Source of the DNA: PVC group bacterium
GTDB taxonomy: Bacteria > Verrucomicrobiota > Kiritimatiellia > CAIKKV01
DNA length: 64,000 nt
Reading direction: 5' to 3'
NCBI GenBank assembly: GCA_945898015.1
Contig: CAMDGM010000019.1
Location: 1-64,000 of the forward strand
Part shown: in pieces, positions 1-64,000 of the stretch
Position numbering within the stretch: the stretch's first letter is position 1
How the letters are laid out: every line of letters starts with the position of its first letter
Notes under the pieces: generated by a model
Seen by the model: only the letters and a program-made list of their open reading frames with translations
The model's database searches: none
Told to the model about the DNA's origin: nothing
Program-made: the position numbers and the translations under genes

Positions 1-2
1 GC

Positions 3-77
3 CGCCCGAAGGACGCGACAGCGGCCAGGGCGCGCGAGGCGCTTGGGCTTGCGCCGTTTCGATCAGGCGGACCCTAA
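3..77 (+). CDS. Possible C-terminal end of a CDS truncated by the window start
   Basis: One plus-strand frame is open from the window edge to a TAA at 75-77. Its codons have mostly G or C third positions, like the real genes nearby, and it ends in an alanine/arginine-rich helical stretch. Two other frames are also open here, so this is only a suggestion. Nothing recognisable is seen in the remaining bases up to 235. Confidence 0.2.
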   Translation, partial: RPKDATAARAREALGLAPFRSGGP

Positions 78-235
78 CGCGGCGATTTGGCGATGATAAG
101 GGGTGAAGGCGATGCGGCGTGGCCTGGCGGCCCGACGCATCCAGCCTGAACCCCTTAGCGCGACAAAGCGCCCGTCAGAGGCCGCCCGAAACGGGGCAAG
201 CCGCAATGGCAATCCGACAACCGCCAAACCTGCAA

Positions 236-1369
236 TCAGGCCTTCAGTCCGAACATCTGCTCCTTCAGGTCCAGGTAGTAGAGATAGTCGGCGGGCTTGA
301 CGTTCGGCGGACAGCGGTGATCGCAGAACGGGATGTACCCGCCCCGCTCCACCAGCGGCACCAGCGTCTTCATGTACGCCTTGATCGCCGCCGGCCCCTT
401 GCCCATCTCGATCTTGTCGAACCCGCCCATGATCCGCAGGTCCTTGCCATATTCGTTCAACAACTCCGCCGGATGCGCGCAGCCATTCACCTCAAACGGG
501 AACAGGCAATTCACGCCGCCTTCCATCATGTAGGGCAGGATCGGCCGCACATCCCCGTCGCAATCCACCCACCACAACTTGATCCCGTGCGCCTTCAGCT
601 TCTTCGAGATCCGCTTGTACCGGGGCGTCACCACTTCCTTGAAAAAGTCCACCGACACGATCGGCCCGTTCTTGAAGCAGATATCCTCCCACCCCGACGC
701 GTAATCGAAGGTGAAGTGCGGCAGCAACCGGTCCAGCGCGTCCTCCACCAGCACACAGCAGGTCTCCACCATATCCTCCACCATGTCCGGATAATCGAAC
801 CCGGCATAGGCCAGCCCCTCGAAGGTCAGCATGTCGCGGATCTTCCCGATCATGGAGCCGCACGAGATGCCCAGCGGGTAGTCCCGCGTCTCGGGGTGCG
901 CCTTCTTCAGCGCCGCGAGGTCGGGCACCCGCAACGGATCGTCCCGCCGGAACCGCTCCTCCTTGACCTTCTTCCAGTCCTCGGGGGTGACGACGCTGGC
1001 CTTGATGTAGTGGGGGATCGTGTCGTGCCCGTCCGCCGGCGCCTCGGCCAGCAGCCCGTCCCCGTTCTGGTAAATAGTCGTGTTCCCCTGTACGGACACG
1101 ATCTTGTGTTCGAAGGCGGGGCTCATCCATGTTCTGGCCCCGATGCCGTGCGTGACATCGAAGTTGAAAAACCGGTCCGCCTGCCCGTTGGTGGTGATCC
1201 CGTTCTTGACGAACAGGTCCCACTCCGTGAAATTCTCCTCCCAATAGCCGAACTCCATGTTGAAACACCGGTCAATCGGCTGATACTGCATCTGGGCGTT
1301 GAACCGCGCGCGGTCCGTCATGGTCCCTTTCCACTTCGGACGGCACGGCACAATGATTTTCTGGCTCAT
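236..1369 (-). CDS. Uroporphyrinogen decarboxylase (URO-D)-family protein
   Basis: A 377-residue cytoplasmic protein with the layout of the URO-D/MtaA superfamily: an N-terminal RARFNAQM segment like the usual R-x-R-x start, a TIM-barrel body, and a C-terminal Cys-containing motif FCDHRCPPNV at 348-357. Family members decarboxylate uroporphyrinogen or transfer methyl groups from methylated cofactors. The motif usually written HxCG appears here as VDCDGD (268-273), so it is unlikely to be a true HemE. The start has a good GAGGAG site 8 bases upstream. It is the last gene of an operon with two phosphofructokinases, 23 bp downstream of the second. Substrate unknown. Confidence 0.8.
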   Translation of the reverse strand: MSQKIIVPCRPKWKGTMTDRARFNAQMQYQPIDRCFNMEFGYWEENFTEWDLFVKNGITTNGQADRFFNFDVTHGIGARTWMSPAFEHKIVSVQGNTTIYQNGDGLLAEAPADGHDTIPHYIKASVVTPEDWKKVKEERFRRDDPLRVPDLAALKKAHPETRDYPLGISCGSMIGKIRDMLTFEGLAYAGFDYPDMVEDMVETCCVLVEDALDRLLPHFTFDYASGWEDICFKNGPIVSVDFFKEVVTPRYKRISKKLKAHGIKLWWVDCDGDVRPILPYMMEGGVNCLFPFEVNGCAHPAELLNEYGKDLRIMGGFDKIEMGKGPAAIKAYMKTLVPLVERGGYIPFCDHRCPPNVKPADYLYYLDLKEQMFGLKA

Positions 1370-1392
1370 CGGAACAGCTCCTCGAATTCGTA

Positions 1393-2604
1393 TCAGGCGG
1401 ATCGTTTAGGAATTGAAACGCGTTTCAGCCGGCCGATCTTGGGCAACGGGCCGGCCAGCGGTCGGACATACTCGAGGAAGGCCGGTGTCACGTCATTTCC
1501 GGCCGCGTTGATGAAGGCATCCGGCATGTGCTTCGTCTCCTTCGCCACGCTCGCAAGCGGCATACGGACATAGGTCACGCCATACGCCTTGCCGGGTTTG
1601 CGGCGGATCACCACGGTGCCCGATCCCTCCGGGCCCAGCGCCAAACGCACCGCAACTTCGCCCACCCGCCGGGCTTCGCGGGCGTCCACAACCGAGACCA
1701 CGCCCGGGAACGACCGCTGGAGATAGCCGAAGGTGTCTGCCCGCACACGCGTAATCGGGGTGCGCGCCTTGAGCTCCTGCGCCAGCAGATCGCCCAGCGC
1801 GCCCGTGCCGCTCAACTGCGCATTGCCATGCGAGTCCACCTCTTTCGAAAACTTCGCCGCAATCAACTCGCCCGCATCATCGACAATGCCTTCGGAAACA
1901 GCCACCACGCAATACCCGAGCCGCGCCTGGACGGACGTCACGTCGGCCGCAAACCGATCGAAGGAAAACGGCCGCTCCGGCAGATAAATCAGGTGCGGGC
2001 CATCGTCGGGCCGCACCCGCGCCAGCGCCGTGGCGGCGGTCAGAAACCCCGCGTTGCGGCCCATGACCACGTCAATCTTCACGCCCGGCATGGCGCGGCA
2101 GTCCAGCGTGTCGCCCATGACGGCGGAGGCCACAAACCGGGCCGCGCTGCCGAACCCGGGCGTATGGTCGTTCTCGCGCAAGTCGTTGTCGATGGTCTTG
2201 GGAATATGCCAGCAGGCCAGCTCGTACCCGACCCGCTTCGCGTTCTCGTTGATCAGGTTGGCGGACTCGGCGGAGTCATTCCCGCCAATATAGAAAAAAT
2301 AGCGGATGTCATACCGCTTCAGGATCTCGAACACCCGGGCGCATTCCTCGGGCGTGGGCTTCTTGCGGGCGGACCCCAGCGCCGCCGCCGGGGTAGCGGC
2401 CACGGCCTCGAGGCCCGCCTTCGTCTCCTTGCGCAGGTCGATGAACGCCTCGTCCAGGATCCCTTTCATCCCGTGCAAGGCGCCGTAAATGCCGCGGATC
2501 GCCTTATGCTTCCTGGCCTCCAGCACCGCGCCCACGAGACTCTGGTTGATCACGGCGGTCGGCCCGCCGCTCTGCCCGATCAGCATATTGCCCTGACGTG
2601 CCAT
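1393..2604 (-). CDS. Phosphofructokinase, probably pyrophosphate-dependent (paralog 1)
   Basis: 403 residues of the PfkA fold, interconverting fructose 6-phosphate and fructose 1,6-bisphosphate. Seen are the N-terminal phosphate-binding GQSGGPTAVIN (10-20), GGNDS (107-111), PKTIDND (135-141) and MGRNAG (181-186). Asp in place of the second Gly of GGDGS, together with Lys in PKTIDND, is the known signature of PPi rather than ATP use. Asn replaces the first Asp of the motif, as I recall from Clostridium/Thermotoga-type PPi enzymes. GGAGG lies 7 bases upstream of the start. It follows a different PFK paralog after 15 bp and precedes a URO-D-family gene. PPi dependence is inferred from motifs. 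Confidence 0.88.
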   Translation of the reverse strand: MARQGNMLIGQSGGPTAVINQSLVGAVLEARKHKAIRGIYGALHGMKGILDEAFIDLRKETKAGLEAVAATPAAALGSARKKPTPEECARVFEILKRYDIRYFFYIGGNDSAESANLINENAKRVGYELACWHIPKTIDNDLRENDHTPGFGSAARFVASAVMGDTLDCRAMPGVKIDVVMGRNAGFLTAATALARVRPDDGPHLIYLPERPFSFDRFAADVTSVQARLGYCVVAVSEGIVDDAGELIAAKFSKEVDSHGNAQLSGTGALGDLLAQELKARTPITRVRADTFGYLQRSFPGVVSVVDAREARRVGEVAVRLALGPEGSGTVVIRRKPGKAYGVTYVRMPLASVAKETKHMPDAFINAAGNDVTPAFLEYVRPLAGPLPKIGRLKRVSIPKRSA

Positions 2605-2619
2605 GACCCCTCCTCCCCG

Positions 2620-3849
2620 CTAATGCTTGACGTCCGCCTTAGGACCCTTGGCCTGGCCGATCGCCTGGAGCAGATCGCCGAACCACGGCTGATCGATGTT
2701 GAACGGCTTGCCGCCCTTGATGCGCGGGAACTCGATCGCGCGCAGCTTGCCGCCGCGGTCCTCATCCTCGCCCACGACGCCGCCCTTCCCCTTCAACGCG
2801 CAGGACACCGCCTTGAAGGCGCACCGGCGGATCAGCTTGCGATCAGCCTTGTTGGGCGCCGCCGCACGGCTGAAGTAGCCGCTCTTCTGCACCAGCGTCT
2901 TTTCCGCGCCCAGCATCTCGCCAAACTGCTTGCCGAACCAGGCGCCCACGTTCACCTTGTCCAGCTTGGCGTGCCCGAAGGCGTCACGCGGCACCGGCTC
3001 GCCCTTCGCTTCCATCTCCTGGATGATCGCGTCCAGGCAGGCGCCCTCGGAGACGAAGATGTTGACGCAGTCAACCGCGTCCATGACCTTGCGCAACCGG
3101 ACCGCCTCGGCCTTGAGATCCATGACCATTTCCGGCACATAGACCGCATGGACATCCCGCGCCGCGCGGCTGAGGCCCAGATCCGGGAAAAAGGTCATGC
3201 CGTCGAGCAGCTTACGGTATTCGGCGGCCGTGGCCGCGGTCAGCCAGCCGCAATTGCGGCCCATGACCTCGTGCACGATCAACATGCGCGGATTGGCGCT
3301 GTGTTCGGCGGCCACATTGGCGAAAAATAGCGCGCCCTGCTCGGCCGCGGTCCAGGCGCCCAGGCTCTGCCGGATGGGATACACGTCATTGTCCACCGTC
3401 TTGGGCAGCCCCACAACCGTCAGGTTGTACTGGTTCTTCGCCAGGAAGGCGGCCAGCTCCGCGGCCGCCGTGTTGGTGTCGTCCCCGCCGATCGTATGCA
3501 GCACATCCACGCCGTCGGCGGTAAGCTGGTCCGCCGCCACCTGCTGAGGGTTCTGTCCTTCCTTGACGAGCCCGCGCTTCACGCAGTCCGCCACATTGGT
3601 CAGCTTGACGCGGCTGTTTCCGATGGCGCTGCCGCCAAAATCGACGAGCTTGAGGGCGTCGCGCCGCACCTCCGGGGTCACGGTCCGGCGATCGCCCTTC
3701 AGCAATCCCATGTAGCCGTTGACATAACAGACAATTTCCACCTCGGGCGCCACATCCGTATAGCGCTTGATCAGGTAACCGATTGCCGAGCTGAGGCAGG
3801 GGGCCAAGCCGCCCGCCGTCAAAATACCGACCTTTTTGATTTTCTTCAT
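2620..3849 (-). CDS. pfp: Pyrophosphate--fructose 6-phosphate 1-phosphotransferase (paralog 2)
   Basis: About 409 residues, PfkA fold of the PFP type. Motifs (numbered from an ATG two codons upstream) are ILTAGGLAPC near 11-20, GGDDT (123-127), PKTVDND (151-157) and MGRNCGW near 200. GGDDT plus PKTVDND points to PPi as phosphoryl donor, making the glycolytic step reversible. The start at 3849 is chosen because GGAAGG lies 6 bases ahead of it, whereas an ATG at 3855 directly abuts that site. First gene of the PFK-PFK-URO-D operon. It is clearly divergent from the downstream paralog, so this is not a recent duplication. Confidence 0.9.
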   Translation of the reverse strand: MKKIKKVGILTAGGLAPCLSSAIGYLIKRYTDVAPEVEIVCYVNGYMGLLKGDRRTVTPEVRRDALKLVDFGGSAIGNSRVKLTNVADCVKRGLVKEGQNPQQVAADQLTADGVDVLHTIGGDDTNTAAAELAAFLAKNQYNLTVVGLPKTVDNDVYPIRQSLGAWTAAEQGALFFANVAAEHSANPRMLIVHEVMGRNCGWLTAATAAEYRKLLDGMTFFPDLGLSRAARDVHAVYVPEMVMDLKAEAVRLRKVMDAVDCVNIFVSEGACLDAIIQEMEAKGEPVPRDAFGHAKLDKVNVGAWFGKQFGEMLGAEKTLVQKSGYFSRAAAPNKADRKLIRRCAFKAVSCALKGKGGVVGEDEDRGGKLRAIEFPRIKGGKPFNIDQPWFGDLLQAIGQAKGPKADVKH

Positions 3850-3985
3850 GGTCATCCTTCCCGGGGTTTTAAAAATGAGCCTCTATATTAGCGCAACCGG
3901 AGACGGACTCAAGTAGAACCCGCTGTCCCCATCAAGCGCGGCCTTTCATTGACCTTGCTCCCGACATCCACTATCTTTTTCCCCC

Positions 3986-4636
3986 ATGCACGCCGTCATC
4001 TTCGATATGGACGGGGTCCTGACCGACTCCGAGCCGCTTATCTGCGCCGCCGCCATGGCCATGTTCCGGGAAAAGGGCGTCACGGCCCGGCCCGAGGATT
4101 TTCATCCCTTCGTCGGAACCGGCGAAAACCGCTACCTCGGGGGCGTGGCTGAAAAATACGGCGTCGCGCTCGATATCGCCTCCGCCAAGCACCGCACCTA
4201 CGAACTCTACCTGGCCATGCTCCCCCACCGCCTGAACGCCTTCCCCGGCGCAGTTGATTTCGTAATCGCCTGCCGCAACGCGGGTTATAAAACCGCCATC
4301 GCCTCCAGCGCGGACCTGATCAAGGTGGCCGCCAACTTGAACGCCATCGGCCTGCCGCCCGCCGGCTGGGGCGCTATTGTCACGGCGGAGGATGTCGTCC
4401 ACCGCAAGCCCGCGCCGGACCTCTTCCTGGCCGCCGCCGCGCGGCTCGGTTGTCCGCCTTCGGCCTGCACGGTGATTGAAGATGCGGTCAACGGCGTGGC
4501 GGCGGCCAAAGCCGCCGGCATGCGCTGCATTGCCGTCGCCCAGACCTTTCCGGCGGACCGGCTGCCCCAGGCGGACCTGGTGCGGGAACGGATCGCGGAT
4601 CTGACTCTGGCGGATGTGAAGGTTCGGATTACTTGA
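3986..4636 (+). CDS. HAD-superfamily phosphatase / beta-phosphoglucomutase-like
   Basis: 216-residue cytoplasmic HAD hydrolase. The nucleophile motif FDMDGVLTDSEP starts at residue 6 (Asp7, Asp9), the Lys motif is in HRKPAPDLF near 137, and the acidic motif VIEDAVNGV is near 158. A helical cap follows the first motif, as in subfamily I beta-phosphoglucomutase, phosphoglycolate phosphatase and sugar-phosphatase members. It is divergent from the phosphofructokinase operon across a 136-bp spacer, which suggests sugar-phosphate metabolism. The exact substrate cannot be read from sequence. Confidence 0.85.
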   Translation: MHAVIFDMDGVLTDSEPLICAAAMAMFREKGVTARPEDFHPFVGTGENRYLGGVAEKYGVALDIASAKHRTYELYLAMLPHRLNAFPGAVDFVIACRNAGYKTAIASSADLIKVAANLNAIGLPPAGWGAIVTAEDVVHRKPAPDLFLAAAARLGCPPSACTVIEDAVNGVAAAKAAGMRCIAVAQTFPADRLPQADLVRERIADLTLADVKVRIT

Positions 4637-4661
4637 CAACCGCCCCTGTGAAGATTACTGT
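4633..4661 (+). promoter_or_regulatory. Candidate sigma70 promoter for the TM2 gene
   Basis: TTGACA at 4633-4638 (overlapping the stop of the upstream gene), a 17-bp spacer and a weak -10 TACTGT at 4656-4661, about 30 bp ahead of the TM2 start. The -35 is perfect and the -10 poor, so confidence is modest. Confidence 0.35.
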
Positions 4662-4690
4662 TTTTCAACAACCCTGAAAGGAGCATGCAT

Positions 4691-4960
4691 ATGTCTCAGA
4701 TTCCTGGTGCGGAAAAGAAAATGGTGGCGGGTATTCTCGGTATCCTGTTGGGCGCGCTTGGCATTCACAAGTTTTATCTGGGCTACAAGCAGGAAGGTAT
4801 CATCATGCTGCTGGTCTCGCTGATCGGCGGCGCCGTGACCTGCGGAGCCGGCGTCGGCGTGGTGAGCATAATCGGCCTGATTGAAGGCATTATGTACCTG
4901 ACAAAGACCGACGAAGACTTCGTGAACACGTACATTACGAACAAAAAGGGCTGGTTCTAA
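4691..4960 (+). CDS. TM2 domain membrane protein
   Basis: 89-residue protein with the TM2 signature. A first hydrophobic helix (about 12-28) ends in IHKFYLGYKQEGI, followed by a second glycine-rich helix (about 38-70). TM2 proteins are small inner-membrane proteins of unclear function. The start at 4691 is chosen over an in-frame ATG at 4685 because AAAGGAG at 4677-4683 is 7 bases from the former and only 1 from the latter. It is followed at once by a strong intrinsic terminator, then by a DUF2752 gene, a partner often found with TM2 proteins. Confidence 0.88.
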   Translation: MSQIPGAEKKMVAGILGILLGALGIHKFYLGYKQEGIIMLLVSLIGGAVTCGAGVGVVSIIGLIEGIMYLTKTDEDFVNTYITNKKGWF

Positions 4961-4975
4961 ACCCGGCTGACCCCA

Positions 4976-5007
4976 GGCCGCATCTTAACCGGATGCGGCC
5001 TTTTTTT
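4976..5007 (+). terminator. Rho-independent terminator after the TM2 gene
   Basis: A perfect 9-bp stem GGCCGCATC / GATGCGGCC (4976-4984 with 4992-5000), a 7-base loop and seven T residues (5001-5007). The ATG of the next gene begins at 5008, directly after the T run. Confidence 0.9.
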
Positions 5008-5406
5008 ATGCGCCCCACCCGTCCCGTCACCTTTTACCTACTCCTCGGCGCCGGCCCGGCCCTGTTCCTGCTCGGCACCGTGGCGCGCTGGCTTCCCGCC
5101 GGCGCGCGGCCGCTGTGCCTGACCCACACGCTGACCGGCATCCCCTGCCCCGGCTGCGGCTCGTTCCGCGCGCTTTGCCTGTTCGCGGCCGGCCGCTGGA
5201 CCGACGCTGGGCTCATGCAGCCGCTCATGACGCTGCTCTACACGGCCCTTGTCCTGCTCTCCGTGGCCACTGCGGTCGTTTGGCTGTTCCGCCTCCCGAC
5301 CCCGCCGTGGCGCGCTTTGACCCGCCGCGAACAGGCGCTACTTATCGCGCTCACAGCCCTCGCTGTGCTTCTGAATTGGACCTACCTGCTCCTCGTCCGG
5401 CGATGA
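5008..5406 (+). CDS. DUF2752 membrane protein
   Basis: 132 residues with the DUF2752 hallmark PCPGCGSFRA near 48-57 between hydrophobic segments: an N-terminal helix, one around 70-95 and a C-terminal one. The CPxCGxxR motif is typical of this small membrane family of unknown function, often found next to TM2 proteins. An in-frame ATG at 4993 lies inside the upstream terminator stem, so the ATG at 5008 is preferred. There is no clear ribosome-binding site because the terminator occupies that space. It converges with the DUF481 gene 6 bp away. Confidence 0.75.
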   Translation: MRPTRPVTFYLLLGAGPALFLLGTVARWLPAGARPLCLTHTLTGIPCPGCGSFRALCLFAAGRWTDAGLMQPLMTLLYTALVLLSVATAVVWLFRLPTPPWRALTRREQALLIALTALAVLLNWTYLLLVRR

Positions 5407-5412
5407 ACGCTC

Positions 5413-6159
5413 TTACAACTTGACGCTCACGCCCGCAATGATAGTCAGGTCGTTCTTCTCTTTGTCGTCCGCCGGCTGGCTGTCATACTTATCCTGCAAA
5501 ACAAGCCGAAGATTCAGCGTCGCGTTCAACGCAGCCTCGGCGCCCAGTTCAGACGTCACGAGATAATTGGAAAACCGCTCCGTATTCGGCATATATTCAA
5601 CCGACTCCCAGACCCGCGCCGTCGCGCTGAGCTTGTATTCGGCCCGCTCCACCACGCGCAGGGCCAGATAACTATCATCCTGGCCGTCCACCCGCTCAAA
5701 CACATAGCCGGGACCGGCCTCCACCGAAACCTGCGTGGCGTCGTTTTTCACCAGAAAGGCGCCCAGGCCGGGACCGACCGTGATGCGATAGTCGATGAGC
5801 GCGATGTTGTCATACAAATACGAGACATCCCCGGCCGCGTAGGTCATCGGAGACAGGGTCTTTTTGACGTTCACAAACGCCTTTGCGTTCTCGATGGTCT
5901 TATCCAGCGACCCGCCGTTGGCCGGCCGGCTCTCGCCATAATTGCCTTCCGCGCCCAGTCGAATGGCGCCCAACCCTTCCTTCGCCCCCTCGGTCAGCCA
6001 CGTGGCGTTTCCCTGCCGGGACTCGCTGTTGCCGTCCGTGATCGTCGCGCCCAGCGAAAACGTGTGCGTGAACGCCTTCTGTTCCGCGGCCAGACCCGCC
6101 TGCGCCGCCGCCAGCGCCGTCATGACCATCACGCCCAATCCGATGATTCCCTGCTTCAT
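5413..6159 (-). CDS. DUF481 outer-membrane beta-barrel protein
   Basis: 248 residues: an N-terminal signal peptide (Lys then a hydrophobic Ala/Leu-rich core, cleavage probably after GLAA) and a mature part of alternating beta strands matching DUF481 (YdiY-like salt-induced outer-membrane proteins). Features include SLGATITDGNSES near the start and a C-terminal strand LTIIAGVSVKL ending in a hydrophobic residue, as in barrel proteins. AAGGAG lies 7 bases upstream of the start. MscL lies 27 bp upstream on the same strand; the pairing would fit an osmotic or envelope-stress theme, but this is inference. Confidence 0.8.
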   Translation of the reverse strand: MKQGIIGLGVMVMTALAAAQAGLAAEQKAFTHTFSLGATITDGNSESRQGNATWLTEGAKEGLGAIRLGAEGNYGESRPANGGSLDKTIENAKAFVNVKKTLSPMTYAAGDVSYLYDNIALIDYRITVGPGLGAFLVKNDATQVSVEAGPGYVFERVDGQDDSYLALRVVERAEYKLSATARVWESVEYMPNTERFSNYLVTSELGAEAALNATLNLRLVLQDKYDSQPADDKEKNDLTIIAGVSVKL

Positions 6160-6186
6160 CCTGCGTCTCCTTTTTGCTGATGTCCC

Positions 6187-6573
6187 CTACTTCGCCGCGT
6201 CTTTCCCGGCCGCTTCCTTTTTCTCCGCCTTCTCCGCAATCCGGCGCAAGTTATTCATGACCTTGACCAGCATGAAAATCGCCCAGGCCACGATCAGGAA
6301 ATCAAGCACCGTCTGGATAAACTTGCCGTAGCTCAACAGGACCGCCGGCTTGACCACCGTCGTGCCGTCCGCTGCCAGCACCGCCGCTTGGAGCGTCACC
6401 GCCAGCGCCGAAAAATCCACCCCGCCGATCAGCACGCCGATCGGCGGCATGATGACATCCGTCACCAGCGACGACACGATCTTGCCGAACGCCGCGCCGA
6501 TGATAATACCGACCGCCATGTCCATCACATTACCCTTGACCGCAAACTCCCGAAATTCACTCGCCATGCTCAT
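6187..6573 (-). CDS. mscL: Large-conductance mechanosensitive channel MscL
   Basis: 128 residues, the usual MscL length. It has the amphipathic N-terminus ([18 protein letters not shown]), TM1 with [21 protein letters not shown] near 26-46, a short periplasmic loop, TM2 ([20 protein letters not shown]) and a charged Lys/Glu-rich C-terminal helix. It opens under membrane tension to release solutes during hypo-osmotic shock. AAGGAGG lies 5 bases from the start. The upstream 183 bp (6574-6756) separate it from a divergent hydrolase; no specific signal was recognised there. Confidence 0.97.
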
Positions 6574-6756
6574 GCTCGCCTCCTTATTTACTACATGTCC
6601 GGCGCCCTTGCCGCGTTCGTGGAGGTCTCAACACCGGTGATCCACGAATTTCGCGTAATCCTAGCATACCTGATTCTTTTGTCCACCTTGCCTTTCGCGC
6701 CGTTTCGCGCTACAACACGTACCAGTCACCCGCTCACCCCACGGAGCCGTTCCGCC

Positions 6757-7881
6757 ATGCCGCTTCAGCCCCAACCTCAAAAAAGCCGACAACACATCAC
6801 CGCCGCCTTCGTGGCCGACCTGTTCCGCCACACGCCGGAACTGGCCTATCCCCCCGGCCTGCGCCCGGAGGCCTTTACAACCTGGCAAGCAAGGGTCCGG
6901 CGCCGGCTGAAAAGCCTGCTCACCTTCCCCCGGGTGCCGTGCCAGCCCCCGCCCCGCCTTCTTCGCGAGGCGCCACGCGACGGCTACACCCTTCAATCCT
7001 GGGAATTATACCCCGAGCCCGGCTCCGCAGTCCCATTCCTCATGCTGGTCCCCGATGGCGTCTGCGCCGCCCGGCCCGCCCCGGCGGTCCTGTGCTGTCC
7101 CGGAACCGACCACCCCAAGGAAGGCCTGTGCGGGGAGCCGGTGCCCGATCCCTCTAAACCTGTTTTCCAGGACGCCCGCCAGGCCATGGCGCTCCAGATC
7201 GTCCGCGCCGGAATGATTGCCGTGGCCTTCGACAATCCCGGTACCGCCACCCTGTGTGACCCGAAATACCCGGACTGGAAACGGCAGGCCGGGCATCTGA
7301 TCTGGCTGGGCCGCTCTTACGAAGGCCTTTCGGTGTTCCAGAAACGGGCGGCCTTCCGCTGGCTCCGGACCCGCCCGGAAGTCGATTCCGCCCGGATCGC
7401 CGCCTGCGGCCACTCCCTGGGGGCCAAACCCGCGCTGCTGCTGGGCGTACTTGAACCCCGTTTGGCCGCCGTCGTATGGAATGATCACGCCGCCTCATGG
7501 CGGGAGCGGGAACTGGCCACCAACCTGGCCGGCGTGGCGCCCTGGCACTATATTCCAGGCTTGCTCCGTTGGTTCGACTACCCCGACCTCATGGCCGCCC
7601 TGGCGCCGCGGCCCCTGCTGATCACGGAAGGCGGCCGCCTGGACCACCACGCGCGCCTCCGCAAAGCCTATTCCACGCTGGGCGCAGCCGACCGGCTCAA
7701 GATTACCTTCATGCCGAACTTTGCGGACCCTAAAACCCGCACGCGCGCGGCGCTGCCGGAAGGCCTCGACGCCAAAAGCTATGCCCGCTATGCCAATTGT
7801 GACGGCGACCATTATTTCAAACCGGACATCGTCGTGCCGTGGCTGCGTTCCGTTTTGTTCAAAATCGCGCCGAAGGCTTGA
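6757..7881 (+). CDS. Alpha/beta hydrolase (acetyl-xylan esterase / dienelactone hydrolase-like)
   Basis: 374-residue alpha/beta hydrolase. The nucleophile elbow is GHSLGAKP with Ser220; His352 in DGDHYF is the probable catalytic His and the acid is probably the Asp of RLDHH. The region before the elbow (GTDHPKEGL... DNPGTATLCDP) resembles the large ABHD/acetyl-xylan-esterase-like hydrolases that PVC bacteria have in many copies. No signal peptide, so probably cytoplasmic. Start at 6757 is the first Met after a long stretch with non-coding character; its ribosome site (ACGGAG) is weak. Substrate unknown; an esterase acting on sugar or xenobiotic esters is likely. Confidence 0.75.
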   Translation: MPLQPQPQKSRQHITAAFVADLFRHTPELAYPPGLRPEAFTTWQARVRRRLKSLLTFPRVPCQPPPRLLREAPRDGYTLQSWELYPEPGSAVPFLMLVPDGVCAARPAPAVLCCPGTDHPKEGLCGEPVPDPSKPVFQDARQAMALQIVRAGMIAVAFDNPGTATLCDPKYPDWKRQAGHLIWLGRSYEGLSVFQKRAAFRWLRTRPEVDSARIAACGHSLGAKPALLLGVLEPRLAAVVWNDHAASWRERELATNLAGVAPWHYIPGLLRWFDYPDLMAALAPRPLLITEGGRLDHHARLRKAYSTLGAADRLKITFMPNFADPKTRTRAALPEGLDAKSYARYANCDGDHYFKPDIVVPWLRSVLFKIAPKA

Positions 7882-8003
7882 CTTCCGCCTCCGCCATGGT
7901 AAAGTTATTGCCGCTTTTCTTTGACTCGGCTTCGACTGGAAAGCCGGTAAAGAGGCATCCTTTCAGTTTAAAATTGGGAATCTAAAAAGAAAGAGGACGG
8001 GAT

Positions 8004-10736
8004 ATGGCCAAGATCGAAACTCGGAAATATGTTTACGCCTTCGGCAGCAGCAAGGCCGACGGCGATGCCTCCATGAAAAACCTGCTGGGCGGCAAGGGCG
8101 CCAACCTGGCCGAAATGTGCAAGCTCGGGCTTCCCGTGCCGGCGGGCTTCACCGTCACCACCGAATGTTGCGTCGACTTTTTCACCAACAAGATGAAATT
8201 TCCGGGCAACCTGAAGGATCAGGTCACCGCCGCCCTCGCCGGCACGGAAAAGGAAATGGGCATGACGTTCGGCGATCCCGAACGGCCCCTCCTGATCTCC
8301 TGCCGCTCCGGCGCCCGCATGTCCATGCCCGGCATGATGGAAACCGTGCTCAACATCGGCCTGTGCCCCGCCACCATTCCCGCGCTGATCAAGCGGACCG
8401 GCAACGGCCGGTTCGTCTATGACTCCTACCGCCGCCTGATCATGATGTACTCCGATGTCGTGATGGAGAAGGCCGAAGGCATCGAGCCCAAGGAAGACAT
8501 GGGCATCCGCAAGCAGCTCGACCGCCTGATGGACGAGATGAAGGTCCGCGAAAAGTGCAAGAGCGACGTGGACCTGACCGAGGCCAACCTGCGCGACCTG
8601 TGCGACCTGTTCAAGGCCCGCATCAAGGCCGTCTTCGGCAAGCCCTTCCCCGACAGCGCCATGGAGCAGCTCTGGGGCGGCATCGGCGCCGTGTTCAAGA
8701 GCTGGAACGGCAAGCGCGCCATCTCCTACCGCCGCATCGAAAACATCCCGGACATCTGGGGCACCGCGGTGACGGTTCAGGCCATGGTCTTCGGAAACAT
8801 GGGTGACACCTCCGCCACCGGCGTGGCCTTCACCCGGAATCCCGCCACCGGCGATCCCCGCTTCTTCGGCGAATGGCTCGTCAACGCCCAGGGCGAAGAC
8901 GTCGTGGCCGGCATCCGCACCCCGCATCCGATCAACGAAGCCATGAAGACCGAGGGCACCCAGCATCTGGAGTCGCTCGAGAAGGCGATGCCCTCGACCT
9001 ACAAGCAGCTCGATGCCATCCGCACCCGGCTCGAAAAGCATTACCGGGACATGCAGGATCTGGAGTTCACCATCCAGGAAGGCAAGCTCTACCTGCTCCA
9101 GACCCGGACCGGCAAGCGCACGGGCACAGCTGCCCTGAACATGGCCATGGACATGCTCGAGGAAGGCATGATCAGCCCCAAGGAAGCCGTCATGCGCGTC
9201 AAACCCGCGCAGCTGGATGAACTCCTTCACCCGATTCTCGACTTCCACGCCGAAAAGACGGCCACGCTCCTCGGCAAGGGACTTCCCGCCGGGCCGGGCG
9301 GCGCCGTCGGCCAGATCGTCTTCACCGCCGAAAAGGCCGTGGAGTGGGCCAAGGCCGGCAAGACCGTGCTCCTCGTCCGCGAGGAAACCAGCCCCGAGGA
9401 TGTTGAAGGCATGCGCGTGGCCCAGGGCATCCTGACCGCCCGCGGCGGCATGACCAGCCATGCGGCCCTCGTGGCCCGCGGCTGGGGCAAGTGCTGCATC
9501 GTCGGCGCCGGCGCCCTGCATGTGGACGCCGCCGGCCGCAAGTTGAAAGCGGCCGGCCTGACCCTCAAGGAAGGCGACTGGGCCAGCCTCAACGGCACCC
9601 GCGGCTGCGTCTACCTGGGCGCTGTCAAGCTCGTCGATGCGACTGAGAACCCCCGGTTCCAGCAGTTCATGGCCATCGTGGACGGATTCCGCAAGATGGG
9701 CGTCCGCGCCAACGCCGACACGCCCGAGGACGCCCGCATTGCCCGGCAATTCGGCGCCGAAGGCATCGGCCTCTTCCGCACGGAACACATGTTCTACGGC
9801 AAGGGCAGCGACGAGCCGCTCTTCCTGCTGCGCAAGATGATCCTCAGCAACACCGTCGAAGAGCGCCGCAAGGCCCTGTCCAAGCTCTTCCGGTTCGTCA
9901 AGAGCGACATCAAGGCCACGCTCGCGGTCATGGACGGAATGCCCGTCACCATCCGCCTGCTCGATCCGCCGCTGCACGAATTCGTGCCGACCGATCCGGC
10001 CAAGCAGAAGGAACTGGCCGACAGCCTGGGCATCACCGTCAAGGAGGTCCGTGAACGGGCCGACCAGCTCCACGAAACCAACCCCATGATGGGTCACCGC
10101 GGCGTACGCCTCGGCGTCACCTATCCCGAGGTGGCGGAGATGCAGTTCCGCGCGGTGTTCGAGGCGGCCGCCGAGCTGATCACCCAGAAGAAGACCTGCA
10201 AGCCCGAGATCATGATCCCGGTGACCTGCGACGTGGCGGAGCTCAAGAACCAGAAGGTCATCTGCGAGCGCGTCCGGCGCGAGGTCATGACCAAGTACAA
10301 CCTCAAGTCCCTGGACTACCTGTTCGGCTCCATGATCGAAATCCCGCGGGCCGCCCTGCTGGCCGATCGCATGGCTGCCGAATCGGACTTCTTCTCGTTC
10401 GGCACGAACGACTTGACCCAGATGACGTTCGGCTTCAGCCGCGACGACACGGACAAGTTCCTTCACGCCTACCTGGAGAAGAAGGTTCTCGCCTCCGATC
10501 CGTTCCAGACGCTCGACATCGACGGCGTGGGCCAGCTAGTGAAAATGGCGACCGAACGCGGTCGCTCCACCAAGAAGAACCTGAAGGTCGGCATCTGCGG
10601 CGAACAGGGCGGCGATGCGGCCTCCGTGGAATTCTGCTACCAGACCGGCCTGAACTATGTCAGTTGCAGCGCATTCCGGATCCCGCTGGCCCGCCTCGCG
10701 GCGGCGCAAGCGGCCCTGAAGGCGGCTAAGAAATAA
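8004..10736 (+). CDS. ppdK: Pyruvate, phosphate dikinase
   Basis: 910 residues, full length. The N-terminal nucleotide-binding domain starts with GGKGANLAEM, the swivelling phosphohistidine domain has GGMTSHAALVARG with catalytic His486, and the C-terminal PEP/pyruvate barrel has FGTNDLTQMTFGFSRDD and GICGEQGG with the catalytic Cys. It interconverts pyruvate + ATP + Pi with PEP + AMP + PPi. Beside PPi-type phosphofructokinases it suggests a PPi-linked reversible glycolysis. AGAGGA lies upstream of the ATG. apt starts 20 bp downstream, probably in one transcript. The 122 bp ahead show no recognised leader. Confidence 0.97.
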   Translation: MAKIETRKYVYAFGSSKADGDASMKNLLGGKGANLAEMCKLGLPVPAGFTVTTECCVDFFTNKMKFPGNLKDQVTAALAGTEKEMGMTFGDPERPLLISCRSGARMSMPGMMETVLNIGLCPATIPALIKRTGNGRFVYDSYRRLIMMYSDVVMEKAEGIEPKEDMGIRKQLDRLMDEMKVREKCKSDVDLTEANLRDLCDLFKARIKAVFGKPFPDSAMEQLWGGIGAVFKSWNGKRAISYRRIENIPDIWGTAVTVQAMVFGNMGDTSATGVAFTRNPATGDPRFFGEWLVNAQGEDVVAGIRTPHPINEAMKTEGTQHLESLEKAMPSTYKQLDAIRTRLEKHYRDMQDLEFTIQEGKLYLLQTRTGKRTGTAALNMAMDMLEEGMISPKEAVMRVKPAQLDELLHPILDFHAEKTATLLGKGLPAGPGGAVGQIVFTAEKAVEWAKAGKTVLLVREETSPEDVEGMRVAQGILTARGGMTSHAALVARGWGKCCIVGAGALHVDAAGRKLKAAGLTLKEGDWASLNGTRGCVYLGAVKLVDATENPRFQQFMAIVDGFRKMGVRANADTPEDARIARQFGAEGIGLFRTEHMFYGKGSDEPLFLLRKMILSNTVEERRKALSKLFRFVKSDIKATLAVMDGMPVTIRLLDPPLHEFVPTDPAKQKELADSLGITVKEVRERADQLHETNPMMGHRGVRLGVTYPEVAEMQFRAVFEAAAELITQKKTCKPEIMIPVTCDVAELKNQKVICERVRREVMTKYNLKSLDYLFGSMIEIPRAALLADRMAAESDFFSFGTNDLTQMTFGFSRDDTDKFLHAYLEKKVLASDPFQTLDIDGVGQLVKMATERGRSTKKNLKVGICGEQGGDAASVEFCYQTGLNYVSCSAFRIPLARLAAAQAALKAAKK

Positions 10737-10756
10737 ATTCCGGAAGGAGAGCCGGC

Positions 10757-11281
10757 ATGTCCTCGATAGAAGCCATTAAAAAAGCTGTTCGCGATGTGCC
10801 GGACTTCCCCAAGCCCGGAATCCTGTTCAAGGATATCACCCCGGTCCTCGGCGACCCGGCCCTGTTCCGGGCCGCCGTGGACATTTTCGTCTCCCGCCAC
10901 GCCAAGGCCGGCATCCAGAAGGTGGCCTGCATCGATGCGCGGGGGTTTCTGTTCGGGTCCGCCGTGGCGTATGCCCTGAAGGCAGGCCTGGTGCCCATTC
11001 GTAAAAAAGGCAAACTGCCTTACCAGACTCTCTCCCAGGCCTATGCCCTCGAATATGGCACCGCGGAAATCGCCATGCATATCGACGCTGTCAAGCCCGG
11101 CGAAAAGGTGCTGCTGATCGATGACCTGCTGGCCACCGGCGGCACGGCCCAGGCCGCGGCTATGCTCCTCGAAAAGGCCGGCGCCACGGTGGTCGAGATC
11201 GACTTCCTGATCGAGCTGGCGTTTCTCAAGGGCCGTGACAAACTGGCCCCCCGCCCCATATTCGCCGCCGTCGTTTATTAA
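10757..11281 (+). CDS. apt: Adenine phosphoribosyltransferase
   Basis: 174 residues, standard length. It has the N-terminal VRDVPDFPKPGILFKDITPVL signature and the PRPP-binding motif VLLIDDLLATGGTA near 117-130. It converts adenine + PRPP to AMP + PPi in purine salvage. It lies 20 bp after ppdK with GGAAGGAG as ribosome site. Its two products are co-substrates of PPDK in the glycolytic direction, a plausible reason for the pairing. Its stop TAA overlaps the stop of the convergent HD gene inside the palindrome TTAA (11278-11281). Confidence 0.95.
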   Translation: MSSIEAIKKAVRDVPDFPKPGILFKDITPVLGDPALFRAAVDIFVSRHAKAGIQKVACIDARGFLFGSAVAYALKAGLVPIRKKGKLPYQTLSQAYALEYGTAEIAMHIDAVKPGEKVLLIDDLLATGGTAQAAAMLLEKAGATVVEIDFLIELAFLKGRDKLAPRPIFAAVVY

Positions 11282-12471
11282 GCAGGTTTGTACATCTCAA
11301 AGTAATCGAGCGGCACGGAATCGGCGGTTTTCTCTTTCCGGGCACTCATGATGTCCTTGACCCCCAGGCGAAGGGCTGGCGAGTCGATGCCCGTCTCGAT
11401 CGATTTACTGGCTTCGATCAACGCGCTGAGCTGATCGCACCCCTTGATAAGCGCCCCGTCCACGGGCTCGAATTTGTCCTCATTATACCGGTCGGCCAGG
11501 TCGGACGCCTTCACGGTTCGGCGCGCCCCGTTCTCCCGGATCCGGTTCTCAAACGGCTTCTCGACGAAATATAGAACCTGCTCGTGCCACGCCTCGGGCA
11601 TCAGCGGGAGCAGGCTCTCCCGAACCAGGGATCCTTCTTCCTCTTCCACGAACTTTTCGAGCCCTTCGATCGACCGCTTGATCGGCGTGATGATGTCCCT
11701 CGTGAAGACCTCGGGCAGGTCGTGCATCAGCGCGACCAGGAAATTATTGCGGCGGCGGGTCGGACAAAAGCCCCGGTCATGCCCGAACAGATACATGAGG
11801 ATGGCCGTGAACAGGGAATGCCCCAGCACCGAAGTGCTCGGCATGCGCGGTGTCTGCGCCCAGCGCTGCTGGAAACGGAGCTGGCCGCACAGATCCACGA
11901 AGCCATAGGCTTTCTGCTTGAGGCTGATCTTCCGCACGCCGATCAGGTCGATATAATCTTCCAGTTGGTTCTCGATGTCCACCCGGGTCTTTTCGATGCC
12001 ATACAGGAAAGGTCCGCTATGATAGACCATGCGGAACTCCCATTGCGTGGCCAGGTAATGCGCGGCTTTCAGGATACGCCGCTCCAGGCAATCAGCCCGG
12101 TCCCCGGCCAGGTACGCGCCCAGCCGGGCATGAAGGTCGCCCATGGATTCGAGCTCCGCGGCCAGCTCCTTGAGCACATGGCGGTTGACCTTATCACCGT
12201 GGGTGTTCATGAGCCGGTGGAAGAACGGCGCCTTGAGATCCGTCAGCACCACGCGCGGGAGAAACTCGAAGATCAGCCCGTCAATCAGGAACGACCAGTC
12301 CAGGGGCGGGCTGCGATGGCGGTCCTCCTCGAACTTGGCGAGGAGGAATACGATAAAGGCCTTGTGGCCCTGCTTGTCCAGCTCGGTCAGCATCACGGGC
12401 CGCACGTGGTCGTTCCACCGCTGGATGGAGGCGGCCCCGAACAACCGGTCAATCAGCGCTTTCGAAATCAT
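11278..12471 (-). CDS. HD-domain phosphohydrolase
   Basis: 397 residues, cytoplasmic. The HD motif is visible as a His in VLGHSLF (218), then LMHDLPE with His250-Asp251, and a downstream Asp in KASDLADRYNED, matching YfbR-like/HD_3 nucleotide phosphohydrolases, but with a long N-terminal helical extension. Start at 12471 (MISKALIDRLFG) is used because the upstream in-frame residues overlap the M29 gene. It is the third gene of a thioesterase-peptidase-HD operon. A nucleotidase or phosphodiesterase activity is likely; the substrate is not predictable. Confidence 0.75.
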   Translation of the reverse strand: MISKALIDRLFGAASIQRWNDHVRPVMLTELDKQGHKAFIVFLLAKFEEDRHRSPPLDWSFLIDGLIFEFLPRVVLTDLKAPFFHRLMNTHGDKVNRHVLKELAAELESMGDLHARLGAYLAGDRADCLERRILKAAHYLATQWEFRMVYHSGPFLYGIEKTRVDIENQLEDYIDLIGVRKISLKQKAYGFVDLCGQLRFQQRWAQTPRMPSTSVLGHSLFTAILMYLFGHDRGFCPTRRRNNFLVALMHDLPEVFTRDIITPIKRSIEGLEKFVEEEEGSLVRESLLPLMPEAWHEQVLYFVEKPFENRIRENGARRTVKASDLADRYNEDKFEPVDGALIKGCDQLSALIEASKSIETGIDSPALRLGVKDIMSARKEKTADSVPLDYFEMYKPA

Positions 12472-12535
12472 TCCTGGCCTCGCATCGTTAGGGCGTTTGC
12501 GTTGTGCCCAGCATACCGCGCCGTCTCCGCCGGCG

Positions 12536-13618
12536 CTACACAAATCGGCCGTTCTCCTGGAACACGCGGCCATTCACGCTCATCCTGCCGCCTTGACGCA
12601 AATCGCGGATCAGGTCCCAGTGCAGGGACGAGCGATTGCGGCCGCCCGTTTCGGGATACGACTGTCCCAGCGCCAGATGGATCGTGCCGCCGATCTTCTC
12701 GTCGAAGAGAATGTTGCGGATGAACCGGTCGATCTTCGGATGCGTGCCGATGCCCAGCTCGCCCAGCCGTCGCGCGCCCGGATCGGCATCCAGCATCTTG
12801 AGCAGAAAATCCTGGTTCTTCTCCGCCGTCGCCTCCACCACCGCGCCTTTGCGGAACACGAGCCGCACGCCCGCCACTTCGCGGCCATGCACGCAGACCG
12901 GAAAGTCGAACCGGATATGCCCCTCGGCCGAATCCTCGACCGGCCCCGTGAATATCTCGCCGCTTGGCATGTTGCGCTTGCCGTCAGAGTTGATGAAGGT
13001 GCGGCCCTTGACGGAAAAGGCCAGGTCGGTGTCAGGCCCTTCGAGGCGGACCTGGTCCGCGCCGCGCAACTTGCGGATCAGCCGCTCCTGCATCCGGTGC
13101 AGCTCCGCCCACCGGCGCAGCGGATCCGGGTCGTCCGCGAACATCGCGCCAAACACGTAGTTCTCGAAATCGGAAAGGCTCATCTCCGCATCCTGGGCAT
13201 AGGCGGAAGTGGGAAACAAGGTGGTCACCCAGCGCTTGCGCATCAGGATCTTGCGCACGGGCTGCATGGCCTTGCCCAGGGCCGCAAACCGGGCGGGATC
13301 CGCGCCCGACAAGCCGCGGGTGTTGCCCTCGGATTGCACGCCAATGGTCGCGTCCATGCGCCGGGCGTAATCGAGCTGGTACGACGGCAGCGTGGTGAAC
13401 AGGTTCGGCGTCCCGGACTTGAAGAACTTTTCCTGGAGCCCGGGCGGACTCATGCGCAGGGCCGGGAACGCGCCCGTCCTGTAGAGCTCCTCGCAAACCG
13501 CTTCGAGCAACGGCTCGGCCAACGAGGTGCCGGAAACGCCGATCTGCTGCCCCTCGCGGGCCTCCACGCAGTAGTGAACCAGAATACGGGCCAACGATTG
13601 AATACGCAGATCCATCAT
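12536..13618 (-). CDS. M29-family aminopeptidase
   Basis: About 360 residues of the thermophilic-type metallo-aminopeptidase family M29 (AmpS/PepS/aminopeptidase T). Recognisable are NMPSGEIFTGP with the metal-ligand Glu, ELGIGTHP, and a C-terminal IHLALGQSYPETGG...SSLHWDLI segment carrying the His and Asp ligands. It cleaves N-terminal residues from peptides in the cytoplasm. The start ATG at 13616-13618 overlaps the stop of the thioesterase gene as ATGA, so translation is probably coupled. A GGGGGGAA site precedes it. Confidence 0.88.
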   Translation of the reverse strand: MMDLRIQSLARILVHYCVEAREGQQIGVSGTSLAEPLLEAVCEELYRTGAFPALRMSPPGLQEKFFKSGTPNLFTTLPSYQLDYARRMDATIGVQSEGNTRGLSGADPARFAALGKAMQPVRKILMRKRWVTTLFPTSAYAQDAEMSLSDFENYVFGAMFADDPDPLRRWAELHRMQERLIRKLRGADQVRLEGPDTDLAFSVKGRTFINSDGKRNMPSGEIFTGPVEDSAEGHIRFDFPVCVHGREVAGVRLVFRKGAVVEATAEKNQDFLLKMLDADPGARRLGELGIGTHPKIDRFIRNILFDEKIGGTIHLALGQSYPETGGRNRSSLHWDLIRDLRQGGRMSVNGRVFQENGRFV

Positions 13619-14067
13619 AGTCCCGTTCCCCCCGGCGGTTCCGCGCCGCGTTCGGCAATGGCGGTTTCCATCACGCGCCGGAGCTCGGCATGCATCCGCA
13701 GGGGTTTGCCGTCGCGCCCCACGCACACGTGATCGGTATAGCCCGTAGCCAGCAGTTCGCCGGCGCGCCGCAGGGCATAATGCATGCGGAACCGGATGCC
13801 GTTCGTCAGCACGGGCACGGTCTCCACGGTCAGCAGGTCGTCATATCGCGCCGGCGTTTTATAGGAACAGTGCGCCTCGATCACGGGAAGCAGCACGCCC
13901 ATGGATTCCAGCTTCGCATAGGGGAAATCGTAGGCGCGAAGCAGTTCAGTCCGGGCCATTTCGAAATAGACCAGGTAGTTCGCGTGGTACACCATGCCCA
14001 TCTGGTCCGTATCGGCATACGTCACGCGCACGGGAATGGAAAACGGCTCTTTCACAGGATCCTTCAT
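13615..14067 (-). CDS. Acyl-CoA thioesterase, YbgC / 4-hydroxybenzoyl-CoA thioesterase family
   Basis: About 150 residues with the hotdog fold signature: VRVTYADTDQMGMVYHANYLVYFEMARTELLR split over strands near the N-terminus, with the Asp of DQMG as probable catalytic residue. A later ATG (14067) is taken as the start; one at 14091 would add eight residues. It hydrolyses acyl-CoA or acyl-ACP thioesters; the YbgC type is usually linked to Tol-Pal in proteobacteria, but no Tol-Pal gene is nearby. First gene of the operon with the M29 peptidase and HD protein. Confidence 0.87.
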   Translation of the reverse strand: MKDPVKEPFSIPVRVTYADTDQMGMVYHANYLVYFEMARTELLRAYDFPYAKLESMGVLLPVIEAHCSYKTPARYDDLLTVETVPVLTNGIRFRMHYALRRAGELLATGYTDHVCVGRDGKPLRMHAELRRVMETAIAERGAEPPGGTGL

Positions 14068-14125
14068 GCGGCAAAGTGTGGCGTAAGGCACGGGGCGATG
14101 TCAACCCCGCGACAATCCTATATCA

Positions 14126-14743
14126 TCACGGCGCCGGCGCGACCGGTTCAAACCCCGGACTGGGCAGCGTCAACACAGACGTGTTGGCCGCGTCCGTGCC
14201 CATCTGCCCGCACACATCAAAGGCAGCATTGGCGGCCGCCGTCACCGCCGCGTCAATCAGCATGCCCAGCAAGTCCCCGCCGCCGTTGCCGGACTGCTGC
14301 TCCCGATGCCAGCCCGACTGCCAGATCAGCGCCTCGGTCGGGCCTTCCACCAACCAGCATGAGCCCGACACCACCGAAGACCCCTGCACCACATGATACT
14401 TCGTGGCCCACCTGGTAATCCGCGTATACAACAGGTACTCCGCCTTCAATTCCGCACTCAGCCGGCTGGGCTTCAGGTCCGGCAGCTCCCGCACGGTGAG
14501 GCCGCTGGCGGAGGCAAAGGTGACCACCCGGTCCGCCTCCACCACGTCAAATCCGCGCTTCCTCAACTGCTCCTCGCAGGCCTTATTGAAAATAATGGAG
14601 GCCGCCGGCTCGTCGGTCGCATTCGCACAGGGGATCACCGCCACCCGCACCGGCTCCCGTTGGAAATAATAATGCTCCAGGGCGTTGGAGGACACGCACC
14701 CCGCGCCGGCCAACCCCAACAGAATAACAAAAAGGGCTTTCAT
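14126..14743 (-). CDS. DUF799 (GNA1162-like) lipoprotein
   Basis: 205 residues with a lipobox signal (LLGLAGAGC, lipidated Cys16). The mature part matches DUF799/GNA1162: VRVAVIPCANATDEPAAS, a GFDVVEADRVV segment, LKAEYLLYTRITRWATKYHVV, and a WLVEG...LIW segment. Such lipoproteins occur in operons with CsgG-like proteins and may form an envelope complex. It is the third gene here; its ATG overlaps the stop of the middle gene as ATGA. It is probably attached to the periplasmic face of a membrane. Function unknown. Confidence 0.72.
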   Translation of the reverse strand: MKALFVILLGLAGAGCVSSNALEHYYFQREPVRVAVIPCANATDEPAASIIFNKACEEQLRKRGFDVVEADRVVTFASASGLTVRELPDLKPSRLSAELKAEYLLYTRITRWATKYHVVQGSSVVSGSCWLVEGPTEALIWQSGWHREQQSGNGGGDLLGMLIDAAVTAAANAAFDVCGQMGTDAANTSVLTLPSPGFEPVAPAP

Positions 14744-15309
14744 TGTAGCGCCGCCTTGAACCGGGGGTCCGCCAGGATTTGCCGCAACATCATATGAACC
14801 ACCTGCTGCTCATCCACCGCCAGATTGCCCCACACCGAGGAAAGCGCCCGCTTGGCAAACAGCACCTCGCCCTTGGGGGAAATCAACTCGGCATCCATGA
14901 TCCAAATCGCCGGAAACAACTGGCGCAGCTCCGAACCCAGATACACCTTGTTCTCACCAGCCACCGCCTGCTTCTGGACCGCTTCGCGCCACTCGCGAAA
15001 ACCCGGACCAAACGCGAACGTCGCCCGGACCGGCTTCACCCCCGACGCCCGCAGCTCCGCTTCCAGCGCCTCTGTGACATACGTCCACGGCGTGAAGGTC
15101 GGAGAGAGCTGCTTCCGGTTTTCCAGCGAAAGCCCGTCGATGACCGGACACACCACTACCGTTTTTCCAGCCGCCGGCAACTCAATGCGGCCAAACCGGT
15201 CCTGCGCCGCCTTATACGGGGCCGGCGCATAAGTCGGACTGGCACACCCGGCCATCAGGGCGGCCAGTCCGAACACGACAAGCGCGGCTCTGAACGGAAC
15301 GCGCGCCAT
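14740..15309 (-). CDS. Hypothetical lipoprotein in CsgG operon
   Basis: 189 residues with a lipobox (GLAALMAGC, Cys22). The mature part has KTVVVCPVIDGLSLENR and FREWREAVQKQ segments and a hydrophobic IWIMDAELISPKGEVLF core, reminiscent of TolB-N-like or ABC-associated lipoprotein folds but not assignable to a family by eye. It occupies the place of the DUF4810 gene in the CsgG-DUF4810-DUF799 arrangement known elsewhere, but is longer. It starts 2 bp after the CsgG stop and overlaps the next gene by 4 bp. Confidence 0.65.
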   Translation of the reverse strand: MARVPFRAALVVFGLAALMAGCASPTYAPAPYKAAQDRFGRIELPAAGKTVVVCPVIDGLSLENRKQLSPTFTPWTYVTEALEAELRASGVKPVRATFAFGPGFREWREAVQKQAVAGENKVYLGSELRQLFPAIWIMDAELISPKGEVLFAKRALSSVWGNLAVDEQQVVHMMLRQILADPRFKAALQ

Positions 15310-15311
15310 AA

Positions 15312-15983
15312 TCAGCGCTGATCCAGGCTCTGGTCGATGAGCTTATCCACAAACTTGCTGATGGCGGCCCGCAACGAATTGGCGGCCATGGTCTCGTCAT
15401 AGCCCGCCGAAGCGCCAAAGCCCAGCACCTGGCCGGCGGCCACTTCCACCACGCCCCGCCCGCTTTCGGACGCGATAATGCGGCCCGTGGCCACATCCAC
15501 CAGACGCACATCCACCACGGCTTCGGCTTCCTGGATTACCTTGGCGCCAAAGATGCAGGACTGCATCCGGCGCGTCCGGTAGCCAAAGCTGGAGACGTTG
15601 CCGATCACCACCATCTGCACGCCCGCTTTTTTCCCGAATTCCGCCGCGGCGTTGGCGTCTTTCGTCACGCCGGCGGCCAGCTGCTGCTCGTCCATGATCT
15701 GGTTCATCCGCGCGCGTTCGAACAAGGCGAACTGCCCCGACCGGTCGAGATAGGTGGTCAGCACCGATGCGGCGCTCCGCCCGATGCGGCCATGGCCATA
15801 ATCGGTTTGATCCTCGAAGTCGAGCACGGCCACCCGCTTGCGCTCCGCCACTGGCAGCGGTTGCCGGGCGCTCTTCCATCCGGGATTAACCGCTTCCTCT
15901 TCCTTGCGAATTTCCGAGGAGTAACAGCCCGCCAGCGCCAGCATTCCCGCCACTGCCATCATGCTCACAAGTTGCCGTTTCAT
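15312..15983 (-). CDS. CsgG-family lipoprotein
   Basis: 223 residues from the ATG at 15983, which has AAGGAGG upstream. The signal ends in a lipobox (MLALAGC). The mature part has the CsgG/HfaB core: KRVAVLDFEDQT, a GRSAASVLTTYL helix, FALFERARMNQIMDEQQLAAG, VVIGNVSSFGYRTRR, and VDVRLVDVATGRIIASESGRG. CsgG proteins form outer-membrane secretion pores or act as envelope-complex lipoproteins. Here it leads a tight three-lipoprotein operon. No curli genes are nearby, so amyloid export is not implied. Confidence 0.82.
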   Translation of the reverse strand: MKRQLVSMMAVAGMLALAGCYSSEIRKEEEAVNPGWKSARQPLPVAERKRVAVLDFEDQTDYGHGRIGRSAASVLTTYLDRSGQFALFERARMNQIMDEQQLAAGVTKDANAAAEFGKKAGVQMVVIGNVSSFGYRTRRMQSCIFGAKVIQEAEAVVDVRLVDVATGRIIASESGRGVVEVAAGQVLGFGASAGYDETMAANSLRAAISKFVDKLIDQSLDQR

Positions 15984-16050
15984 CCTGCCTCCTTTTCTAT
16001 GACCACTCAATCCAGTTTGTTTATACATTTTTCCCCACCTGCAAAACACC

Positions 16051-16548
16051 CTAAAATGGCGCCGTGGCCACATTGACGCGGACCCCCTTCAGCAAGGACT
16101 CCAGCGCCTCCGGCTTCATCCGGGCCAGCACCCCGCGCCGGCCGGCATTGATCCAGATCTCCGGCAAATCAAAAATCGTCGCCTCCACATACACCGGCAG
16201 CTCCTTGCGCGTGCCGAACGGGCTGGTGCCGCCGATCATGTAGCCGGTGTGGCGAGTCGCCGTTTCCTGAGTACACGGCCCAATGTGTTTAACCCCCAGG
16301 GTTCGCGCCAATTGCTTGGTGGAAATCACGCGATCCCCGTGCATCAGGCAGATCAGCGGCGCCTTGGCGTCCGTTTCCATGACAATCGTCTTGATCACGG
16401 CATGCTCGGGCGCGCCCAATTGGGCGGCGGCGTTTCCCGTGCCGCCATGCTCCGCATACGTGTAAGACATCAGGTCAAACGCCACGCCCTGCTCCCGCAA
16501 CATCCGGATGGCCGGGGTCACCGGAATATCGGCTTCATCACTGTTCAT
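16051..16548 (-). CDS. ybaK: Cys-tRNA(Pro)/Cys-tRNA(Cys) deacylase YbaK
   Basis: 165 residues, the usual length. The YbaK/EbsC motifs are VTPAIRMLREQGVAF, AVIKTIVME with the catalytic Lys, RVISTKQLARTLGVKH, and HTGYMIGGTSPFGTRK. It trans-edits mischarged Cys-tRNA(Pro). It lies upstream of the CsgG operon on the same strand, separated by 67 bp, and the short sequence ahead of it is shared with the divergent dciA gene. Identity is firm; regulation is not apparent. Confidence 0.93.
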   Translation of the reverse strand: MNSDEADIPVTPAIRMLREQGVAFDLMSYTYAEHGGTGNAAAQLGAPEHAVIKTIVMETDAKAPLICLMHGDRVISTKQLARTLGVKHIGPCTQETATRHTGYMIGGTSPFGTRKELPVYVEATIFDLPEIWINAGRRGVLARMKPEALESLLKGVRVNVATAPF

Positions 16549-16647
16549 GGCGGCATATTAGACACCCGTCCCGGTTATGACAATGCCATTGTAGCGGGAC
16601 TTGAACATGTACTTGCGTAATCCCAATCCCACTCGTATGCTTCCGAC

Positions 16648-16968
16648 ATGGCGAAAAAACGATTCATCGCGGAAGCCGCGCCGGTCAGCGATATTCTCCA
16701 CACTCTGGTTCCCCGCCTGGCCCTGCTCCGCCACGACTGGGTCGACGAACTGGCCAAATCCTGGCCCGAGGTGGCGGGCAAGGCCGTGGCCGCCCACACT
16801 CAGCCCGCCAAGCTCGAGGGGCATTCGCTCGTGGTTCTGGTGGATCAACACGTCTGGATGCAGGAGCTGCAACGGTCCGGCCGAAAGCCGCTCCTGGCCA
16901 ATATTCAGAAAAAATTCGGCGCCACCAAAGTGAACGACATCCTGTTCCGTCTGGATCCGGGCCGATAA
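16648..16968 (+). CDS. DciA-like DUF721 protein
   Basis: 106 residues matching DUF721: DWVDELAKSWPEVAGKAVAAHTQPAKLEGHSLVVLVDQHVWMQEL then a basic C-terminal VNDILFRLDPG. DciA-type proteins load the replicative helicase in bacteria lacking DnaC/DnaI, consistent with the nearby dnaA-dnaN. Divergent from ybaK across 99 bp. It is shorter than many DciA proteins because it lacks extra terminal domains, but the KH-like core is complete. Confidence 0.78.
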   Translation: MAKKRFIAEAAPVSDILHTLVPRLALLRHDWVDELAKSWPEVAGKAVAAHTQPAKLEGHSLVVLVDQHVWMQELQRSGRKPLLANIQKKFGATKVNDILFRLDPGR

Positions 16969-16991
16969 CCATCAACCTGGGGAACCGCGAC

Positions 16992-19589
16992 ATGAAACGG
17001 CTACGTCTGTCCCGTGTATTGACCGCGCTCGCCCTTCTCGCCCTCGCCTCCGGCCTTTCCGGCTGCGCCTCCACCACCCTCAAGGGCACCCCCTTCTATA
17101 CCGGGGAATACGAAAAACGGGTCGGCCCCGCCGAAGACCGCGTGAACCTCTGGCCCCTGCTCTACTACCGCAACCCCGCCCTCTCCGTGCTCTGGCCGAT
17201 CTTCGAACACGCGGACGACCATGCCGCCGTGCGCCCCCTGTACTCCGTCTATCGCCTCCAGGAGGCCCGCAAGGAGTACAACGTCCTCTGGCCCCTCGCC
17301 CAGTTCGACCGCTTCCACGAAAATAACCGGGTCTTCCCCGTCTACTGGGGCAACGATTACGCCGTCGTCTTCCCACTCTACTGGCATTACGACGATCCTT
17401 TTGCCGAGCACGGCCGGGGGCTCAACACGCTCTTTCCGCTCTGGATCTACGCCAATTCCGGAGACGACGATTACAGCCTCCACCTCCTGTGGCCGCTCTT
17501 CAACAGCAAGCACGACAGCAACACACAAGGTTGGCGGCTCTGGCCGCTCTATGCCGACTGGAAAACGGGCGGCGACTCCTATAACGGCTGGTACGCCTGG
17601 CCCTTGGGCCACTATTGGGGCCGGGGCGATTACCATTCCCGCTTGCTGCTCCCCCTGTTTTACCAGGCAAGCGAACCGGCTTCCTCCACCTTCATTTCCC
17701 TGCTCGGGGGCCGGCATAACGCCCCGGACCAAACCTGGTCCTATCTGTTTCCGCTCTATTTTTACGGCCGCGAACCCGATCGCTCCACCCGCTTCTACAC
17801 CCTCCTCGGCGGCCGGCGTTCCCGGGCCAATGGCGACAGCGCCTGGTATGCCCTGCCGGCACTGGCCTGGGGATCTCAAACCAGCGCCACACGCGACACC
17901 TGGATCGGCGGCCCCCTGTATCACTCCTCGTCCCGGCCCGATTCGGCGTCCAGCCATCTCTTCCCGTTTTACTACTCGTCCCGCGACGCGACCTCCTCCC
18001 TGTTTCTCTCCCTGCCCTGGTCCCGCCGCAGCGATTCCGCCGGCGACACCTGGTCGCTCGCCCTGCCGTTCTGGTTCCATCATGAAGACGCGGAAGGCGA
18101 TTTCTCGGTCACGCCCGCCTACCTGTGGGGCCACGATGTTCGCTCCGGCCAATCCTGGTCCGCCATTCCCCCTGTTTACTACCATCGCGACGACGAACGG
18201 GGCGACACGTTCCTCTCGCCGTTGTTCAGCTCCTGGCGTTCCGCCGCCGGCGCCCGCAACACGCTCATTCCACCCGCCTTGACGTATCTGCGCCGCGATG
18301 ATGATCGCTCCGATCTCTGGGCCGCGGCCGGACTGGGCCATTGGAGCTGGGGCGAACATCCGGGCTCCTCCCACCTGCTACCGGTGTATTACCGGGATGC
18401 CGCTGCCGGCACCACGCTATCGCCCCTCTATTGTGCCTGGTCCAACAGCACCCGCCGGACCGAAACCACCCTGGTTCCGCCGCTCCTGTCCTGGCTGGAA
18501 AAAGAACCCGGCAACCGGACCCTCTATGCGTTGCTCGGCGTGGGCAAATTCAACTGGGGTCCGGAGGCCGAAGAGTCCCACCTGTTTCCTTTTTATTACC
18601 GCGACCCGGTCAGCCAATCCTTCCTCTCCCTCCCCTACGCCACCTGGCAGGATGGCGACCGGACCGCTACCGGCGTGCCCCTCCTGCTCTCCTGGTTCTC
18701 GCGGAACCGGACTGAACGCGACCTACGCCTGCTACTGGGCCTGTTCGGACAGTCGTGGTCTACCGCTCCCAAGTCCTCCTCCAGCGGCTGGCTATTCCCG
18801 CTCTACGCCTATGGTGACGACTACTGGCTCACGCTGCTGGCGGGGCATAGCCAAGATTCGTCCACCACCTGGACCTATTTCCCCACGCCGCTGGCCGGCT
18901 GGATTTCCGGCGACACGCATGGCTCCTGGCTCTTGCCGCTCTACTGGTACCGGCATTACGAAGCCACCGGCCAACGCGATCTCTGGTATCTCCCCTGGGG
19001 TTACTATCACGCCGACGCCCGCCGCTCGGAATCGGGCCTATTCCCTCTTTATGGATATGAAAACAACGGGCCGCCCGTCGATTCCGATGACCCGGCCGAA
19101 CTGGGAAAAGTCCGAGGCCGCGCCTGGCACCTGCTTTACCTGGCCGGGTATTCTAACCGGCGGGCGCCGATCTGGTCCTATACCGCCGCCTCACGCTCGA
19201 ACACGTGCCAGGGCGTCACCTGGACGGCCAAAAACCGCTTCTTCCCGCTCTGGCGCTATGAGCGGAACCTGCGGACCGATACCGACCAGCTGGAAAAGGA
19301 ATTCACCCTGCTCTTTTTCCTGCAGGATTACTGGCGCAAGGCGGACCTGGGTCCGGAGCCGAAAACCGATTATGCGCGCACGCGAATCCTGTGGCGCTTC
19401 CTGCATTACGAGCGCGACCACGACACCGTGTCCCTGGATCTATTCCCCGCCATCACCTATGACCGGGATGGCGCGGCCAAGCGGAAAGTGTCTTTTCTCT
19501 GGCGCGGGTTCCGATATGAGCGAAAGGACGGACAAAAGTCCGTCGACCTGCTGTTCCTGCCCGTCTGGCGCACGCGCTGGGCGGACTAA
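16992..19589 (+). CDS. Large repeat-built lipoprotein of unknown function
   Basis: 865 residues with a lipobox (LASGLSGC, Cys25). The mature protein is a near-continuous series of at least fifteen degenerate repeats of about 40-50 residues, each centred on a hydrophobic-Pro-aromatic motif such as LWPLLYYR, VFPLYWHY, LFPLWIY, LFPFYYS, LLPVYYR, LFPLYAY and LLPLYWY, followed by polar linkers rich in Asp, Arg and Ser. The composition (Trp, Tyr, Leu, Pro) suggests an all-beta repeat, perhaps a multi-strand envelope scaffold or barrel-like surface protein. It lies 23 bp after dciA. I do not recognise a named family. Confidence 0.75.
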   Translation: MKRLRLSRVLTALALLALASGLSGCASTTLKGTPFYTGEYEKRVGPAEDRVNLWPLLYYRNPALSVLWPIFEHADDHAAVRPLYSVYRLQEARKEYNVLWPLAQFDRFHENNRVFPVYWGNDYAVVFPLYWHYDDPFAEHGRGLNTLFPLWIYANSGDDDYSLHLLWPLFNSKHDSNTQGWRLWPLYADWKTGGDSYNGWYAWPLGHYWGRGDYHSRLLLPLFYQASEPASSTFISLLGGRHNAPDQTWSYLFPLYFYGREPDRSTRFYTLLGGRRSRANGDSAWYALPALAWGSQTSATRDTWIGGPLYHSSSRPDSASSHLFPFYYSSRDATSSLFLSLPWSRRSDSAGDTWSLALPFWFHHEDAEGDFSVTPAYLWGHDVRSGQSWSAIPPVYYHRDDERGDTFLSPLFSSWRSAAGARNTLIPPALTYLRRDDDRSDLWAAAGLGHWSWGEHPGSSHLLPVYYRDAAAGTTLSPLYCAWSNSTRRTETTLVPPLLSWLEKEPGNRTLYALLGVGKFNWGPEAEESHLFPFYYRDPVSQSFLSLPYATWQDGDRTATGVPLLLSWFSRNRTERDLRLLLGLFGQSWSTAPKSSSSGWLFPLYAYGDDYWLTLLAGHSQDSSTTWTYFPTPLAGWISGDTHGSWLLPLYWYRHYEATGQRDLWYLPWGYYHADARRSESGLFPLYGYENNGPPVDSDDPAELGKVRGRAWHLLYLAGYSNRRAPIWSYTAASRSNTCQGVTWTAKNRFFPLWRYERNLRTDTDQLEKEFTLLFFLQDYWRKADLGPEPKTDYARTRILWRFLHYERDHDTVSLDLFPAITYDRDGAAKRKVSFLWRGFRYERKDGQKSVDLLFLPVWRTRWAD

Positions 19590-19658
19590 TTCCCCCTTTG
19601 TCTTCTGGAGGGCGGCTTCTCTTCCGTCCCCTCTTCTGGAGGTTCTGTCATGAGCAGG

Positions 19659-20459
19659 TCAGCTCTCCAGCATAGACCGCCGATGCTTCAATGCCGGCAC
19701 GCGGGCGCGGACGCGCTCCACCTCCGCCTTATCGAGCGTGGCGCGAAGCGTCGTCTCCTCCGGCCCGCCCTCGGCCAGCACATCCCCCCAGGGGCCCACG
19801 ATCAGGCTATGCCCATAACTGGCCACGCCCGTCGCCGAATTTATGCCGCACTGATTGGGCGCCACCACGAAGCACTGATTTTCAATAGCGCGCGCCCGGA
19901 CCAGCGTTTCCCAATGGCACTTGCCGGTATTCTGCGTGAAGTTGGAGGGAATCAATAAAAGCGAAGCTCCCCGCTTGGCGTAAACCCGGTACAGCTCGGG
20001 AAAGCGCACGTCATAGCAGATGGACAGCCCGCAGGACCAGCCCTCGATCCCGGCCATCACCGGGTGATCGCCCGCCTCATACACATCCCGTTCCCGCACG
20101 ATCACGCCGCTCTCCAGCACCGCCTCGAACAGGTGCATTTTCCGGTACGTGGCCGCCACCTTTCCGGAGCGGTCCACCAGCACCGTGGTATTGAAAATCC
20201 GTTCGCCGGCGCGCTCAAGAATGCTCCCGCCCAACACCCAGGCCTTGTGCCGCCGGGCGGTGTCGGCCAGCCACGTCACCTGCCGCCCGTTCAGCGGCTC
20301 TGCGGCCTCACGCAAATCGCCGTCATTCCCGCGGATGGCAAACACCTCGGGAAGCACAATCAAATCGGCAGGCTCTTCATTCATCAGCCGGGCGTCCAGC
20401 GCCGCCAGATTCGCCGCCACAACCCGCCCCGCCGCATTCTGGATAAGAGTTACTTGCAT
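19659..20459 (-). CDS. Carbon-nitrogen hydrolase (nitrilase family)
   Basis: 266 residues of the nitrilase superfamily with the full triad: Glu38 in LPEVFA, Lys107 in YRKMHLF and Cys148 in SICYDVRFPELYR. The sequence around the Cys resembles Nit1/Nit2-type amidases acting on deaminated glutathione or omega-amino acids. Start at 20459 (MQVTLIQNAAG) is chosen by family alignment, with GGGGAG upstream. Divergent from the tatD operon, with overlapping promoter space. Cytoplasmic; the exact amide substrate is unknown. Confidence 0.87.
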   Translation of the reverse strand: MQVTLIQNAAGRVVAANLAALDARLMNEEPADLIVLPEVFAIRGNDGDLREAAEPLNGRQVTWLADTARRHKAWVLGGSILERAGERIFNTTVLVDRSGKVAATYRKMHLFEAVLESGVIVRERDVYEAGDHPVMAGIEGWSCGLSICYDVRFPELYRVYAKRGASLLLIPSNFTQNTGKCHWETLVRARAIENQCFVVAPNQCGINSATGVASYGHSLIVGPWGDVLAEGGPEETTLRATLDKAEVERVRARVPALKHRRSMLES

Positions 20460-20557
20460 ACCGGCAAAATACTCCCCGCCTTCTTTTTCCGCAATCTCTT
20501 TTGCCCGTGCTGCATTTACGCTTTTCCTCGCTTGATATTCGGATGTATACTCCTGAC

Positions 20558-21334
20558 ATGCGCCTCTACGACACCCATTGCCATCTTCAGGATGAGCGGC
20601 TCGAACCGGACCTTGCCGGCGTGATGGCCCGGGCCGAAGCGGCCGGCGTGTGCCGGTTCCGTTGTTGCGCCACCACGGAGGCGGACTGGCCGGCCGTTGC
20701 GCACCTGGCGATCCACTTTCCCACCATCCGGCCGGCCTACGGCCTCCACCCCTGGCATCTGGCAACGCGCACCCCCGAATGGAAAACCCTGCTGCATGCC
20801 CGGCTCGTCGCCGAACCGCTCGCCATGGTTGGCGAAATCGGGCTCGACCACGCCATCGATTCCCCCGGCCGCGACGAACAGGAAGAGGTCCTTCGTGACC
20901 AACTGACACTGGCCGCAGAACTCCGCCGGCCGGTCTCCCTCCATTGCCGCCGGGCCTGGGGACACCTTTTCACCATCCTCCGCAGCCTCTCCCGGTTGCC
21001 GCCCGCCCTTCTTTTCCACGCCTATTCCGGAGATGCCAGCATTATCCGCCCTCTGGCTGAACTGGGCGGCTGGTTTTCCTTCTGCGGCTCCCTGACCCGC
21101 GAGGGCAACCGCCGCGGCCGCGCCGCCGCCGCCCTTGTGCCCGCGGACCGGCTCCTGCTCGAAACAGACGCCCCCGATCTGGCGCCACGCCAGGCCCCGC
21201 CCAGCACCCCCAACGAGCCCGCGTATCTGCCCCACACGCTCGCCGATCTGGCCGCCTGCCGGAACCAGACGATAGAAGAAACGGCCGAACTGACCTGGCA
21301 AAACGCCTGCCGTGTCTTCGGGGAAGAGCCATGA
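20558..21334 (+). CDS. TatD-family metal-dependent hydrolase
   Basis: 258 residues. The N-terminal YDTHCHLQD supplies the HxH metal ligands, GEIGLDHA the Glu, SLHCRRAW and LFHAYSG two further His, and LLLETDAPDL the Asp ligand, as in TatD DNases/deoxyribonucleases. The start at 20558 places the HxH motif at residues 6-8 as in the family. It leads a TatD-TcdA-DJ-1 operon in which each gene overlaps the next by four bases (ATGA), so translation is probably coupled. Probable roles are DNA repair or RNA/D-aminoacyl-tRNA quality control. Confidence 0.88.
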   Translation: MRLYDTHCHLQDERLEPDLAGVMARAEAAGVCRFRCCATTEADWPAVAHLAIHFPTIRPAYGLHPWHLATRTPEWKTLLHARLVAEPLAMVGEIGLDHAIDSPGRDEQEEVLRDQLTLAAELRRPVSLHCRRAWGHLFTILRSLSRLPPALLFHAYSGDASIIRPLAELGGWFSFCGSLTREGNRRGRAAAALVPADRLLLETDAPDLAPRQAPPSTPNEPAYLPHTLADLAACRNQTIEETAELTWQNACRVFGEEP

Positions 21335-22119
21335 CGGTTGCCTCGGATTGCCGGGACCGGTTTGTGAGAACCCGCCTGCTGCTCGGTGACGCCGCCTGCG
21401 ACCGTCTGGCCCGGGCCCGGGTGACCGTGGCCGGTCTTGGCGCCGTCGGATCCTATGCCTGCGAGGCCCTGGCCCGCTGCGGCGTGGGACACCTGCGGTT
21501 GGTGGATTTCGACACCGTCCGGCCCAGCAACATCAACCGCCAGCTTTACGCCCTGGGCTCCACCCTCGGCCAGCGCAAGGCCGATCTGGCCACCGCGCGG
21601 GTCCACGACATCAATCCCTCCTGCCAGGTGGAAACCTTTCCCTTATTCATCGATCCCTCCAACCTCGACACGGTGCTGGACAATACGCCCGATGCCATCA
21701 TCGACGCGATCGACAGCCTGGGCCCCAAGCTCAGCCTGCTTGAAGCGGCCGCCAAGGCCGGCCTGTTCGTCGTGTCCAGCATGGGCGCCGCTACACGCTT
21801 GGATTTCCGGCAGGTCCGGGTGGGCGACATCTCGGAAACGGATGTCTGTCCACTGGCCCGGCGAATTCGGAAAAACTTGAAGAAGCGGGGCATCCCCTCG
21901 GGCATCCGCTGTGTCTTTTCCACAGAATTGGTTCCCGCGCCGGCCCTGGACCTGGCGCTAGACGCTGCCGCGGCCGACCGCGAGCCTCACCAGCGGGGAC
22001 GGCCCCGGAAACCGCTTGGAAGCGTGGCGTTTTTAACCGGAATTTTCGGACTGATTGCCGCCGGCGAAGTCGTCCGGCACCTGGCCGAACCCCCCCCTAA
22101 TAAAGGAAAATCCGCATGA
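21331..22119 (+). CDS. tcdA: ThiF/E1-like tRNA threonylcarbamoyladenosine dehydratase TcdA
   Basis: 262 residues with the ThiF-family ATP-binding motif GLGAVGSYACEALARCG near 34-50, an Arg in SNINRQLYAL, and DAIDSLGPKL. There is no CxxC zinc-ribbon of MoeB/ThiF type, which fits TcdA (CsdL/YgdL). It converts t6A37 in tRNA to the cyclic form ct6A at the expense of ATP. It overlaps tatD and the DJ-1 gene by 4 bp each. Confidence 0.9.
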   Translation: MTVASDCRDRFVRTRLLLGDAACDRLARARVTVAGLGAVGSYACEALARCGVGHLRLVDFDTVRPSNINRQLYALGSTLGQRKADLATARVHDINPSCQVETFPLFIDPSNLDTVLDNTPDAIIDAIDSLGPKLSLLEAAAKAGLFVVSSMGAATRLDFRQVRVGDISETDVCPLARRIRKNLKKRGIPSGIRCVFSTELVPAPALDLALDAAAADREPHQRGRPRKPLGSVAFLTGIFGLIAAGEVVRHLAEPPPNKGKSA

Positions 22120-22664
22120 CCACCGCTCTGATACCCTTTGCCCCCGGTTTTGAAGAGATGGAAGGCGTCATCCTGGTCGATGTCTGCCGGCGCGCCGGCT
22201 GGACTGTGGACACCGTCGGCCTGGCCCCGGGCCTTGTTCAAGCCTCACGGAGCGTGCGGGTGCAGCCGGACCGGGTTTGGGATGACCTCGATCCGCTCAC
22301 CTACGATCTCCTGCTCCTGCCCGGCGGCGCGGCCGGCACCGAGGCGCTGATCCAGGATGTCCGGGTTTTGAACGCCATCCGCGCCTTCGACAAGGCCGGC
22401 AAATGGATTGGCGCCATTTGTGCGGCGCCGCTGGCCTTGCAGGCGGCCGGCATCCTGAAGCCGCCCCGCCTCGCGACCTGCCACCCCGCGGTGGCACAAA
22501 AATTAACCACCGTGCCGCGGCAATCCGCACGCACGGTGGTCGATGGACATTTGATTACCAGCCAGGGCCCGGGCACCACCTTTGAGTTTGCGCTGACCCT
22601 GATCCGGCACATTTCCGGGGCGGCGCTGGCCGATAAGTTATCCCGGGAAATGCTCCTGGCTTGA
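22116..22664 (+). CDS. DJ-1/PfpI family protein (YajL-like)
   Basis: 182 residues of the DJ-1/PfpI fold. The Glu near residue 14 in PGFEEMEG and the reactive Cys in GAICAAPLALQAAG (about 106) are both present, as is LLLPGGAAG. DJ-1-type proteins act as protein/nucleotide deglycases or oxidative-stress chaperones. It is the last gene of the operon with tatD and tcdA, and converges on a Spy-like gene 16 bp away. Confidence 0.87.
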   Translation: MTTALIPFAPGFEEMEGVILVDVCRRAGWTVDTVGLAPGLVQASRSVRVQPDRVWDDLDPLTYDLLLLPGGAAGTEALIQDVRVLNAIRAFDKAGKWIGAICAAPLALQAAGILKPPRLATCHPAVAQKLTTVPRQSARTVVDGHLITSQGPGTTFEFALTLIRHISGAALADKLSREMLLA

Positions 22665-22680
22665 GTGTGCGTCTTAGCCC

Positions 22681-23337
22681 TTAGATGGCCGGAGCGGGTG
22701 GCGGAGTGGCGGCGGGTGCTGTTGCAGGCTGACCGTCAGCCTTGGGCCCGTGTCCTTCGCGTTTTTCAAAACCCTCTCGCCTTTCGCCGGTTTTCAATAC
22801 CGCCCGTTGTTTCATCTGTGTCATCATTTCCCGGAGCTGCTTGCGCTGTTCTTCCGTCAGGACTTTGCGGATTTCGATTAGATTCTGGATTCCGGCCTTG
22901 GCCATTTCCGTGCGGGCCTTGCTGGTTTCTTCCACCGCGGCCATCAGTGCCGCTTCGTCCAACGGATCCGCCAGCAGCAACTCCACCTGTTTCCCCGCTG
23001 ATTTTTGCAACGCGCCCTGCTGCTCCATCATCTTGGTCCGCTGCTCGAGCGCCAGGCGCTTGATTTGATCCTGCTGTTCCGGCGTCAGGGCCAGCCTTTT
23101 CGCAAAATCCGGGTTTTGCATCATCCCGCCGACCATCCGCTCCATGCCCAGGGTTTCCATCATGCCGCCCATCCCGCCTCCGGGTCCGCGCCGTTCTCCC
23201 ATCGGACCGCGCTGCGCGTGTTCACGATTTTCCAATTTCACGGCGGGTTCCGGCGTCGGCGCCGGCGAGGGCGCCTGAGCAAACGCGCCTGCGGTTAGAA
23301 CGGTCAGGGACAGGACGGTAACCAACGACTTGTTCAT
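22681..23337 (-). CDS. Periplasmic LTxxQ/Spy-like protein
   Basis: 218 residues: a signal peptide (MNKSLVTVLSLTVLTAGAFAQA), a Pro/Gly/Met-rich linker (MGERRGPGGGMGGMME), then a helical region with two LTxEQ-type motifs, LTPEQQDQIKRLAL and LTEEQRKQLREMM, characteristic of the Spy/CpxP/ZraP family of periplasmic chaperones and metal-stress proteins. The C-terminus is Pro/Ala-rich. The start at 23337 is fixed by the signal peptide; an AGGAGG site precedes it. Met- and His-rich composition could indicate metal binding. Confidence 0.72.
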   Translation of the reverse strand: MNKSLVTVLSLTVLTAGAFAQAPSPAPTPEPAVKLENREHAQRGPMGERRGPGGGMGGMMETLGMERMVGGMMQNPDFAKRLALTPEQQDQIKRLALEQRTKMMEQQGALQKSAGKQVELLLADPLDEAALMAAVEETSKARTEMAKAGIQNLIEIRKVLTEEQRKQLREMMTQMKQRAVLKTGERREGFEKREGHGPKADGQPATAPAATPPPAPAI

Positions 23338-23407
23338 GAATCCTCCTTCATTGTTGTGTCCGATAAAACGCACCATCTTGGCAATTATTGCTTTTTCTCC
23401 AAAAAAA

Positions 23408-24565
23408 TCAGACCTCAAACACGCGGGGACTTGCCGCCAGGCGTTCATACCCGGTCCGCGTCACCACCACGGTATCCTCGATCCGCACCGCGCCGATGGC
23501 CCGATAATACAGGCCCGGCTCCACCGTCACCACATGCCCGGGCTTCAGGATCGACTCCTGCCGCCCCAGGGAGGGCCGCTCATGAATCTCCAGCCCCACG
23601 CCGTGGCCGGTCCCATGGATAAAGCCTTCCGCGCCCCTGCGCGTCATTCCCGTTTTATAACCCCGCGCCTCGAACGTCCGGACCGCCAATTGATGCAGCT
23701 CCGCGGCATTGACGCCGGCCTTAATGACGCGCAAGACCGCTGCTTGCGCGGCGCGCACCGCACGCTCCATGGCGGCCAGGGCCGGAGACGCCTTTCCCTT
23801 CACCACGGTCCGTGTCAGGTCACCCCAATAGCCGGTGGCCATGTCATGCGGGAAAATATCGAGCACAATGCTCGCGTTCGCGTGCAAAGGGCCGGTCCCG
23901 ATCTGGTGCGGATCCGCGCCCTGCGCCCCGCCGGCCACAATCAGACCCGGTGCGAAAAACCCGCGCTCCAGCAAAAACTTCTGCGCTTCGGCCCGCACGC
24001 GTTCCGACGTTAGCGCCCGTCCCTCCAGCCTCAACACCCCGCGCCGATCCGGGTCAGACGCCCGGATCATCGCCACGGCCTGCGCCATCGCGGCGGCCGC
24101 CGCGCGTTGACTGGCGCGAAGCATCGCCCGTTCGCGGGGAGTCTTGATTTCACGTTCCGGAAACAGAGGCAGCTCCGCCACCTCCACACCAATCCCCAGG
24201 CCTTCCAGCTTGCGCGCCAATCCCACCGGAAAAGACCCGCCCACACGCACCCGGGAAAGATGCTCGTGCCGCAAAAGCCCGCCAATCCAGCCTGCCTGGC
24301 TTCTTTTTTCCTCATCGGAAAGCGACAACTCCTCCGGGGTTAACACGCTCATCCCCCGCACGGCCAGACGCGCGCGACCGGCTTCCATCGCGTTCACCAA
24401 AAGCACCTTTCGGCGCGGGCCCAGAAGCACCACCACGGGATCCGGTGCAGAAAAGCCACAAACATACTGTAAATCCGCGTTTTTCTCCGGAATATCCGCT
24501 AAAAGAAGGGCTGTTCTTAACTTCTTCATTCCGCTAGTTTTTCTTCGTTTTACGGGCTTTTTCAT
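23408..24565 (-). CDS. M24-family metallopeptidase (Xaa-Pro dipeptidase-like)
   Basis: 385 residues: an N-terminal creatinase-like domain and a C-terminal pita-bread domain with all five metal ligands visible (Asp in VLDIFPHD, Asp in YWGDLTRT, His in GTGHGVGLEIHE, Glu in TVEPGLY, Glu in AVRIEDTV). It hydrolyses Xaa-Pro bonds in cytoplasmic peptides. An alternative start lies at 24529; the longer form begins with a basic KKPVKRRK stretch and has GGAAA upstream. It is divergent from dnaA. Confidence 0.88.
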   Translation of the reverse strand: MKKPVKRRKTSGMKKLRTALLLADIPEKNADLQYVCGFSAPDPVVVLLGPRRKVLLVNAMEAGRARLAVRGMSVLTPEELSLSDEEKRSQAGWIGGLLRHEHLSRVRVGGSFPVGLARKLEGLGIGVEVAELPLFPEREIKTPRERAMLRASQRAAAAAMAQAVAMIRASDPDRRGVLRLEGRALTSERVRAEAQKFLLERGFFAPGLIVAGGAQGADPHQIGTGPLHANASIVLDIFPHDMATGYWGDLTRTVVKGKASPALAAMERAVRAAQAAVLRVIKAGVNAAELHQLAVRTFEARGYKTGMTRRGAEGFIHGTGHGVGLEIHERPSLGRQESILKPGHVVTVEPGLYYRAIGAVRIEDTVVVTRTGYERLAASPRVFEV

Positions 24566-24677
24566 AACTATTTCCGTTTTATTTCCGATTTAGAACTCGC
24601 TCCGCGCGGCGGCAGAATTTTTACTTTTTCTTTCTCGTGCTTTTCCCAGCCACACCATCCCTTGTGGTAAGCAATTC

Positions 24678-24705
24678 TTGACACACTCACCCTAGCGCAT
24701 AAAAA
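24678..24705 (+). promoter_or_regulatory. Candidate dnaA promoter
   Basis: A perfect -35 TTGACA at 24678-24683 followed after 16 bp by TAAAAA at 24700-24705 in an A-rich run. The -10 is imperfect, and the site is about 260 bp upstream of the start codon, so a long leader would be implied. Confidence 0.35.
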
Positions 24706-24800
24706 ATATCCGCCCTACTTCTCTGTTTTCACCTTGAGCGCCGCGCCCTCTTCTCCTATCCTAGCACGCATACGTGCCTGGGGTTAGACGAGTGTTAGCC

Positions 24801-24809
24801 TGTGAATAA
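24801..24809 (-). promoter_or_regulatory. DnaA box (exact match)
   Basis: TGTGAATAA, the reverse complement of TTATTCACA, fits the TTATNCACA consensus exactly. It lies 150 bp upstream of dnaA and may mediate autoregulation. Confidence 0.65.
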
Positions 24810-24962
24810 CCTGTTAACATTCGCCTGTTTCTGGCGGCCATTCTTTCATAACCCTTTGGGGTTTGAATGGTAGCAGAAGCTCCGGGCTGTGGAGAAGTAA
24901 AAACAGGCGTGCAAACGCCTTCAAGGTCCTCTTGCGCTTTGGGGATGACAGGGAGCTTGCGT

Positions 24963-26396
24963 GTGAGCCAGTGGAATGCGGTTTCGGTCTGGGATGAAGC
25001 GTGCAAACGATTGAAAGCCCTTCTTCATCCGGATGTCTATGTGAAGTGGATCGGGGTCATTAAAGCCGACGGCTTGACGGATTCCACCCTGACACTGGGC
25101 GTGGACAATGACTTCTACCAGACCTGGCTTGAAGAAAACTACCTGCCTTTCATCAAGCAGGCCGTCCACTCCGTGTATGGCGCCGAAATCGGCATTCGCT
25201 TCACCGTGAAGCCGGACGCGGCCGTCGCGGCGCCTGTTCCTGTTTCAGGTCCAGCTCCACGCCCCCGGCCCGCGGACACGCTGTTCCCGATGGAGCCCCA
25301 GGCCCCGCCAAGCCGCGGCAAGGGGCGCAGTCGCGACAAGGAAACCTTTTCGGGCACGACCGACTCCCCGCTGAATCACAAATTCACCTTCGAGTCTTTC
25401 GTGGTCGGCCCCTCCAACAGCTTTGCCCACGCCGCCTGCATGGCCGTGGCCCAGGCCCCCGCCAAGGCCTATAACCCCCTCTTCATCTACGGCGGCGTGG
25501 GGCTCGGGAAAACCCACCTGATGCAGGCCATCGGCAATTACATGCTGACTCACAGCAAGCTGCCGCGCGTTTGCTATATCTCATCCGAAGCCTTCATCAA
25601 CGAATACATCGACTCGCTGCAAAGCAACAAGTCCATCCAGTTCCGGCGCAAATACCGGAATATGGACCTGCTGCTCATCGACGATATCCAGTTTCTCGCC
25701 GGAAAAGAGCGGCTGCAGGAGGAATTCTTCCACACGTTCAACGCCCTGTTCCACGCCCACAAGCAGATTGTTCTGACCAGCGACCGGCCGGCCAGCCAGA
25801 TCCAGGGGCTTGAGCAGCGCCTGGTTTCCCGCTTCGAGTGGGGGCTGGTCACGGAATTGCAGGCGCCGGATTTCGAGACCCGCCTTGCCATTCTCCGCAA
25901 TAAGCAGGACCAGGCCGTTTTCAAGCTTCCCGAAGAAATCCTGGCCTTTATTGCCGAGCACATCACCTCCAACATCCGCCGCCTGGAAGGCGCCCTGATC
26001 CGCGCCACCTCCTATGCCTCCCTCTACAAGGAGACCCTGACCCTGGCCCGCGTGGAAGAGCTCCTGCGCGACCTGCTGGAAGTAGAGCAACAGCAGTCCA
26101 TCACCCTGGATGGCATCCAGAAAGCGGTTGCCGAATACTACGACGTGCGCATGGCGGATATGTCCAGCAAACGTCGCCCTCAGGCCGTGGCCCAGCCCCG
26201 CCAGGTGGCCATGTTCCTCTGCCGCCGGCTCACCTCCGCCTCGTTCCCTGAAATCGCCCTCGCCTTCGGGAAAACCCACGCCACCATTCTCCACGCCTGC
26301 ACCCAGGTGGAAAAGAGAATCGCCGCCAACGAAACCCTTAAACAAAGCGTGTTGGAGATCACCCGGCGGCTGAACCGGAAGCTTCCCGTTCATTAA
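24963..26396 (+). CDS. dnaA: Chromosomal replication initiator DnaA
   Basis: 477 residues from the GTG at 24963, which has GGGAG exactly 7 bases upstream; upstream in-frame ATGs (24867, 24945) lack a good site and would prepend atypical sequence. Domain I (VWDEACKRLK...) is followed by a Pro-rich linker, the AAA+ domain III with Walker A GGVGLGKT near 177-184 and Walker B LLLIDDIQFL, and domain IV with the DnaA-box-binding segment GKTHATILHACTQV (usual form GRDHTTVLHAC). It binds DnaA boxes and melts the origin. dnaN lies downstream. Confidence 0.97.
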   Translation: MSQWNAVSVWDEACKRLKALLHPDVYVKWIGVIKADGLTDSTLTLGVDNDFYQTWLEENYLPFIKQAVHSVYGAEIGIRFTVKPDAAVAAPVPVSGPAPRPRPADTLFPMEPQAPPSRGKGRSRDKETFSGTTDSPLNHKFTFESFVVGPSNSFAHAACMAVAQAPAKAYNPLFIYGGVGLGKTHLMQAIGNYMLTHSKLPRVCYISSEAFINEYIDSLQSNKSIQFRRKYRNMDLLLIDDIQFLAGKERLQEEFFHTFNALFHAHKQIVLTSDRPASQIQGLEQRLVSRFEWGLVTELQAPDFETRLAILRNKQDQAVFKLPEEILAFIAEHITSNIRRLEGALIRATSYASLYKETLTLARVEELLRDLLEVEQQQSITLDGIQKAVAEYYDVRMADMSSKRRPQAVAQPRQVAMFLCRRLTSASFPEIALAFGKTHATILHACTQVEKRIAANETLKQSVLEITRRLNRKLPVH

Positions 26397-26560
26397 CAAC
26401 CCCCCTGTGCACAGCCTGTCAACTCCTGATGAAAACTTCACCCCCTGTTTATAATCCCCCTCTTATGAAAAACTCATCCACACGCTATGGACAGGCCAAA
26501 CCCGCATGCCACCCTTTAAAAAGACCCCTCCGCTCATGTTGTTAAGCTTGTCAACACCCC

Positions 26561-26600
26561 ATAATACTGATACGGATATATATAGATATTTATTCTTATC
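26561..26600. other. AT-rich tract, candidate DNA unwinding element
   Basis: A 40-bp run of almost only A and T with TATATATA-like steps, unique in an otherwise GC-rich window, situated just before the exact DnaA box near dnaN. Confidence 0.5.
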
Positions 26601-26611
26601 TGAAGAGCGCT

Positions 26612-26620
26612 TGTGGATAA
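26612..26620 (-). promoter_or_regulatory. DnaA box (exact match)
   Basis: TGTGGATAA, the reverse complement of the high-affinity sequence TTATCCACA. It lies between the AT-rich tract and the dnaN start. Confidence 0.75.
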
Positions 26621-26642
26621 AGAAAACCGGATGGAGAGTTTC

Positions 26643-27737
26643 ATGAAAATCAAAGTCGCCAAAGATCAGATTCTAAAAGGCCTTCAAATCACACAAGGCA
26701 TCATCGGCGCCCGAAGCACGCTTCCGATTCTGTCCAATGTTCTGGTTGAAACGGACGAAGACAAACTCTGGCTCACCGCCACGGATCTTGAAGTCAGCGT
26801 TCGGTGCGCCATTCCTGCTGAAATCGAGAAATCCGGCAGCACGACGCTTCCCGCCAAAACCTTGTTCAGTATTATCCGGGAATTGTCCGCCACCGATATT
26901 GCGATCGAAGTGGACGACAAGAATTCCGCCTCGTTGACGTCCGGGGCCTCGTTTTTTAAAATTCTTGGTCTTCCCAAGGAAGAATTTCCTCCCCTTCCAA
27001 AATTTGATTCCGGGTTTGCCTATAACCTGGATCAAGCGGTTTTGCGCGATATGCTGGTCAAAACATCTTACGCCTCCTCTTCCGATGAGACACGACAGTT
27101 TTTGAACGGCGTCCTGTTAAGTTTTAAAAACGATAAACTGACGGCTGTGGCGACCGATGGCAGGCGGTTGGCATTGAATGAACATGACTTGGAATGCCCC
27201 AAGGACCAGGAAGCGGATTTGATTATTCCAACCAAGGCGGTTGCCGAGTTGCTGCACAGTCTGGGGTCTGAAGGGACCGTGAAAATAAGGGCCGTTAAGA
27301 ACCAGGTTTCTTTTGAATTCGGAAACCTCTTGCTGTTATCCAAGCTGATCGAGGGGAATTATCCCAATTTCCGCCAGGTGATTCCGTCCCAGGCGGAGCA
27401 TCGCATTCAGATTGAACGGGAAGCCTTGTTCTCGGCAGTGAAACGCGTGGCGCTGCTGACCAGTGATCGATCCAACTCCGTGAAGCTGACGTTTGCTAAA
27501 AACAAGGTGGTGATCAGCGCGCAGACCCCGGACATCGGCGAAGCCTATGAAAGCATTCCGGTCAAATTCACCGGCGCGGAACTGAATGTGGCCTTCAATC
27601 CGGAATTCATCATGGATCCGCTTCGCCGTCTGACCTCGGACGAAGTCTATCTTGAATTCAATGACGAATTGAGCCCGGGCGTGATCAAATGCGATACGCC
27701 TTTCCTGTACGTCCTGATGCCGATGAGGATTGGCTGA
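26643..27737 (+). CDS. dnaN: DNA polymerase III beta sliding clamp
   Basis: 364 residues, the normal clamp length, starting MKIKVAKDQILKGLQITQGIIG, with SARSTLPILSNVLVE-type N-terminal strands and C-terminal VLMPMRIG, matching the usual clamp terminus. It forms the ring-shaped processivity factor. The ATG at 26643 is chosen because GGAG lies 6 bases upstream; a GTG at 26613 would add ten residues and overlap the DnaA box. Codon third positions are less GC-rich than in neighbouring genes. Confidence 0.97.
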   Translation: MKIKVAKDQILKGLQITQGIIGARSTLPILSNVLVETDEDKLWLTATDLEVSVRCAIPAEIEKSGSTTLPAKTLFSIIRELSATDIAIEVDDKNSASLTSGASFFKILGLPKEEFPPLPKFDSGFAYNLDQAVLRDMLVKTSYASSSDETRQFLNGVLLSFKNDKLTAVATDGRRLALNEHDLECPKDQEADLIIPTKAVAELLHSLGSEGTVKIRAVKNQVSFEFGNLLLLSKLIEGNYPNFRQVIPSQAEHRIQIEREALFSAVKRVALLTSDRSNSVKLTFAKNKVVISAQTPDIGEAYESIPVKFTGAELNVAFNPEFIMDPLRRLTSDEVYLEFNDELSPGVIKCDTPFLYVLMPMRIG

Positions 27738-27754
27738 CCGGCGTCGTTTCGGGC

Positions 27755-27783
27755 TTGAATCCGAAATAACGGTCCGGTATAGT
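27755..27783 (+). promoter_or_regulatory. Sigma70-type promoter for tRNA-Gln
   Basis: -35 TTGAAT at 27755-27760, a 17-bp spacer and -10 TATAGT at 27778-27783. The mature tRNA starts 34 bp after the -10, leaving a short 5' leader. Confidence 0.65.
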
Positions 27784-27816
27784 GAAGCCGTTTTTAAATC
27801 CATTTCTCTTGCCGTC

Positions 27817-27890
27817 TGCCCGATAGTGTAATGGTAGCACAACAGACTCTGAATCTGTTTGTCAAGGTTCAAGTCCTTGTCGGGCAACCA
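27817..27890 (+). tRNA. tRNA-Gln (anticodon CTG)
   Basis: 74 nt with encoded CCA. The acceptor arm TGCCCGA pairs with TCGGGCA, followed by A and CCA. The anticodon stem ACAGA/TCTGT encloses the loop CTCTGAA, giving anticodon CTG (reads CAG, Gln). The T-arm contains GGTTCAAGTCC. All arms fold by eye. Confidence 0.95.
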
Positions 27891-27909
27891 ATCAAGTTTT
27901 GGAAAGTAC

Positions 27910-28542
27910 ATGATGAAAGCCTTGCGCCGGTTATTCGGCTATGACGATAAGTTCTTCGACCTTTTGGAGGCCAGCGCCGTGGAGGCGCAAAACAGCGTTC
28001 AGCTGCTCGTCCAGATGATCAGCCAGCCGGCGGGATTGCCCACGCTGGATGAATTCATCCTGTCCCGCCGCAAGGACAAGCGAATCACGGAAAACATCAC
28101 CGAGGAGCTGTGTCGCACCTTCGTCACGCCCCTGGAACGCGAGGACATCGAGGCACTCTCCATTGCCCTCTATAAAATTCCAAAGACCTGCGAAAAGTTC
28201 GGCGAAAAATACCTGTTGTGCGGCAGCCAGATACACGGGGTCAACTTCTCCGAACAGGTCCGCCTGCTCGGGGAAGCGGTGAAGACCGTGCTGCAGATGG
28301 TCAAGCGGCTCCGGACGAAGTCCAACCTGGAAACCGTGAAAGAAGACAATGCCCGGCTGCACCATCTGGAGGGGCAGGCGGACAAGGTCATGCTGGCGTT
28401 GATCCAGGAACTTTACAGCGGCAAGCATGACGCCCTGAAGGTCATCATCCTGCTGGATCTTTACGAACTGTTGGAACGGTGTGTGGACCGGTGCCGCGAT
28501 GCGGGCAACGTGGTCTTCCAAATCGTGCTCAAGCATTCCTGA
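27910..28542 (+). CDS. DUF47 family protein (PhoU-like, putative PiT regulator)
   Basis: 210 residues, all helical, of the DUF47/YkaA family: RRLFGYDDKFFDLLEASAVEAQNSVQLL at the N-terminus, then FVTPLEREDIEALSIALYKI, the signature segment of this family. DUF47 proteins are usually encoded just before a Pit phosphate transporter, as here (26 bp gap), and are thought to modulate it. Start at 27910, 20 bp after the tRNA, or the next codon (27913); GGAAAG precedes it. Cytoplasmic. Confidence 0.9.
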   Translation: MMKALRRLFGYDDKFFDLLEASAVEAQNSVQLLVQMISQPAGLPTLDEFILSRRKDKRITENITEELCRTFVTPLEREDIEALSIALYKIPKTCEKFGEKYLLCGSQIHGVNFSEQVRLLGEAVKTVLQMVKRLRTKSNLETVKEDNARLHHLEGQADKVMLALIQELYSGKHDALKVIILLDLYELLERCVDRCRDAGNVVFQIVLKHS

Positions 28543-28568
28543 GGCGCCCGAACCCTTTTCAAGGCAAC

Positions 28569-29639
28569 ATGATTTTCATTCTCATAGGCGTTATCATTGC
28601 GCTGGCGTTCGAATACATCAACGGATTTCATGACACCGCCATCGCCATTGCCACCAGCATTTCCACCAAGGTCCTGACTCCGCGCCAGGCCGTTCTTCTG
28701 GCGTCCGTTTGTAACCTCGGCGGGGCGTTGGTGGGGGTCACGGTGGCCAGCACAATCGGCAAGGGGTTGGTGGACACCGCCTGCGTGACGCCGGAAACGA
28801 TCGTGTGCGCGTTGGTGGGGGCCATCCTTTGGAATTTGTTCACCTGGTGGCTCGGGCTGCCCTCCAGTTCGAGCCATGCCTTGATCGGGGGCTTGTGCGG
28901 GGCCGCCCTCGCCACGGCGCATGGGAATCTGGCCTGTATTCGCTGGTCGGTCCTGAATCCCGCCACGGGCAACATGGAAGGCCTTCTGCATAAGGTCATC
29001 ATCCCCATGTTCACGGCGCCGGTGATTGGTTTTGTGGCGGGATTCCTCCTCATGGGTGTGTTGATTATGCTGGTTCACCGCATGCGGCCGAGGGTGATCA
29101 ACCTGGTGTTCGGAAAATTGCAACTGGTCAGCGCGGCCTGGATGGGGTTCAGCCATGGCACCAATGACGCGCAGAAAACCATGGGAATCATTGCCTTGTT
29201 GCTGGTCGTGGGTACCCAGAGCGGGGCGTTTGACGGGCTGCCCCCCCTGTTCAGCTTTTTGCGAACGCCGGAATTCAAGGTGGCGTTCTGGGTTAAGGTG
29301 GCGTGCGCGGGAACCATGGCGGTAGGAACGGCCGTGGGCGGGTGGAGAATCATCCGGACGCTCGGCTCCAAGGTGGTGCGCATGCAGCCCATTCATGGCT
29401 TCGCGGCCCAGACCACGGCGGCCGCGGTGATTCATGTCGCCACCCAGTGGGGTATTCCGCTTTCAACCACGCATGTCACCTCCACCGCGATTATGGGCGT
29501 CGGCTGCACGAAGCGGATGAGCGCGGTTAAATGGGGCGTTGTCAGCCGCATTCTCTGGGCGTGGGTGCTGACGCTGCCCGTGACCGGTTTTCTTGCCTTT
29601 TGGCTTCAGAAGGCCGTCTTGGTGTTTTATCACCGCTGA
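28569..29639 (+). CDS. Low-affinity inorganic phosphate transporter, PiT family
   Basis: 356 residues with ten or so hydrophobic helices. The two PiT signature repeats are visible: FEYINGFHDTAIAIATSISTK in the first half and WMGFSHGTNDAQKTMGI in the second, plus SSSSHALIGGL and PLSTTHVTST. It imports phosphate with a cation (proton or metal-phosphate). It is paired with the DUF47 gene. Its last 10 bp overlap the convergent hypothetical gene. Confidence 0.94.
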   Translation: MIFILIGVIIALAFEYINGFHDTAIAIATSISTKVLTPRQAVLLASVCNLGGALVGVTVASTIGKGLVDTACVTPETIVCALVGAILWNLFTWWLGLPSSSSHALIGGLCGAALATAHGNLACIRWSVLNPATGNMEGLLHKVIIPMFTAPVIGFVAGFLLMGVLIMLVHRMRPRVINLVFGKLQLVSAAWMGFSHGTNDAQKTMGIIALLLVVGTQSGAFDGLPPLFSFLRTPEFKVAFWVKVACAGTMAVGTAVGGWRIIRTLGSKVVRMQPIHGFAAQTTAAAVIHVATQWGIPLSTTHVTSTAIMGVGCTKRMSAVKWGVVSRILWAWVLTLPVTGFLAFWLQKAVLVFYHR

Positions 29640-30460
29640 TCAAAATCAAGGCAGGCCTTGAACGTCCCGAACGGGCACTGCCCCGCTAAACGCGGGTATT
29701 CGAATTGTCCCGTTTGACGCAGGGCCTCCGCGCGCCGGCGACTTATGGCGCCGTCCCGGCCGATCATCTGGCCCCACCAGCCCAGGCCGGTCGGGAAAGG
29801 ACCCTCCGGCTTCAGCGACGCGACATAGGCCTGCGGAAACAAGGATTGGAACGCCGGCAGGGCGTTGAGCCAGGAGGCGCAGCGAACGTCCCCCGGGGGC
29901 TCGCCGGATCGCTCGGCTTCAAGGCAAATGGCCCGCAATTCGGTCCGTCGTTCCGCCAGATCTTCGAAGGGGGATTGCGGGCGGACGGCGTTCCGCACAT
30001 GAAGGGAGAGGCATCGCGTGGCGGGATCCATGTCGCCTCGGAAACAGCCGAACCAGCGGCGTTCGGCATCGCTGTGCGCATAGGCCTTCCAGCCCGCGTC
30101 CAGAAGCTCAACCAAGGCGTCAAGCGCACGCGATTCAAACGCGTCGCCATCCGCAGGGCCGGGGTACCGTGCGAACAAAGCTTCAAGGACCCCGATCCGG
30201 GCAGCCCAGGCGGGATTATCAAGGGCGGGTGGAGTGTGGACGGCATTTTGAAAGACCATGGAAAGCATCGTCCAATGACGCGTCAACAGGTCTGTGCGCC
30301 GCAACGCGCTCGAATCGCCGGGCGCGGCGGCCGGCAGCGCGGCGGGATCGCGCAGCTTGCCATGCAGCAGGCCGAGCTGAAGAGCGAAAAACGCGCTCAC
30401 AAACGTCCGGCGCGCCTCGTCTGAAAGCGCAATCGGGACCGGGTATGGAGGCATCGTCAT
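29630..30460 (-). CDS. Hypothetical protein
   Basis: 276 residues, no signal peptide or membrane helix. It contains a His/Trp-rich N-terminal half (LLTRHWTMLSMVFQNAVHT), a charged middle with DAERRWFGCFRGDMDPATR, and a C-terminal segment PTGLGWWGQMIGRDGAISRRRAEALRQ. I do not recognise a family. Coding character (GC-rich third positions, no competing gene on the other strand) is good. It converges on the PiT gene with 10 bp overlap. Upstream, 30461-30635 is a 175-bp spacer shared with a divergent amidohydrolase; no clear promoter was identified. Confidence 0.6.
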   Translation of the reverse strand: MTMPPYPVPIALSDEARRTFVSAFFALQLGLLHGKLRDPAALPAAAPGDSSALRRTDLLTRHWTMLSMVFQNAVHTPPALDNPAWAARIGVLEALFARYPGPADGDAFESRALDALVELLDAGWKAYAHSDAERRWFGCFRGDMDPATRCLSLHVRNAVRPQSPFEDLAERRTELRAICLEAERSGEPPGDVRCASWLNALPAFQSLFPQAYVASLKPEGPFPTGLGWWGQMIGRDGAISRRRAEALRQTGQFEYPRLAGQCPFGTFKACLDFDQR

Positions 30461-30635
30461 GCGGGTACACTACCAATTGCTCAAACAGAGGACGATTATT
30501 TTTTGGCCGGGAAGGACCAGGCGGGGAGTCAACCATTCAGATTAGCGGGGACTTCAGCGTTGCGCTCTCATCGGGATCCTTGTAATAATTGGGTTAGCGG
30601 AGAGTTTGTCCTTTTTCTCTTGTGAAAGGAACATC

Positions 30636-32261
30636 ATGTTTTTCTCACTTTGCATGCGGACCGCGCGGCGCCTTGGAGTTGCGGTTCTTTTTTCGCTTAG
30701 TCTTATTGGGGATGGGTCGGCCTTTGAGAGGTCTGATCTGGCGACGATAACGAACCGCCTGATCTTTTTCGAAAGGCCCCCTTATGCCGTGGGCGCATCG
30801 CGGGCGGTTGCGGATCGCGAGGCTAAGGGAAAAACCGACTTGACGGTCTATTATATCAGCACCAACTGGTACGATCCGCTTTTTACGGTTTCAGCGGTGA
30901 TGCCGATCGACATTAGGCAGACGCCGGAAGCCGTCACATTTCGCCAGGATACAACCTGTCTCACGCTGGATTCGGAAGGGATTGGCTATACGCTTGATCG
31001 GGCGTTTACCAATGACATTTCCGGCGCCCCCTTAATGCGGATTGTCCTGGATTCTATCCGGTTCGATGAAGCGGCGGCCATTAGTAAACGAGACGGAAAA
31101 ATAATCGCCCAGCGCGTGCAGCCGTACGCGTTGTCCTCCCTTGTGGCCCCCCCCTTGCTTCCGCAGGCGGAACGGCTCTTCGCGGAAACCAACCGGTTTG
31201 AGCCCGAGACGGTCATCCGGACGGCGGAAGGGCTCTGGACCTGCTGGCGCTTTGATTTGAAAAGCGAAGGGAGCCCGACCTTCCTGGATTCCCGGGGCGC
31301 CAAGCTGATGATCGGAAGCGGTAAAACCATCATGTTTTACAATGCGGCGACCAAGGCCAAGGCCGGCGAGCAAGCCCGCATGGCCATGCGTTTTCGCGTG
31401 CAGCCCGATGAATCTTTTCCCCTGCCGGCGCCGCCTGCGGTTCGTCCCACGCTGGTCGATACCCATGTGCACATGACGACGACCACGGACTTGCGAGATT
31501 CCATCCTGATGGCGCGCCGCCAGGGGTATCAGTACTGGGCGGTCTCGATTCTTTATAATGAACACCCGCCCTATGGCCGGCTTTTCACGGGCAATGACCA
31601 GCTGTTCGAGGCGATGCGGCGGGCGCCCGATGTGTTCCTCGGCTTTGGACATCTGCAGCTCAACAAGAACGGGTTCCCCGGCTTTCCGCAACCGGGTCCG
31701 GATACGCCCGCGCATATCCAGCGGATGTGGGAACAGGGCTGCGTGGGCCTGAAGACGCTGGTCAAGTTCAGCAAATACGACGTGCAGGTGGACGATCCGC
31801 AGTACGATCCGCTCTGGGCCAAGGCGGCTGACCTGCACATGCCCATCGTATTTCATACGGAAGCCGAGGACACGGGGTCTTCTCATGTCCGAGTCGCAGC
31901 GGTGGCCCGCCGCTTTCCCGGCTCGCCGATGATCCTGGCCCACCTTGGAAGCGGGCAAATCGAGGTGACCGTCCGGGAGCTCAAGGCGACGCCTAACCTC
32001 TATATTCAGCATATGCATCTGGGACTCAAGGCCGCGGATGGCCGGACGGCGCTGGAACGATTGGTTGCCGAGGGACTGACGAATCGGATACTCTTTGGCA
32101 GCGACGTGACCAGCGACCACACTCCCCTGATCGCCGAACGGAATGATCTTGTCTTGCGCCTCCGGGCGCTTCATGTGCCCGAGGGAGCCATTGAGGGAAT
32201 TCTGTTCGCTACGGCTAAGGGGATCATTGAACGTGTCACGCCGCGTCCGGAAGCCCGGTAA
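30636..32261 (+). CDS. Secreted amidohydrolase-2-like protein with N-terminal beta domain
   Basis: 541 residues. A signal peptide (RRLGVAVLFSLSLIGDGSAF) is followed by about 230 residues of beta-rich sequence, then an amidohydrolase TIM barrel starting at VDTHVHM (Asp275, His277, His279), with VFHTEAED, LAHLGSGQ and ILFGSDVTSDH as later metal-ligand segments. This matches COG2159-like metal-dependent hydrolases, but extracytoplasmic and with an added domain. GAAAGGA lies 5 bases before the start. It opens the glycan region, 22 bp before a GH42-like gene. Substrate unknown. Confidence 0.78.
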   Translation: MFFSLCMRTARRLGVAVLFSLSLIGDGSAFERSDLATITNRLIFFERPPYAVGASRAVADREAKGKTDLTVYYISTNWYDPLFTVSAVMPIDIRQTPEAVTFRQDTTCLTLDSEGIGYTLDRAFTNDISGAPLMRIVLDSIRFDEAAAISKRDGKIIAQRVQPYALSSLVAPPLLPQAERLFAETNRFEPETVIRTAEGLWTCWRFDLKSEGSPTFLDSRGAKLMIGSGKTIMFYNAATKAKAGEQARMAMRFRVQPDESFPLPAPPAVRPTLVDTHVHMTTTTDLRDSILMARRQGYQYWAVSILYNEHPPYGRLFTGNDQLFEAMRRAPDVFLGFGHLQLNKNGFPGFPQPGPDTPAHIQRMWEQGCVGLKTLVKFSKYDVQVDDPQYDPLWAKAADLHMPIVFHTEAEDTGSSHVRVAAVARRFPGSPMILAHLGSGQIEVTVRELKATPNLYIQHMHLGLKAADGRTALERLVAEGLTNRILFGSDVTSDHTPLIAERNDLVLRLRALHVPEGAIEGILFATAKGIIERVTPRPEAR

Positions 32262-32283
32262 CACAGGCGGCAAGACGGGGGTG

Positions 32284-34380
32284 ATGATGAGTCAGAACGA
32301 CACGAGTTCAACGTCTGCGCCCTGGTGGCAAACGGACGGACTGGTTATCGCCGGGGGCTGGCATCCCTTGGCGGCGCGAATCCGCCGTGGCATACCGTCC
32401 GAAACCGTCGAGGCGGATTATGCCTGGGAATATACGGAAGAACACATTCAACGGCTGAAGCAGCTCGGCGTGACGCTGTTGCTGGGTCAATTCGACCGCG
32501 GATTCGGCGAAAGCGATCAGGCGGAGGAGCAGGAACGCGCCCGCCAGCAGGCGGCGCTCTGCCATCAGCATGGAATCCGGCACGGCGCCTATCTGGCCAA
32601 CACCGTTTATTTCGAGTCCATGCTCAAGGATCATCCGGAATGCGAGGAGTGGGTTGTTCAAACCCACGATAATCGGCGGGTCCACTACGGCGGATTGCAG
32701 ACATTCCGGTGGGTGGCCTGTTTCAACTCGCCGGGCTGGCGTCTTCGCATGAAGCGCGTCATCGAGCAGGCGATTCGCGTGGTGCAGACGGATCTGCTTC
32801 ACTTTGACAACCTGGCTGTCTGGCCGGAGCCCGACAGTTGCCATTGCGCGCATTGCCAGAAGGCATTCCGGGCCTTCCTCGCCTCCCGTTATCCGGATGC
32901 CGAATCGCAGAAGCGGCGATTCGGTATCACCGGGTTTGAGACGTTCCGCGCGCCCAATTTCTATTTGCGGTTCACGCCCCCATGGGATGTGGATCGGATT
33001 GATAATCCGCTGATGCAGGAGTGGATCGAGTTCCGGCAGTGGACCGTGACGGAGTATATCCGCGAGTTGGCGGCCTACGCCCGCGGGTTGAATCCCGACA
33101 TCTGCATCGATAGCAATGGCCAGTCCATTTTCGGCTTCAACCAGGCGCTGGTTCATGGAATCGATCCGGAGGCCCAGGCGGCGCATGTGGATTTTGTGTT
33201 CGATGAAAATCCGGATGTGAGGCCGGATGACGAACCGGGGGCGGCCGACCCTGCTTCTTCGCGCATGCGTGGCGCGATGTTTTTCCGCCGGACAGGCAAG
33301 CCCTGTGTGTCCGCCTATCGCGACGAGGCGGAGCTGGCGTTCAATCTGGCTTTCCGGGGCCATCCCGGAATCAATGCGCGGTGGGGGTACTCGGAGCCGG
33401 GCCGCGCTCCGCTGCAAGAGGCGCCGCCAGGTGTTGCCGATTTGTTGTCGCAGTTCCGGCGGCACCGGGAGCTGTATGTGGGCGCGCGGTCGGTGGCCCG
33501 GGTCGGGGTCTGGCGGAGCCGGAAGAGCCTGGCCTTTGTCAGCACCGACACCCACCTTTCCGCAGCCGTGCTGGAGCAGCTACTGTTTGTTAACCGCATA
33601 CCCTTCTCGATCGTGATGGATGGGTGCGTCGAGCACGACGATCTTTCGGCCTTCGATCTGCTGATTCTGCCGGATGTGGAGTTTGTCAGCGCGGCCCAGG
33701 TCGCGCGTCTTACGGCCTATGTCGCCGCCGGGGGCAGCCTGCTGATCACCGAACGATCCGGCATCTATACCGGCGAACCCCGCAAGCGGGCCGAGCCGGT
33801 TTTTGCACTGCTTTTCGCCGATCCGGTGGCCGGCGCCTCGTTGAGCGGCGAGGAGGCCTTGACGTTCGATCCGAACCGCCAGTTCGCCGCATGCTTCACG
33901 CCCGGGCAGCCGGCCGCGGCCGTGTATGGAAAAGGCCGTGTCGCCTATCTCCCCGCCCTTGATTATGTGCATCGCCCGCGGGCGTTCCGTAGCGGATACA
34001 ACGTTCATTACGACGGGATCGACAGCCGGTACTGGAAAGAGCCGCGGAACAGGACGGAGATTCTGGAGGCGATCGAGTGGCTGGCCCCTTCGGCGCGAGT
34101 CGTCCAGGCGGACGCCTCGCCGGAGCTGCGGCTGGACCTGTTGCGATTGGCCGACGACCGGTTCGCCATTCCGCTCCTGCGGACGGGGCCGATCACGGCG
34201 CCGCGAGAGGTGCCGCTCCGCCTTCTTACCCGGCGGCCGCCGGGACAAGCCATGCTCTATGCGCCCGGTCTTGACGCGCCGGTCGATATCACGTGGAGCG
34301 TTCGCGGTAACCGGGCCGAAGCCTTTCTTCCCGGAATCCGTCGCCACGGCGTTCTGGTTTTTACGGATCTTCTGGTATGA
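32284..34380 (+). CDS. GH42-like glycoside hydrolase
   Basis: 698 residues, no signal peptide. The N-terminal two thirds look like a TIM-barrel glycosidase: EEHIQRLKQLGVTLLLGQFDRGF, DLLHFDNLAVWPEPDSCHCAHCQKAF, a CxxC-containing CHCAHC element as in GH42 zinc sites, and DICIDSNGQS. The last third has a glutamine-amidotransferase-like fold, FDLLILPDVEFVSAAQVARLTAYVAAGGSLLIT, typical of the GH42 trimerisation domain. The catalytic acids cannot be assigned with certainty, so it may be a divergent family. Its stop overlaps the next start as ATGA (34377-34380). Confidence 0.68.
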   Translation: MMSQNDTSSTSAPWWQTDGLVIAGGWHPLAARIRRGIPSETVEADYAWEYTEEHIQRLKQLGVTLLLGQFDRGFGESDQAEEQERARQQAALCHQHGIRHGAYLANTVYFESMLKDHPECEEWVVQTHDNRRVHYGGLQTFRWVACFNSPGWRLRMKRVIEQAIRVVQTDLLHFDNLAVWPEPDSCHCAHCQKAFRAFLASRYPDAESQKRRFGITGFETFRAPNFYLRFTPPWDVDRIDNPLMQEWIEFRQWTVTEYIRELAAYARGLNPDICIDSNGQSIFGFNQALVHGIDPEAQAAHVDFVFDENPDVRPDDEPGAADPASSRMRGAMFFRRTGKPCVSAYRDEAELAFNLAFRGHPGINARWGYSEPGRAPLQEAPPGVADLLSQFRRHRELYVGARSVARVGVWRSRKSLAFVSTDTHLSAAVLEQLLFVNRIPFSIVMDGCVEHDDLSAFDLLILPDVEFVSAAQVARLTAYVAAGGSLLITERSGIYTGEPRKRAEPVFALLFADPVAGASLSGEEALTFDPNRQFAACFTPGQPAAAVYGKGRVAYLPALDYVHRPRAFRSGYNVHYDGIDSRYWKEPRNRTEILEAIEWLAPSARVVQADASPELRLDLLRLADDRFAIPLLRTGPITAPREVPLRLLTRRPPGQAMLYAPGLDAPVDITWSVRGNRAEAFLPGIRRHGVLVFTDLLV

Positions 34381-37220
34381 AGAAACAAGTTCTCAGCGCA
34401 GCCTTGTTGGCTGCGGGCTTGATCGCAGGCTGGGCGTGTGACCATGCCGCCGGCGCGGAAGCGTCCCGTAATCTTGTCCCTTATTCAGGATTTGACACCG
34501 GCGTGTACCGCCTTTGGAGAAGTCCCTATCAATCGGGATGCGTGGTGGACAACGGCGATCTGGATTACGAGGTCGTGCATGACGGGACGTTCAGCCTGAG
34601 GCTTCGGGCCTACGAGCACGGCTACGCCAATCAGCCGCCCGGCATGGAGGCGGAAAGCGTGTTTGGGGTTGCCCTTCCAGGCGACGTCAAAACCTATACG
34701 CTTTCCGTGTGGGTCCGCTGCGACACTCCGCTGCGGTTCCGCCTCGCCTGCGGAAACGTGCAGATTGCGGAGGCGCTCCGGCCGGAAGACGGCTGGCGAC
34801 GCCTGAGCGCGACCGGCCTCCTGAAAGGCGTGCAGAAGCTGAATCTGTCCGTCCAATCCGACCGGCTTATACCGGGCGAGCTTCACGGCGGGCAGGCCTG
34901 GGTGGATTCCGTTCAATTGGAAGAAGGGGAACAAGCCTCGGTGTGGCGGCCCGCCCGGCCGGAAGCCGGCTTGGTCACGGCTCCTGCGTTCGGCATTTTC
35001 CATACGGATGAACCGGTGCGCGTGGCCTTCCGCCTGACAGCTCCGGACCCGACGCCCCGCGACGTCCGCCTGGCCGCCCGCCTTTACGGAGCCTTTGGCG
35101 AGCCCTATCTTGTTTCGGACCCGGGCGATCACGTTTTCCTCTTTCCCTCCAATCGCACCGGCATCTTTCGGCTTGAGGTGGATGTCCTCAACGGCGAGGA
35201 GCTGGGTCTTGCCGCCGCCGACCGCCGGCTGGAAATTCCTTTCTATGTGTTGCCTGCGGCCGATCCCGCGGCGTGGAATCCCATTGGCTTGTATGCGCAG
35301 ATGAGTCGCCCGATGATCGAGCAGGCTTCCCGGCTGAACCTCTTCTGGAACAACCTGCTCAGTTCCGCCGGCGAGATGGTCGAGTGGCACAAGGTCTGGC
35401 GGAATGGCGAGCTGTGGCTGGATCAATATGCCCACCGCCTCAAGTGGGCGGCGGAAAAACATCAGATGCGATTTATCGGGAATATTGGACCCAGTTCGAT
35501 GCTGGCGCGGCTGCCGCCGGATTTGCAAAGTCCAGTCCCCGTGCCTGGGAAAACCCTGAGCATCAGTCAGTCGCCATTGTCGGTGGAGCGCACGCATATC
35601 AAGCTGGATGCTTTTCGCGCGTACATGCGTGCCGCCGCGGAGGCGTATCAGCCGTATGTGAAGACGTGGCAGATCGTGGACGAGAACACCTATCCCAACA
35701 TCCCCTATCGGCGTCTCTGTGAAGAGGCGGCTCGCGCTTTACGTTCGGTGAATCCGGAAATCGACGTTCTGCCAACCTATCCCGAGCACATGGCGTATAC
35801 CTATGTGCGAGCAGGGCGCGATGCCTGCCAGGGCCTGTATGATCTTGGCCGTGCCCCGGCGAAGCCCGAAAAGGCGGTTGCCGCGGCCGAGCTGGGCGGG
35901 GCGGATTTTCCTATTTATTTCTATGATTGCAGCATCCCGTTCAACTATTTGTCCGCGACATTCAATGGCTGGGGCAAGGATGCTTGCCTGGCCCGCGAAC
36001 CCGCCGTGAACCTTGAGCAGCGCGAGGGCTATCTCTCGAATTTCACGGAACGGCTGGACGCCACGCTGTCGAGGCAGATTCATCCTCTCGGTGTCGCGGG
36101 CCCCCACGCCAAGGCCCTGTGCCTCTATCACGTGCGCATGCCCGGCGGACAGGCGAACTGCGGCACGGACGCCTGGGGTCATCCCTCGCCGCTGCTGGTC
36201 GCCTGCGGCATCTTTAACGCGTTGACGCCCGGCGGCAGCGTGGGGCCGATCGCCCTCGATGGCGTCTACGTCTATGTTTTCTCGCGAGGTCCGGGAAAGG
36301 GGCATCTTCTCGCCGTTCACACCCAAAAGGAACAGACAAACGTCACCCTGACGGCTTCCGCAGACCTGGGGCTCCGGCAGCTCGACATCTGGGGCAACGA
36401 CTGTACCCGCCTGGCTTCAAACGGAGTCCGCGTGCTCATCACGGGAGAGATGTGGAGTTATTTGACGGTGCCGGCCGGCAATCTGGTGTCCGTGAGCGCA
36501 TGGCTGGAGAACAAACTTGGCAAAACAGAATTGGCTGCTTTTACCGCGAAACGACCCGAACGTAAGCCTGACGCTTCCGGCAAGGACGGGCTGGTGCTGC
36601 ATCTGAGGAAAGAGGGCATGGAGGCCAAGCAGACGATCCCGGACACGGACGCCCTGGCGGTTGGGGACGCCGGTTTAACCGTGGCCTGCTGGATCCGGCC
36701 GTCCACGAACTCGGCCCGGTGGGCGGGATTTGCAAAGAAGGACGTAAGCGCGCCCGGTCAGACGATGGCGCCAACCGCCTTCAGGCCATTTATCGGATGG
36801 AACCTCGGCACCCTGGGAAGCGATAAACCCGTGCCTTTCGAACAGAACAGCTTCCGTTTCGATGTGCAGGGACCGGGTGGCGGAGGGCGGGTGACGGCGG
36901 GACCGATCAGCCTATACGCCGAAACCGGCAAGTGGACCCACGTGGCGGCTACGTATAACCCGGATCCGAAAGATCGCGGGCTCAGGCTATATGTCAACGG
37001 CGTGCTCGTGTCCGATACAGTTCTCGCGCAACTTCCCGCCTGGATCGATAACGATGGCCCGGTGACCCTGGGCCGCGACTTTCAACCTTTCGCCGGGACG
37101 ATCGCTCATCTTCGGATTTACAACCGGGCGCTTGGAGATCGGGAGATCACGGATCTCTTTAAAGGCGAGAAGGCGGAAGTCGATTTGGCGACGGAGCCTC
37201 CGGAGTCCTGGGCGGAGTGA
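34377..37220 (+). CDS. Large secreted protein: glycosidase-like with CBM-like and LamG-like domains
   Basis: 947 residues with a signal peptide (VLSAALLAAGLIAGWACDHAAGAE). The N-terminal 190 residues resemble a CBM_4_9-type galactose-binding fold (NLVPYSGFDTG ... AWVDSVQLEEGE). The middle (about 300-650) looks like a TIM barrel with a possible acidic motif in KTWQIVDENTYPNIP. The C-terminal 180 residues are LamG-like (LTVACWIRPSTNSARWAGFAKK ... KWTHVAATYNPD ... GLRLYVNGVLVSDT ... LRIYNRALGDREI). Translation is coupled to the upstream GH42-like gene. Probably acts on polysaccharide outside the cytoplasmic membrane; the specific linkage is unknown. Confidence 0.72.
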   Translation: MKKQVLSAALLAAGLIAGWACDHAAGAEASRNLVPYSGFDTGVYRLWRSPYQSGCVVDNGDLDYEVVHDGTFSLRLRAYEHGYANQPPGMEAESVFGVALPGDVKTYTLSVWVRCDTPLRFRLACGNVQIAEALRPEDGWRRLSATGLLKGVQKLNLSVQSDRLIPGELHGGQAWVDSVQLEEGEQASVWRPARPEAGLVTAPAFGIFHTDEPVRVAFRLTAPDPTPRDVRLAARLYGAFGEPYLVSDPGDHVFLFPSNRTGIFRLEVDVLNGEELGLAAADRRLEIPFYVLPAADPAAWNPIGLYAQMSRPMIEQASRLNLFWNNLLSSAGEMVEWHKVWRNGELWLDQYAHRLKWAAEKHQMRFIGNIGPSSMLARLPPDLQSPVPVPGKTLSISQSPLSVERTHIKLDAFRAYMRAAAEAYQPYVKTWQIVDENTYPNIPYRRLCEEAARALRSVNPEIDVLPTYPEHMAYTYVRAGRDACQGLYDLGRAPAKPEKAVAAAELGGADFPIYFYDCSIPFNYLSATFNGWGKDACLAREPAVNLEQREGYLSNFTERLDATLSRQIHPLGVAGPHAKALCLYHVRMPGGQANCGTDAWGHPSPLLVACGIFNALTPGGSVGPIALDGVYVYVFSRGPGKGHLLAVHTQKEQTNVTLTASADLGLRQLDIWGNDCTRLASNGVRVLITGEMWSYLTVPAGNLVSVSAWLENKLGKTELAAFTAKRPERKPDASGKDGLVLHLRKEGMEAKQTIPDTDALAVGDAGLTVACWIRPSTNSARWAGFAKKDVSAPGQTMAPTAFRPFIGWNLGTLGSDKPVPFEQNSFRFDVQGPGGGGRVTAGPISLYAETGKWTHVAATYNPDPKDRGLRLYVNGVLVSDTVLAQLPAWIDNDGPVTLGRDFQPFAGTIAHLRIYNRALGDREITDLFKGEKAEVDLATEPPESWAE

Positions 37221-37223
37221 CTA

Positions 37224-38384
37224 TTATTTGACGGTAATGACTGTGCCGTTTGAAGACGTTTTTACAAAAAGGATATTGTAACTAGGAAGATACAAGGGGG
37301 CGGTTGCGCCACCCAGGTTGGCGAAGCCCCCTTCCTCGACCAGCTTGCCGGCGTTCGATCCGGATGTGTAAAAACGGTTGATCATATTTTCAAAACGAGG
37401 CGAGCCGTAGTAGCCGTTGCCGACATAAAGGTAGCCGTCCACGGGCCCAATGGCTATGGATACGGGCCTCACTACGCCTTTGAGGTAAGTTATCCACTTG
37501 GCGAAAACGGCATCCGTCCCATTGGTTCCCGCCGGCGTTCCATTGGCGTTGAAACGAAGGAGGTAACTCGTGGTAACGCCATTTTGATCGCCCGCCACAT
37601 AAATTCGCCCAGCGCCGTCGATGGCGAGGGCCGTGATAATGGTGAGAGGCGAAAGGGCGCTGCTCGTAATCCAGGCGTTTGTGTCCCCCAATCCGCTGGG
37701 GCCGTAATTGCTTCCGTCAGCTGCAAAACGATAGATGTTGGTGCCGAGAAGGGCCAGGAAATTTCCCGCCGAATCCTGCACCAGATCGGTGCCGCCATTA
37801 ATGGGCGCGATGTTGGTGGGGCCGCTGAATTGGGCACCGCGGCTATATCCGAGCGAGGTGTTTGGCTGGGTGCCCGCGCTGCTGCCGTCAAGGGCGTGCC
37901 GGAACAGATAGGTTCCCGCCAACATGTCCGGCGTGTTGTTGGTGGAGACGCCGGCCATTAAGAAAATGTGGTCGGCCTTGAAGATCAAGCCCTTGACGGG
38001 ATAATAGTAAGATCCGAAACGCCAGCTGCCGCCAGCACCCGCGATGAAATCGGAGTTTGGATTGGCGCCCGTACGGTCATAACGAAATACCTTATTGTAG
38101 CTAGTAGCCGCCGTGTATCCGACGTAGATGCGGCCGTTTTGAGTTACGACGCGAGATATCGTTCCGAGGCCCGGCGTGACGACCAGACCTGTGCCGTTGT
38201 TCGTATGCATGAAATAGCCGAGGAACGAACCATCGTTTGCGCTGAATCGCGCGATGCCGCCGCTTCCGTTTGGGGCGGAGGATAGTCTGCCCGCCACCCA
38301 TAGTTCATAGGTGGCGGCCTGGACGGTTGCGGGCGCCAGCGTGCAGGCGGACAGGAATAAGACGGCGATCAGTTTTGTTTTCAC
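37224..38384 (-). CDS. Secreted beta-propeller-like protein
   Basis: 386 residues from a GTG at 38384 that has GGAAAGGA 8 bases upstream. A clear signal peptide (KTKLIAVLFLSACTLAPATVQA) is followed by repeated blade-like units such as GSGGIARFSANDGSFLGYF, NKVFRYDRTGANPN, LALLGTNIYRFAADGSN, ALAIDGAGRIYVAGDQ and SIAIGPVDGYLYVGNG, in the style of NHL/SMP-30-like six-bladed propellers. It may bind or process a glycan outside the membrane. The product of the next gene is also secreted; the two lie 22 bp apart on the same strand. Confidence 0.72.
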   Translation of the reverse strand: MKTKLIAVLFLSACTLAPATVQAATYELWVAGRLSSAPNGSGGIARFSANDGSFLGYFMHTNNGTGLVVTPGLGTISRVVTQNGRIYVGYTAATSYNKVFRYDRTGANPNSDFIAGAGGSWRFGSYYYPVKGLIFKADHIFLMAGVSTNNTPDMLAGTYLFRHALDGSSAGTQPNTSLGYSRGAQFSGPTNIAPINGGTDLVQDSAGNFLALLGTNIYRFAADGSNYGPSGLGDTNAWITSSALSPLTIITALAIDGAGRIYVAGDQNGVTTSYLLRFNANGTPAGTNGTDAVFAKWITYLKGVVRPVSIAIGPVDGYLYVGNGYYGSPRFENMINRFYTSGSNAGKLVEEGGFANLGGATAPLYLPSYNILFVKTSSNGTVITVK

Positions 38385-38406
38385 GAGTTCAGTCCTTTCC
38401 TTGTTG

Positions 38407-41400
38407 TTAATCAACCAGCCTCTTATCGGGAGCAAAGAACAGCGTTCCGAGCCCGCTGCTGTGCCCCGCCCAGCGCCAGGTTCCGGTGATCACATTCGTT
38501 CCATCATGATCGGCGTCATGCCAGATGACATCGAACCCGATTGCGTCCCCGGCCTTTTTTGGACCGCCTACCTGGGATAGCGGGAGGGCGACTTCGATAT
38601 TCCAGACGGTGTAGGGGGCGTAGTCGTTTCGCGCTTCCTCGATCGTCATGGCGGCCTGGGCGCCTTTCGCTGCTGTCCCGGAGAGTGAAACGGAATTTTC
38701 GGAAGGGTCGAGGATTAGCGTTCGCGCTTCCCCCGGCTCCCCGGGCTCCGGGCTGATCTTGATTTCCAGGCGGTCGCTATCGGTGGCCGTCCCCTTTTTG
38801 ATCAAGTCATCATCCTCGCACCGGATGGCGATATAGAGGTGGTCGGCATCATGGCCGGCGCGAATGGAGGCGCGCGCATCGACCCGGCGGATATACTTAA
38901 AATGCTCCCCGCCATCCGTAAACTGGACGGTGTTCCGGCCCAGCCGGCCCCAGGAGAAGGTGTAATACATCCAGGCCTGCGGCACCTCGCTCCACTCGGC
39001 GAGGTTGCCGTCGATCGCAGGGTGCAAGGGAGGCGCGACGGTCATCCAGCACGTGTCATACGCCGCTTGTTCTTGGCCCTGGGCGTCCGTGATCCAAACC
39101 GTATAGGTGGCGTTCTCGATGGGCGCTTTTAGTTCAATGGGCGTTTCCAGCCTTCCCCAGGTTGTTGTGCCGGCGGATAATGTTCCTATTTTCCCGTTTC
39201 TGTTTGGCAGCGTCCAGTCCGTGCGCGTCAGCATCCGGTTGGGCGGAAAGTTGGCGTCCAGTTTCAGGCCGGACAGGGTGTTTGTCGTGTTGTTATGCGC
39301 GCGGACGCCCAGGTCCACCCCGCCCTTTCCATTGGGAATGAACGCGAGCCCCATGCTGATCGACTGGGGCGCGGCCGTGATTCCTCGCACCATCGCCAGG
39401 AAGGCCTCATCCGACAGGCCTTCATTGAAGAGGAAGGCGGGCTCTTCGGTCAGATCGAACAGGATGTCCCCGTTTTCATAGTTGATGTCGCCGTGGGTGT
39501 TTCCGTACATATCGGCCACGGTTACTTTTTTCGCGGCGCCGGCGAGCCGCACATCCCGCCAGATTCGCGGCTCGGCTGGCCAGTGGATATCCTCCCCGGG
39601 AACGGCGGTGCTCCAGGTGGCCGCGTGAAGCCGCCCGTTCTGACGGAACACGAAGACAAGGGTCCGCGTGGAAGCGAGATAAACGTCCTCGACGGGCACG
39701 GCGTCGGAAAGCAGTAGCGGCAGGCAGCTGAACGTGAAGCCATGCGGTAGCGGAGTTCCGTCGTAATCCATCAAGGGGAAATCATTGTTGGCCAGGCTGT
39801 TCTGGACCCAGAGCCGGGCGGTGTAGTGGCCGATGACCTTGGCATCCTGGACGAGCGTCAGTTTCAGCATGTGCTGGGCGGTCCGCACGGCATTGGCGTA
39901 GACGGGCTCCCCGGCAGTCCCTGTTCGCCGGAACTGGGGCTCGCCCGTGGAGCCCACGCCGATGCAGTGCCACGGCACATTCCAACGGCCTTGAAGATAT
40001 CGCGCCTTCCTGGCTTCCCAGTATTCGTAAGCGTAGCAGCTGGCCCCAAATCCCGATACCGGAAGCTCCCCACCCCATTCGGCGATCAGCTCGTCGAGAT
40101 AATCGGTCATGCAGGAAAGGGATAGCTTCATCGGCTTCCCGCTGTCGCGGAATCCTTCGGCGGAGGCGCTGACGATGCGGGCGAACTCCCGAGCCGAAAA
40201 ATAGAGCTCGGTCTCGTCTTCGACGGTCCACCAGGGCTGGAGATCGCCGACGGCTTCGGCCAGCCGCTTGCAGTAGGTACGCCAGGCCTTGAGTTCCGGA
40301 ATCAGGACGGCGGTTCGCTGATCGGCGGGCTTTCCGGCCAGCATTTTCAACTGCCTCGCCACATCCCGCCGGCCGTCGCCGTAAGCCGCCCAGCCGCAAA
40401 GACCCGGATCCCGCAAGTGAGGCGGCAGCTGGCTGGGCCAGAGCGCCGGCATAACCTGCAGGCCTGACTGACGCGCCTGTTCGAGCGCGTTGCGCAACGC
40501 GTCCCACTGGTAGTCGTCCGGCGCGGGGTTCAGTTGATTTGGCCGATCCGCGTACAGTTTGCAGTAGAGCTGCCACGTGTGGCCCATCCGCTTCATCAGT
40601 TCAAAGGAAGCGGGATCGGTGTCCATGTTCGAGCCCAGCGCGTGGCGGGGCATGCCGGCTGGAATGGGCGGCAAAACCGCGTAGATCAACTCCCCTTCCG
40701 CATACGGACGCCCGGCGGCGGCATAAACGACATTGAACAGCCCTCGCCGCATCGGGCGGATTTCTATCCGCTGAGAAGCCGTTTTTCCAGCGGGGACGGT
40801 GAGGTGTATCGTCTTTTCTTCCATCAGCTGTTCGCGCACATCCACGATGCGGTAGGTGAGCGTGGCGTTCGTGATGACGTCGCTCGAGTTGTGCGCCCAG
40901 GCGATCAGCTCGGTGGGCTTGTCCGCATAGAGGATGTTCCCGGTTTGATCGGTGCTCAAAGACGCCTCGATGGCGGCTCGGGGCGCATACGGAGTGACCG
41001 CTTCGCCCTTCTCCAACTGCACCGCGTCGAGCAGGCAGGCGCCGTTGACCGCGATGACGCAAGGGCCCGCCTCGAGCGGCCCGGTGACGATGAATCGCCG
41101 CCACTCGGCCGCCGGGGTCGCCTCTGCCTGGAGGACGGGGCGTTTCTTTTCGAGCTTGGCGTCCTTTTCCTCAAATTGGCTCCGGGCTCCGATCGGGGTG
41201 ATGCGCGCCGAGACCGTCTTCGCGGCCCCGTCGAGGGCCTTGATGTATCCTGAGAACGTGAAGATTCCGCTGGCGGGAAGATCGAACACCCGGCTGAATT
41301 GCATGCCGCCTACGCCTTTGCCGGGCAGGCGGAGCGCATACTCGCCGTGGAAGGCGTCGCGCACATGGTCGGCTTCGCCGAAGAGGTGGACGTTGCCGGT

Positions 41401-42207
41401 CTTGCTGTTGTTGACGCTGGCCCAGCCGTCTCCCCCGCCCAGTTCGAAGGAGCTGTTGGGAAGGAGGTTGAGTCGGCCATCAGCTGACGCGAGGCGGATG
41501 GAATAACGTCGCGTCTCCCCCTTCATGGGCGGAGTGGGCAGGCCGCTGATGGTTCGATAGCCGGAGTCCGTTTCGGTGAGCGGTCCGGCTGGCGCCGCCC
41601 GATCGCCCAGAAGCACATACGCTCCGGCGGAGACGGGACCCGTTTTTTCGGTTAAATCGGAGGTCAGGTAGACCTGGTCAATCAGGATGGCCCGGCTATT
41701 GATTTCGTAAAGTATTCCGAATCCTTTGCCGCCCCACTGGACGGCTTCCAGCGTGATCGTGTCGGCCGGCTTGGCTAGGGTGATCCGACCCGCCGGCATC
41801 CATTGAATTTTGCTGGAACTCTTTAACCAGGGGATGTTGGTGACGGAATCGCCGAGTCCAAGGCGGATGATGGTGGGGCGATCGTTCCAGATCAGGCCGG
41901 AGCTGCTGAACAGGACTTGATAGGTGCCGGCCGGAAGCGGGGAATCAAGACGGGCGGTGAGCGTGCGCTTCGCGGCCCCCTCGTGAATGACGGTGGACGC
42001 TCCCCCGCCCGGCCCCCCCTGGATTCGGCAGCTTGTTTCCAGCGCATACCAGCCCGGCTCGTTTTCCTTGAAAAAGGGATAACGGGCTAAAGGGGCGCCG
42101 CCTTGGGTAAAGGTCTCCGGCTCCAGCAAGCGCCGCTCGGCGCCCATAAGCATTACCGCAGGAAGCAGCAGGCCGCAAAACAGGAAACGCGGGCAGATGA
42201 AATTCAT
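38407..42207 (-). CDS. Very large secreted multidomain protein with C-terminal CBM9-like domain
   Basis: 1266 residues. The signal peptide (FICPRFLFCGLLLPAVMLMG) is followed by beta-sandwich domains, one with the CBM_4_9-like element NLLPNSSFELGGGDGW, then a TIM-barrel-like centre (MDTDPASFELMKRMGHTWQLYCK, LQVMPALWPSQLPPHL, PWWTVEDETELYFSAREFA), and a C-terminal CBM9-like domain (HPAIDGNLAEWSEVP ... ADHLYIAIRCEDDD ... LEIKISPEPG ... YTVWNIEVALPLSQVG). It is probably a divergent glycosidase on the cell surface. GGAG is 8 bases upstream of the ATG at 42207. The VEDETELYF Glu/Asp cluster is a candidate active site. Confidence 0.72.
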   Translation of the reverse strand: MNFICPRFLFCGLLLPAVMLMGAERRLLEPETFTQGGAPLARYPFFKENEPGWYALETSCRIQGGPGGGASTVIHEGAAKRTLTARLDSPLPAGTYQVLFSSSGLIWNDRPTIIRLGLGDSVTNIPWLKSSSKIQWMPAGRITLAKPADTITLEAVQWGGKGFGILYEINSRAILIDQVYLTSDLTEKTGPVSAGAYVLLGDRAAPAGPLTETDSGYRTISGLPTPPMKGETRRYSIRLASADGRLNLLPNSSFELGGGDGWASVNNSKTGNVHLFGEADHVRDAFHGEYALRLPGKGVGGMQFSRVFDLPASGIFTFSGYIKALDGAAKTVSARITPIGARSQFEEKDAKLEKKRPVLQAEATPAAEWRRFIVTGPLEAGPCVIAVNGACLLDAVQLEKGEAVTPYAPRAAIEASLSTDQTGNILYADKPTELIAWAHNSSDVITNATLTYRIVDVREQLMEEKTIHLTVPAGKTASQRIEIRPMRRGLFNVVYAAAGRPYAEGELIYAVLPPIPAGMPRHALGSNMDTDPASFELMKRMGHTWQLYCKLYADRPNQLNPAPDDYQWDALRNALEQARQSGLQVMPALWPSQLPPHLRDPGLCGWAAYGDGRRDVARQLKMLAGKPADQRTAVLIPELKAWRTYCKRLAEAVGDLQPWWTVEDETELYFSAREFARIVSASAEGFRDSGKPMKLSLSCMTDYLDELIAEWGGELPVSGFGASCYAYEYWEARKARYLQGRWNVPWHCIGVGSTGEPQFRRTGTAGEPVYANAVRTAQHMLKLTLVQDAKVIGHYTARLWVQNSLANNDFPLMDYDGTPLPHGFTFSCLPLLLSDAVPVEDVYLASTRTLVFVFRQNGRLHAATWSTAVPGEDIHWPAEPRIWRDVRLAGAAKKVTVADMYGNTHGDINYENGDILFDLTEEPAFLFNEGLSDEAFLAMVRGITAAPQSISMGLAFIPNGKGGVDLGVRAHNNTTNTLSGLKLDANFPPNRMLTRTDWTLPNRNGKIGTLSAGTTTWGRLETPIELKAPIENATYTVWITDAQGQEQAAYDTCWMTVAPPLHPAIDGNLAEWSEVPQAWMYYTFSWGRLGRNTVQFTDGGEHFKYIRRVDARASIRAGHDADHLYIAIRCEDDDLIKKGTATDSDRLEIKISPEPGEPGEARTLILDPSENSVSLSGTAAKGAQAAMTIEEARNDYAPYTVWNIEVALPLSQVGGPKKAGDAIGFDVIWHDADHDGTNVITGTWRWAGHSSGLGTLFFAPDKRLVD

Positions 42208-42389
42208 CAGCTTTTCTCCACTTGCCAGGTACAATACCAATTTTTTAAAATAAAAGGCAAACGTAATTATTTATCCATATTTTCTATATATCATGGGCGT
42301 ATAATTATTAAATCGCCCTTGTAATGGTTCTCATTGGTTTGATACCATTTAACAGATTCGAAGGGGTGGATAAATCCAGAAAGGCGTGG
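42208..42389. promoter_or_regulatory. AT-rich divergent promoter region
   Basis: 182 bp between divergent glycan genes, distinctly AT-rich around 42236-42315. It has a perfect TATAAT at 42300-42305 pointing rightward and two similar AATTATT stretches (near 42264 and 42303). No good -35 is paired with the TATAAT. A regulator-binding site is plausible. Confidence 0.4.
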
Positions 42390-45260
42390 ATGCGAGAGGC
42401 GAGCACAGAGTTTCGATGTCTTCTTGCTGAATGGCCCAGCCGGCTACAGGCCGTTCCCCGGGATAAGCCTCTTGATGAGAGCTGGATGCCCCCTGTTTCT
42501 CCCATGGGAGGCCATGCGACGCATCCGGACGGGCAGCCACGGGGATTGGGCCTTGCCCCGTATTGGTGGCGCTGGAGCATGGCACAGCCGACGCGCCTGG
42601 TGGATGCCGCGACGGGCCGGGAATTGCCGGATACGTTTCCCTTTCGCAATCATGCCGCCATGAACGCGTATCGGGCCACCGTGGGCGATCGAAAAGCCCT
42701 GCGAATGCTGGCTGACGGTTACGAGCAGATCGGCGAGGCGGCTTGCGCAACGGCGGTCGTGTCGCTGCTGGCCGCCTTTGCGCCGATTTACCCGACGTTT
42801 CCTCTCACCTTGCAGGAGGACGCGAACCCCCGGACCATGCCCACCTATGGCCCGGAACTTCTCGGCCGGAGATATTGCGTTCGCGTGAACATGAATTGGC
42901 GCGACAGCACGGATCTGTTCCATTGGCTTCTGGCGTATCGCCGGGTCCGGTCGTGCTCCGCGGTGACCGCCGCGCAGGACGAGGCCGTACGCAATCTGGC
43001 CCGGGAGGTCCTGGAGGTCAACACGCTCCCGAACTTCCTGTACTTCAACGACAAGTACCACAATTCCCTGATGGACTACTATCAGGCCTTTGTGCTGGCC
43101 GCATCGATCTGGGGGCAAACGATTGAAGTTCGCGACCTCATCAGCGGCCGGCGGTACCGGGGCGGCGATCTCGGGCAGCTGGCGATCAACGGGCCTGCGG
43201 GGTTGCGAATGTTCGTTGCCAATTCCTTTGATCGGGAAGGCGTCTATTGGGAGCTGAGCAGCAGCTATACGGGGTACGTGTTTGACCGGTTGGAGGAGGC
43301 CCTCCCCGTGCTGGTCGGCTATCGTGATCCTGACGGCTATGTTCCCGGAGAAGCGGTCGCTGTATTTCATCAGCCCATCCGGGACTTTGATCCCGCGCGC
43401 GAGTTGCCTGATCTGTGGCGAGGCGTGTTGTCCCAAACGCGCCTCGCCCTCAACGGCGGGCAGCTGCTTCCGACCAACGACGCCAACTACCTCAACGCCG
43501 TCAAGCCGGAGTGGCTTGAGCGATGGGCCGGCGTGCTGAAGTCCGAGCCTATCGCCGAAGCCGCCCGGCAGGTGCGGGGTTTCGTCGAAGGGCGCTCCCC
43601 TTACGTTCTGCGGCCCGGCTCGACGTTGATGGCGGCCTCCGGCGCGGCGACCCTGCGTGGACCCCTCAACCGGCTGAATGTTCATCTGGACTGGCACGGC
43701 GTACAGGATTATCACAGCCATCTCGATCCTTTGAATCTCGTGATTTCCGCCGAGGGGCATACCGCGCTGGACGATCTCGGCTATCACCTCGGCCATCCCT
43801 TGCGCCATATTGTTTCCGAGCGGACCGCCGCCCATAATACCGTGACCGTGGACCGGACGGATGCGGCGCGTCACACCAGGGGAATCCTGCATCACGCGCT
43901 TCTAGAGGGCGACGTTCAGTATGTTGAGGCGTCGGTGCCCGACGCATACCCGCAGGCGGAGCTCTATCGCCGCGCTGTCATTCTGGTGGAGGATCGTTAC
44001 GTGGTGGATGTTTTCCGGGTCACGGGCGGCGCCACCCATGAGTATGCCTTGCTGAGCCGCGCGGATCGCACCGCCTCCACGCTGACGCTTGTTCCCGGAG
44101 TCGGCACGGTGGCCCGGCCCGATCGGCCTTATGCCGGCTATGCCGAGTTGGACGCCAGCGCGACGACGCCGGCCCCGCCCTATGAGGTGATGCATCACCC
44201 GGCGTTCGCCGAGGCGGGCGGCTCGTTCCGTGTGGATTGGCTTCAGCGCGAGCGGCCCGCGCTCACCCTGCGCCTGCATCACCTCGGCCAGACGGACGCC
44301 CAGGCGATCGTGGCCAAAGTGCCGTTCAAGGATCGCCGGCGGGGCGATGCGGTTAAAGAGGCAGAACTGCTTCTGGTCCGGCGGACGGGGCAACCGGGAT
44401 TGCGGTCGGTATTCGTCAGCGTGATCGAGACGCTCTCCGAAAAGGCGGACCCGCTGCAGGCGGTCGAGCGTCTGGCGGTTGAGTCCCCCCAAGGCGATGC
44501 GGTGGCCGTGGAGGTCCGGCATGCGGATGGTACGGATCTGATCATTCAGGCAACCGGGTCGGGGCCGCATAACGTGCCCGGCCGCAACGTTACGTTGTGC
44601 GGAATGTTCGCCGTAATGCGGACGGGGCGGGACGGAGTCATGCGCGTTGTCCAGCTGGCAGGCCGGCTGACGACACCCCGCGGAATCTCCGACCTTTCGC
44701 CGGGCGCATCGGCTCGGGTGGCGCAGGTGGACTTTGCCGCCGGGCGGGTTTGGCTGGAGGCTCCGCTGGGTGAAGGAGCCCGCTTGGCCGGCCGGTTTAT
44801 CGCCGTTCGGGGAAGCTCCGGCCGGATCGCGCACTGGCGTATTGCCGGCGCGGATGCGGAGGGCCGCGTTTTGACGCTCGACCACGAGCAGAGCGGCCTG
44901 GTGACGTTGCGGGGGATCGTTGAGCGCGTCGAGAACGCCCGGATCTTTTCGTGCGGCCTTCGGCTGCCGGATCTGCCCGAGGTTGGCGCCACCCTGCGGA
45001 TCGGGCCAGTGGGCGATTTCAGTTGTCCCCGTTTTCGCATCGACTATGCCGCGCAGACGGGGCTGCCGCTGCGGATCGGCGGCAGCACGACGGCCACCAG
45101 CCCGCGGGAGCTCCGGATCGGATTGGAGGTGGCGGCCAGCCTGGACGCACGCCACGAGGGGCAAACGTTTTGGATCAGCGGTATAGAACCCGGGGATGAG
45201 GTGTTTGACGATCCCTCCGGTAATAGTCAGTGGGACCGCGAGCAGGGAGCACCAGTATGA
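42390..45260 (+). CDS. Heparinase II/III-family polysaccharide lyase-like protein
   Basis: About 956 residues, no signal peptide. An alpha-helical N-terminal half (toroid-like, NFLYFNDKYHNSLMDYYQAFVLAAS) precedes the heparinase II/III-type domain with DWHGVQDYHSHLDPLNLVISAEGH near 434-457 (His436, Tyr441, His442), then beta-sandwich sequence. Such enzymes cleave uronic-acid-containing polysaccharides by elimination. The start at 42390 has AGAAAGG 5-6 bases upstream; an ATG at 42324 would add 22 residues without a good site. The stop overlaps the next start (ATGA). Cytoplasmic location, if real, suggests oligosaccharide substrates. Confidence 0.75.
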   Translation: MREASTEFRCLLAEWPSRLQAVPRDKPLDESWMPPVSPMGGHATHPDGQPRGLGLAPYWWRWSMAQPTRLVDAATGRELPDTFPFRNHAAMNAYRATVGDRKALRMLADGYEQIGEAACATAVVSLLAAFAPIYPTFPLTLQEDANPRTMPTYGPELLGRRYCVRVNMNWRDSTDLFHWLLAYRRVRSCSAVTAAQDEAVRNLAREVLEVNTLPNFLYFNDKYHNSLMDYYQAFVLAASIWGQTIEVRDLISGRRYRGGDLGQLAINGPAGLRMFVANSFDREGVYWELSSSYTGYVFDRLEEALPVLVGYRDPDGYVPGEAVAVFHQPIRDFDPARELPDLWRGVLSQTRLALNGGQLLPTNDANYLNAVKPEWLERWAGVLKSEPIAEAARQVRGFVEGRSPYVLRPGSTLMAASGAATLRGPLNRLNVHLDWHGVQDYHSHLDPLNLVISAEGHTALDDLGYHLGHPLRHIVSERTAAHNTVTVDRTDAARHTRGILHHALLEGDVQYVEASVPDAYPQAELYRRAVILVEDRYVVDVFRVTGGATHEYALLSRADRTASTLTLVPGVGTVARPDRPYAGYAELDASATTPAPPYEVMHHPAFAEAGGSFRVDWLQRERPALTLRLHHLGQTDAQAIVAKVPFKDRRRGDAVKEAELLLVRRTGQPGLRSVFVSVIETLSEKADPLQAVERLAVESPQGDAVAVEVRHADGTDLIIQATGSGPHNVPGRNVTLCGMFAVMRTGRDGVMRVVQLAGRLTTPRGISDLSPGASARVAQVDFAAGRVWLEAPLGEGARLAGRFIAVRGSSGRIAHWRIAGADAEGRVLTLDHEQSGLVTLRGIVERVENARIFSCGLRLPDLPEVGATLRIGPVGDFSCPRFRIDYAAQTGLPLRIGGSTTATSPRELRIGLEVAASLDARHEGQTFWISGIEPGDEVFDDPSGNSQWDREQGAPV

Positions 45261-46396
45261 GCCAGTCGGGGGATCGAGTCGTGCGCGCCGGGTTTATCGG
45301 CGTCGGTAATTTTGTCGCGGGCAATCATCTGCCCAACATCGCCGCCAGCAAGCTGTGGCAGGTCGCGGCAGTCTGCGATCTGGACGAGGCGGCCCGCGGG
45401 CGCGCCGTCGAGCGGTATGCACCGCTTTACGAGACGGCCGACTATCGCCGCCTGCTGGCCGATCCCGGCATTGATGCGATTGTCCTGGGGGTGCAGCATC
45501 AGCATCACCTCCCCTTCATCAGGGAGATCGCGGCGGCGGGCAAGCACATGCTTGTGGAAAAGCCGATGACCGTGGATGACGCGGAGTCGCGCCAGGTCGT
45601 CGAGGCCGTGCGAGCCGCCAACGTCAAGCTGATGGTCGGCTTCAATCGCCGCTTTGCGCCCCTCGCGGTTGAGGCCAAGCGGGTCTTCCACCAGCGAAAC
45701 CGGGGGAAGCAGGCGCTCATTACCTACCGCGCGGTGGATGACCGTTTCTTTTGGCCCGATTATGCCTTCGATCCCAAGCGGGGCGGCGGGAAGATCATGT
45801 GCGAATGCTGTCATTTCTTTGATTTTCTGCACTGGTTTCTCGAGGCCGAACCCGTGCGAGTCTTCTGCGAGGGGTATCGGGAAGACCAGAATGTTGTCTC
45901 CCTGAGATTCGACGATGGTTCGATCGGTTCCATCATTTCCGGGGGGAACGGATCGGTGGCCTTTCCCAAGGAGCGGATGGAAGTGTTCTGCGATCGGACC
46001 ACCATGGTATTGGATCAGATGCTTTGGATGCAGCTTGAAGGTTATGAGGACGCCGGCGACCGAGTCGGATCCTGGGAGAAAGACCCCTTCCCGAATGTCG
46101 GCACGGACGGGACGCCTCATGAACGCCATCGCGCGAAGCTGGGCCACTGGCTGAAGCATGGCATTCAGCCGGAAGATTTTGCGCGTAAAGCGTATTACGG
46201 ATCGTTTCCAAAGGCGGATTTAGGCCATTTTGCGGAAATCGAGGCTTTCGCCAGGGCGATTCTGGCCGACACCCCCTCTCCGTGCGACGAGGTTGCCGGC
46301 GCCCGGGCAACCGCCTGCTCCACGGCGGCGATCCGGTCGATGGAAGCCGGCTATGTGCCGGTGGCGGTGCGACGCGAAGAGTATCTTCCCGGTTGA
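45257..46396 (+). CDS. Gfo/Idh/MocA-family oxidoreductase
   Basis: 379 residues. The Rossmann NAD(P) motif is GFIGVGNFVAGNHLPNI near the N-terminus, followed by VLGVQHQHHLPFIREIAAAGKHMLVEKPMTV, which contains the EKP signature, and the C-terminal Gfo-type domain (MVGFNRRFAPL, GGGKIMCECCHFFDFLHWF). It oxidises or reduces a sugar, inositol or amino-sugar with NAD(P). Its ATG overlaps the lyase stop by 4 bp, so it probably acts on a product of that enzyme, such as an unsaturated uronate or keto-sugar. Confidence 0.9.
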   Translation: MSQSGDRVVRAGFIGVGNFVAGNHLPNIAASKLWQVAAVCDLDEAARGRAVERYAPLYETADYRRLLADPGIDAIVLGVQHQHHLPFIREIAAAGKHMLVEKPMTVDDAESRQVVEAVRAANVKLMVGFNRRFAPLAVEAKRVFHQRNRGKQALITYRAVDDRFFWPDYAFDPKRGGGKIMCECCHFFDFLHWFLEAEPVRVFCEGYREDQNVVSLRFDDGSIGSIISGGNGSVAFPKERMEVFCDRTTMVLDQMLWMQLEGYEDAGDRVGSWEKDPFPNVGTDGTPHERHRAKLGHWLKHGIQPEDFARKAYYGSFPKADLGHFAEIEAFARAILADTPSPCDEVAGARATACSTAAIRSMEAGYVPVAVRREEYLPG

Positions 46397-46444
46397 CCGG
46401 AATTTTCTGAATTGGTACGGTGGTTTACAGCCGAAGGATTGCCC

Positions 46445-47584
46445 ATGCCGACTGCTTCCAGCACAAAAACACCCCTGTATCAGCGGATCGCCGCGTCATT
46501 GAGGCGCGCGATCGACGCGGGTCGTTTTAAACCGGGCGACCGGCTGCCGGACGAGCGGCAGCTAGCCGTGGAGCAAGGGGTTAGTCGGGCCACCATTCGC
46601 CAGGCGCTTAAGCTTCTCGGCGACGCCCATCGGATCGAGCGCATCCAGGGCAGCGGCACCTATGTCTCTCAAGTGTCGGTCAAATCCGCCTACGTTCAAG
46701 TCATTGCGGTCGGGCCGACCGCTCGCTATAGCCCCTATGTGGCCAGCGTTCTGGGGGCGGCCGAGCAGAGCTTGGCGCGGCGGGAGCTTCGGTTGAGCGT
46801 TCGCTACCTCGAGCGGTCTGCCGAACTGCCAGGGGCCATTCTCGCGGTCAAAGACGATCCGACGATTTACGGGGGAATACTCGTCGGATACGTCGCGGAA
46901 GCCGATGTTCACGAGGCCACCACCGCGAGCAGCCCCTGGGTGATGCTCGGGGACTTCACGGATACCGTGCGCGGCCCGCCGGCGATTGACCAGGTGATCG
47001 GCGATGATTATCACCTCTCGGAACGGGCGGGAAAATTTCTTCTGGAACAAGGGGTCCAACGGCCGGCCCTTCTGACTTATGAGCCGGACGGCGTCTGGAC
47101 GAAAGACCGCATCAGCGCCTTTCGCTCCCTTTGCGATGTGGCGGGAATTCCCTCCGCCCACCAGATGATCGGCTCGCTGGTGAACGAGTCGTTCCGGCTT
47201 TTCAAGTCGTCCGATCTTTTTAACAACGCGGTCCGGTCTGGAATTGCCGCCGTGGTCCAGCCGTGGATCGCCGCGCGATGCTTCCCGGATGGCGTTGTTC
47301 TGCCCGGGCCTGTTTTGTCGGATTGGCTGGACTTCGTGCGGGACACGCCGGCCGCCGCTCCGTTGAAGAACGTCCGCATCGTGGCGATCGACTTTGACCA
47401 ACAGCGGCGCATTCGGCACGTTCCGAAGGGCGGGCCGGCTATCTGGTGGGCGGTCATGTGCATGTCGCACATGACCGACCAGGCCCTGCAGCGGCTGATG
47501 GAGCCGTCCCGCGGCCAGCGGGCTGCTGTTCGGGACTACATTCGCGAGGTCGCTATCAAACCGCATGTTTCCCCGGAAGAATGA
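46445..47584 (+). CDS. GntR-type regulator with LacI-like effector domain
   Basis: 379 residues. A GntR winged-helix domain (about residues 11-75: LYQRIAASLRRAIDAGRFKPGDRLPDERQLAVEQGVSRATIRQALKLL in fragments, and QGSGTYVS at its end) is joined to a periplasmic-binding-like domain of LacI type (YSPYVASVLGAAEQSLARRE ... IYGGILVG ... GKFLLEQGVQRPALLT). This AraR-like architecture is used for sugar-responsive repression. AAGGA lies 6 bases from the ATG at 46445. It sits between the oxidoreductase and GH20 genes and is the only regulator seen in the glycan region. Confidence 0.88.
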   Translation: MPTASSTKTPLYQRIAASLRRAIDAGRFKPGDRLPDERQLAVEQGVSRATIRQALKLLGDAHRIERIQGSGTYVSQVSVKSAYVQVIAVGPTARYSPYVASVLGAAEQSLARRELRLSVRYLERSAELPGAILAVKDDPTIYGGILVGYVAEADVHEATTASSPWVMLGDFTDTVRGPPAIDQVIGDDYHLSERAGKFLLEQGVQRPALLTYEPDGVWTKDRISAFRSLCDVAGIPSAHQMIGSLVNESFRLFKSSDLFNNAVRSGIAAVVQPWIAARCFPDGVVLPGPVLSDWLDFVRDTPAAAPLKNVRIVAIDFDQQRRIRHVPKGGPAIWWAVMCMSHMTDQALQRLMEPSRGQRAAVRDYIREVAIKPHVSPEE

Positions 47585-47611
47585 CGCCGACCCGAATGGC
47601 GAGGAAAACAC

Positions 47612-49351
47612 GTGATACAGACGCTTGACCTACTGCCCCTGCTTCCTCGTCCCCGGCGGGTCCGGAGGGAGCCGGGGTCCTTTCCTTTTTCCGGCCCGGT
47701 CGGCGAGGACATCGCCTCCCTGACGCCGTGCGCCAGGAATCTGCCCGCCCAAGGCTATCGCCTGTTGATTGCGCCTGACGGCATCCGCCTGGAGGCGGCT
47801 GACGAGGCCGGCGCGTTTTACGGGCGCATGACTCTGCGTCAGCTGGTGCGACTTTGCCCCCACGCCCTCCCCTGCGGCCTGATCGAGGACTGGCCGGACA
47901 TTCCGATCCGCGGCGTGATGCTGGATATCAGCCGGGACAAGGTGCCCACCCTGGACACGCTGTTCATGCTGGTTGACAGGCTGGCGGAGTGGAAGGTCAA
48001 TCATCTCCAGCTTTATATGGAACACACGTTTGCCTATCGCCATCATCGGGAGGTGTGGGCCGCCGCCGACCCGTTGACGGCGGCGGAGATCCGGGCGCTG
48101 GACGCCTACTGCCGGGAACGGTTTGTGGAGCTGACGCCCAACCAGAATTCCTTCGGCCACATGGAGCGCTGGCTGAAACATCCGCGATATCGCCCGCTGG
48201 CGGAATGCCCGGACGGGTTCACCACCGCCGCCGGGCAATGGCGCGCGGATCCCACCACGCTGGATCCGACCCAGCCCGCCTCGCTTGAATTAATGGCGGA
48301 ACTGTATGCGGAGCTGTTGCCGAACTTCTCCAGCCGGCGGTTCAATATCGGCTGCGATGAAACGTGGGAGCTCGGCAAGGGGCGCAGCCGGCCGGAAGTC
48401 GAGCGGCTGGGCTTGCATCGCGTTTATCTGGAGTATCTTGGAAAGCTGAAAAAGCTGGCCGTTTCGCAAGGCCGAACACCCCAGTATTGGGGCGACATGG
48501 TGTGGAATCGGTTTCCGGATCGCCTGGATGCCTTGGATCGCGAGATGGTTCATGTGGATTGGGGATACTACCGGAATTACCGGTTCCGCGAACATGGCGA
48601 GAAGCTTTCGGTGGCCGGGGTTCCATTCTGGGTGGCACCCGGCACCAGCGCCTGGAGCACGTTGGTTGGCTGCAACGAAGCGGCCCTGGGCAGCAACCGG
48701 ACCGCCGCCCGGGCGGCCATCGAGTTTGGGTCCGAGGGGATTCTGAATACCGACTGGGGCGACGACATCGGCCACTGGCAGCACGTGTCCATCAGCTTCA
48801 TCGGCTTCGCCGCCGGCGCGGCCATCGGCTGGTGCGAAGCCCGCAATACGGATGACGCGATTCGCGCCGCCCTCGATCCGTTTGTTTTTCAGGATTCGGC
48901 AGGTGTCATGGGGCCGGTTGCGTGGGATCTGGCCGATACCTGGCAGACGGTGGGCGAAAACACTACGCAAGCGCATATGTTGGATCACATCCTGCGCGGC
49001 GGCTGGACACAAAAACTTCCCGACAATGTAACGGAGGCGACGCTGCGGGCGACGGTGGCGCGGCTGGATGCGGCCGTGGCCCGGTTGGCGGAGGTTCGCC
49101 TGCAGCGGCCGGATGCGGCGCTGATGACGGCCGAGTTCGCCGACAACGCCAGGCTGGCCCGGTACGCCTGCCGGCTGGGAGTGGCTTTGTGCCGGGGCGA
49201 GACCGGGAGCGCGGCAGTCCGCCGGGAACTCGCGGACGACATGCACGAGATGATTGCCGAGCGCCGGCGGATTTGGCTGGCCCGGAATCGTGCAGGCGGA
49301 CTGGAGGACAGTCTGAAGAAGTTGACGGAGCTTGCCAGGGGTCCAGCTTGA
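47612..49351 (+). CDS. GH20-family beta-N-acetylhexosaminidase-like protein
   Basis: 579 residues from a GTG with GAGGA 6 bases upstream; no signal peptide. An N-terminal alpha/beta domain (GIRLEAADEAGAFYGRMTLRQLV) precedes the GH20 barrel: RGVMLDISRDKVPTLDTLFMLVD, WKVNHLQLYMEHTF, VELTPNQNSFGHMERWL, and the catalytic Asp-Glu pair in FNIGCDETWELG. Substrate-assisted hydrolysis of terminal GlcNAc or GalNAc is the family reaction. The barrel ends with DTWQTVGEN; a helical tail follows. Located directly after the regulator; converges on a heparinase-like gene 18 bp away. Confidence 0.87.
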   Translation: MIQTLDLLPLLPRPRRVRREPGSFPFSGPVGEDIASLTPCARNLPAQGYRLLIAPDGIRLEAADEAGAFYGRMTLRQLVRLCPHALPCGLIEDWPDIPIRGVMLDISRDKVPTLDTLFMLVDRLAEWKVNHLQLYMEHTFAYRHHREVWAAADPLTAAEIRALDAYCRERFVELTPNQNSFGHMERWLKHPRYRPLAECPDGFTTAAGQWRADPTTLDPTQPASLELMAELYAELLPNFSSRRFNIGCDETWELGKGRSRPEVERLGLHRVYLEYLGKLKKLAVSQGRTPQYWGDMVWNRFPDRLDALDREMVHVDWGYYRNYRFREHGEKLSVAGVPFWVAPGTSAWSTLVGCNEAALGSNRTAARAAIEFGSEGILNTDWGDDIGHWQHVSISFIGFAAGAAIGWCEARNTDDAIRAALDPFVFQDSAGVMGPVAWDLADTWQTVGENTTQAHMLDHILRGGWTQKLPDNVTEATLRATVARLDAAVARLAEVRLQRPDAALMTAEFADNARLARYACRLGVALCRGETGSAAVRRELADDMHEMIAERRRIWLARNRAGGLEDSLKKLTELARGPA

Positions 49352-49369
49352 CCTGATTCCGGCTGGCGG

Positions 49370-51223
49370 TCAGGCCGTCTGCCTCAGGCGGGCGCCCGTC
49401 CTCACAAACCGCCACGTTTTTCCGCGCACGACCAGCTCCAGCGTTTTTCCGCCCCAGGTGGCGCGCGCGCCGGCGGCGCCGCCCGCCGGAAAAGCCTCGA
49501 GCAGCGTGACGAAGATTGCGCGGCGAACGGGTGCGGCCGTGGCCAGCCGCAGCATGCACATGTCGCGGTCCCGGTGCGCCCCTATCCCCAACTGGTGTTG
49601 AATGGCCGCCCCGCCACTCCACGCGGACGGCGCCAGCGAGGTCACCCGGAGCCGGCCCCGGTCCCCGCCCGTCTCCCAGGCCCGGTCCCCCGCCGGTAGG
49701 AACGGCCGGTCCGTCTGGAATTCTTGTCCCCACGAATGGAACAATATCTCGAACGTCGCCGGGGCGGCGGCCGCCACGTCATCGAGGATCACCCAGCAGT
49801 CCGGGTCCACCGCCACCACATGCCGGAGATAGCGCGTCAGGCCGGCGGCCGGGCTGTAGGCCGGGGCCACGTCCGCGCTGACTAGGGCGTAGCCCGCGCC
49901 GGACGTGAACGTCCGGATGGCGGGGCCCCGCTTTTCCTGGCGCAGCTCGCGGCACTCGAACCATTCTCCCCCCTCCCCCGTCTGGCCCGCGCCGTTCACC
50001 AGGAGGGTGTTGTGGTAGGCGGTAAACTTCTTGCTGTACGCGCCGTCGTTGATCAGCCAGTCGCCGTGGGCAAACAGCTGGAACGTGCCGGCGGCCGGCG
50101 CCATGTGCCCGCCCCCGATGCACTGGGGGTAGCGGGTCAGCGCATGCCGGCCGGCGTGCGGGCCGCACAGGAACCCGAAGACGGATTCGTCGCCCCGCCA
50201 GTCGGAGCGCATCACCACCAGGCCCTTGTCCTCGAAATGATGGCGGGTCGGAAGGTCCGGCGGCAGCACCGCCGGCACGGCGGGATCGTGCCACAGCAGG
50301 TTGAAGCAGGCGCCCTCGTTGACCGAAATGGCTTCCGACGAGAGCGATTCGGCCGCGGCTTGCGCGACCGGATCCTGGTAGCGGCCCGCCAGGTAGCGGA
50401 GCATGAAGTCGGGGCCGTTCCAGGGCCAGCGGAGGCTGTCCCCAAAATGGAGATGAACATTCCCCCCGCGGCAATGGTCGGCCGGCAGGCGGCTGTAGAG
50501 GTAAAACAGCGGCAGGTTCCGCATATGGGGATTTTCGGCGAACGGGTCCCACCCCAGGTGGTCGCGGACGAGCGACGCGATGCGGAGATAGCAGTCGGTG
50601 AAGAAGCCGCCGTAGCAGATGCCTTCGGGCGAGACGCCGTCCGGCCCGAGGGCGGCGGTGATGACCCGCGTTTTTTCCAGCACGAACCGGAGCCAGGGCG
50701 CTGTGTTCGGCACATCGCCGTACAGGGCGATGGCGGGCACGGCGGCTTGCAGGAAGGTGTGAAGGGCGATGTTCCAGCCATAGGTGCCGGCGGCGTAGAC
50801 CTCGTGCAGCGCCAGCTGGTGATAATGCGCCCGGGCCTCGCGGTCCAATTTTTCCCGGATGGCCGTGCGCTGGGGTTCGCTCAGGTCGTGGTAAAGCCAG
50901 TCGTAGGCCATGGCGAGAATATGCAGCGATTCCCATTTGTCGTTGACGTCACCCCGGACCAGCGCGTCGGTTTGGCTCAAGGCGAGATCCCGGTAGGTGC
51001 GGTCGCCGGTCAGCAACCAAGCCAGCGCGGTGTGGGGCAGCCGGTTGTTTTTGACGCCGATCAGCAGGCGTTTGAAAAAGAGCGACCACGGCGGATCTGC
51101 CAGCCGGCTTTTCAGCTCTTCGATTTTGGCCGCGTCGAGATACAGGCGAGGATGTACCCCCCACCCTTTGTTTTCCAGCGGCGTGACGCCGTTGATGATA
51201 TCGTCGGGCGGGCATTCGGGCAT
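49370..51223 (-). CDS. Heparinase II/III-like protein (second copy, shorter)
   Basis: 617 residues. A helical N-terminal toroid (HPRLYLDAAKIEELKSRL, WESLHILAMAYDWLYHDLSEPQR, AAGTYGWNIALHTFLQAAVPAIALYGD) is followed by the heparinase II/III C-terminal domain (FEDKGLVVMRSDW, GPHAGRHALTRYPQ, GHMAPAAGTFQLFAHGDWLINDGAYSKKFTAYHNTLLVNG). No signal peptide, so it may act on imported oligosaccharides. AGGAGA precedes the start. It lies downstream of the class II aldolase on the same strand, 38 bp away, and hence behind mnmE-mnmG in the same direction. Confidence 0.8.
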   Translation of the reverse strand: MPECPPDDIINGVTPLENKGWGVHPRLYLDAAKIEELKSRLADPPWSLFFKRLLIGVKNNRLPHTALAWLLTGDRTYRDLALSQTDALVRGDVNDKWESLHILAMAYDWLYHDLSEPQRTAIREKLDREARAHYHQLALHEVYAAGTYGWNIALHTFLQAAVPAIALYGDVPNTAPWLRFVLEKTRVITAALGPDGVSPEGICYGGFFTDCYLRIASLVRDHLGWDPFAENPHMRNLPLFYLYSRLPADHCRGGNVHLHFGDSLRWPWNGPDFMLRYLAGRYQDPVAQAAAESLSSEAISVNEGACFNLLWHDPAVPAVLPPDLPTRHHFEDKGLVVMRSDWRGDESVFGFLCGPHAGRHALTRYPQCIGGGHMAPAAGTFQLFAHGDWLINDGAYSKKFTAYHNTLLVNGAGQTGEGGEWFECRELRQEKRGPAIRTFTSGAGYALVSADVAPAYSPAAGLTRYLRHVVAVDPDCWVILDDVAAAAPATFEILFHSWGQEFQTDRPFLPAGDRAWETGGDRGRLRVTSLAPSAWSGGAAIQHQLGIGAHRDRDMCMLRLATAAPVRRAIFVTLLEAFPAGGAAGARATWGGKTLELVVRGKTWRFVRTGARLRQTA

Positions 51224-51261
51224 GTCGGTCTCCTGTGCGGGGCGGTGATGAGCAGGCGGGG

Positions 51262-51984
51262 TTAAACGGTTTTTTTACCACGGCTCATGTCCATGAGCGC
51301 GGTGACGGAGGCAGGGGCCAGCGGGTGAAGGCGAGCGCCCGCGCGAAACAGGATTTCGCAATTCATTTCAAAGAAGACCGCGCGCTGGATCGTTTCTTCG
51401 AATGTGGCGCCGAAGGTCACCTGCCCGTGATTGCGCAGCAGGATCATGTTGTGCCGGGCGGCTGCATGGACGACGGCGTTTGCCAATTCTGGCGTCCCGG
51501 GGATGTGGAACGGAACCACGCCCACGGAGCCGACGTAATACGGCATTTCCGAGGTTAGCTGAAACGGCAGGGATTCGGCGTCGTCCCGGCAGGCGGCGGC
51601 GGTGGCGAAGGGGCTTTGGAAGTGTAGAACCACGTGGGCGTCGGGCCGGACGCGTAGAATGCCGGCATGCAGCGCGGTTTCCACGGAGGGCGGAGCGCCT
51701 TCCAGGCGGGCGCCGTCGGAAATCCGGCAGACGGCAAGCTGGGCGGCGTCGAGCGTTTCCATCCAGGCGCGACTGGCCTTGATGAGCAGCGTGTCGTCAT
51801 TAAGGCGTTGCGACAGGTTTCCGCTGCTGCAGCGTACCAGGCCTTTTTCCGCCACCTGCATGGCGGCCCGGAGAAAGGCTTGTATGTGGGCGTCGGAGAT
51901 CAGGGTGAACGGGTGCGCGGGCATGGCGGCAAGGGCTCCAGGGTAAACGTTGATGGCGAGCGATGGTTTTGTTTCTTGTATCAT
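51262..51984 (-). CDS. Class II aldolase/adducin-family protein
   Basis: 240 residues of the L-fuculose-phosphate-aldolase family. The catalytic Glu is in SVETALHAG, the metal His are in [11 protein letters not shown] and [11 protein letters not shown]; the usual HxH pair is HFQ here, so one ligand is Gln. Family members cleave ketose-1-phosphates to DHAP and lactaldehyde. The start ATG overlaps the mnmG stop by 4 bases (TCAT on the plus strand at 51981-51984), so a catabolic gene appears translationally linked to a tRNA-modification gene. Whether it is active as an aldolase is uncertain. Confidence 0.8.
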
Positions 51985-53861
51985 GCGCGATGACGTTTGA
52001 TCAAGATCGAGAGAATGGCGATATCGGCTGGAGTGATTCCCGGAATGCGGGACGCCTGACCGAGTGTTTCCGGGCGGATTTTTTTTAATTTTTCGCGAGA
52101 CTCGAACCGGACCGATATCATGGAATCAAAATCAATGTCAGTCGGAAGTCGTTGCCTATCAAGGACTTCCGTGGAAACTATCGACTGTTTTTCTCGTTGG
52201 ATGTACCCGTCGTATTTGATTCGGATTTCGACTTGAGCCGCTAATTCGGCGGGTAATGGCTCTGCTTTTGTCAAATCGACATACCGGACACCGGGACGCC
52301 TCAGGCGCTGCTCCATCGACCCTTCGGAGTCAAACGAGCGTTTTAATGAAGCGATTGTTTTTTCGACGATTTCCGCCGCAACCCGAGTTTCTTCAAGGAC
52401 ATCCAGGGATAATATTCCGATCTCAGACGCATGTGATAATAAGCGAAACCTAGCATTGTCCTGTCTCAAGCACAATCGATTTTCAGACCGCGAAGTAAAC
52501 ATACGATAGGGTTCGTCGGTCCCTTTAGTGACAATATCGTCGATCAGGACTCCGATATAGGCATCACCACGCCCTAATTTAAATGGCGGCAATCCCTGTA
52601 TCTTGCGGTAGGCATTAACACCGGCCACAAAACCTTGTGCTGCCGCCTCTTCATAGCCAGTAGTGCCATTAATCTGGCCAGCGAAATACAACCCCTCTAT
52701 CCGCTTGCTTTCCAGAGTGTGACGCAATTGCGTCGGGTCGGAATAGTCGTATTCGATGGCATAAGCGGGTTGAAGAAAGCGGGCATTCTCGAGGCCCGGG
52801 ATCGAGTGAATCATTTCCTCCTGGACGGAAACAGGAAGACTGTTTGATGTTCCATTTGGGTAGATCTCGTCTGAGTCTCGACCTTCAGGCTCGATAAAGA
52901 CATGGTGGGCGTCTTTTGTCGAGAATTTCACCACCTTATCTTCGATAGATGGACAATACCTGGCGCCAGCCCCCGTGATCATTCCGCCATAGAGGGCGCT
53001 TTCTTCAAGGTGGTCTCGTATAATGGAGTGGGTGGTTGACGTGGTGTGTGTCAAATAACAAGGTAGTTGCTGACTTCCAAGCGGCCATGGTCGAAGTACG
53101 CTGAGAGGATGTTCCACGTGGAACATGGAGGGAGGATGTTCCACGTGGAACAAGGACCATTCTTTGGCAGCGGTTTGTGAAAAGAAGGGAGGAGGAACTT
53201 CTCCGGGTTGACAGCTCATTTTCGAATAATCGATGGTATCCCGGTGAAGTCTAGGCGGGGTGCCTGTTTTTAATCGGCCCAGGGTAAAGCCAAGGGCGAT
53301 TAAAGACTCGCTAAGTTTCGCAGACGCTTTCTCGTTGATTCTTCCGCCCTCGACCTTATTTTTTCCGATGAAGATTTCGCCGTTTAGAAAAGTTCCAGTT
53401 GCGATGATTAGCGCCCGGCATGAGAGTGTCGTCCCGTTATCAAGGCAAATTCCTGAAATAGTCTCGTTTTTGACCTCAATTGATTCTGCCATGGCTTCAA
53501 TTACGCATAAATTAGCCGTTGATTCGATAATGGCGCGCATTCTCAGTGAAAATGCGAGCTTGTCGCATTGGGCTCTGTTCGCCTGGACGGCAGGTCCCTT
53601 TTTAGTATTGAGGACGCGAAACTGGATCCCGGTATAGTCGGTGTTGATTCCCATTTCTCCACCGAGAGCGTCCAACTCGAACACCAGGTGGGACTTGGCG
53701 ATGCCGCCTATAGAAGGGTTGCATGACATCCGGCCGATGGCGCGCTTGTCTAATGTCAGCAGGCCCGTCTTGGCGCCAAGTCGAGCCGAGGCTAATGCCG
53801 CTTCGCATCCGGCATGTCCGGCGCCAATGACAAGTACATCAAAACAATTTGACATAATCAT
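51981..53861 (-). CDS. mnmG: tRNA uridine 5-carboxymethylaminomethyl modification enzyme MnmG
   Basis: 626 residues. The FAD motif [17 protein letters not shown] is near 13-29, [16 protein letters not shown] near 43-58, and [14 protein letters not shown] and [15 protein letters not shown] are conserved. With MnmE it installs cmnm5 at U34 of tRNAs. Between residues about 230 and 262 there is an insert, relative to the usual compact loop, containing two copies of FHVEH (238-242, 247-251) encoded by parS palindromes. Start 53861 or 53855 (second Met-Ser, better CCGGA spacing). 37 bp after mnmE; the downstream aldolase overlaps its stop. Confidence 0.97.
53110..53125. other. parS: parS centromere site 1 (inside mnmG)
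   Basis: TGTTCCACGTGGAACA, a perfect 16-bp palindrome matching the ParB-binding parS consensus (TGTTNCACGTGNAACA form). In bacteria with ParABS, ParB loads here to segregate the origin region. Confidence 0.9.
53137..53152. other. parS: parS centromere site 2 (inside mnmG)
   Basis: A second, identical 16-bp palindrome exactly 27 bp from the first. Two clustered sites would favour ParB nucleation. Confidence 0.9.
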
Positions 53862-53898
53862 TCCGGGTCATTCTTGTAGCGTGTGTTGTTCAGCGGGA

Positions 53899-55263
53899 TT
53901 ATTTTCCAATACAGAAACGCGAAAATATTTGATTTAGCATATCATCATAATAAACTCTTCCGATGATTTTGCCCACAAATTCCGCAGCATCTCGCAGGTG
54001 GCTGGCTGCGGGAACGAGGCCTTCCGGCCGAATAGGCCGCAGCAACTGTTGTGCCGCCAGCAAGGCGTGTCTGGATGAATCAAGCAGGAGTCGATGTCTT
54101 TCTGACAACGTGGCGTGGGGCGCGGCGTTGGGGTTCACGTCCAGTTTAGCGGCCAGTTTTTCAAGCAAGTGGTCCAGACCGACGGAAGATATTAATGAAA
54201 TAGGAATGCTGTCATAAGTCATCATATCAGAAGAAGATACAACTGATGCAAGGTCTGTTTTGTTGAGCAGGACAAGGGTTGGCTTTTCAGAAGTTTCTGC
54301 GAGACTATCTAGATCGCTTTTGGAGAGTGGTTGTGTGGCGTCGATCACATGCAGGCGTAGATCGGCTTTTTTTATGTATGCTTTTGCACGCGCCATGCCT
54401 TCCTGCTCCACGAGGCATCCGCTTTCACGAAGGCCGGCCGTATCCACCAGGCGGATCGGGATGCCATTCAAAACAAACGTTTCTTCGATGGCGTCACGCG
54501 TGGTGCCGGGGGTGGGGGACACAATCGCTCGATCACGACCCAGCAAGCGATTGAGTAAGGTCGATTTGCCGGCATTCGGCTGGCCGGAAATAACGACCAG
54601 GACGCCTTCTCGTAACCGGTGGCCTTCTTCCCAGTTTTCGAGGAGTTTGTCAATCATAACGACTGATTCATCAACCTGTTGTGATGAATCTTCAGCCAGG
54701 AAGTCCGGGAAATCTTCTTCAGGGAAGTCCAAGGTGGCCTCCAGGGCCGAACAGGCGGAAATGACTTTGTCATAAACCAGACGTAGGGAGTCGCTCAGGT
54801 GTCCGGTCAGTTGTTCCACGGCAGACGCGGCTGCGCGTGACGATTGCGAGGCAATCAAATCCATAACCGCCTCAGCCTGAACAAGATCCAGTCGGCCGTT
54901 TAAAAAAGCGCGTCGCGTAAACTCGCCCGGGTCGGCCGGGCGCGCGCCGGCGTCCAGGACTAACCGGAGTATTCGACGGGCGCTTTCACGGCCTCCATGG
55001 CATTGAATTTCCACGACATCTTCCCGGGTATAACTATGTGGCGCCCGGAAAATCAGGAGAAGGCCTTCATCAATGATGTCATCGGCAAGGCCGACCCGGC
55101 CGTACACAAAGGTTCCTCCCGGTCGTTGTGAGGGACGCGCCCCGGCACAATGGAAAAACCGGTCGGCCAGAACCAGGCTGCCGGTGCCGGACAGGCGCAC
55201 GATGGAAATGGCGCCCAGGCCCGAGGCGGTGGCAATGGCGGCAATGGTGTCATCCGTGATCAT
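53899..55263 (-). CDS. mnmE: tRNA modification GTPase MnmE
   Basis: 454 residues. An N-terminal folate-binding domain (TIAAIATASGLGAISIVRLSG), helical domain and inserted GTPase domain (G1 GQPNAGKSTLLN, G3 DTAGLRE, G4 NKTD) end with the C-terminal FCIGK signature whose Cys is required for activity. It partners MnmG in U34 modification. The ATG at 55263 is used; a TTG at 55272 would add three residues. No strong ribosome site is visible. It is upstream of mnmG on the same strand. Confidence 0.97.
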   Translation of the reverse strand: MITDDTIAAIATASGLGAISIVRLSGTGSLVLADRFFHCAGARPSQRPGGTFVYGRVGLADDIIDEGLLLIFRAPHSYTREDVVEIQCHGGRESARRILRLVLDAGARPADPGEFTRRAFLNGRLDLVQAEAVMDLIASQSSRAAASAVEQLTGHLSDSLRLVYDKVISACSALEATLDFPEEDFPDFLAEDSSQQVDESVVMIDKLLENWEEGHRLREGVLVVISGQPNAGKSTLLNRLLGRDRAIVSPTPGTTRDAIEETFVLNGIPIRLVDTAGLRESGCLVEQEGMARAKAYIKKADLRLHVIDATQPLSKSDLDSLAETSEKPTLVLLNKTDLASVVSSSDMMTYDSIPISLISSVGLDHLLEKLAAKLDVNPNAAPHATLSERHRLLLDSSRHALLAAQQLLRPIRPEGLVPAASHLRDAAEFVGKIIGRVYYDDMLNQIFSRFCIGK

Positions 55264-55335
55264 GGTGTACAAACTATAACCGGTTCGTTACTCTTTATCC
55301 ATCAGCTTTATCCCGGGGATGTTTGGGAGTACGAC

Positions 55336-56478
55336 ATGGGCATGACGCGCCGTGACAGATTGATGGCCACGCTGCGAGGTGAGCCGGTGGACCGGCCGGC
55401 GGTCAGTTTTTATGAAATCGGCGGCTTCGTCACGGACCGCCACGATCCGTCGCCGTTCAATATTTATAATGCCCCCGATTGGGGGCCGCTATTGGATTTG
55501 GCCGAGGAGAAAACCGATCTGATCCGGATGGCCGTGCCGGCGCGAACGCCGGTTCATCCCGAGGTGATCAATCGGATCGCCAAGGAGACCGTGAGCGAAA
55601 AAAACGGCTCCCGGTGCATTCATACAACGTACACGATCGGCGGCCGCACGCTGACCTATCGGGCCCGCCGGGATCCGGATGTTCAAACGTCCTGGACGCT
55701 GGAGCATCTGGTGAAAGACATGGACGACCTGAAGGCGTTCCTCGACATGCCGGATGCCTTTTTCGAACGTCACCAGGATCTGGCGCCCTTGCATGCCGCC
55801 GAGGCGGAGGTGGGGGACCGCGGCATTGTCATGATGGATACGCCGGATCCCATTTGCCAAGCGGCCTCTTTGTTTTCGATGGAAGATTACACGGTGATGG
55901 CCTTGACGGAAAATGAGTTGTTTCACCGGGTGCTTGAAAAAGTGGCGGCGCCCTTGTGGCGCGAGACCGAAGAGATTGCGGCCCGGTTTCCGGGCCGGCT
56001 GTGGCGGATTTACGGGCCTGAATACGCCTCCGAGCCTTATCTTCCGCCGTCCCTGTTCAAGGAATATGTGTGCCGCTATACGGAGCCGATGGTGCGGTCT
56101 ATCCGGAAATACGGCGGCTACGCGCGCATTCATTGTCATGGCCGGCTGAAAAACATTTTATCGGCCATCGCGGGCATGGGCGCCGACGGCCTGGATCCGA
56201 TCGAGCCGCCGCCGCAGGGCGATATGGATCTGATCGACGTGCGCCGGCAGGTCGGCCGGCAGATGGTCCTGTTCGGAAACCTGGAGGCGTCGGACATAGA
56301 AAATCTGGCGCCGCCGGAGTTCGAGGGCCGTGTGCGGCGTGCGCTTGAACAGGGGACGGCGGGGGAGGGGCGCGGTTTTGTGCTTATGCCGTCGGCCTCG
56401 CCGTACGGCCGCGCGATCACGCCGCAGACGCTGGAAAATTACCGGACCATGGTCCGCCTGGTGGAAACCTGGGGCTGA
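55336..56478 (+). CDS. URO-D-family protein (MtaA-like), glycan region copy
   Basis: 380 residues. The N-terminal MTRRDRLMATLRGEPVDRPAVSFYE matches the superfamily start (R-x-R...GEPVDRP), and GYARIHCHGRLKNIL carries the HxHG/HxCG-type metal motif seen in methyltransferase-like members. C-terminal FVLMPSASPYGRAITPQTLENYRTMV is also typical. GGGAG lies 6 bases upstream of the ATG at 55336. It converges with the amidohydrolase 1 bp away. It is distinct from the copy at the left end of the window. Role unknown; methyl transfer from a methylated sugar or cofactor is one possibility. Confidence 0.8.
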   Translation: MGMTRRDRLMATLRGEPVDRPAVSFYEIGGFVTDRHDPSPFNIYNAPDWGPLLDLAEEKTDLIRMAVPARTPVHPEVINRIAKETVSEKNGSRCIHTTYTIGGRTLTYRARRDPDVQTSWTLEHLVKDMDDLKAFLDMPDAFFERHQDLAPLHAAEAEVGDRGIVMMDTPDPICQAASLFSMEDYTVMALTENELFHRVLEKVAAPLWRETEEIAARFPGRLWRIYGPEYASEPYLPPSLFKEYVCRYTEPMVRSIRKYGGYARIHCHGRLKNILSAIAGMGADGLDPIEPPPQGDMDLIDVRRQVGRQMVLFGNLEASDIENLAPPEFEGRVRRALEQGTAGEGRGFVLMPSASPYGRAITPQTLENYRTMVRLVETWG

Positions 56479-56479
56479 T

Positions 56480-57274
56480 CTATACGGCGATTCCGCGCTT
56501 CCGGAGAAGCCGCGCGGCGTTGTGGTGCAGGACGTCGTCCGTTTTTTCGAGGTACCCCTTGTCCGCCAGGATATCCTTCAGCACGGTGAGCCGGGCCTCA
56601 TAATGTTCCGCCGAGCCGGGCTGGCCGAAGGCGGTGTCCGTGCCGAAGAGGACGTTTTTCCAGTTGAGAAGGCACAGCCACTCGTCCTCGTGTTTCAGCG
56701 ACCAGGTGCCCTGGCCGGGACAGGTGTCGATGAAGATGTTTTCGTGGTAGTGCGTCAGCTCCGTGGCCCGGGGAAAAAACACCCGGCCGCCGGCATGCGC
56801 CAGGATGAAATCGGTGTCGGGGAAAAGGCGCGCCAGGGGCTCGATGTGGTAGGGGTCCGTGAAGCGCGTCGATTGCGGCAGGTCGGGACGCTTGACGCCC
56901 TTGCTGCACCAGCCGCAATGGGTGAGCACCATCCAGCCGCGGCGGTTCACCTCTTCGAAGATGGGGCGGAACCGCTCCTCGTCGGGATAATACCCCGTCG
57001 TGGGCATCAGCTTGATGCCGATGAATCCCTTGTTCCCATAATCGGATATCAGGCGGAGCGAGCCCTCCACGTCCGGCGGGTGGATGCCGATCAGGCCGGA
57101 CAGGCGGTCGGGATGTTCGGCCACGAGCCGGGCGACGCCCGGGGTCAGCTCACAGCCCCAGTGGTCGAGGGGGAGCGCGGCGACCAGGGCCCGGTCCATG
57201 CCGCAGACCGCCAGTTCACGCGCGACGCCGTCGCGCGTCCAGCCCGGCACGGCGTGGGTGTGCAGGTCGATCAT
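56480..57274 (-). CDS. Amidohydrolase-2 family metal-dependent hydrolase
   Basis: 264 residues with a TIM-barrel metal site: MIDLHTHAVPG (HxH), MVLTHCGWCSKG, FILAHAGGRVFFP and VLFGTDTAFGQPGS with the late Asp. It belongs to COG2159-like hydrolases, some of which are decarboxylases or lactonases. Its start overlaps the GH42 stop by 4 bases (57271-57274), so it is probably translated with the beta-galactosidase. No signal peptide. It could act on a sugar-derived lactone, which would fit the neighbourhood, but no substrate is proven. Confidence 0.8.
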   Translation of the reverse strand: MIDLHTHAVPGWTRDGVARELAVCGMDRALVAALPLDHWGCELTPGVARLVAEHPDRLSGLIGIHPPDVEGSLRLISDYGNKGFIGIKLMPTTGYYPDEERFRPIFEEVNRRGWMVLTHCGWCSKGVKRPDLPQSTRFTDPYHIEPLARLFPDTDFILAHAGGRVFFPRATELTHYHENIFIDTCPGQGTWSLKHEDEWLCLLNWKNVLFGTDTAFGQPGSAEHYEARLTVLKDILADKGYLEKTDDVLHHNAARLLRKRGIAV

Positions 57275-59262
57275 GACCGGAGCTCCTTCAGGACGGCGAC
57301 GCCGTAGGGCGGAATGGCGAGGGAGTGGCGATGGGTCCGGCCGGTCAGGAGGTTTATGGCCGGCCGTTCCAGTTTCAGGGTGGCCGGTTTGTTGTGCGTC
57401 TCCACGGCGACCCGGCCCCGTCCGCCCCGGCCTTCGCGGGGAACCACGAGCAGGTTGGGGCTGGCCTCGGCGGCGGGCAGGACCGCGGCGGCGGCGGCCG
57501 CCTCGCGGAGGAGGGCCTGGTAGTCATCCGGCAGGAGTTGCGTTCCGAGCAGGAGGATCCGGCCCTTGCCGACCTTCCGTTCGACCACGGCGGCCAGCCC
57601 CTTCATCGGGCCCTCCGTGTAGGACGCCAGCGCGCGGCCTCCGCGCAGGTCGTAGCTGTCGAACCAGATCGAGCCCTGGGAGATGCGGCCGTTCTTCCAC
57701 TGCAAGCCGAAGGCGCGGGGGTCGCCGGGAATCTCGTAGCGCACGTGAACGCCGGCCCAGCTTTCGAGTGATCCGTAGGGGCCGGCGTGGAACTTGGCGG
57801 CGTCAAGGTTGCGGATGTCGGTGAAGGGCCCGGCGATCCAGGTTCCGCCCGCTCGAATCCAGGCCAGGAGCCGGTTCCGCAGGCCGGATTCGTCCAGGGC
57901 GGGAAGGAATGGCGACACGAGGAGGCGGTAGGGGGCGAGGTCGGCGGCGGGGTCGATGAGGTCGGGCCGGAACTGCGCCTCGGTCATGGGGCGGTAAATC
58001 GCGTTCAGCAGCGAGTCGCTGTATTTGAAGCCATTGACGATAGGGTGGAAGTTGAACAGGTTCCAGGCAAAGGTGGAATAGTGCACGGCCAGCCCGGACG
58101 GGGTGGGGCGCGTGGTGGTGAGGAAGGGCCCGGCCTTGCGGAGGCCGGCTGCGATGTCCTGGACCTCCCCGAAGATGTGGAGCGGCCGGCCGGCGCTGGA
58201 GACCACGGAGCCGTGCATCAGTTCCTGGCCGGCCCGGTGCGCGCGCCAGAGCCAGTACAGGTTGGCCTCGCCGCCGAGTGCGAAGGGGAGCCAGGAATTG
58301 GCCCGGCAGAAGCCGGGCTCGCGGAAGCCGTTGGCGGCCACGCTGCCGTTCCAGCAGGTGGCGGTTTCCGTGTTCCAGAACGGCGCGGACTTGAGGGGCC
58401 GGCACAGATCCATCCAGAACGGCGCCTGCCACAGGCTTTCCATGGTGTTGTAGTGGTTGTATTGAACCACGTCGAGCGTCCGATGAATGTCGTGAAAGCT
58501 CAGGCCCAGGAGCGGCATCATGTCGGTGCCCACCGGCGCCTTGGAGAAGCGGTGGAGAATGTCGGCCTGATGGCGGGTGAAGGCGACGTAGGAGTCCGAC
58601 TGGAATTGCATCCAGGCGGTGAGCAGCGAGGGGTGATGCCACGTGCTTGTGCGGGGGACGGGCAGCTCGGAGAAGGAGGTGTAGTCCTGGCTCCAGAGCC
58701 CGTTGCACCAGGCCGCGTTGAGCGCGTCGAGCGTGCCATACCGCGTCCTCATGGCGTCCTGGAACAGCCGGTGGCAGACGGCGCAGCAGCAGCCGCGGGA
58801 GCTTTTGGGATACATTTCGTTGTCGATCTGCCAGCCGATGATCGCGGGATGGCGGCCGAATTCCCGGGCCATCTGCGTGACGATTCGGGCGCAATGGTCG
58901 CGGTAGACGGGGCTGTTGGAGCAGACGTGGCGTCGCGCGCCATGCTGATCCGGCACGCCGGCTTCGTTGACGAAGAGGGACTCGGGATAGCGGCTGGTCA
59001 GCCAGGCGGGCGGGGTGGCGGTGGGGGTGCAGAGGATGACGGCGAAGCCCGCCCGGTCCAGTTTGTCGATGACCGTGTGGAGCCAGGCAAAGTCATAGCG
59101 GCCCTCCTGCGGTTCCATGCGGCTCCAGGCGAATTCGGCGATGCGCATGACGTTCATGCCGGCTTTTTTCATGAGCGCGATGTCGGCGTCTACTTGTTCC
59201 AGCGGCCAGACTTCAGGGTAATAGGCAGCGCCAAAGTAGGGGGGGGACGGGCGGGTTTTCAT
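57271..59262 (-). CDS. GH42 beta-galactosidase
   Basis: 663 residues with the standard GH42 layout. The acid/base Glu149 is in GWQIDNEMY and the nucleophile Glu299 in FWNTETATCWNG. Cys114 and the CCCAVC cluster (158-163) match the family zinc site. The trimerisation domain follows (RLLVSPFLPALDESGLRNRLLAWIRAGGTWI) and a C-terminal beta domain. Hydrolyses terminal beta-galactosides. No signal peptide, so cytoplasmic. AAGGAG is 6 bases before the ATG. The 200 bp upstream (59263-59463) contain a small inverted repeat, CTTGCC/GGCAAG, at 59322-59337. Confidence 0.92.
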   Translation of the reverse strand: MKTRPSPPYFGAAYYPEVWPLEQVDADIALMKKAGMNVMRIAEFAWSRMEPQEGRYDFAWLHTVIDKLDRAGFAVILCTPTATPPAWLTSRYPESLFVNEAGVPDQHGARRHVCSNSPVYRDHCARIVTQMAREFGRHPAIIGWQIDNEMYPKSSRGCCCAVCHRLFQDAMRTRYGTLDALNAAWCNGLWSQDYTSFSELPVPRTSTWHHPSLLTAWMQFQSDSYVAFTRHQADILHRFSKAPVGTDMMPLLGLSFHDIHRTLDVVQYNHYNTMESLWQAPFWMDLCRPLKSAPFWNTETATCWNGSVAANGFREPGFCRANSWLPFALGGEANLYWLWRAHRAGQELMHGSVVSSAGRPLHIFGEVQDIAAGLRKAGPFLTTTRPTPSGLAVHYSTFAWNLFNFHPIVNGFKYSDSLLNAIYRPMTEAQFRPDLIDPAADLAPYRLLVSPFLPALDESGLRNRLLAWIRAGGTWIAGPFTDIRNLDAAKFHAGPYGSLESWAGVHVRYEIPGDPRAFGLQWKNGRISQGSIWFDSYDLRGGRALASYTEGPMKGLAAVVERKVGKGRILLLGTQLLPDDYQALLREAAAAAAVLPAAEASPNLLVVPREGRGGRGRVAVETHNKPATLKLERPAINLLTGRTHRHSLAIPPYGVAVLKELRS

Positions 59263-59463
59263 GACAGACTCCTTGCGCAGGGGGATGGTGTGAAACTCAT
59301 GACGTTACAATAGACCAAGGACTTGCCGGATGGCAAGCTTGTCGGAAAAAAACAGGGGGTTCCGGATCGTTTGGAGGCCGGTTTTAGTCGGGATGGAATC
59401 CAGGATTGCGGCCTTCCGAGGGGTGTGATATTTTAACACCGTTTGATCAGAAGGAGTCCGGAC

Positions 59464-60387
59464 ATGAACAAATGGTTAGGGGCCGTCTTCGCTTGGGTTT
59501 TCCCCGTCATGTTGACGATGGCCGCCGGATTGGACGGAGCCCCTGTAAGGCCTCAAAGCTTTCCCAAGGTGGCGCTGCTTCCGGGGTCGATCCCTTATTA
59601 TGCGTCTGTCATGCTGGATGTGCAGACGAATCAGATCGGGTACATTCTGTTTGACGGCAACGTCGCCAATGGCTATGAGCGGCTGTATTTCTGGGTGCCG
59701 GACGATATGAACTTCCGCACGCCGAAGATCTACAAGCTGAATGAGGAGACCAAACGCTTTGGCCCGATTAAGTTCAGGCCCCGGCACGATCAGGATGACA
59801 TTGATATTGTCTGGTCGTTTGGCTGGAGTCGGGCGGGGGGCGCTTATGAGCACTTCGATTATCAGACCGGGCAGACCCGGAAGGGGACGACTACCGTTTA
59901 TCCGCAGTTCTGGTTCTACTGTGATTACGCCTGCAAGCCCCGCAGCGCCGGCGCGCGCAACGACGCGCAAGTGGACCTCACCATTCCGGGTCCGATTGGC
60001 GCCCACGTCTGGACGAATATGCCGGCGGCTCTTCAGCCGTGGCATACCCTCAACTATTACATGACCGTTAAGCTGGTCCGGGAGAAGGACGCCACGCAGG
60101 CCCGTTTTGCCGGCCAGCTCTATTATGGCTCCGGCCATCGCTGCGTCGTTCGCACGATGCCCCGCGAAACCGTGTGCACCCTGACCGTGGCGCCGTACCT
60201 GGGCCAGATGAGTTATTCCAACGACCTCACGTGGACGCAGGCGTTGATCGAGGGAGTGAACCTCAAGCTGGATTACGGGTGGTACGACATGAACTGGAAC
60301 ATTGTCTGTCACGGGTTGCGGGTTTATCCGCGCCTGGATGCGGCTGTTCGAGCCAATCCCTTCCCGGTGTCCCGCTTTGATGATTAA
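59464..60387 (+). CDS. Secreted hypothetical protein
   Basis: 307 residues with a signal peptide (WLGAVFAWVFPVMLTMAAGLDGAP) and a beta-rich mature part of aromatic-rich stretches (FRTPKIYKLNEETKRFGPIKF, WSFGWSRAGGAYEHFDYQTG, YPQFWFYCDYACKP). No family was recognised; a carbohydrate-binding or lectin-like fold is possible. AAGGAG lies 7 bases ahead of the ATG. It directly precedes an isomerase-like gene (24 bp), suggesting a shared transcript with glycan functions. Confidence 0.65.
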   Translation: MNKWLGAVFAWVFPVMLTMAAGLDGAPVRPQSFPKVALLPGSIPYYASVMLDVQTNQIGYILFDGNVANGYERLYFWVPDDMNFRTPKIYKLNEETKRFGPIKFRPRHDQDDIDIVWSFGWSRAGGAYEHFDYQTGQTRKGTTTVYPQFWFYCDYACKPRSAGARNDAQVDLTIPGPIGAHVWTNMPAALQPWHTLNYYMTVKLVREKDATQARFAGQLYYGSGHRCVVRTMPRETVCTLTVAPYLGQMSYSNDLTWTQALIEGVNLKLDYGWYDMNWNIVCHGLRVYPRLDAAVRANPFPVSRFDD

Positions 60388-60411
60388 TGGGCCTTCTTAA
60401 AGGAGAGCGCA

Positions 60412-61401
60412 ATGCGTCCCTATTCGGTGATTCTCGGCAACCTCGGCAACACCTGCGACCGGTTTCTTTCCACGGGCTACAAGACCGTGGTGCCCAAGGC
60501 GGAGATGGTCCGCCAGGCGGCCTCCATTCCCGGGATTTCGGGCATCGAGCTGATCGGCAACTGGGACGTGACCGCGAAAAACGTCGCGTCCGTGAAGCAG
60601 TTGCTGGCCCGGCACAAGCTGAAATGCGTGTCGATTATTCCCGATCATTTTTCCAGGAAGGTCTGGGGGTCGGGTGCGTTCACCTCCCGGGATCCTGCCG
60701 TGCGGCGCCGGGCCGTGGCCGAGACCCGCGAAATGATGGATGTCGCCGTTGAACTCGGGTGTCCGCTCCTCAACCTGTGGCCCGGCCAGGACGGGTACGA
60801 CTATCCCTTCCAGGGCGATTTCCTTCGCGCCTGGGATTGGCTTGTCGATGCCGTTCGCGAGTGCGCGGGGTATCGCCAGGATATCCGCCTGGCGCTGGAG
60901 TACAAGCCGTGCGAGCCCCGCACCCATTCTTATGCCGGCCTGGCCCGTGCCGCCGACGCCCTGCTGGCGGCCCAGGCCACCGGCTGCGCGAATGTGGGCG
61001 TGACGATTGATGTGGGCCATGCCTTTGCCGCCGGCGAGAACGTGTCCGAAAGCGCCGCGCTTCTCGCCCGGGCCGGCCGCCTGTTCCATCTTCACTTCAA
61101 TGACAATTACCGCTCCTGGGACGACGACATGATTGTGGGCTCCGTGCATACGGTCGAATATGTGGAGCTGCTGTTCTGGCTTCGCCGCCTGGAGTATAAG
61201 GGCTGGTATTCCATGGACCAGTATCCCTATCGCGAGGACGGCCGCGAAGCGATCGCCCGGAGTGTCGAATGGCTGCTGGCCCTGGAGCGGCGCATCGACC
61301 GCTTTGGCATGAAACGGCTGGCGGCCATTGTGGACCGCGGGCTGGCGGTCGAGTCCACGCGCGCGCTTCGCGAGCTTCTGCTTGGCAAGGAACGGGGATG
61401 A
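60412..61401 (+). CDS. Sugar phosphate isomerase/epimerase (xylose isomerase-like TIM barrel)
   Basis: 329 residues. The AP_endonuc_2/xylose-isomerase-like fold is seen in SGIELIGNWDV, LGCPLLNLWPGQDGYDYPFQ, ALEYKPCEPRTHSY (metal-ligand Glu), GVTIDVGHAF (Asp, His) and LFHLHFNDNYRSWDDDM. Such proteins isomerise or epimerise sugars. GGAG precedes the ATG at 60412. It lies downstream of the secreted protein; the following GYF_2 gene starts in its last 4 bases (ATGA), so the three are probably co-expressed. Confidence 0.84.
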   Translation: MRPYSVILGNLGNTCDRFLSTGYKTVVPKAEMVRQAASIPGISGIELIGNWDVTAKNVASVKQLLARHKLKCVSIIPDHFSRKVWGSGAFTSRDPAVRRRAVAETREMMDVAVELGCPLLNLWPGQDGYDYPFQGDFLRAWDWLVDAVRECAGYRQDIRLALEYKPCEPRTHSYAGLARAADALLAAQATGCANVGVTIDVGHAFAAGENVSESAALLARAGRLFHLHFNDNYRSWDDDMIVGSVHTVEYVELLFWLRRLEYKGWYSMDQYPYREDGREAIARSVEWLLALERRIDRFGMKRLAAIVDRGLAVESTRALRELLLGKERG

Positions 61402-62060
61402 GGTATTTCTACCTCAGCGCGGAGAACCAGGCGGTGGGCCCTCTGGAGGGCGAGGCTCTGGTGGCGCTGCGCCGGCAAGGCGTGATCGGGGACGACACGA
61501 GGGTCGCGCCCGAAGGCGAGGCGGTCTGGCATGTCTTTGCCGATTTCTATAGGCCCGGTGTTTCCGATTCGACGTCGTCCGCGCTTCCGCTGCCCCCGGT
61601 TTCGATTCGGGTGTTCGGGATCTGTAACATCGTGTTCGGTTCCCTGGGCCTCCTTTGCATGCCGGTGACGGCCGGCCTTATCGCGGCCGTCATTCTGGGG
61701 AAAACGCAGGAAGTCTATGAGCCCCTTCATAACGCCTGGCTGGTTTTTACCGTGGTGTTGGGTGTCTTTCTGGCCGGAGGACTTCTGCTCAGCGGCATCG
61801 GGTTGTGCCGGTTCCGGGAATGGGGGCGCAAGCTCGCCCTCGCCTGTGCCGGGGTGGATGTGGTGGAGTCGTTCATTTCCTTCGGTGTTAATTTGACCAC
61901 CTCGCCGCTGGTGGTGAAGCATCAGTTCGATTGCACGAAGCATTGGCTGGGTGTGGCCTTGTTTGTGTTTCTGCTGGTGATCGGCCTCGCGTATCCCGTG
62001 GCGCTGCTGGTCATGCTCCGCCGGCGCGGCGTGCGGGAGGCGTTCCTGGGCCGAGAATGA
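61398..62060 (+). CDS. GYF_2 (DUF4339) domain membrane protein
   Basis: 220 residues. The first 50 residues form a GYF_2 domain (YFYLSAENQAVGPLEGEALVALRRQGVIGDDTRVAPEGEAVWHV). After a Ser/Pro linker there are four hydrophobic helices (about 73-95, 112-138, 145-165 and 180-210). GYF_2 proteins are common in PVC bacteria and Bacteroidetes, and their function is unclear; the domain may bind proline-rich peptides. Start overlaps the upstream stop by 4 bp. Confidence 0.78.
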   Translation: MRYFYLSAENQAVGPLEGEALVALRRQGVIGDDTRVAPEGEAVWHVFADFYRPGVSDSTSSALPLPPVSIRVFGICNIVFGSLGLLCMPVTAGLIAAVILGKTQEVYEPLHNAWLVFTVVLGVFLAGGLLLSGIGLCRFREWGRKLALACAGVDVVESFISFGVNLTTSPLVVKHQFDCTKHWLGVALFVFLLVIGLAYPVALLVMLRRRGVREAFLGRE

Positions 62061-62085
62061 ACATGGAGCGGCAGGGGAGGCGTGA

Positions 62086-63075
62086 GTGGTGAAGGGTCAA
62101 TATCGATCCATTTTCGGTGGGTGGGTGATGGCGTTGAGCCTTTTGGCGCCGGGCTCAGCGCGTGCCTCTATTCTGGTTAATACCGAAACGGAGCCTCACC
62201 GTGTGGCGGCGGTCCAGGTGCTGCTCGCCAGGCAGGGATTCGGATGCGGCCTTGCGGATAACCATGTGGGTAACCGGACTCAGGGCGCGCTCGCGGATTT
62301 TATGGAGGCCTGGAAAATCGCCACGGAAAGCGCCGCCTGGGACGCGCTTCAGGCGGATCGCGAGCCGATCTTCGGGCGCTATACCATCCAGGCCTCCGAT
62401 CTTGCCAGCCTCGGCCGCGCGCCATCGGATTGGGAAGCCGCCGCCCGCGAACCCGCGATGGCGTACGAGTCGCTGCCGGAGCTGCTGTCCGAAACGTTTT
62501 GCATATCCGAGCGGTTTTTGAACACCCTGAATCCGGGGGTGGCGTGGGGGGCGGTTACGGCCGGGGTGTCGGTGGTGGTGCTCAATGGGCATGGGCCGGT
62601 CCAGGGTCCGCCCGCCGGCCGTGTGGAGATCGACACCCAGCGCTTTCGTCTGCGCGTGTTCGATACCAACGAGACGTTGATGTCGTCATTTCCTTGTTCC
62701 GTGGCTCGGGAGCGCACCCGGATTCCATCTGGCGAGCTGAAGATGGTTGTGTTTGCCGTGAACCCCGACTACACCTTTAATCCGGCCAATTATCCGGAAA
62801 GCCAGCGTGCCCGGGAAATCGGACATTCTCTCATTCTTCCGCCTGGCCCGAATAATCCGGTGGGCGTCTATTGGATCGGGTTGGATCGGCCTGGCTTCGG
62901 CATCCACGGCACCCCGCATCCCGCCACGATCGGGTCGATGGAATCCCATGGCTGTTTCCGGCTCATGAATGGGGATGTGCTGATGCTGAGCCGTTACGTT
63001 CGAACCGGCACCCCTGTGGTGGTCAAAGGCGCGGGATCGCCGAAGCCCGCGATTCCGGCCCTGGCAGGGGAATGA
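62086..63075 (+). CDS. L,D-transpeptidase (YkuD family), secreted
   Basis: 329 residues from a GTG, with GGGGAGG upstream (62089 is an alternative). A signal peptide (SIFGGWVMALSLLAPGSARA) is followed by a peptidoglycan-binding-like helical segment (AAVQVLLARQGFGCGLADNHVGNRTQGALADF), a LysM-like stretch and the YkuD domain with FGIHGTPHPATIGSMESHGCFRLMNGD, containing the catalytic HxxxxxxxxxxSHGC motif (Cys). It forms 3-3 cross-links or attaches proteins in peptidoglycan. The next gene starts 3 bp downstream. Confidence 0.93.
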   Translation: MVKGQYRSIFGGWVMALSLLAPGSARASILVNTETEPHRVAAVQVLLARQGFGCGLADNHVGNRTQGALADFMEAWKIATESAAWDALQADREPIFGRYTIQASDLASLGRAPSDWEAAAREPAMAYESLPELLSETFCISERFLNTLNPGVAWGAVTAGVSVVVLNGHGPVQGPPAGRVEIDTQRFRLRVFDTNETLMSSFPCSVARERTRIPSGELKMVVFAVNPDYTFNPANYPESQRAREIGHSLILPPGPNNPVGVYWIGLDRPGFGIHGTPHPATIGSMESHGCFRLMNGDVLMLSRYVRTGTPVVVKGAGSPKPAIPALAGE

Positions 63076-63078
63076 GGC

Positions 63079-64000
63079 GTGCCGGAGATGACTCCAGTTT
63101 TACCGTCCGGGCCGGTGGCCTGTGTCTGCTGCCGGCTTTCGGGCTCGGCGTGTGACGTTTCTTTTCTTTCCGGCGAGGTGGTAGATTTTGAAAAGGGGGC
63201 GTCCGGCGGCCGGGTGGTGCGGTTGCGGGCCGGACCGGAAGCGGAACGCCGGATTCTCCTGCCATCCGGCTCGGCCACGGAATGGCAGCTTGCCATTCTG
63301 GAACAGGCGTGTACCCGGCGCGGCTCCGCCGGCTCGCCGGTGCGGGTTGGCTTTTTTCACCTCGTGGAAGAGGCGGGGGCCTTGCGATTCACCCCTGCCA
63401 GCCTGTTCGTGCTGGAGCCGGATTGGCTTTTCAGCGTCAGCGATGCCACCCATTTCGATTTTTGCGACCGACAGCGGCTGGTGTCGTTTTATCAGGCCGA
63501 CACGCCGAGCCTGCCGCTGCTCCGCGGCACGCTGGTTCATCAGATGTTTCCGCGGCTCTGGCGGGGGTGTGAGGCGGCGGAGCTGGAAGCCGCCCTGGTC
63601 AAGGCTGTGGCGGAGCTGGCGCTCAAGATCGGGTTGGCCGGTCTGGATCCGGCTGCCGTGACGGCGGATTCGCGTATTCATCTGGCCCGCCTCAAGCGGT
63701 GGGCCGATGGTGTGCACAAGCAATCCGAATTGGTTTCCGAAACGTTCCGGCTGGCACCGGGCTGGGGGCTCAAGGGGCGCATCGATGCCGTGTGGGAACG
63801 GGCAGGCGTGGGCCCGGTGATACTCGGGGAGCTCAAGACCGGGCGGTCGCGGGGGCGCAGCGCGGCGCGGGCCGAGTCGGAAAACGGCGAGGCCGAACTG
63901 GGCCACATCTTCCAGCTGGTGAGCTATGCGGCCATGCTCGTGGGGCGGGGCGAGATCACCGCCGATCCGCTTCATGCCTGCTTGTTGTACAGCGGAAACC
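63079..64000 (+). CDS. RecB/Dna2-like iron-sulfur nuclease, N-terminal part (runs off window)
   Basis: About 307 codons without a stop to the window end. A Cys in FCDRQRLVSFY upstream of RGTLVHQMF (motif I His) resembles Cas4/AddB/Dna2 iron-sulfur nucleases. Then come GLKGRIDAVWE (Asp), VILGELKTGRSRG (ELK, the PD-(D/E)XK core) and HIFQLVSYAAML (QxxxY). The GTG at 63079 has AGGGGAA 6 bases upstream; an ATG at 63088 is an alternative. Whether a helicase domain follows, as in Dna2, cannot be seen. No CRISPR genes lie nearby in this window. Confidence 0.75.
   Translation, partial: MPEMTPVLPSGPVACVCCRLSGSACDVSFLSGEVVDFEKGASGGRVVRLRAGPEAERRILLPSGSATEWQLAILEQACTRRGSAGSPVRVGFFHLVEEAGALRFTPASLFVLEPDWLFSVSDATHFDFCDRQRLVSFYQADTPSLPLLRGTLVHQMFPRLWRGCEAAELEAALVKAVAELALKIGLAGLDPAAVTADSRIHLARLKRWADGVHKQSELVSETFRLAPGWGLKGRIDAVWERAGVGPVILGELKTGRSRGRSAARAESENGEAELGHIFQLVSYAAMLVGRGEITADPLHACLLYSGN

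Follow-up and report, generated by a model that had tools for sequence, protein, structure and literature searches.

The window, by which we mean the whole 64,000-nucleotide stretch of DNA from a PVC group bacterium analysed here, carries a forward-strand open reading frame at 16,992–19,589 that starts with ATG and encodes 865 residues. Its signal peptide closes with the lipobox LSGC (residues 22–25), which assigns lipidation to Cys25, a residue invariant across the 32-member family alignment A5; a lipobox is common to nearly all full-length family members. The protein thus combines a signal peptide and lipobox with an invariant cysteine, as bacterial lipoproteins do, and the 865-residue lipoprotein described in the first-pass annotation stands. 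The residue following the cysteine is Ala, whereas Asp at this +2 position is the inner-membrane retention signal of E. coli lipoprotein sorting. By the E. coli rule, Ala would be compatible with an outer-membrane destination; we know of no lipoprotein sorting rule for PVC bacteria.

The gene is located between dciA and a convergent nitrilase gene, the latter outside the feature (Table 1). dciA and the lipoprotein gene are possibly co-transcribed, and a functional linkage between the two is putative at most. On the reverse strand, three genes cluster at 14,126–16,073, encoding a CsgG-family lipoprotein, a 189-aa protein with no match and a GNA1162-like lipoprotein; because the CsgG and GNA1162-like genes are on the other strand and do not recur near relatives, we did not take them as partners.

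Table 1. Features of the repeat-lipoprotein gene and its neighbours (positions in the window; aa, residues of the lipoprotein)
Feature	Position	Strand	Basis
GNA1162-like lipoprotein, neighbour	14126-14743	-	Pfam
CsgG-family lipoprotein, neighbour	15312-16073	-	Pfam
DciA (PF05258), neighbour, 23 bp upstream of lipoprotein gene	16648..16968	+	Pfam; sequence
Lipoprotein signal peptide, aa 1-24, N-terminus MKRLRLSRVLTALALLALASGLSGC	16992..17063	+	Translation; lipobox in nearly all full-length homologs
Cys25, lipidation site, +2 residue Ala	17064..17066	+	Invariant in A5
Conserved N-terminal cap, aa 25-150: ..KGTPFYTGE..EDRVNLWPLLYYR.PALSVLWPI...D.HAAVRPLYSVY...	17064..17441	+	Alignments A1-A3, many invariant columns
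Variable repeat core, aa 151-749, ~17-aa bent beta-strands, xxhhPhYYx	17442..19238	+	Motif statistics; predicted strands
69-aa four-strand unit, copy 1 (aa 442-510)	18315..18521	+	Best internal self-match, spacing 69
69-aa four-strand unit, copy 2 (aa 511-579)	18522..18728	+	Best internal self-match, spacing 69
Conserved C-terminal cap, aa 750-865: ILWRFLHYERD...LDLFPAITYDRD..KRKVSFLWRGFRYER...VDLLFLPVWR	19239..19586	+	(Nearly) invariant columns in A1, A2, A4
Carbon-nitrogen hydrolase (nitrilase), neighbour, convergent, outside feature	19659..20909	-	Pfam

The mature protein contains 22 strict hydrophobic-Pro-hydrophobic motifs, whereas 2000 composition-preserving shuffles gave a mean of 0.75 and never more than 5; the first estimate of at least fifteen repeats was an undercount. 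That the repeats run along nearly all of the mature chain and are regularly spaced, as also proposed at first, agrees with AlphaFold2 strands almost throughout and with hydrophobic autocorrelation peaks at 17–19, 33–36 and 69 residues (0.19; maximum of 0.15 among 500 shuffles). The actual repeat is a bent, ~17-residue strand, two of which make 34–36 and four 69 residues, and self-alignment recovers two successive four-strand units as its best match. Among 928 motifs from 59 non-redundant relatives, the unit consensus is approximately S-W-L-F-P-L-Y-Y-Y, with a polar D/R/G turn after it. Hydrophobic fractions at consecutive motif positions are 0.89, 0.97, (Pro), 0.88, 0.89 and 0.58; the central strand positions are therefore 58–97% hydrophobic, Pro excepted, with no alternation.

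Family cores contain recent tandem duplications of 27, 33, 56, 59–60, 67–72 and 85 aa. Because the 27- and 33-aa units hold two motifs each, these duplications would fit inserted hairpins, that is, strand pairs added to an open-ended meander. Whole repeat units have recently been duplicated in frame and in tandem in three relatives, with DNA identities of 95% (L087, nucleotides 840–1355 of the gene), 93% (L070) and 87% (L100), which suggests that rod length changes over short time scales. At 2551–8256 of another contig (L130), labelled Planctomycetota but perhaps mis-binned, two adjoining repeat-lipoprotein copies of 1225 and 650 aa carry near-identical 59–60-aa internal repeats.

The core is flanked by two conserved caps. 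Members from the class have both in common, with KGTPFYTGE..DRVNLWP..SVLWP..AVRPLYS in the N-terminal cap and SFLWRxFRYE...LDLLFIPxxR in the C-terminal one, and more distant members possess shorter versions of the two; full-length proteins range from 398 to more than 1200 aa, the core being the variable part. Searching genome contigs with the single window protein returned no match, but a profile of the N-terminal region did find relatives in other PVC genomes. Whole-genome searches located them in 11 of 58 near genomes, in 55 of 289 genomes of the phylum and in 58 of 115 genomes of one taxonomic family; none appeared in the plasmids and viral contigs searched. The 34 named contigs with relatives come mostly from MAGs labelled Kiritimatiellota or Lentisphaerota, together with the cultured Pontiella sulfatireligans F21, and some of the other labels (Paceibacterota, Akkermansia, Planctomycetota) may be mis-binned or misnamed. 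Together these proteins make up a large family, so far without a name, of Kiritimatiellota and Lentisphaerota, and its core grows by tandem duplication. The family is unstudied: literature searches on the repeat, on Kiritimatiellota lipoproteins and on LA_1737 of Leptospira retrieved nothing relevant.

The protein had been thought to fit no known family. Scans of the window protein against Pfam (only a chance Melittin match, 0.12) and NCBIfam, as well as PDB sequence searches with the protein and with profiles, gave no credible match, and neither Pfam nor NCBIfam offered a strong profile match to a known family of defined function. The claim needs one qualification. A partial match to NCBIfam NF047486 (LA_1737_Cterm, Leptospira) occurs at E ≤ 0.1 in seven of 32 family members, the best at E 4.3e-9 over model positions 21–150 of 158 and inside the repeat core, although its 36.5 bits are below the curated cut-off of 60; the window protein itself has no match to this model and does not reach the 60-bit level of that family. 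Since some members' repeats resemble the C-terminal domain of LA_1737, the repeat is not wholly unknown.

AlphaFold2 predicts an all-beta meander for both the window protein (mean pLDDT 64, pTM 0.39) and a 567-aa relative (mean pLDDT 74, pTM 0.48), with long strands that break near Pro. Foldseek found no global match among solved structures for either of these low- to moderate-confidence models, and the "new repeat fold" of the first-pass annotation is upheld to that extent. IFT/WD40 propellers, teneurin, apoB, LptD and beta-galactosidase came up as global matches but were discarded because of query TM values of ≤0.16 and rmsd of ~20 Å or more. Local matches were to open antiparallel sheets: the TCP10 G-box (target TM up to 0.55), OspA, the apoB beta-belt and MORN repeat proteins. 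OspA, the G-box and MORN proteins, all single-layer antiparallel sheets, resemble the models in their repeated antiparallel strands and open-ended sheet (local Foldseek probability up to 1.0) but differ in showing query-normalised TM of ≤0.20, short of a global match, and no sequence similarity. Their strand faces are more polar, whereas the strands of the window family are aromatic-aliphatic.

An all-beta prediction with many strands, and LptD among the top Foldseek matches of the 567-aa relative's model, could also indicate a lipid-anchored beta-barrel of the outer membrane. Against this, the strands lack the in/out alternation of a barrel, five neighbouring positions being all mostly hydrophobic; the spread of chain lengths and the tandem duplications are unsuited to a closed barrel; and the LptD matches have query TM of ≤0.15 with rmsd of ~20 Å or more. 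We regard a barrel as highly improbable.

To guard against ascertainment bias, gene context was counted over 193 genomes of the class, all of which were searched for the family N-terminus, Aas and DUF2339. They contain 41 family loci in 37 genomes. Clustering of the relatives' neighbouring genes had identified a ~1140-aa fused LplT-Aas protein (MFS + acyltransferase + AMP-binding) as the chief recurrent same-strand partner, followed by DUF2339, alpha/beta hydrolases, DUF2157 and GDYXXLXY. Aas is located within 5 kb of 8 of the 41 loci, in seven taxonomic families, against 0.12 expected (Poisson ~1e-12), and DUF2339 within 8 kb of five, four of them on the same strand, against 0.16 expected (~8e-7), both probabilities ignoring relatedness and contig breaks. 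In all eight linked loci Aas is upstream on the same strand, separated from the matched N-terminal region by 62–172 bp in six and by ~2 kb in two. The other 33 loci show no Aas within 5 kb, many contigs being short.

Individual operons connect these partners to Arc3. Arc3A is DUF2339, and Arc3B homologs are identified by PF13163 (DUF3999) (PMC8926400). In one relative (L238), Aas, the lipoprotein, DUF2339 and DUF3999 (44 bits; cut-off 30) follow one another, tightly packed; in a second (L237), an alpha/beta hydrolase is interposed between lipoprotein and DUF2339, and the DUF3999 match scores 29 bits, just under that cut-off; in a third, outside the class (L087), the order is lipoprotein, DUF2339 and DUF3999 (37.4 bits). 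All three therefore display the adjacent DUF2339 and DUF3999 genes that characterise Arc3. On a further contig (L082, 1–8106), a DUF2339 gene has a family gene on either side, and after these comes an Aas-like gene shorter than full length. The N-terminal tree places two relatives (L029 and L100) closest to the window copy, and both have the order lipoprotein, DUF2157, GDYXXLXY, the GDYXXLXY protein of L100 being assigned by similarity to that of L029.

Arc3A and Arc3B prevent lysophospholipid accumulation under attack by a phospholipase effector, and in many bacteria aas is located next to arc3 genes (PMC8926400); Arc3A and Aas also confer protection from lipase effectors (PMC12663445). Relatives are encoded in one operon with the same components, DUF2339, DUF3999 and Aas, as the Arc3 and LplT-Aas system of Pseudomonas aeruginosa (PMC8926400), but the repeat lipoprotein is not among the two published Arc3 proteins, and neither the window protein nor the A1 members match PF13163. 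Relative to Arc3 it would be an additional, clade-specific component. Two loci (L234, and L236 in Pontiella) hold the Aas-Arc3 cluster with no repeat lipoprotein, for which reason the lipoprotein looks like an accessory rather than an essential component of the operon. At 2192–12801 in one of them (L236, Pontiella sulfatireligans), Aas, an alpha/beta hydrolase-like protein, DUF2339, DUF2157 and GDYXXLXY form one same-strand cluster, again lacking the lipoprotein; their co-occurrence there ties DUF2157 and GDYXXLXY to the lysophospholipid-repair neighbourhood.

A second association comes from a sister subfamily (A6), homologous to the family over 410 columns from the signal peptide on (profile-profile probability 99.5%, E 2.8e-23). 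In two loci (L034 and L090), the sister gene is directly upstream, on the same strand, of MlaE, MlaF (ABC ATPase) and MlaD/MCE genes. The MlaE proteins match PDB sequences at 1e-34 and 1e-31 and the MCE/MlaD protein of L034 at 5e-8, while the ATPases are assigned by sequence inspection and clustering only. A third sister gene (L033) adjoins, on its upstream side, an MlaE-like gene, assigned by clustering with the MlaE of the other two. The sister proteins of these three loci are candidate outer-membrane or periplasmic partners of PVC Mla systems. Adjoining MlaE, MlaF and MlaD genes, and in several cases encoding lipoproteins, the sister genes recall the Mla system, which comprises the outer-membrane lipoprotein MlaA and MlaFEDB. 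The fold of MlaA is helical. The window family differs in being far longer and a repeat beta protein, and Pfam scans of the window protein and family detected no MlaA domain.

The first-pass annotation had envisaged a possible surface scaffold. A lipid-anchored beta-rod serving as scaffold, adhesin or envelope spacer with no part in lipid handling would suit the anchor, the long repetitive rod-like prediction, lengths of under 400 to over 1200 aa reached by tandem duplication, the neutral neighbourhood of the window copy and the local similarity to OspA, a single-layer-sheet surface lipoprotein. It would leave unexpected the recurrent same-strand linkage to Aas, DUF2339/DUF3999 and DUF2157/GDYXXLXY and that of the sister group to MlaEFD; the conserved neighbours of the relatives point instead to phospholipid transport and repair, and nothing places the protein on the cell surface. 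We consider a purely structural role unlikely. Because relatives recur in phospholipid transport and repair operons, the family probably tends the outer membrane.

Given the lipid anchor and the genes in both Aas/Arc3 and Mla operons, the best reading is an outer-membrane partner in phospholipid handling. We give about even credence to the view that the family consists of outer-membrane lipoproteins serving phospholipid homeostasis together with transport and repair systems, the role being taken from family context. The strands of the protein, kinked at Pro and rich in aromatic residues, would form a long antiparallel beta-meander held between a lipid-anchored N-terminal cap and a C-terminal cap. 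One set of members would work with the LplT-Aas enzyme of lysophospholipid import and re-acylation and with Arc3A/Arc3B (DUF2339/DUF3999), and the sister set with the MlaE-MlaF-MlaD phospholipid ABC transporter. At the outer membrane, the rod may take up or hold (lyso)phospholipids on its hydrophobic strand faces and may then present them to its inner-membrane partner. The hydrophobicity of the central strand positions counts for lipid handling, although both faces look hydrophobic, which argues against a simple amphipathic groove; the modest confidence of the predicted folds counts against a lipid role, as do the majority of loci without nearby Aas, the Aas-Arc3 clusters that lack the lipoprotein and the setting of the window copy.

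The same partners might be served by a bridge-like conduit, in which the Pro-kinked meander forms a periplasm-spanning gutter along which lipids slide between the outer membrane and Aas or Mla, in the manner of AsmA/TamB-type proteins. The operon partners transport lipids at the inner membrane, weak Foldseek matches include the apoB beta-belt and LptD, and by general beta-sheet geometry ~48 strands of 17 aa would give a rod of ~20 nm, comparable to the periplasm. Such a bridge sits poorly with the roughly threefold spread of member length and with strands hydrophobic on both faces near Pro; Pfam scans of the window protein and A1 members gave no AsmA/TamB match, and the models are too weak to show a groove. 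A bridge accordingly seems improbable to us, somewhat more so than a structural role. Phospholipid handling at the outer membrane also admits a bolder version, which we put forward tentatively and think rather doubtful: lipid-anchored, extensible aromatic beta-rods of PVC bacteria could be the outer-membrane arm of two separate inner-membrane phospholipid systems, Aas/Arc3 for lysophospholipid repair and Mla for transport, a new lipid conduit or sink tuned in length by strand-pair duplication, and the missing third component of Arc3.

The window copy itself lies outside any lipid operon and has no adjacent Arc3 genes. In its genome (~90% complete), we detected no DUF2339, no full-length MFS-Aas at E 1e-60 (only partial Aas-like proteins) and no DUF3999, the last in a search whose control was uninformative. 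For these reasons the role is less certain for the window copy than for the family. The genome does carry a DUF2157-GDYXXLXY gene pair on another contig, matching the pair located after the lipoprotein gene in the nearest relatives. The tree of the N-terminal cap, in which context labels were hand-made, some entries are duplicates and row L156 is mislabelled, has an unresolved backbone and does not decide on orthology between the window copy and those linked to operons. That the window copy keeps the family role is a more guarded inference than the role of the family.

The mechanism of Arc3 against lysophospholipid build-up was stated as unknown in 2022 (PMC8926400), and lipid passage across the periplasm of PVC bacteria has, to our knowledge, been little studied. 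The family, with genes in Aas/Arc3 as well as Mla operons, offers a candidate for the outer-membrane partner. It also links the uncharacterised DUF2157 and GDYXXLXY proteins to the same gene neighbourhood, and the naming of many hypothetical proteins in Kiritimatiellota and Lentisphaerota would become possible.
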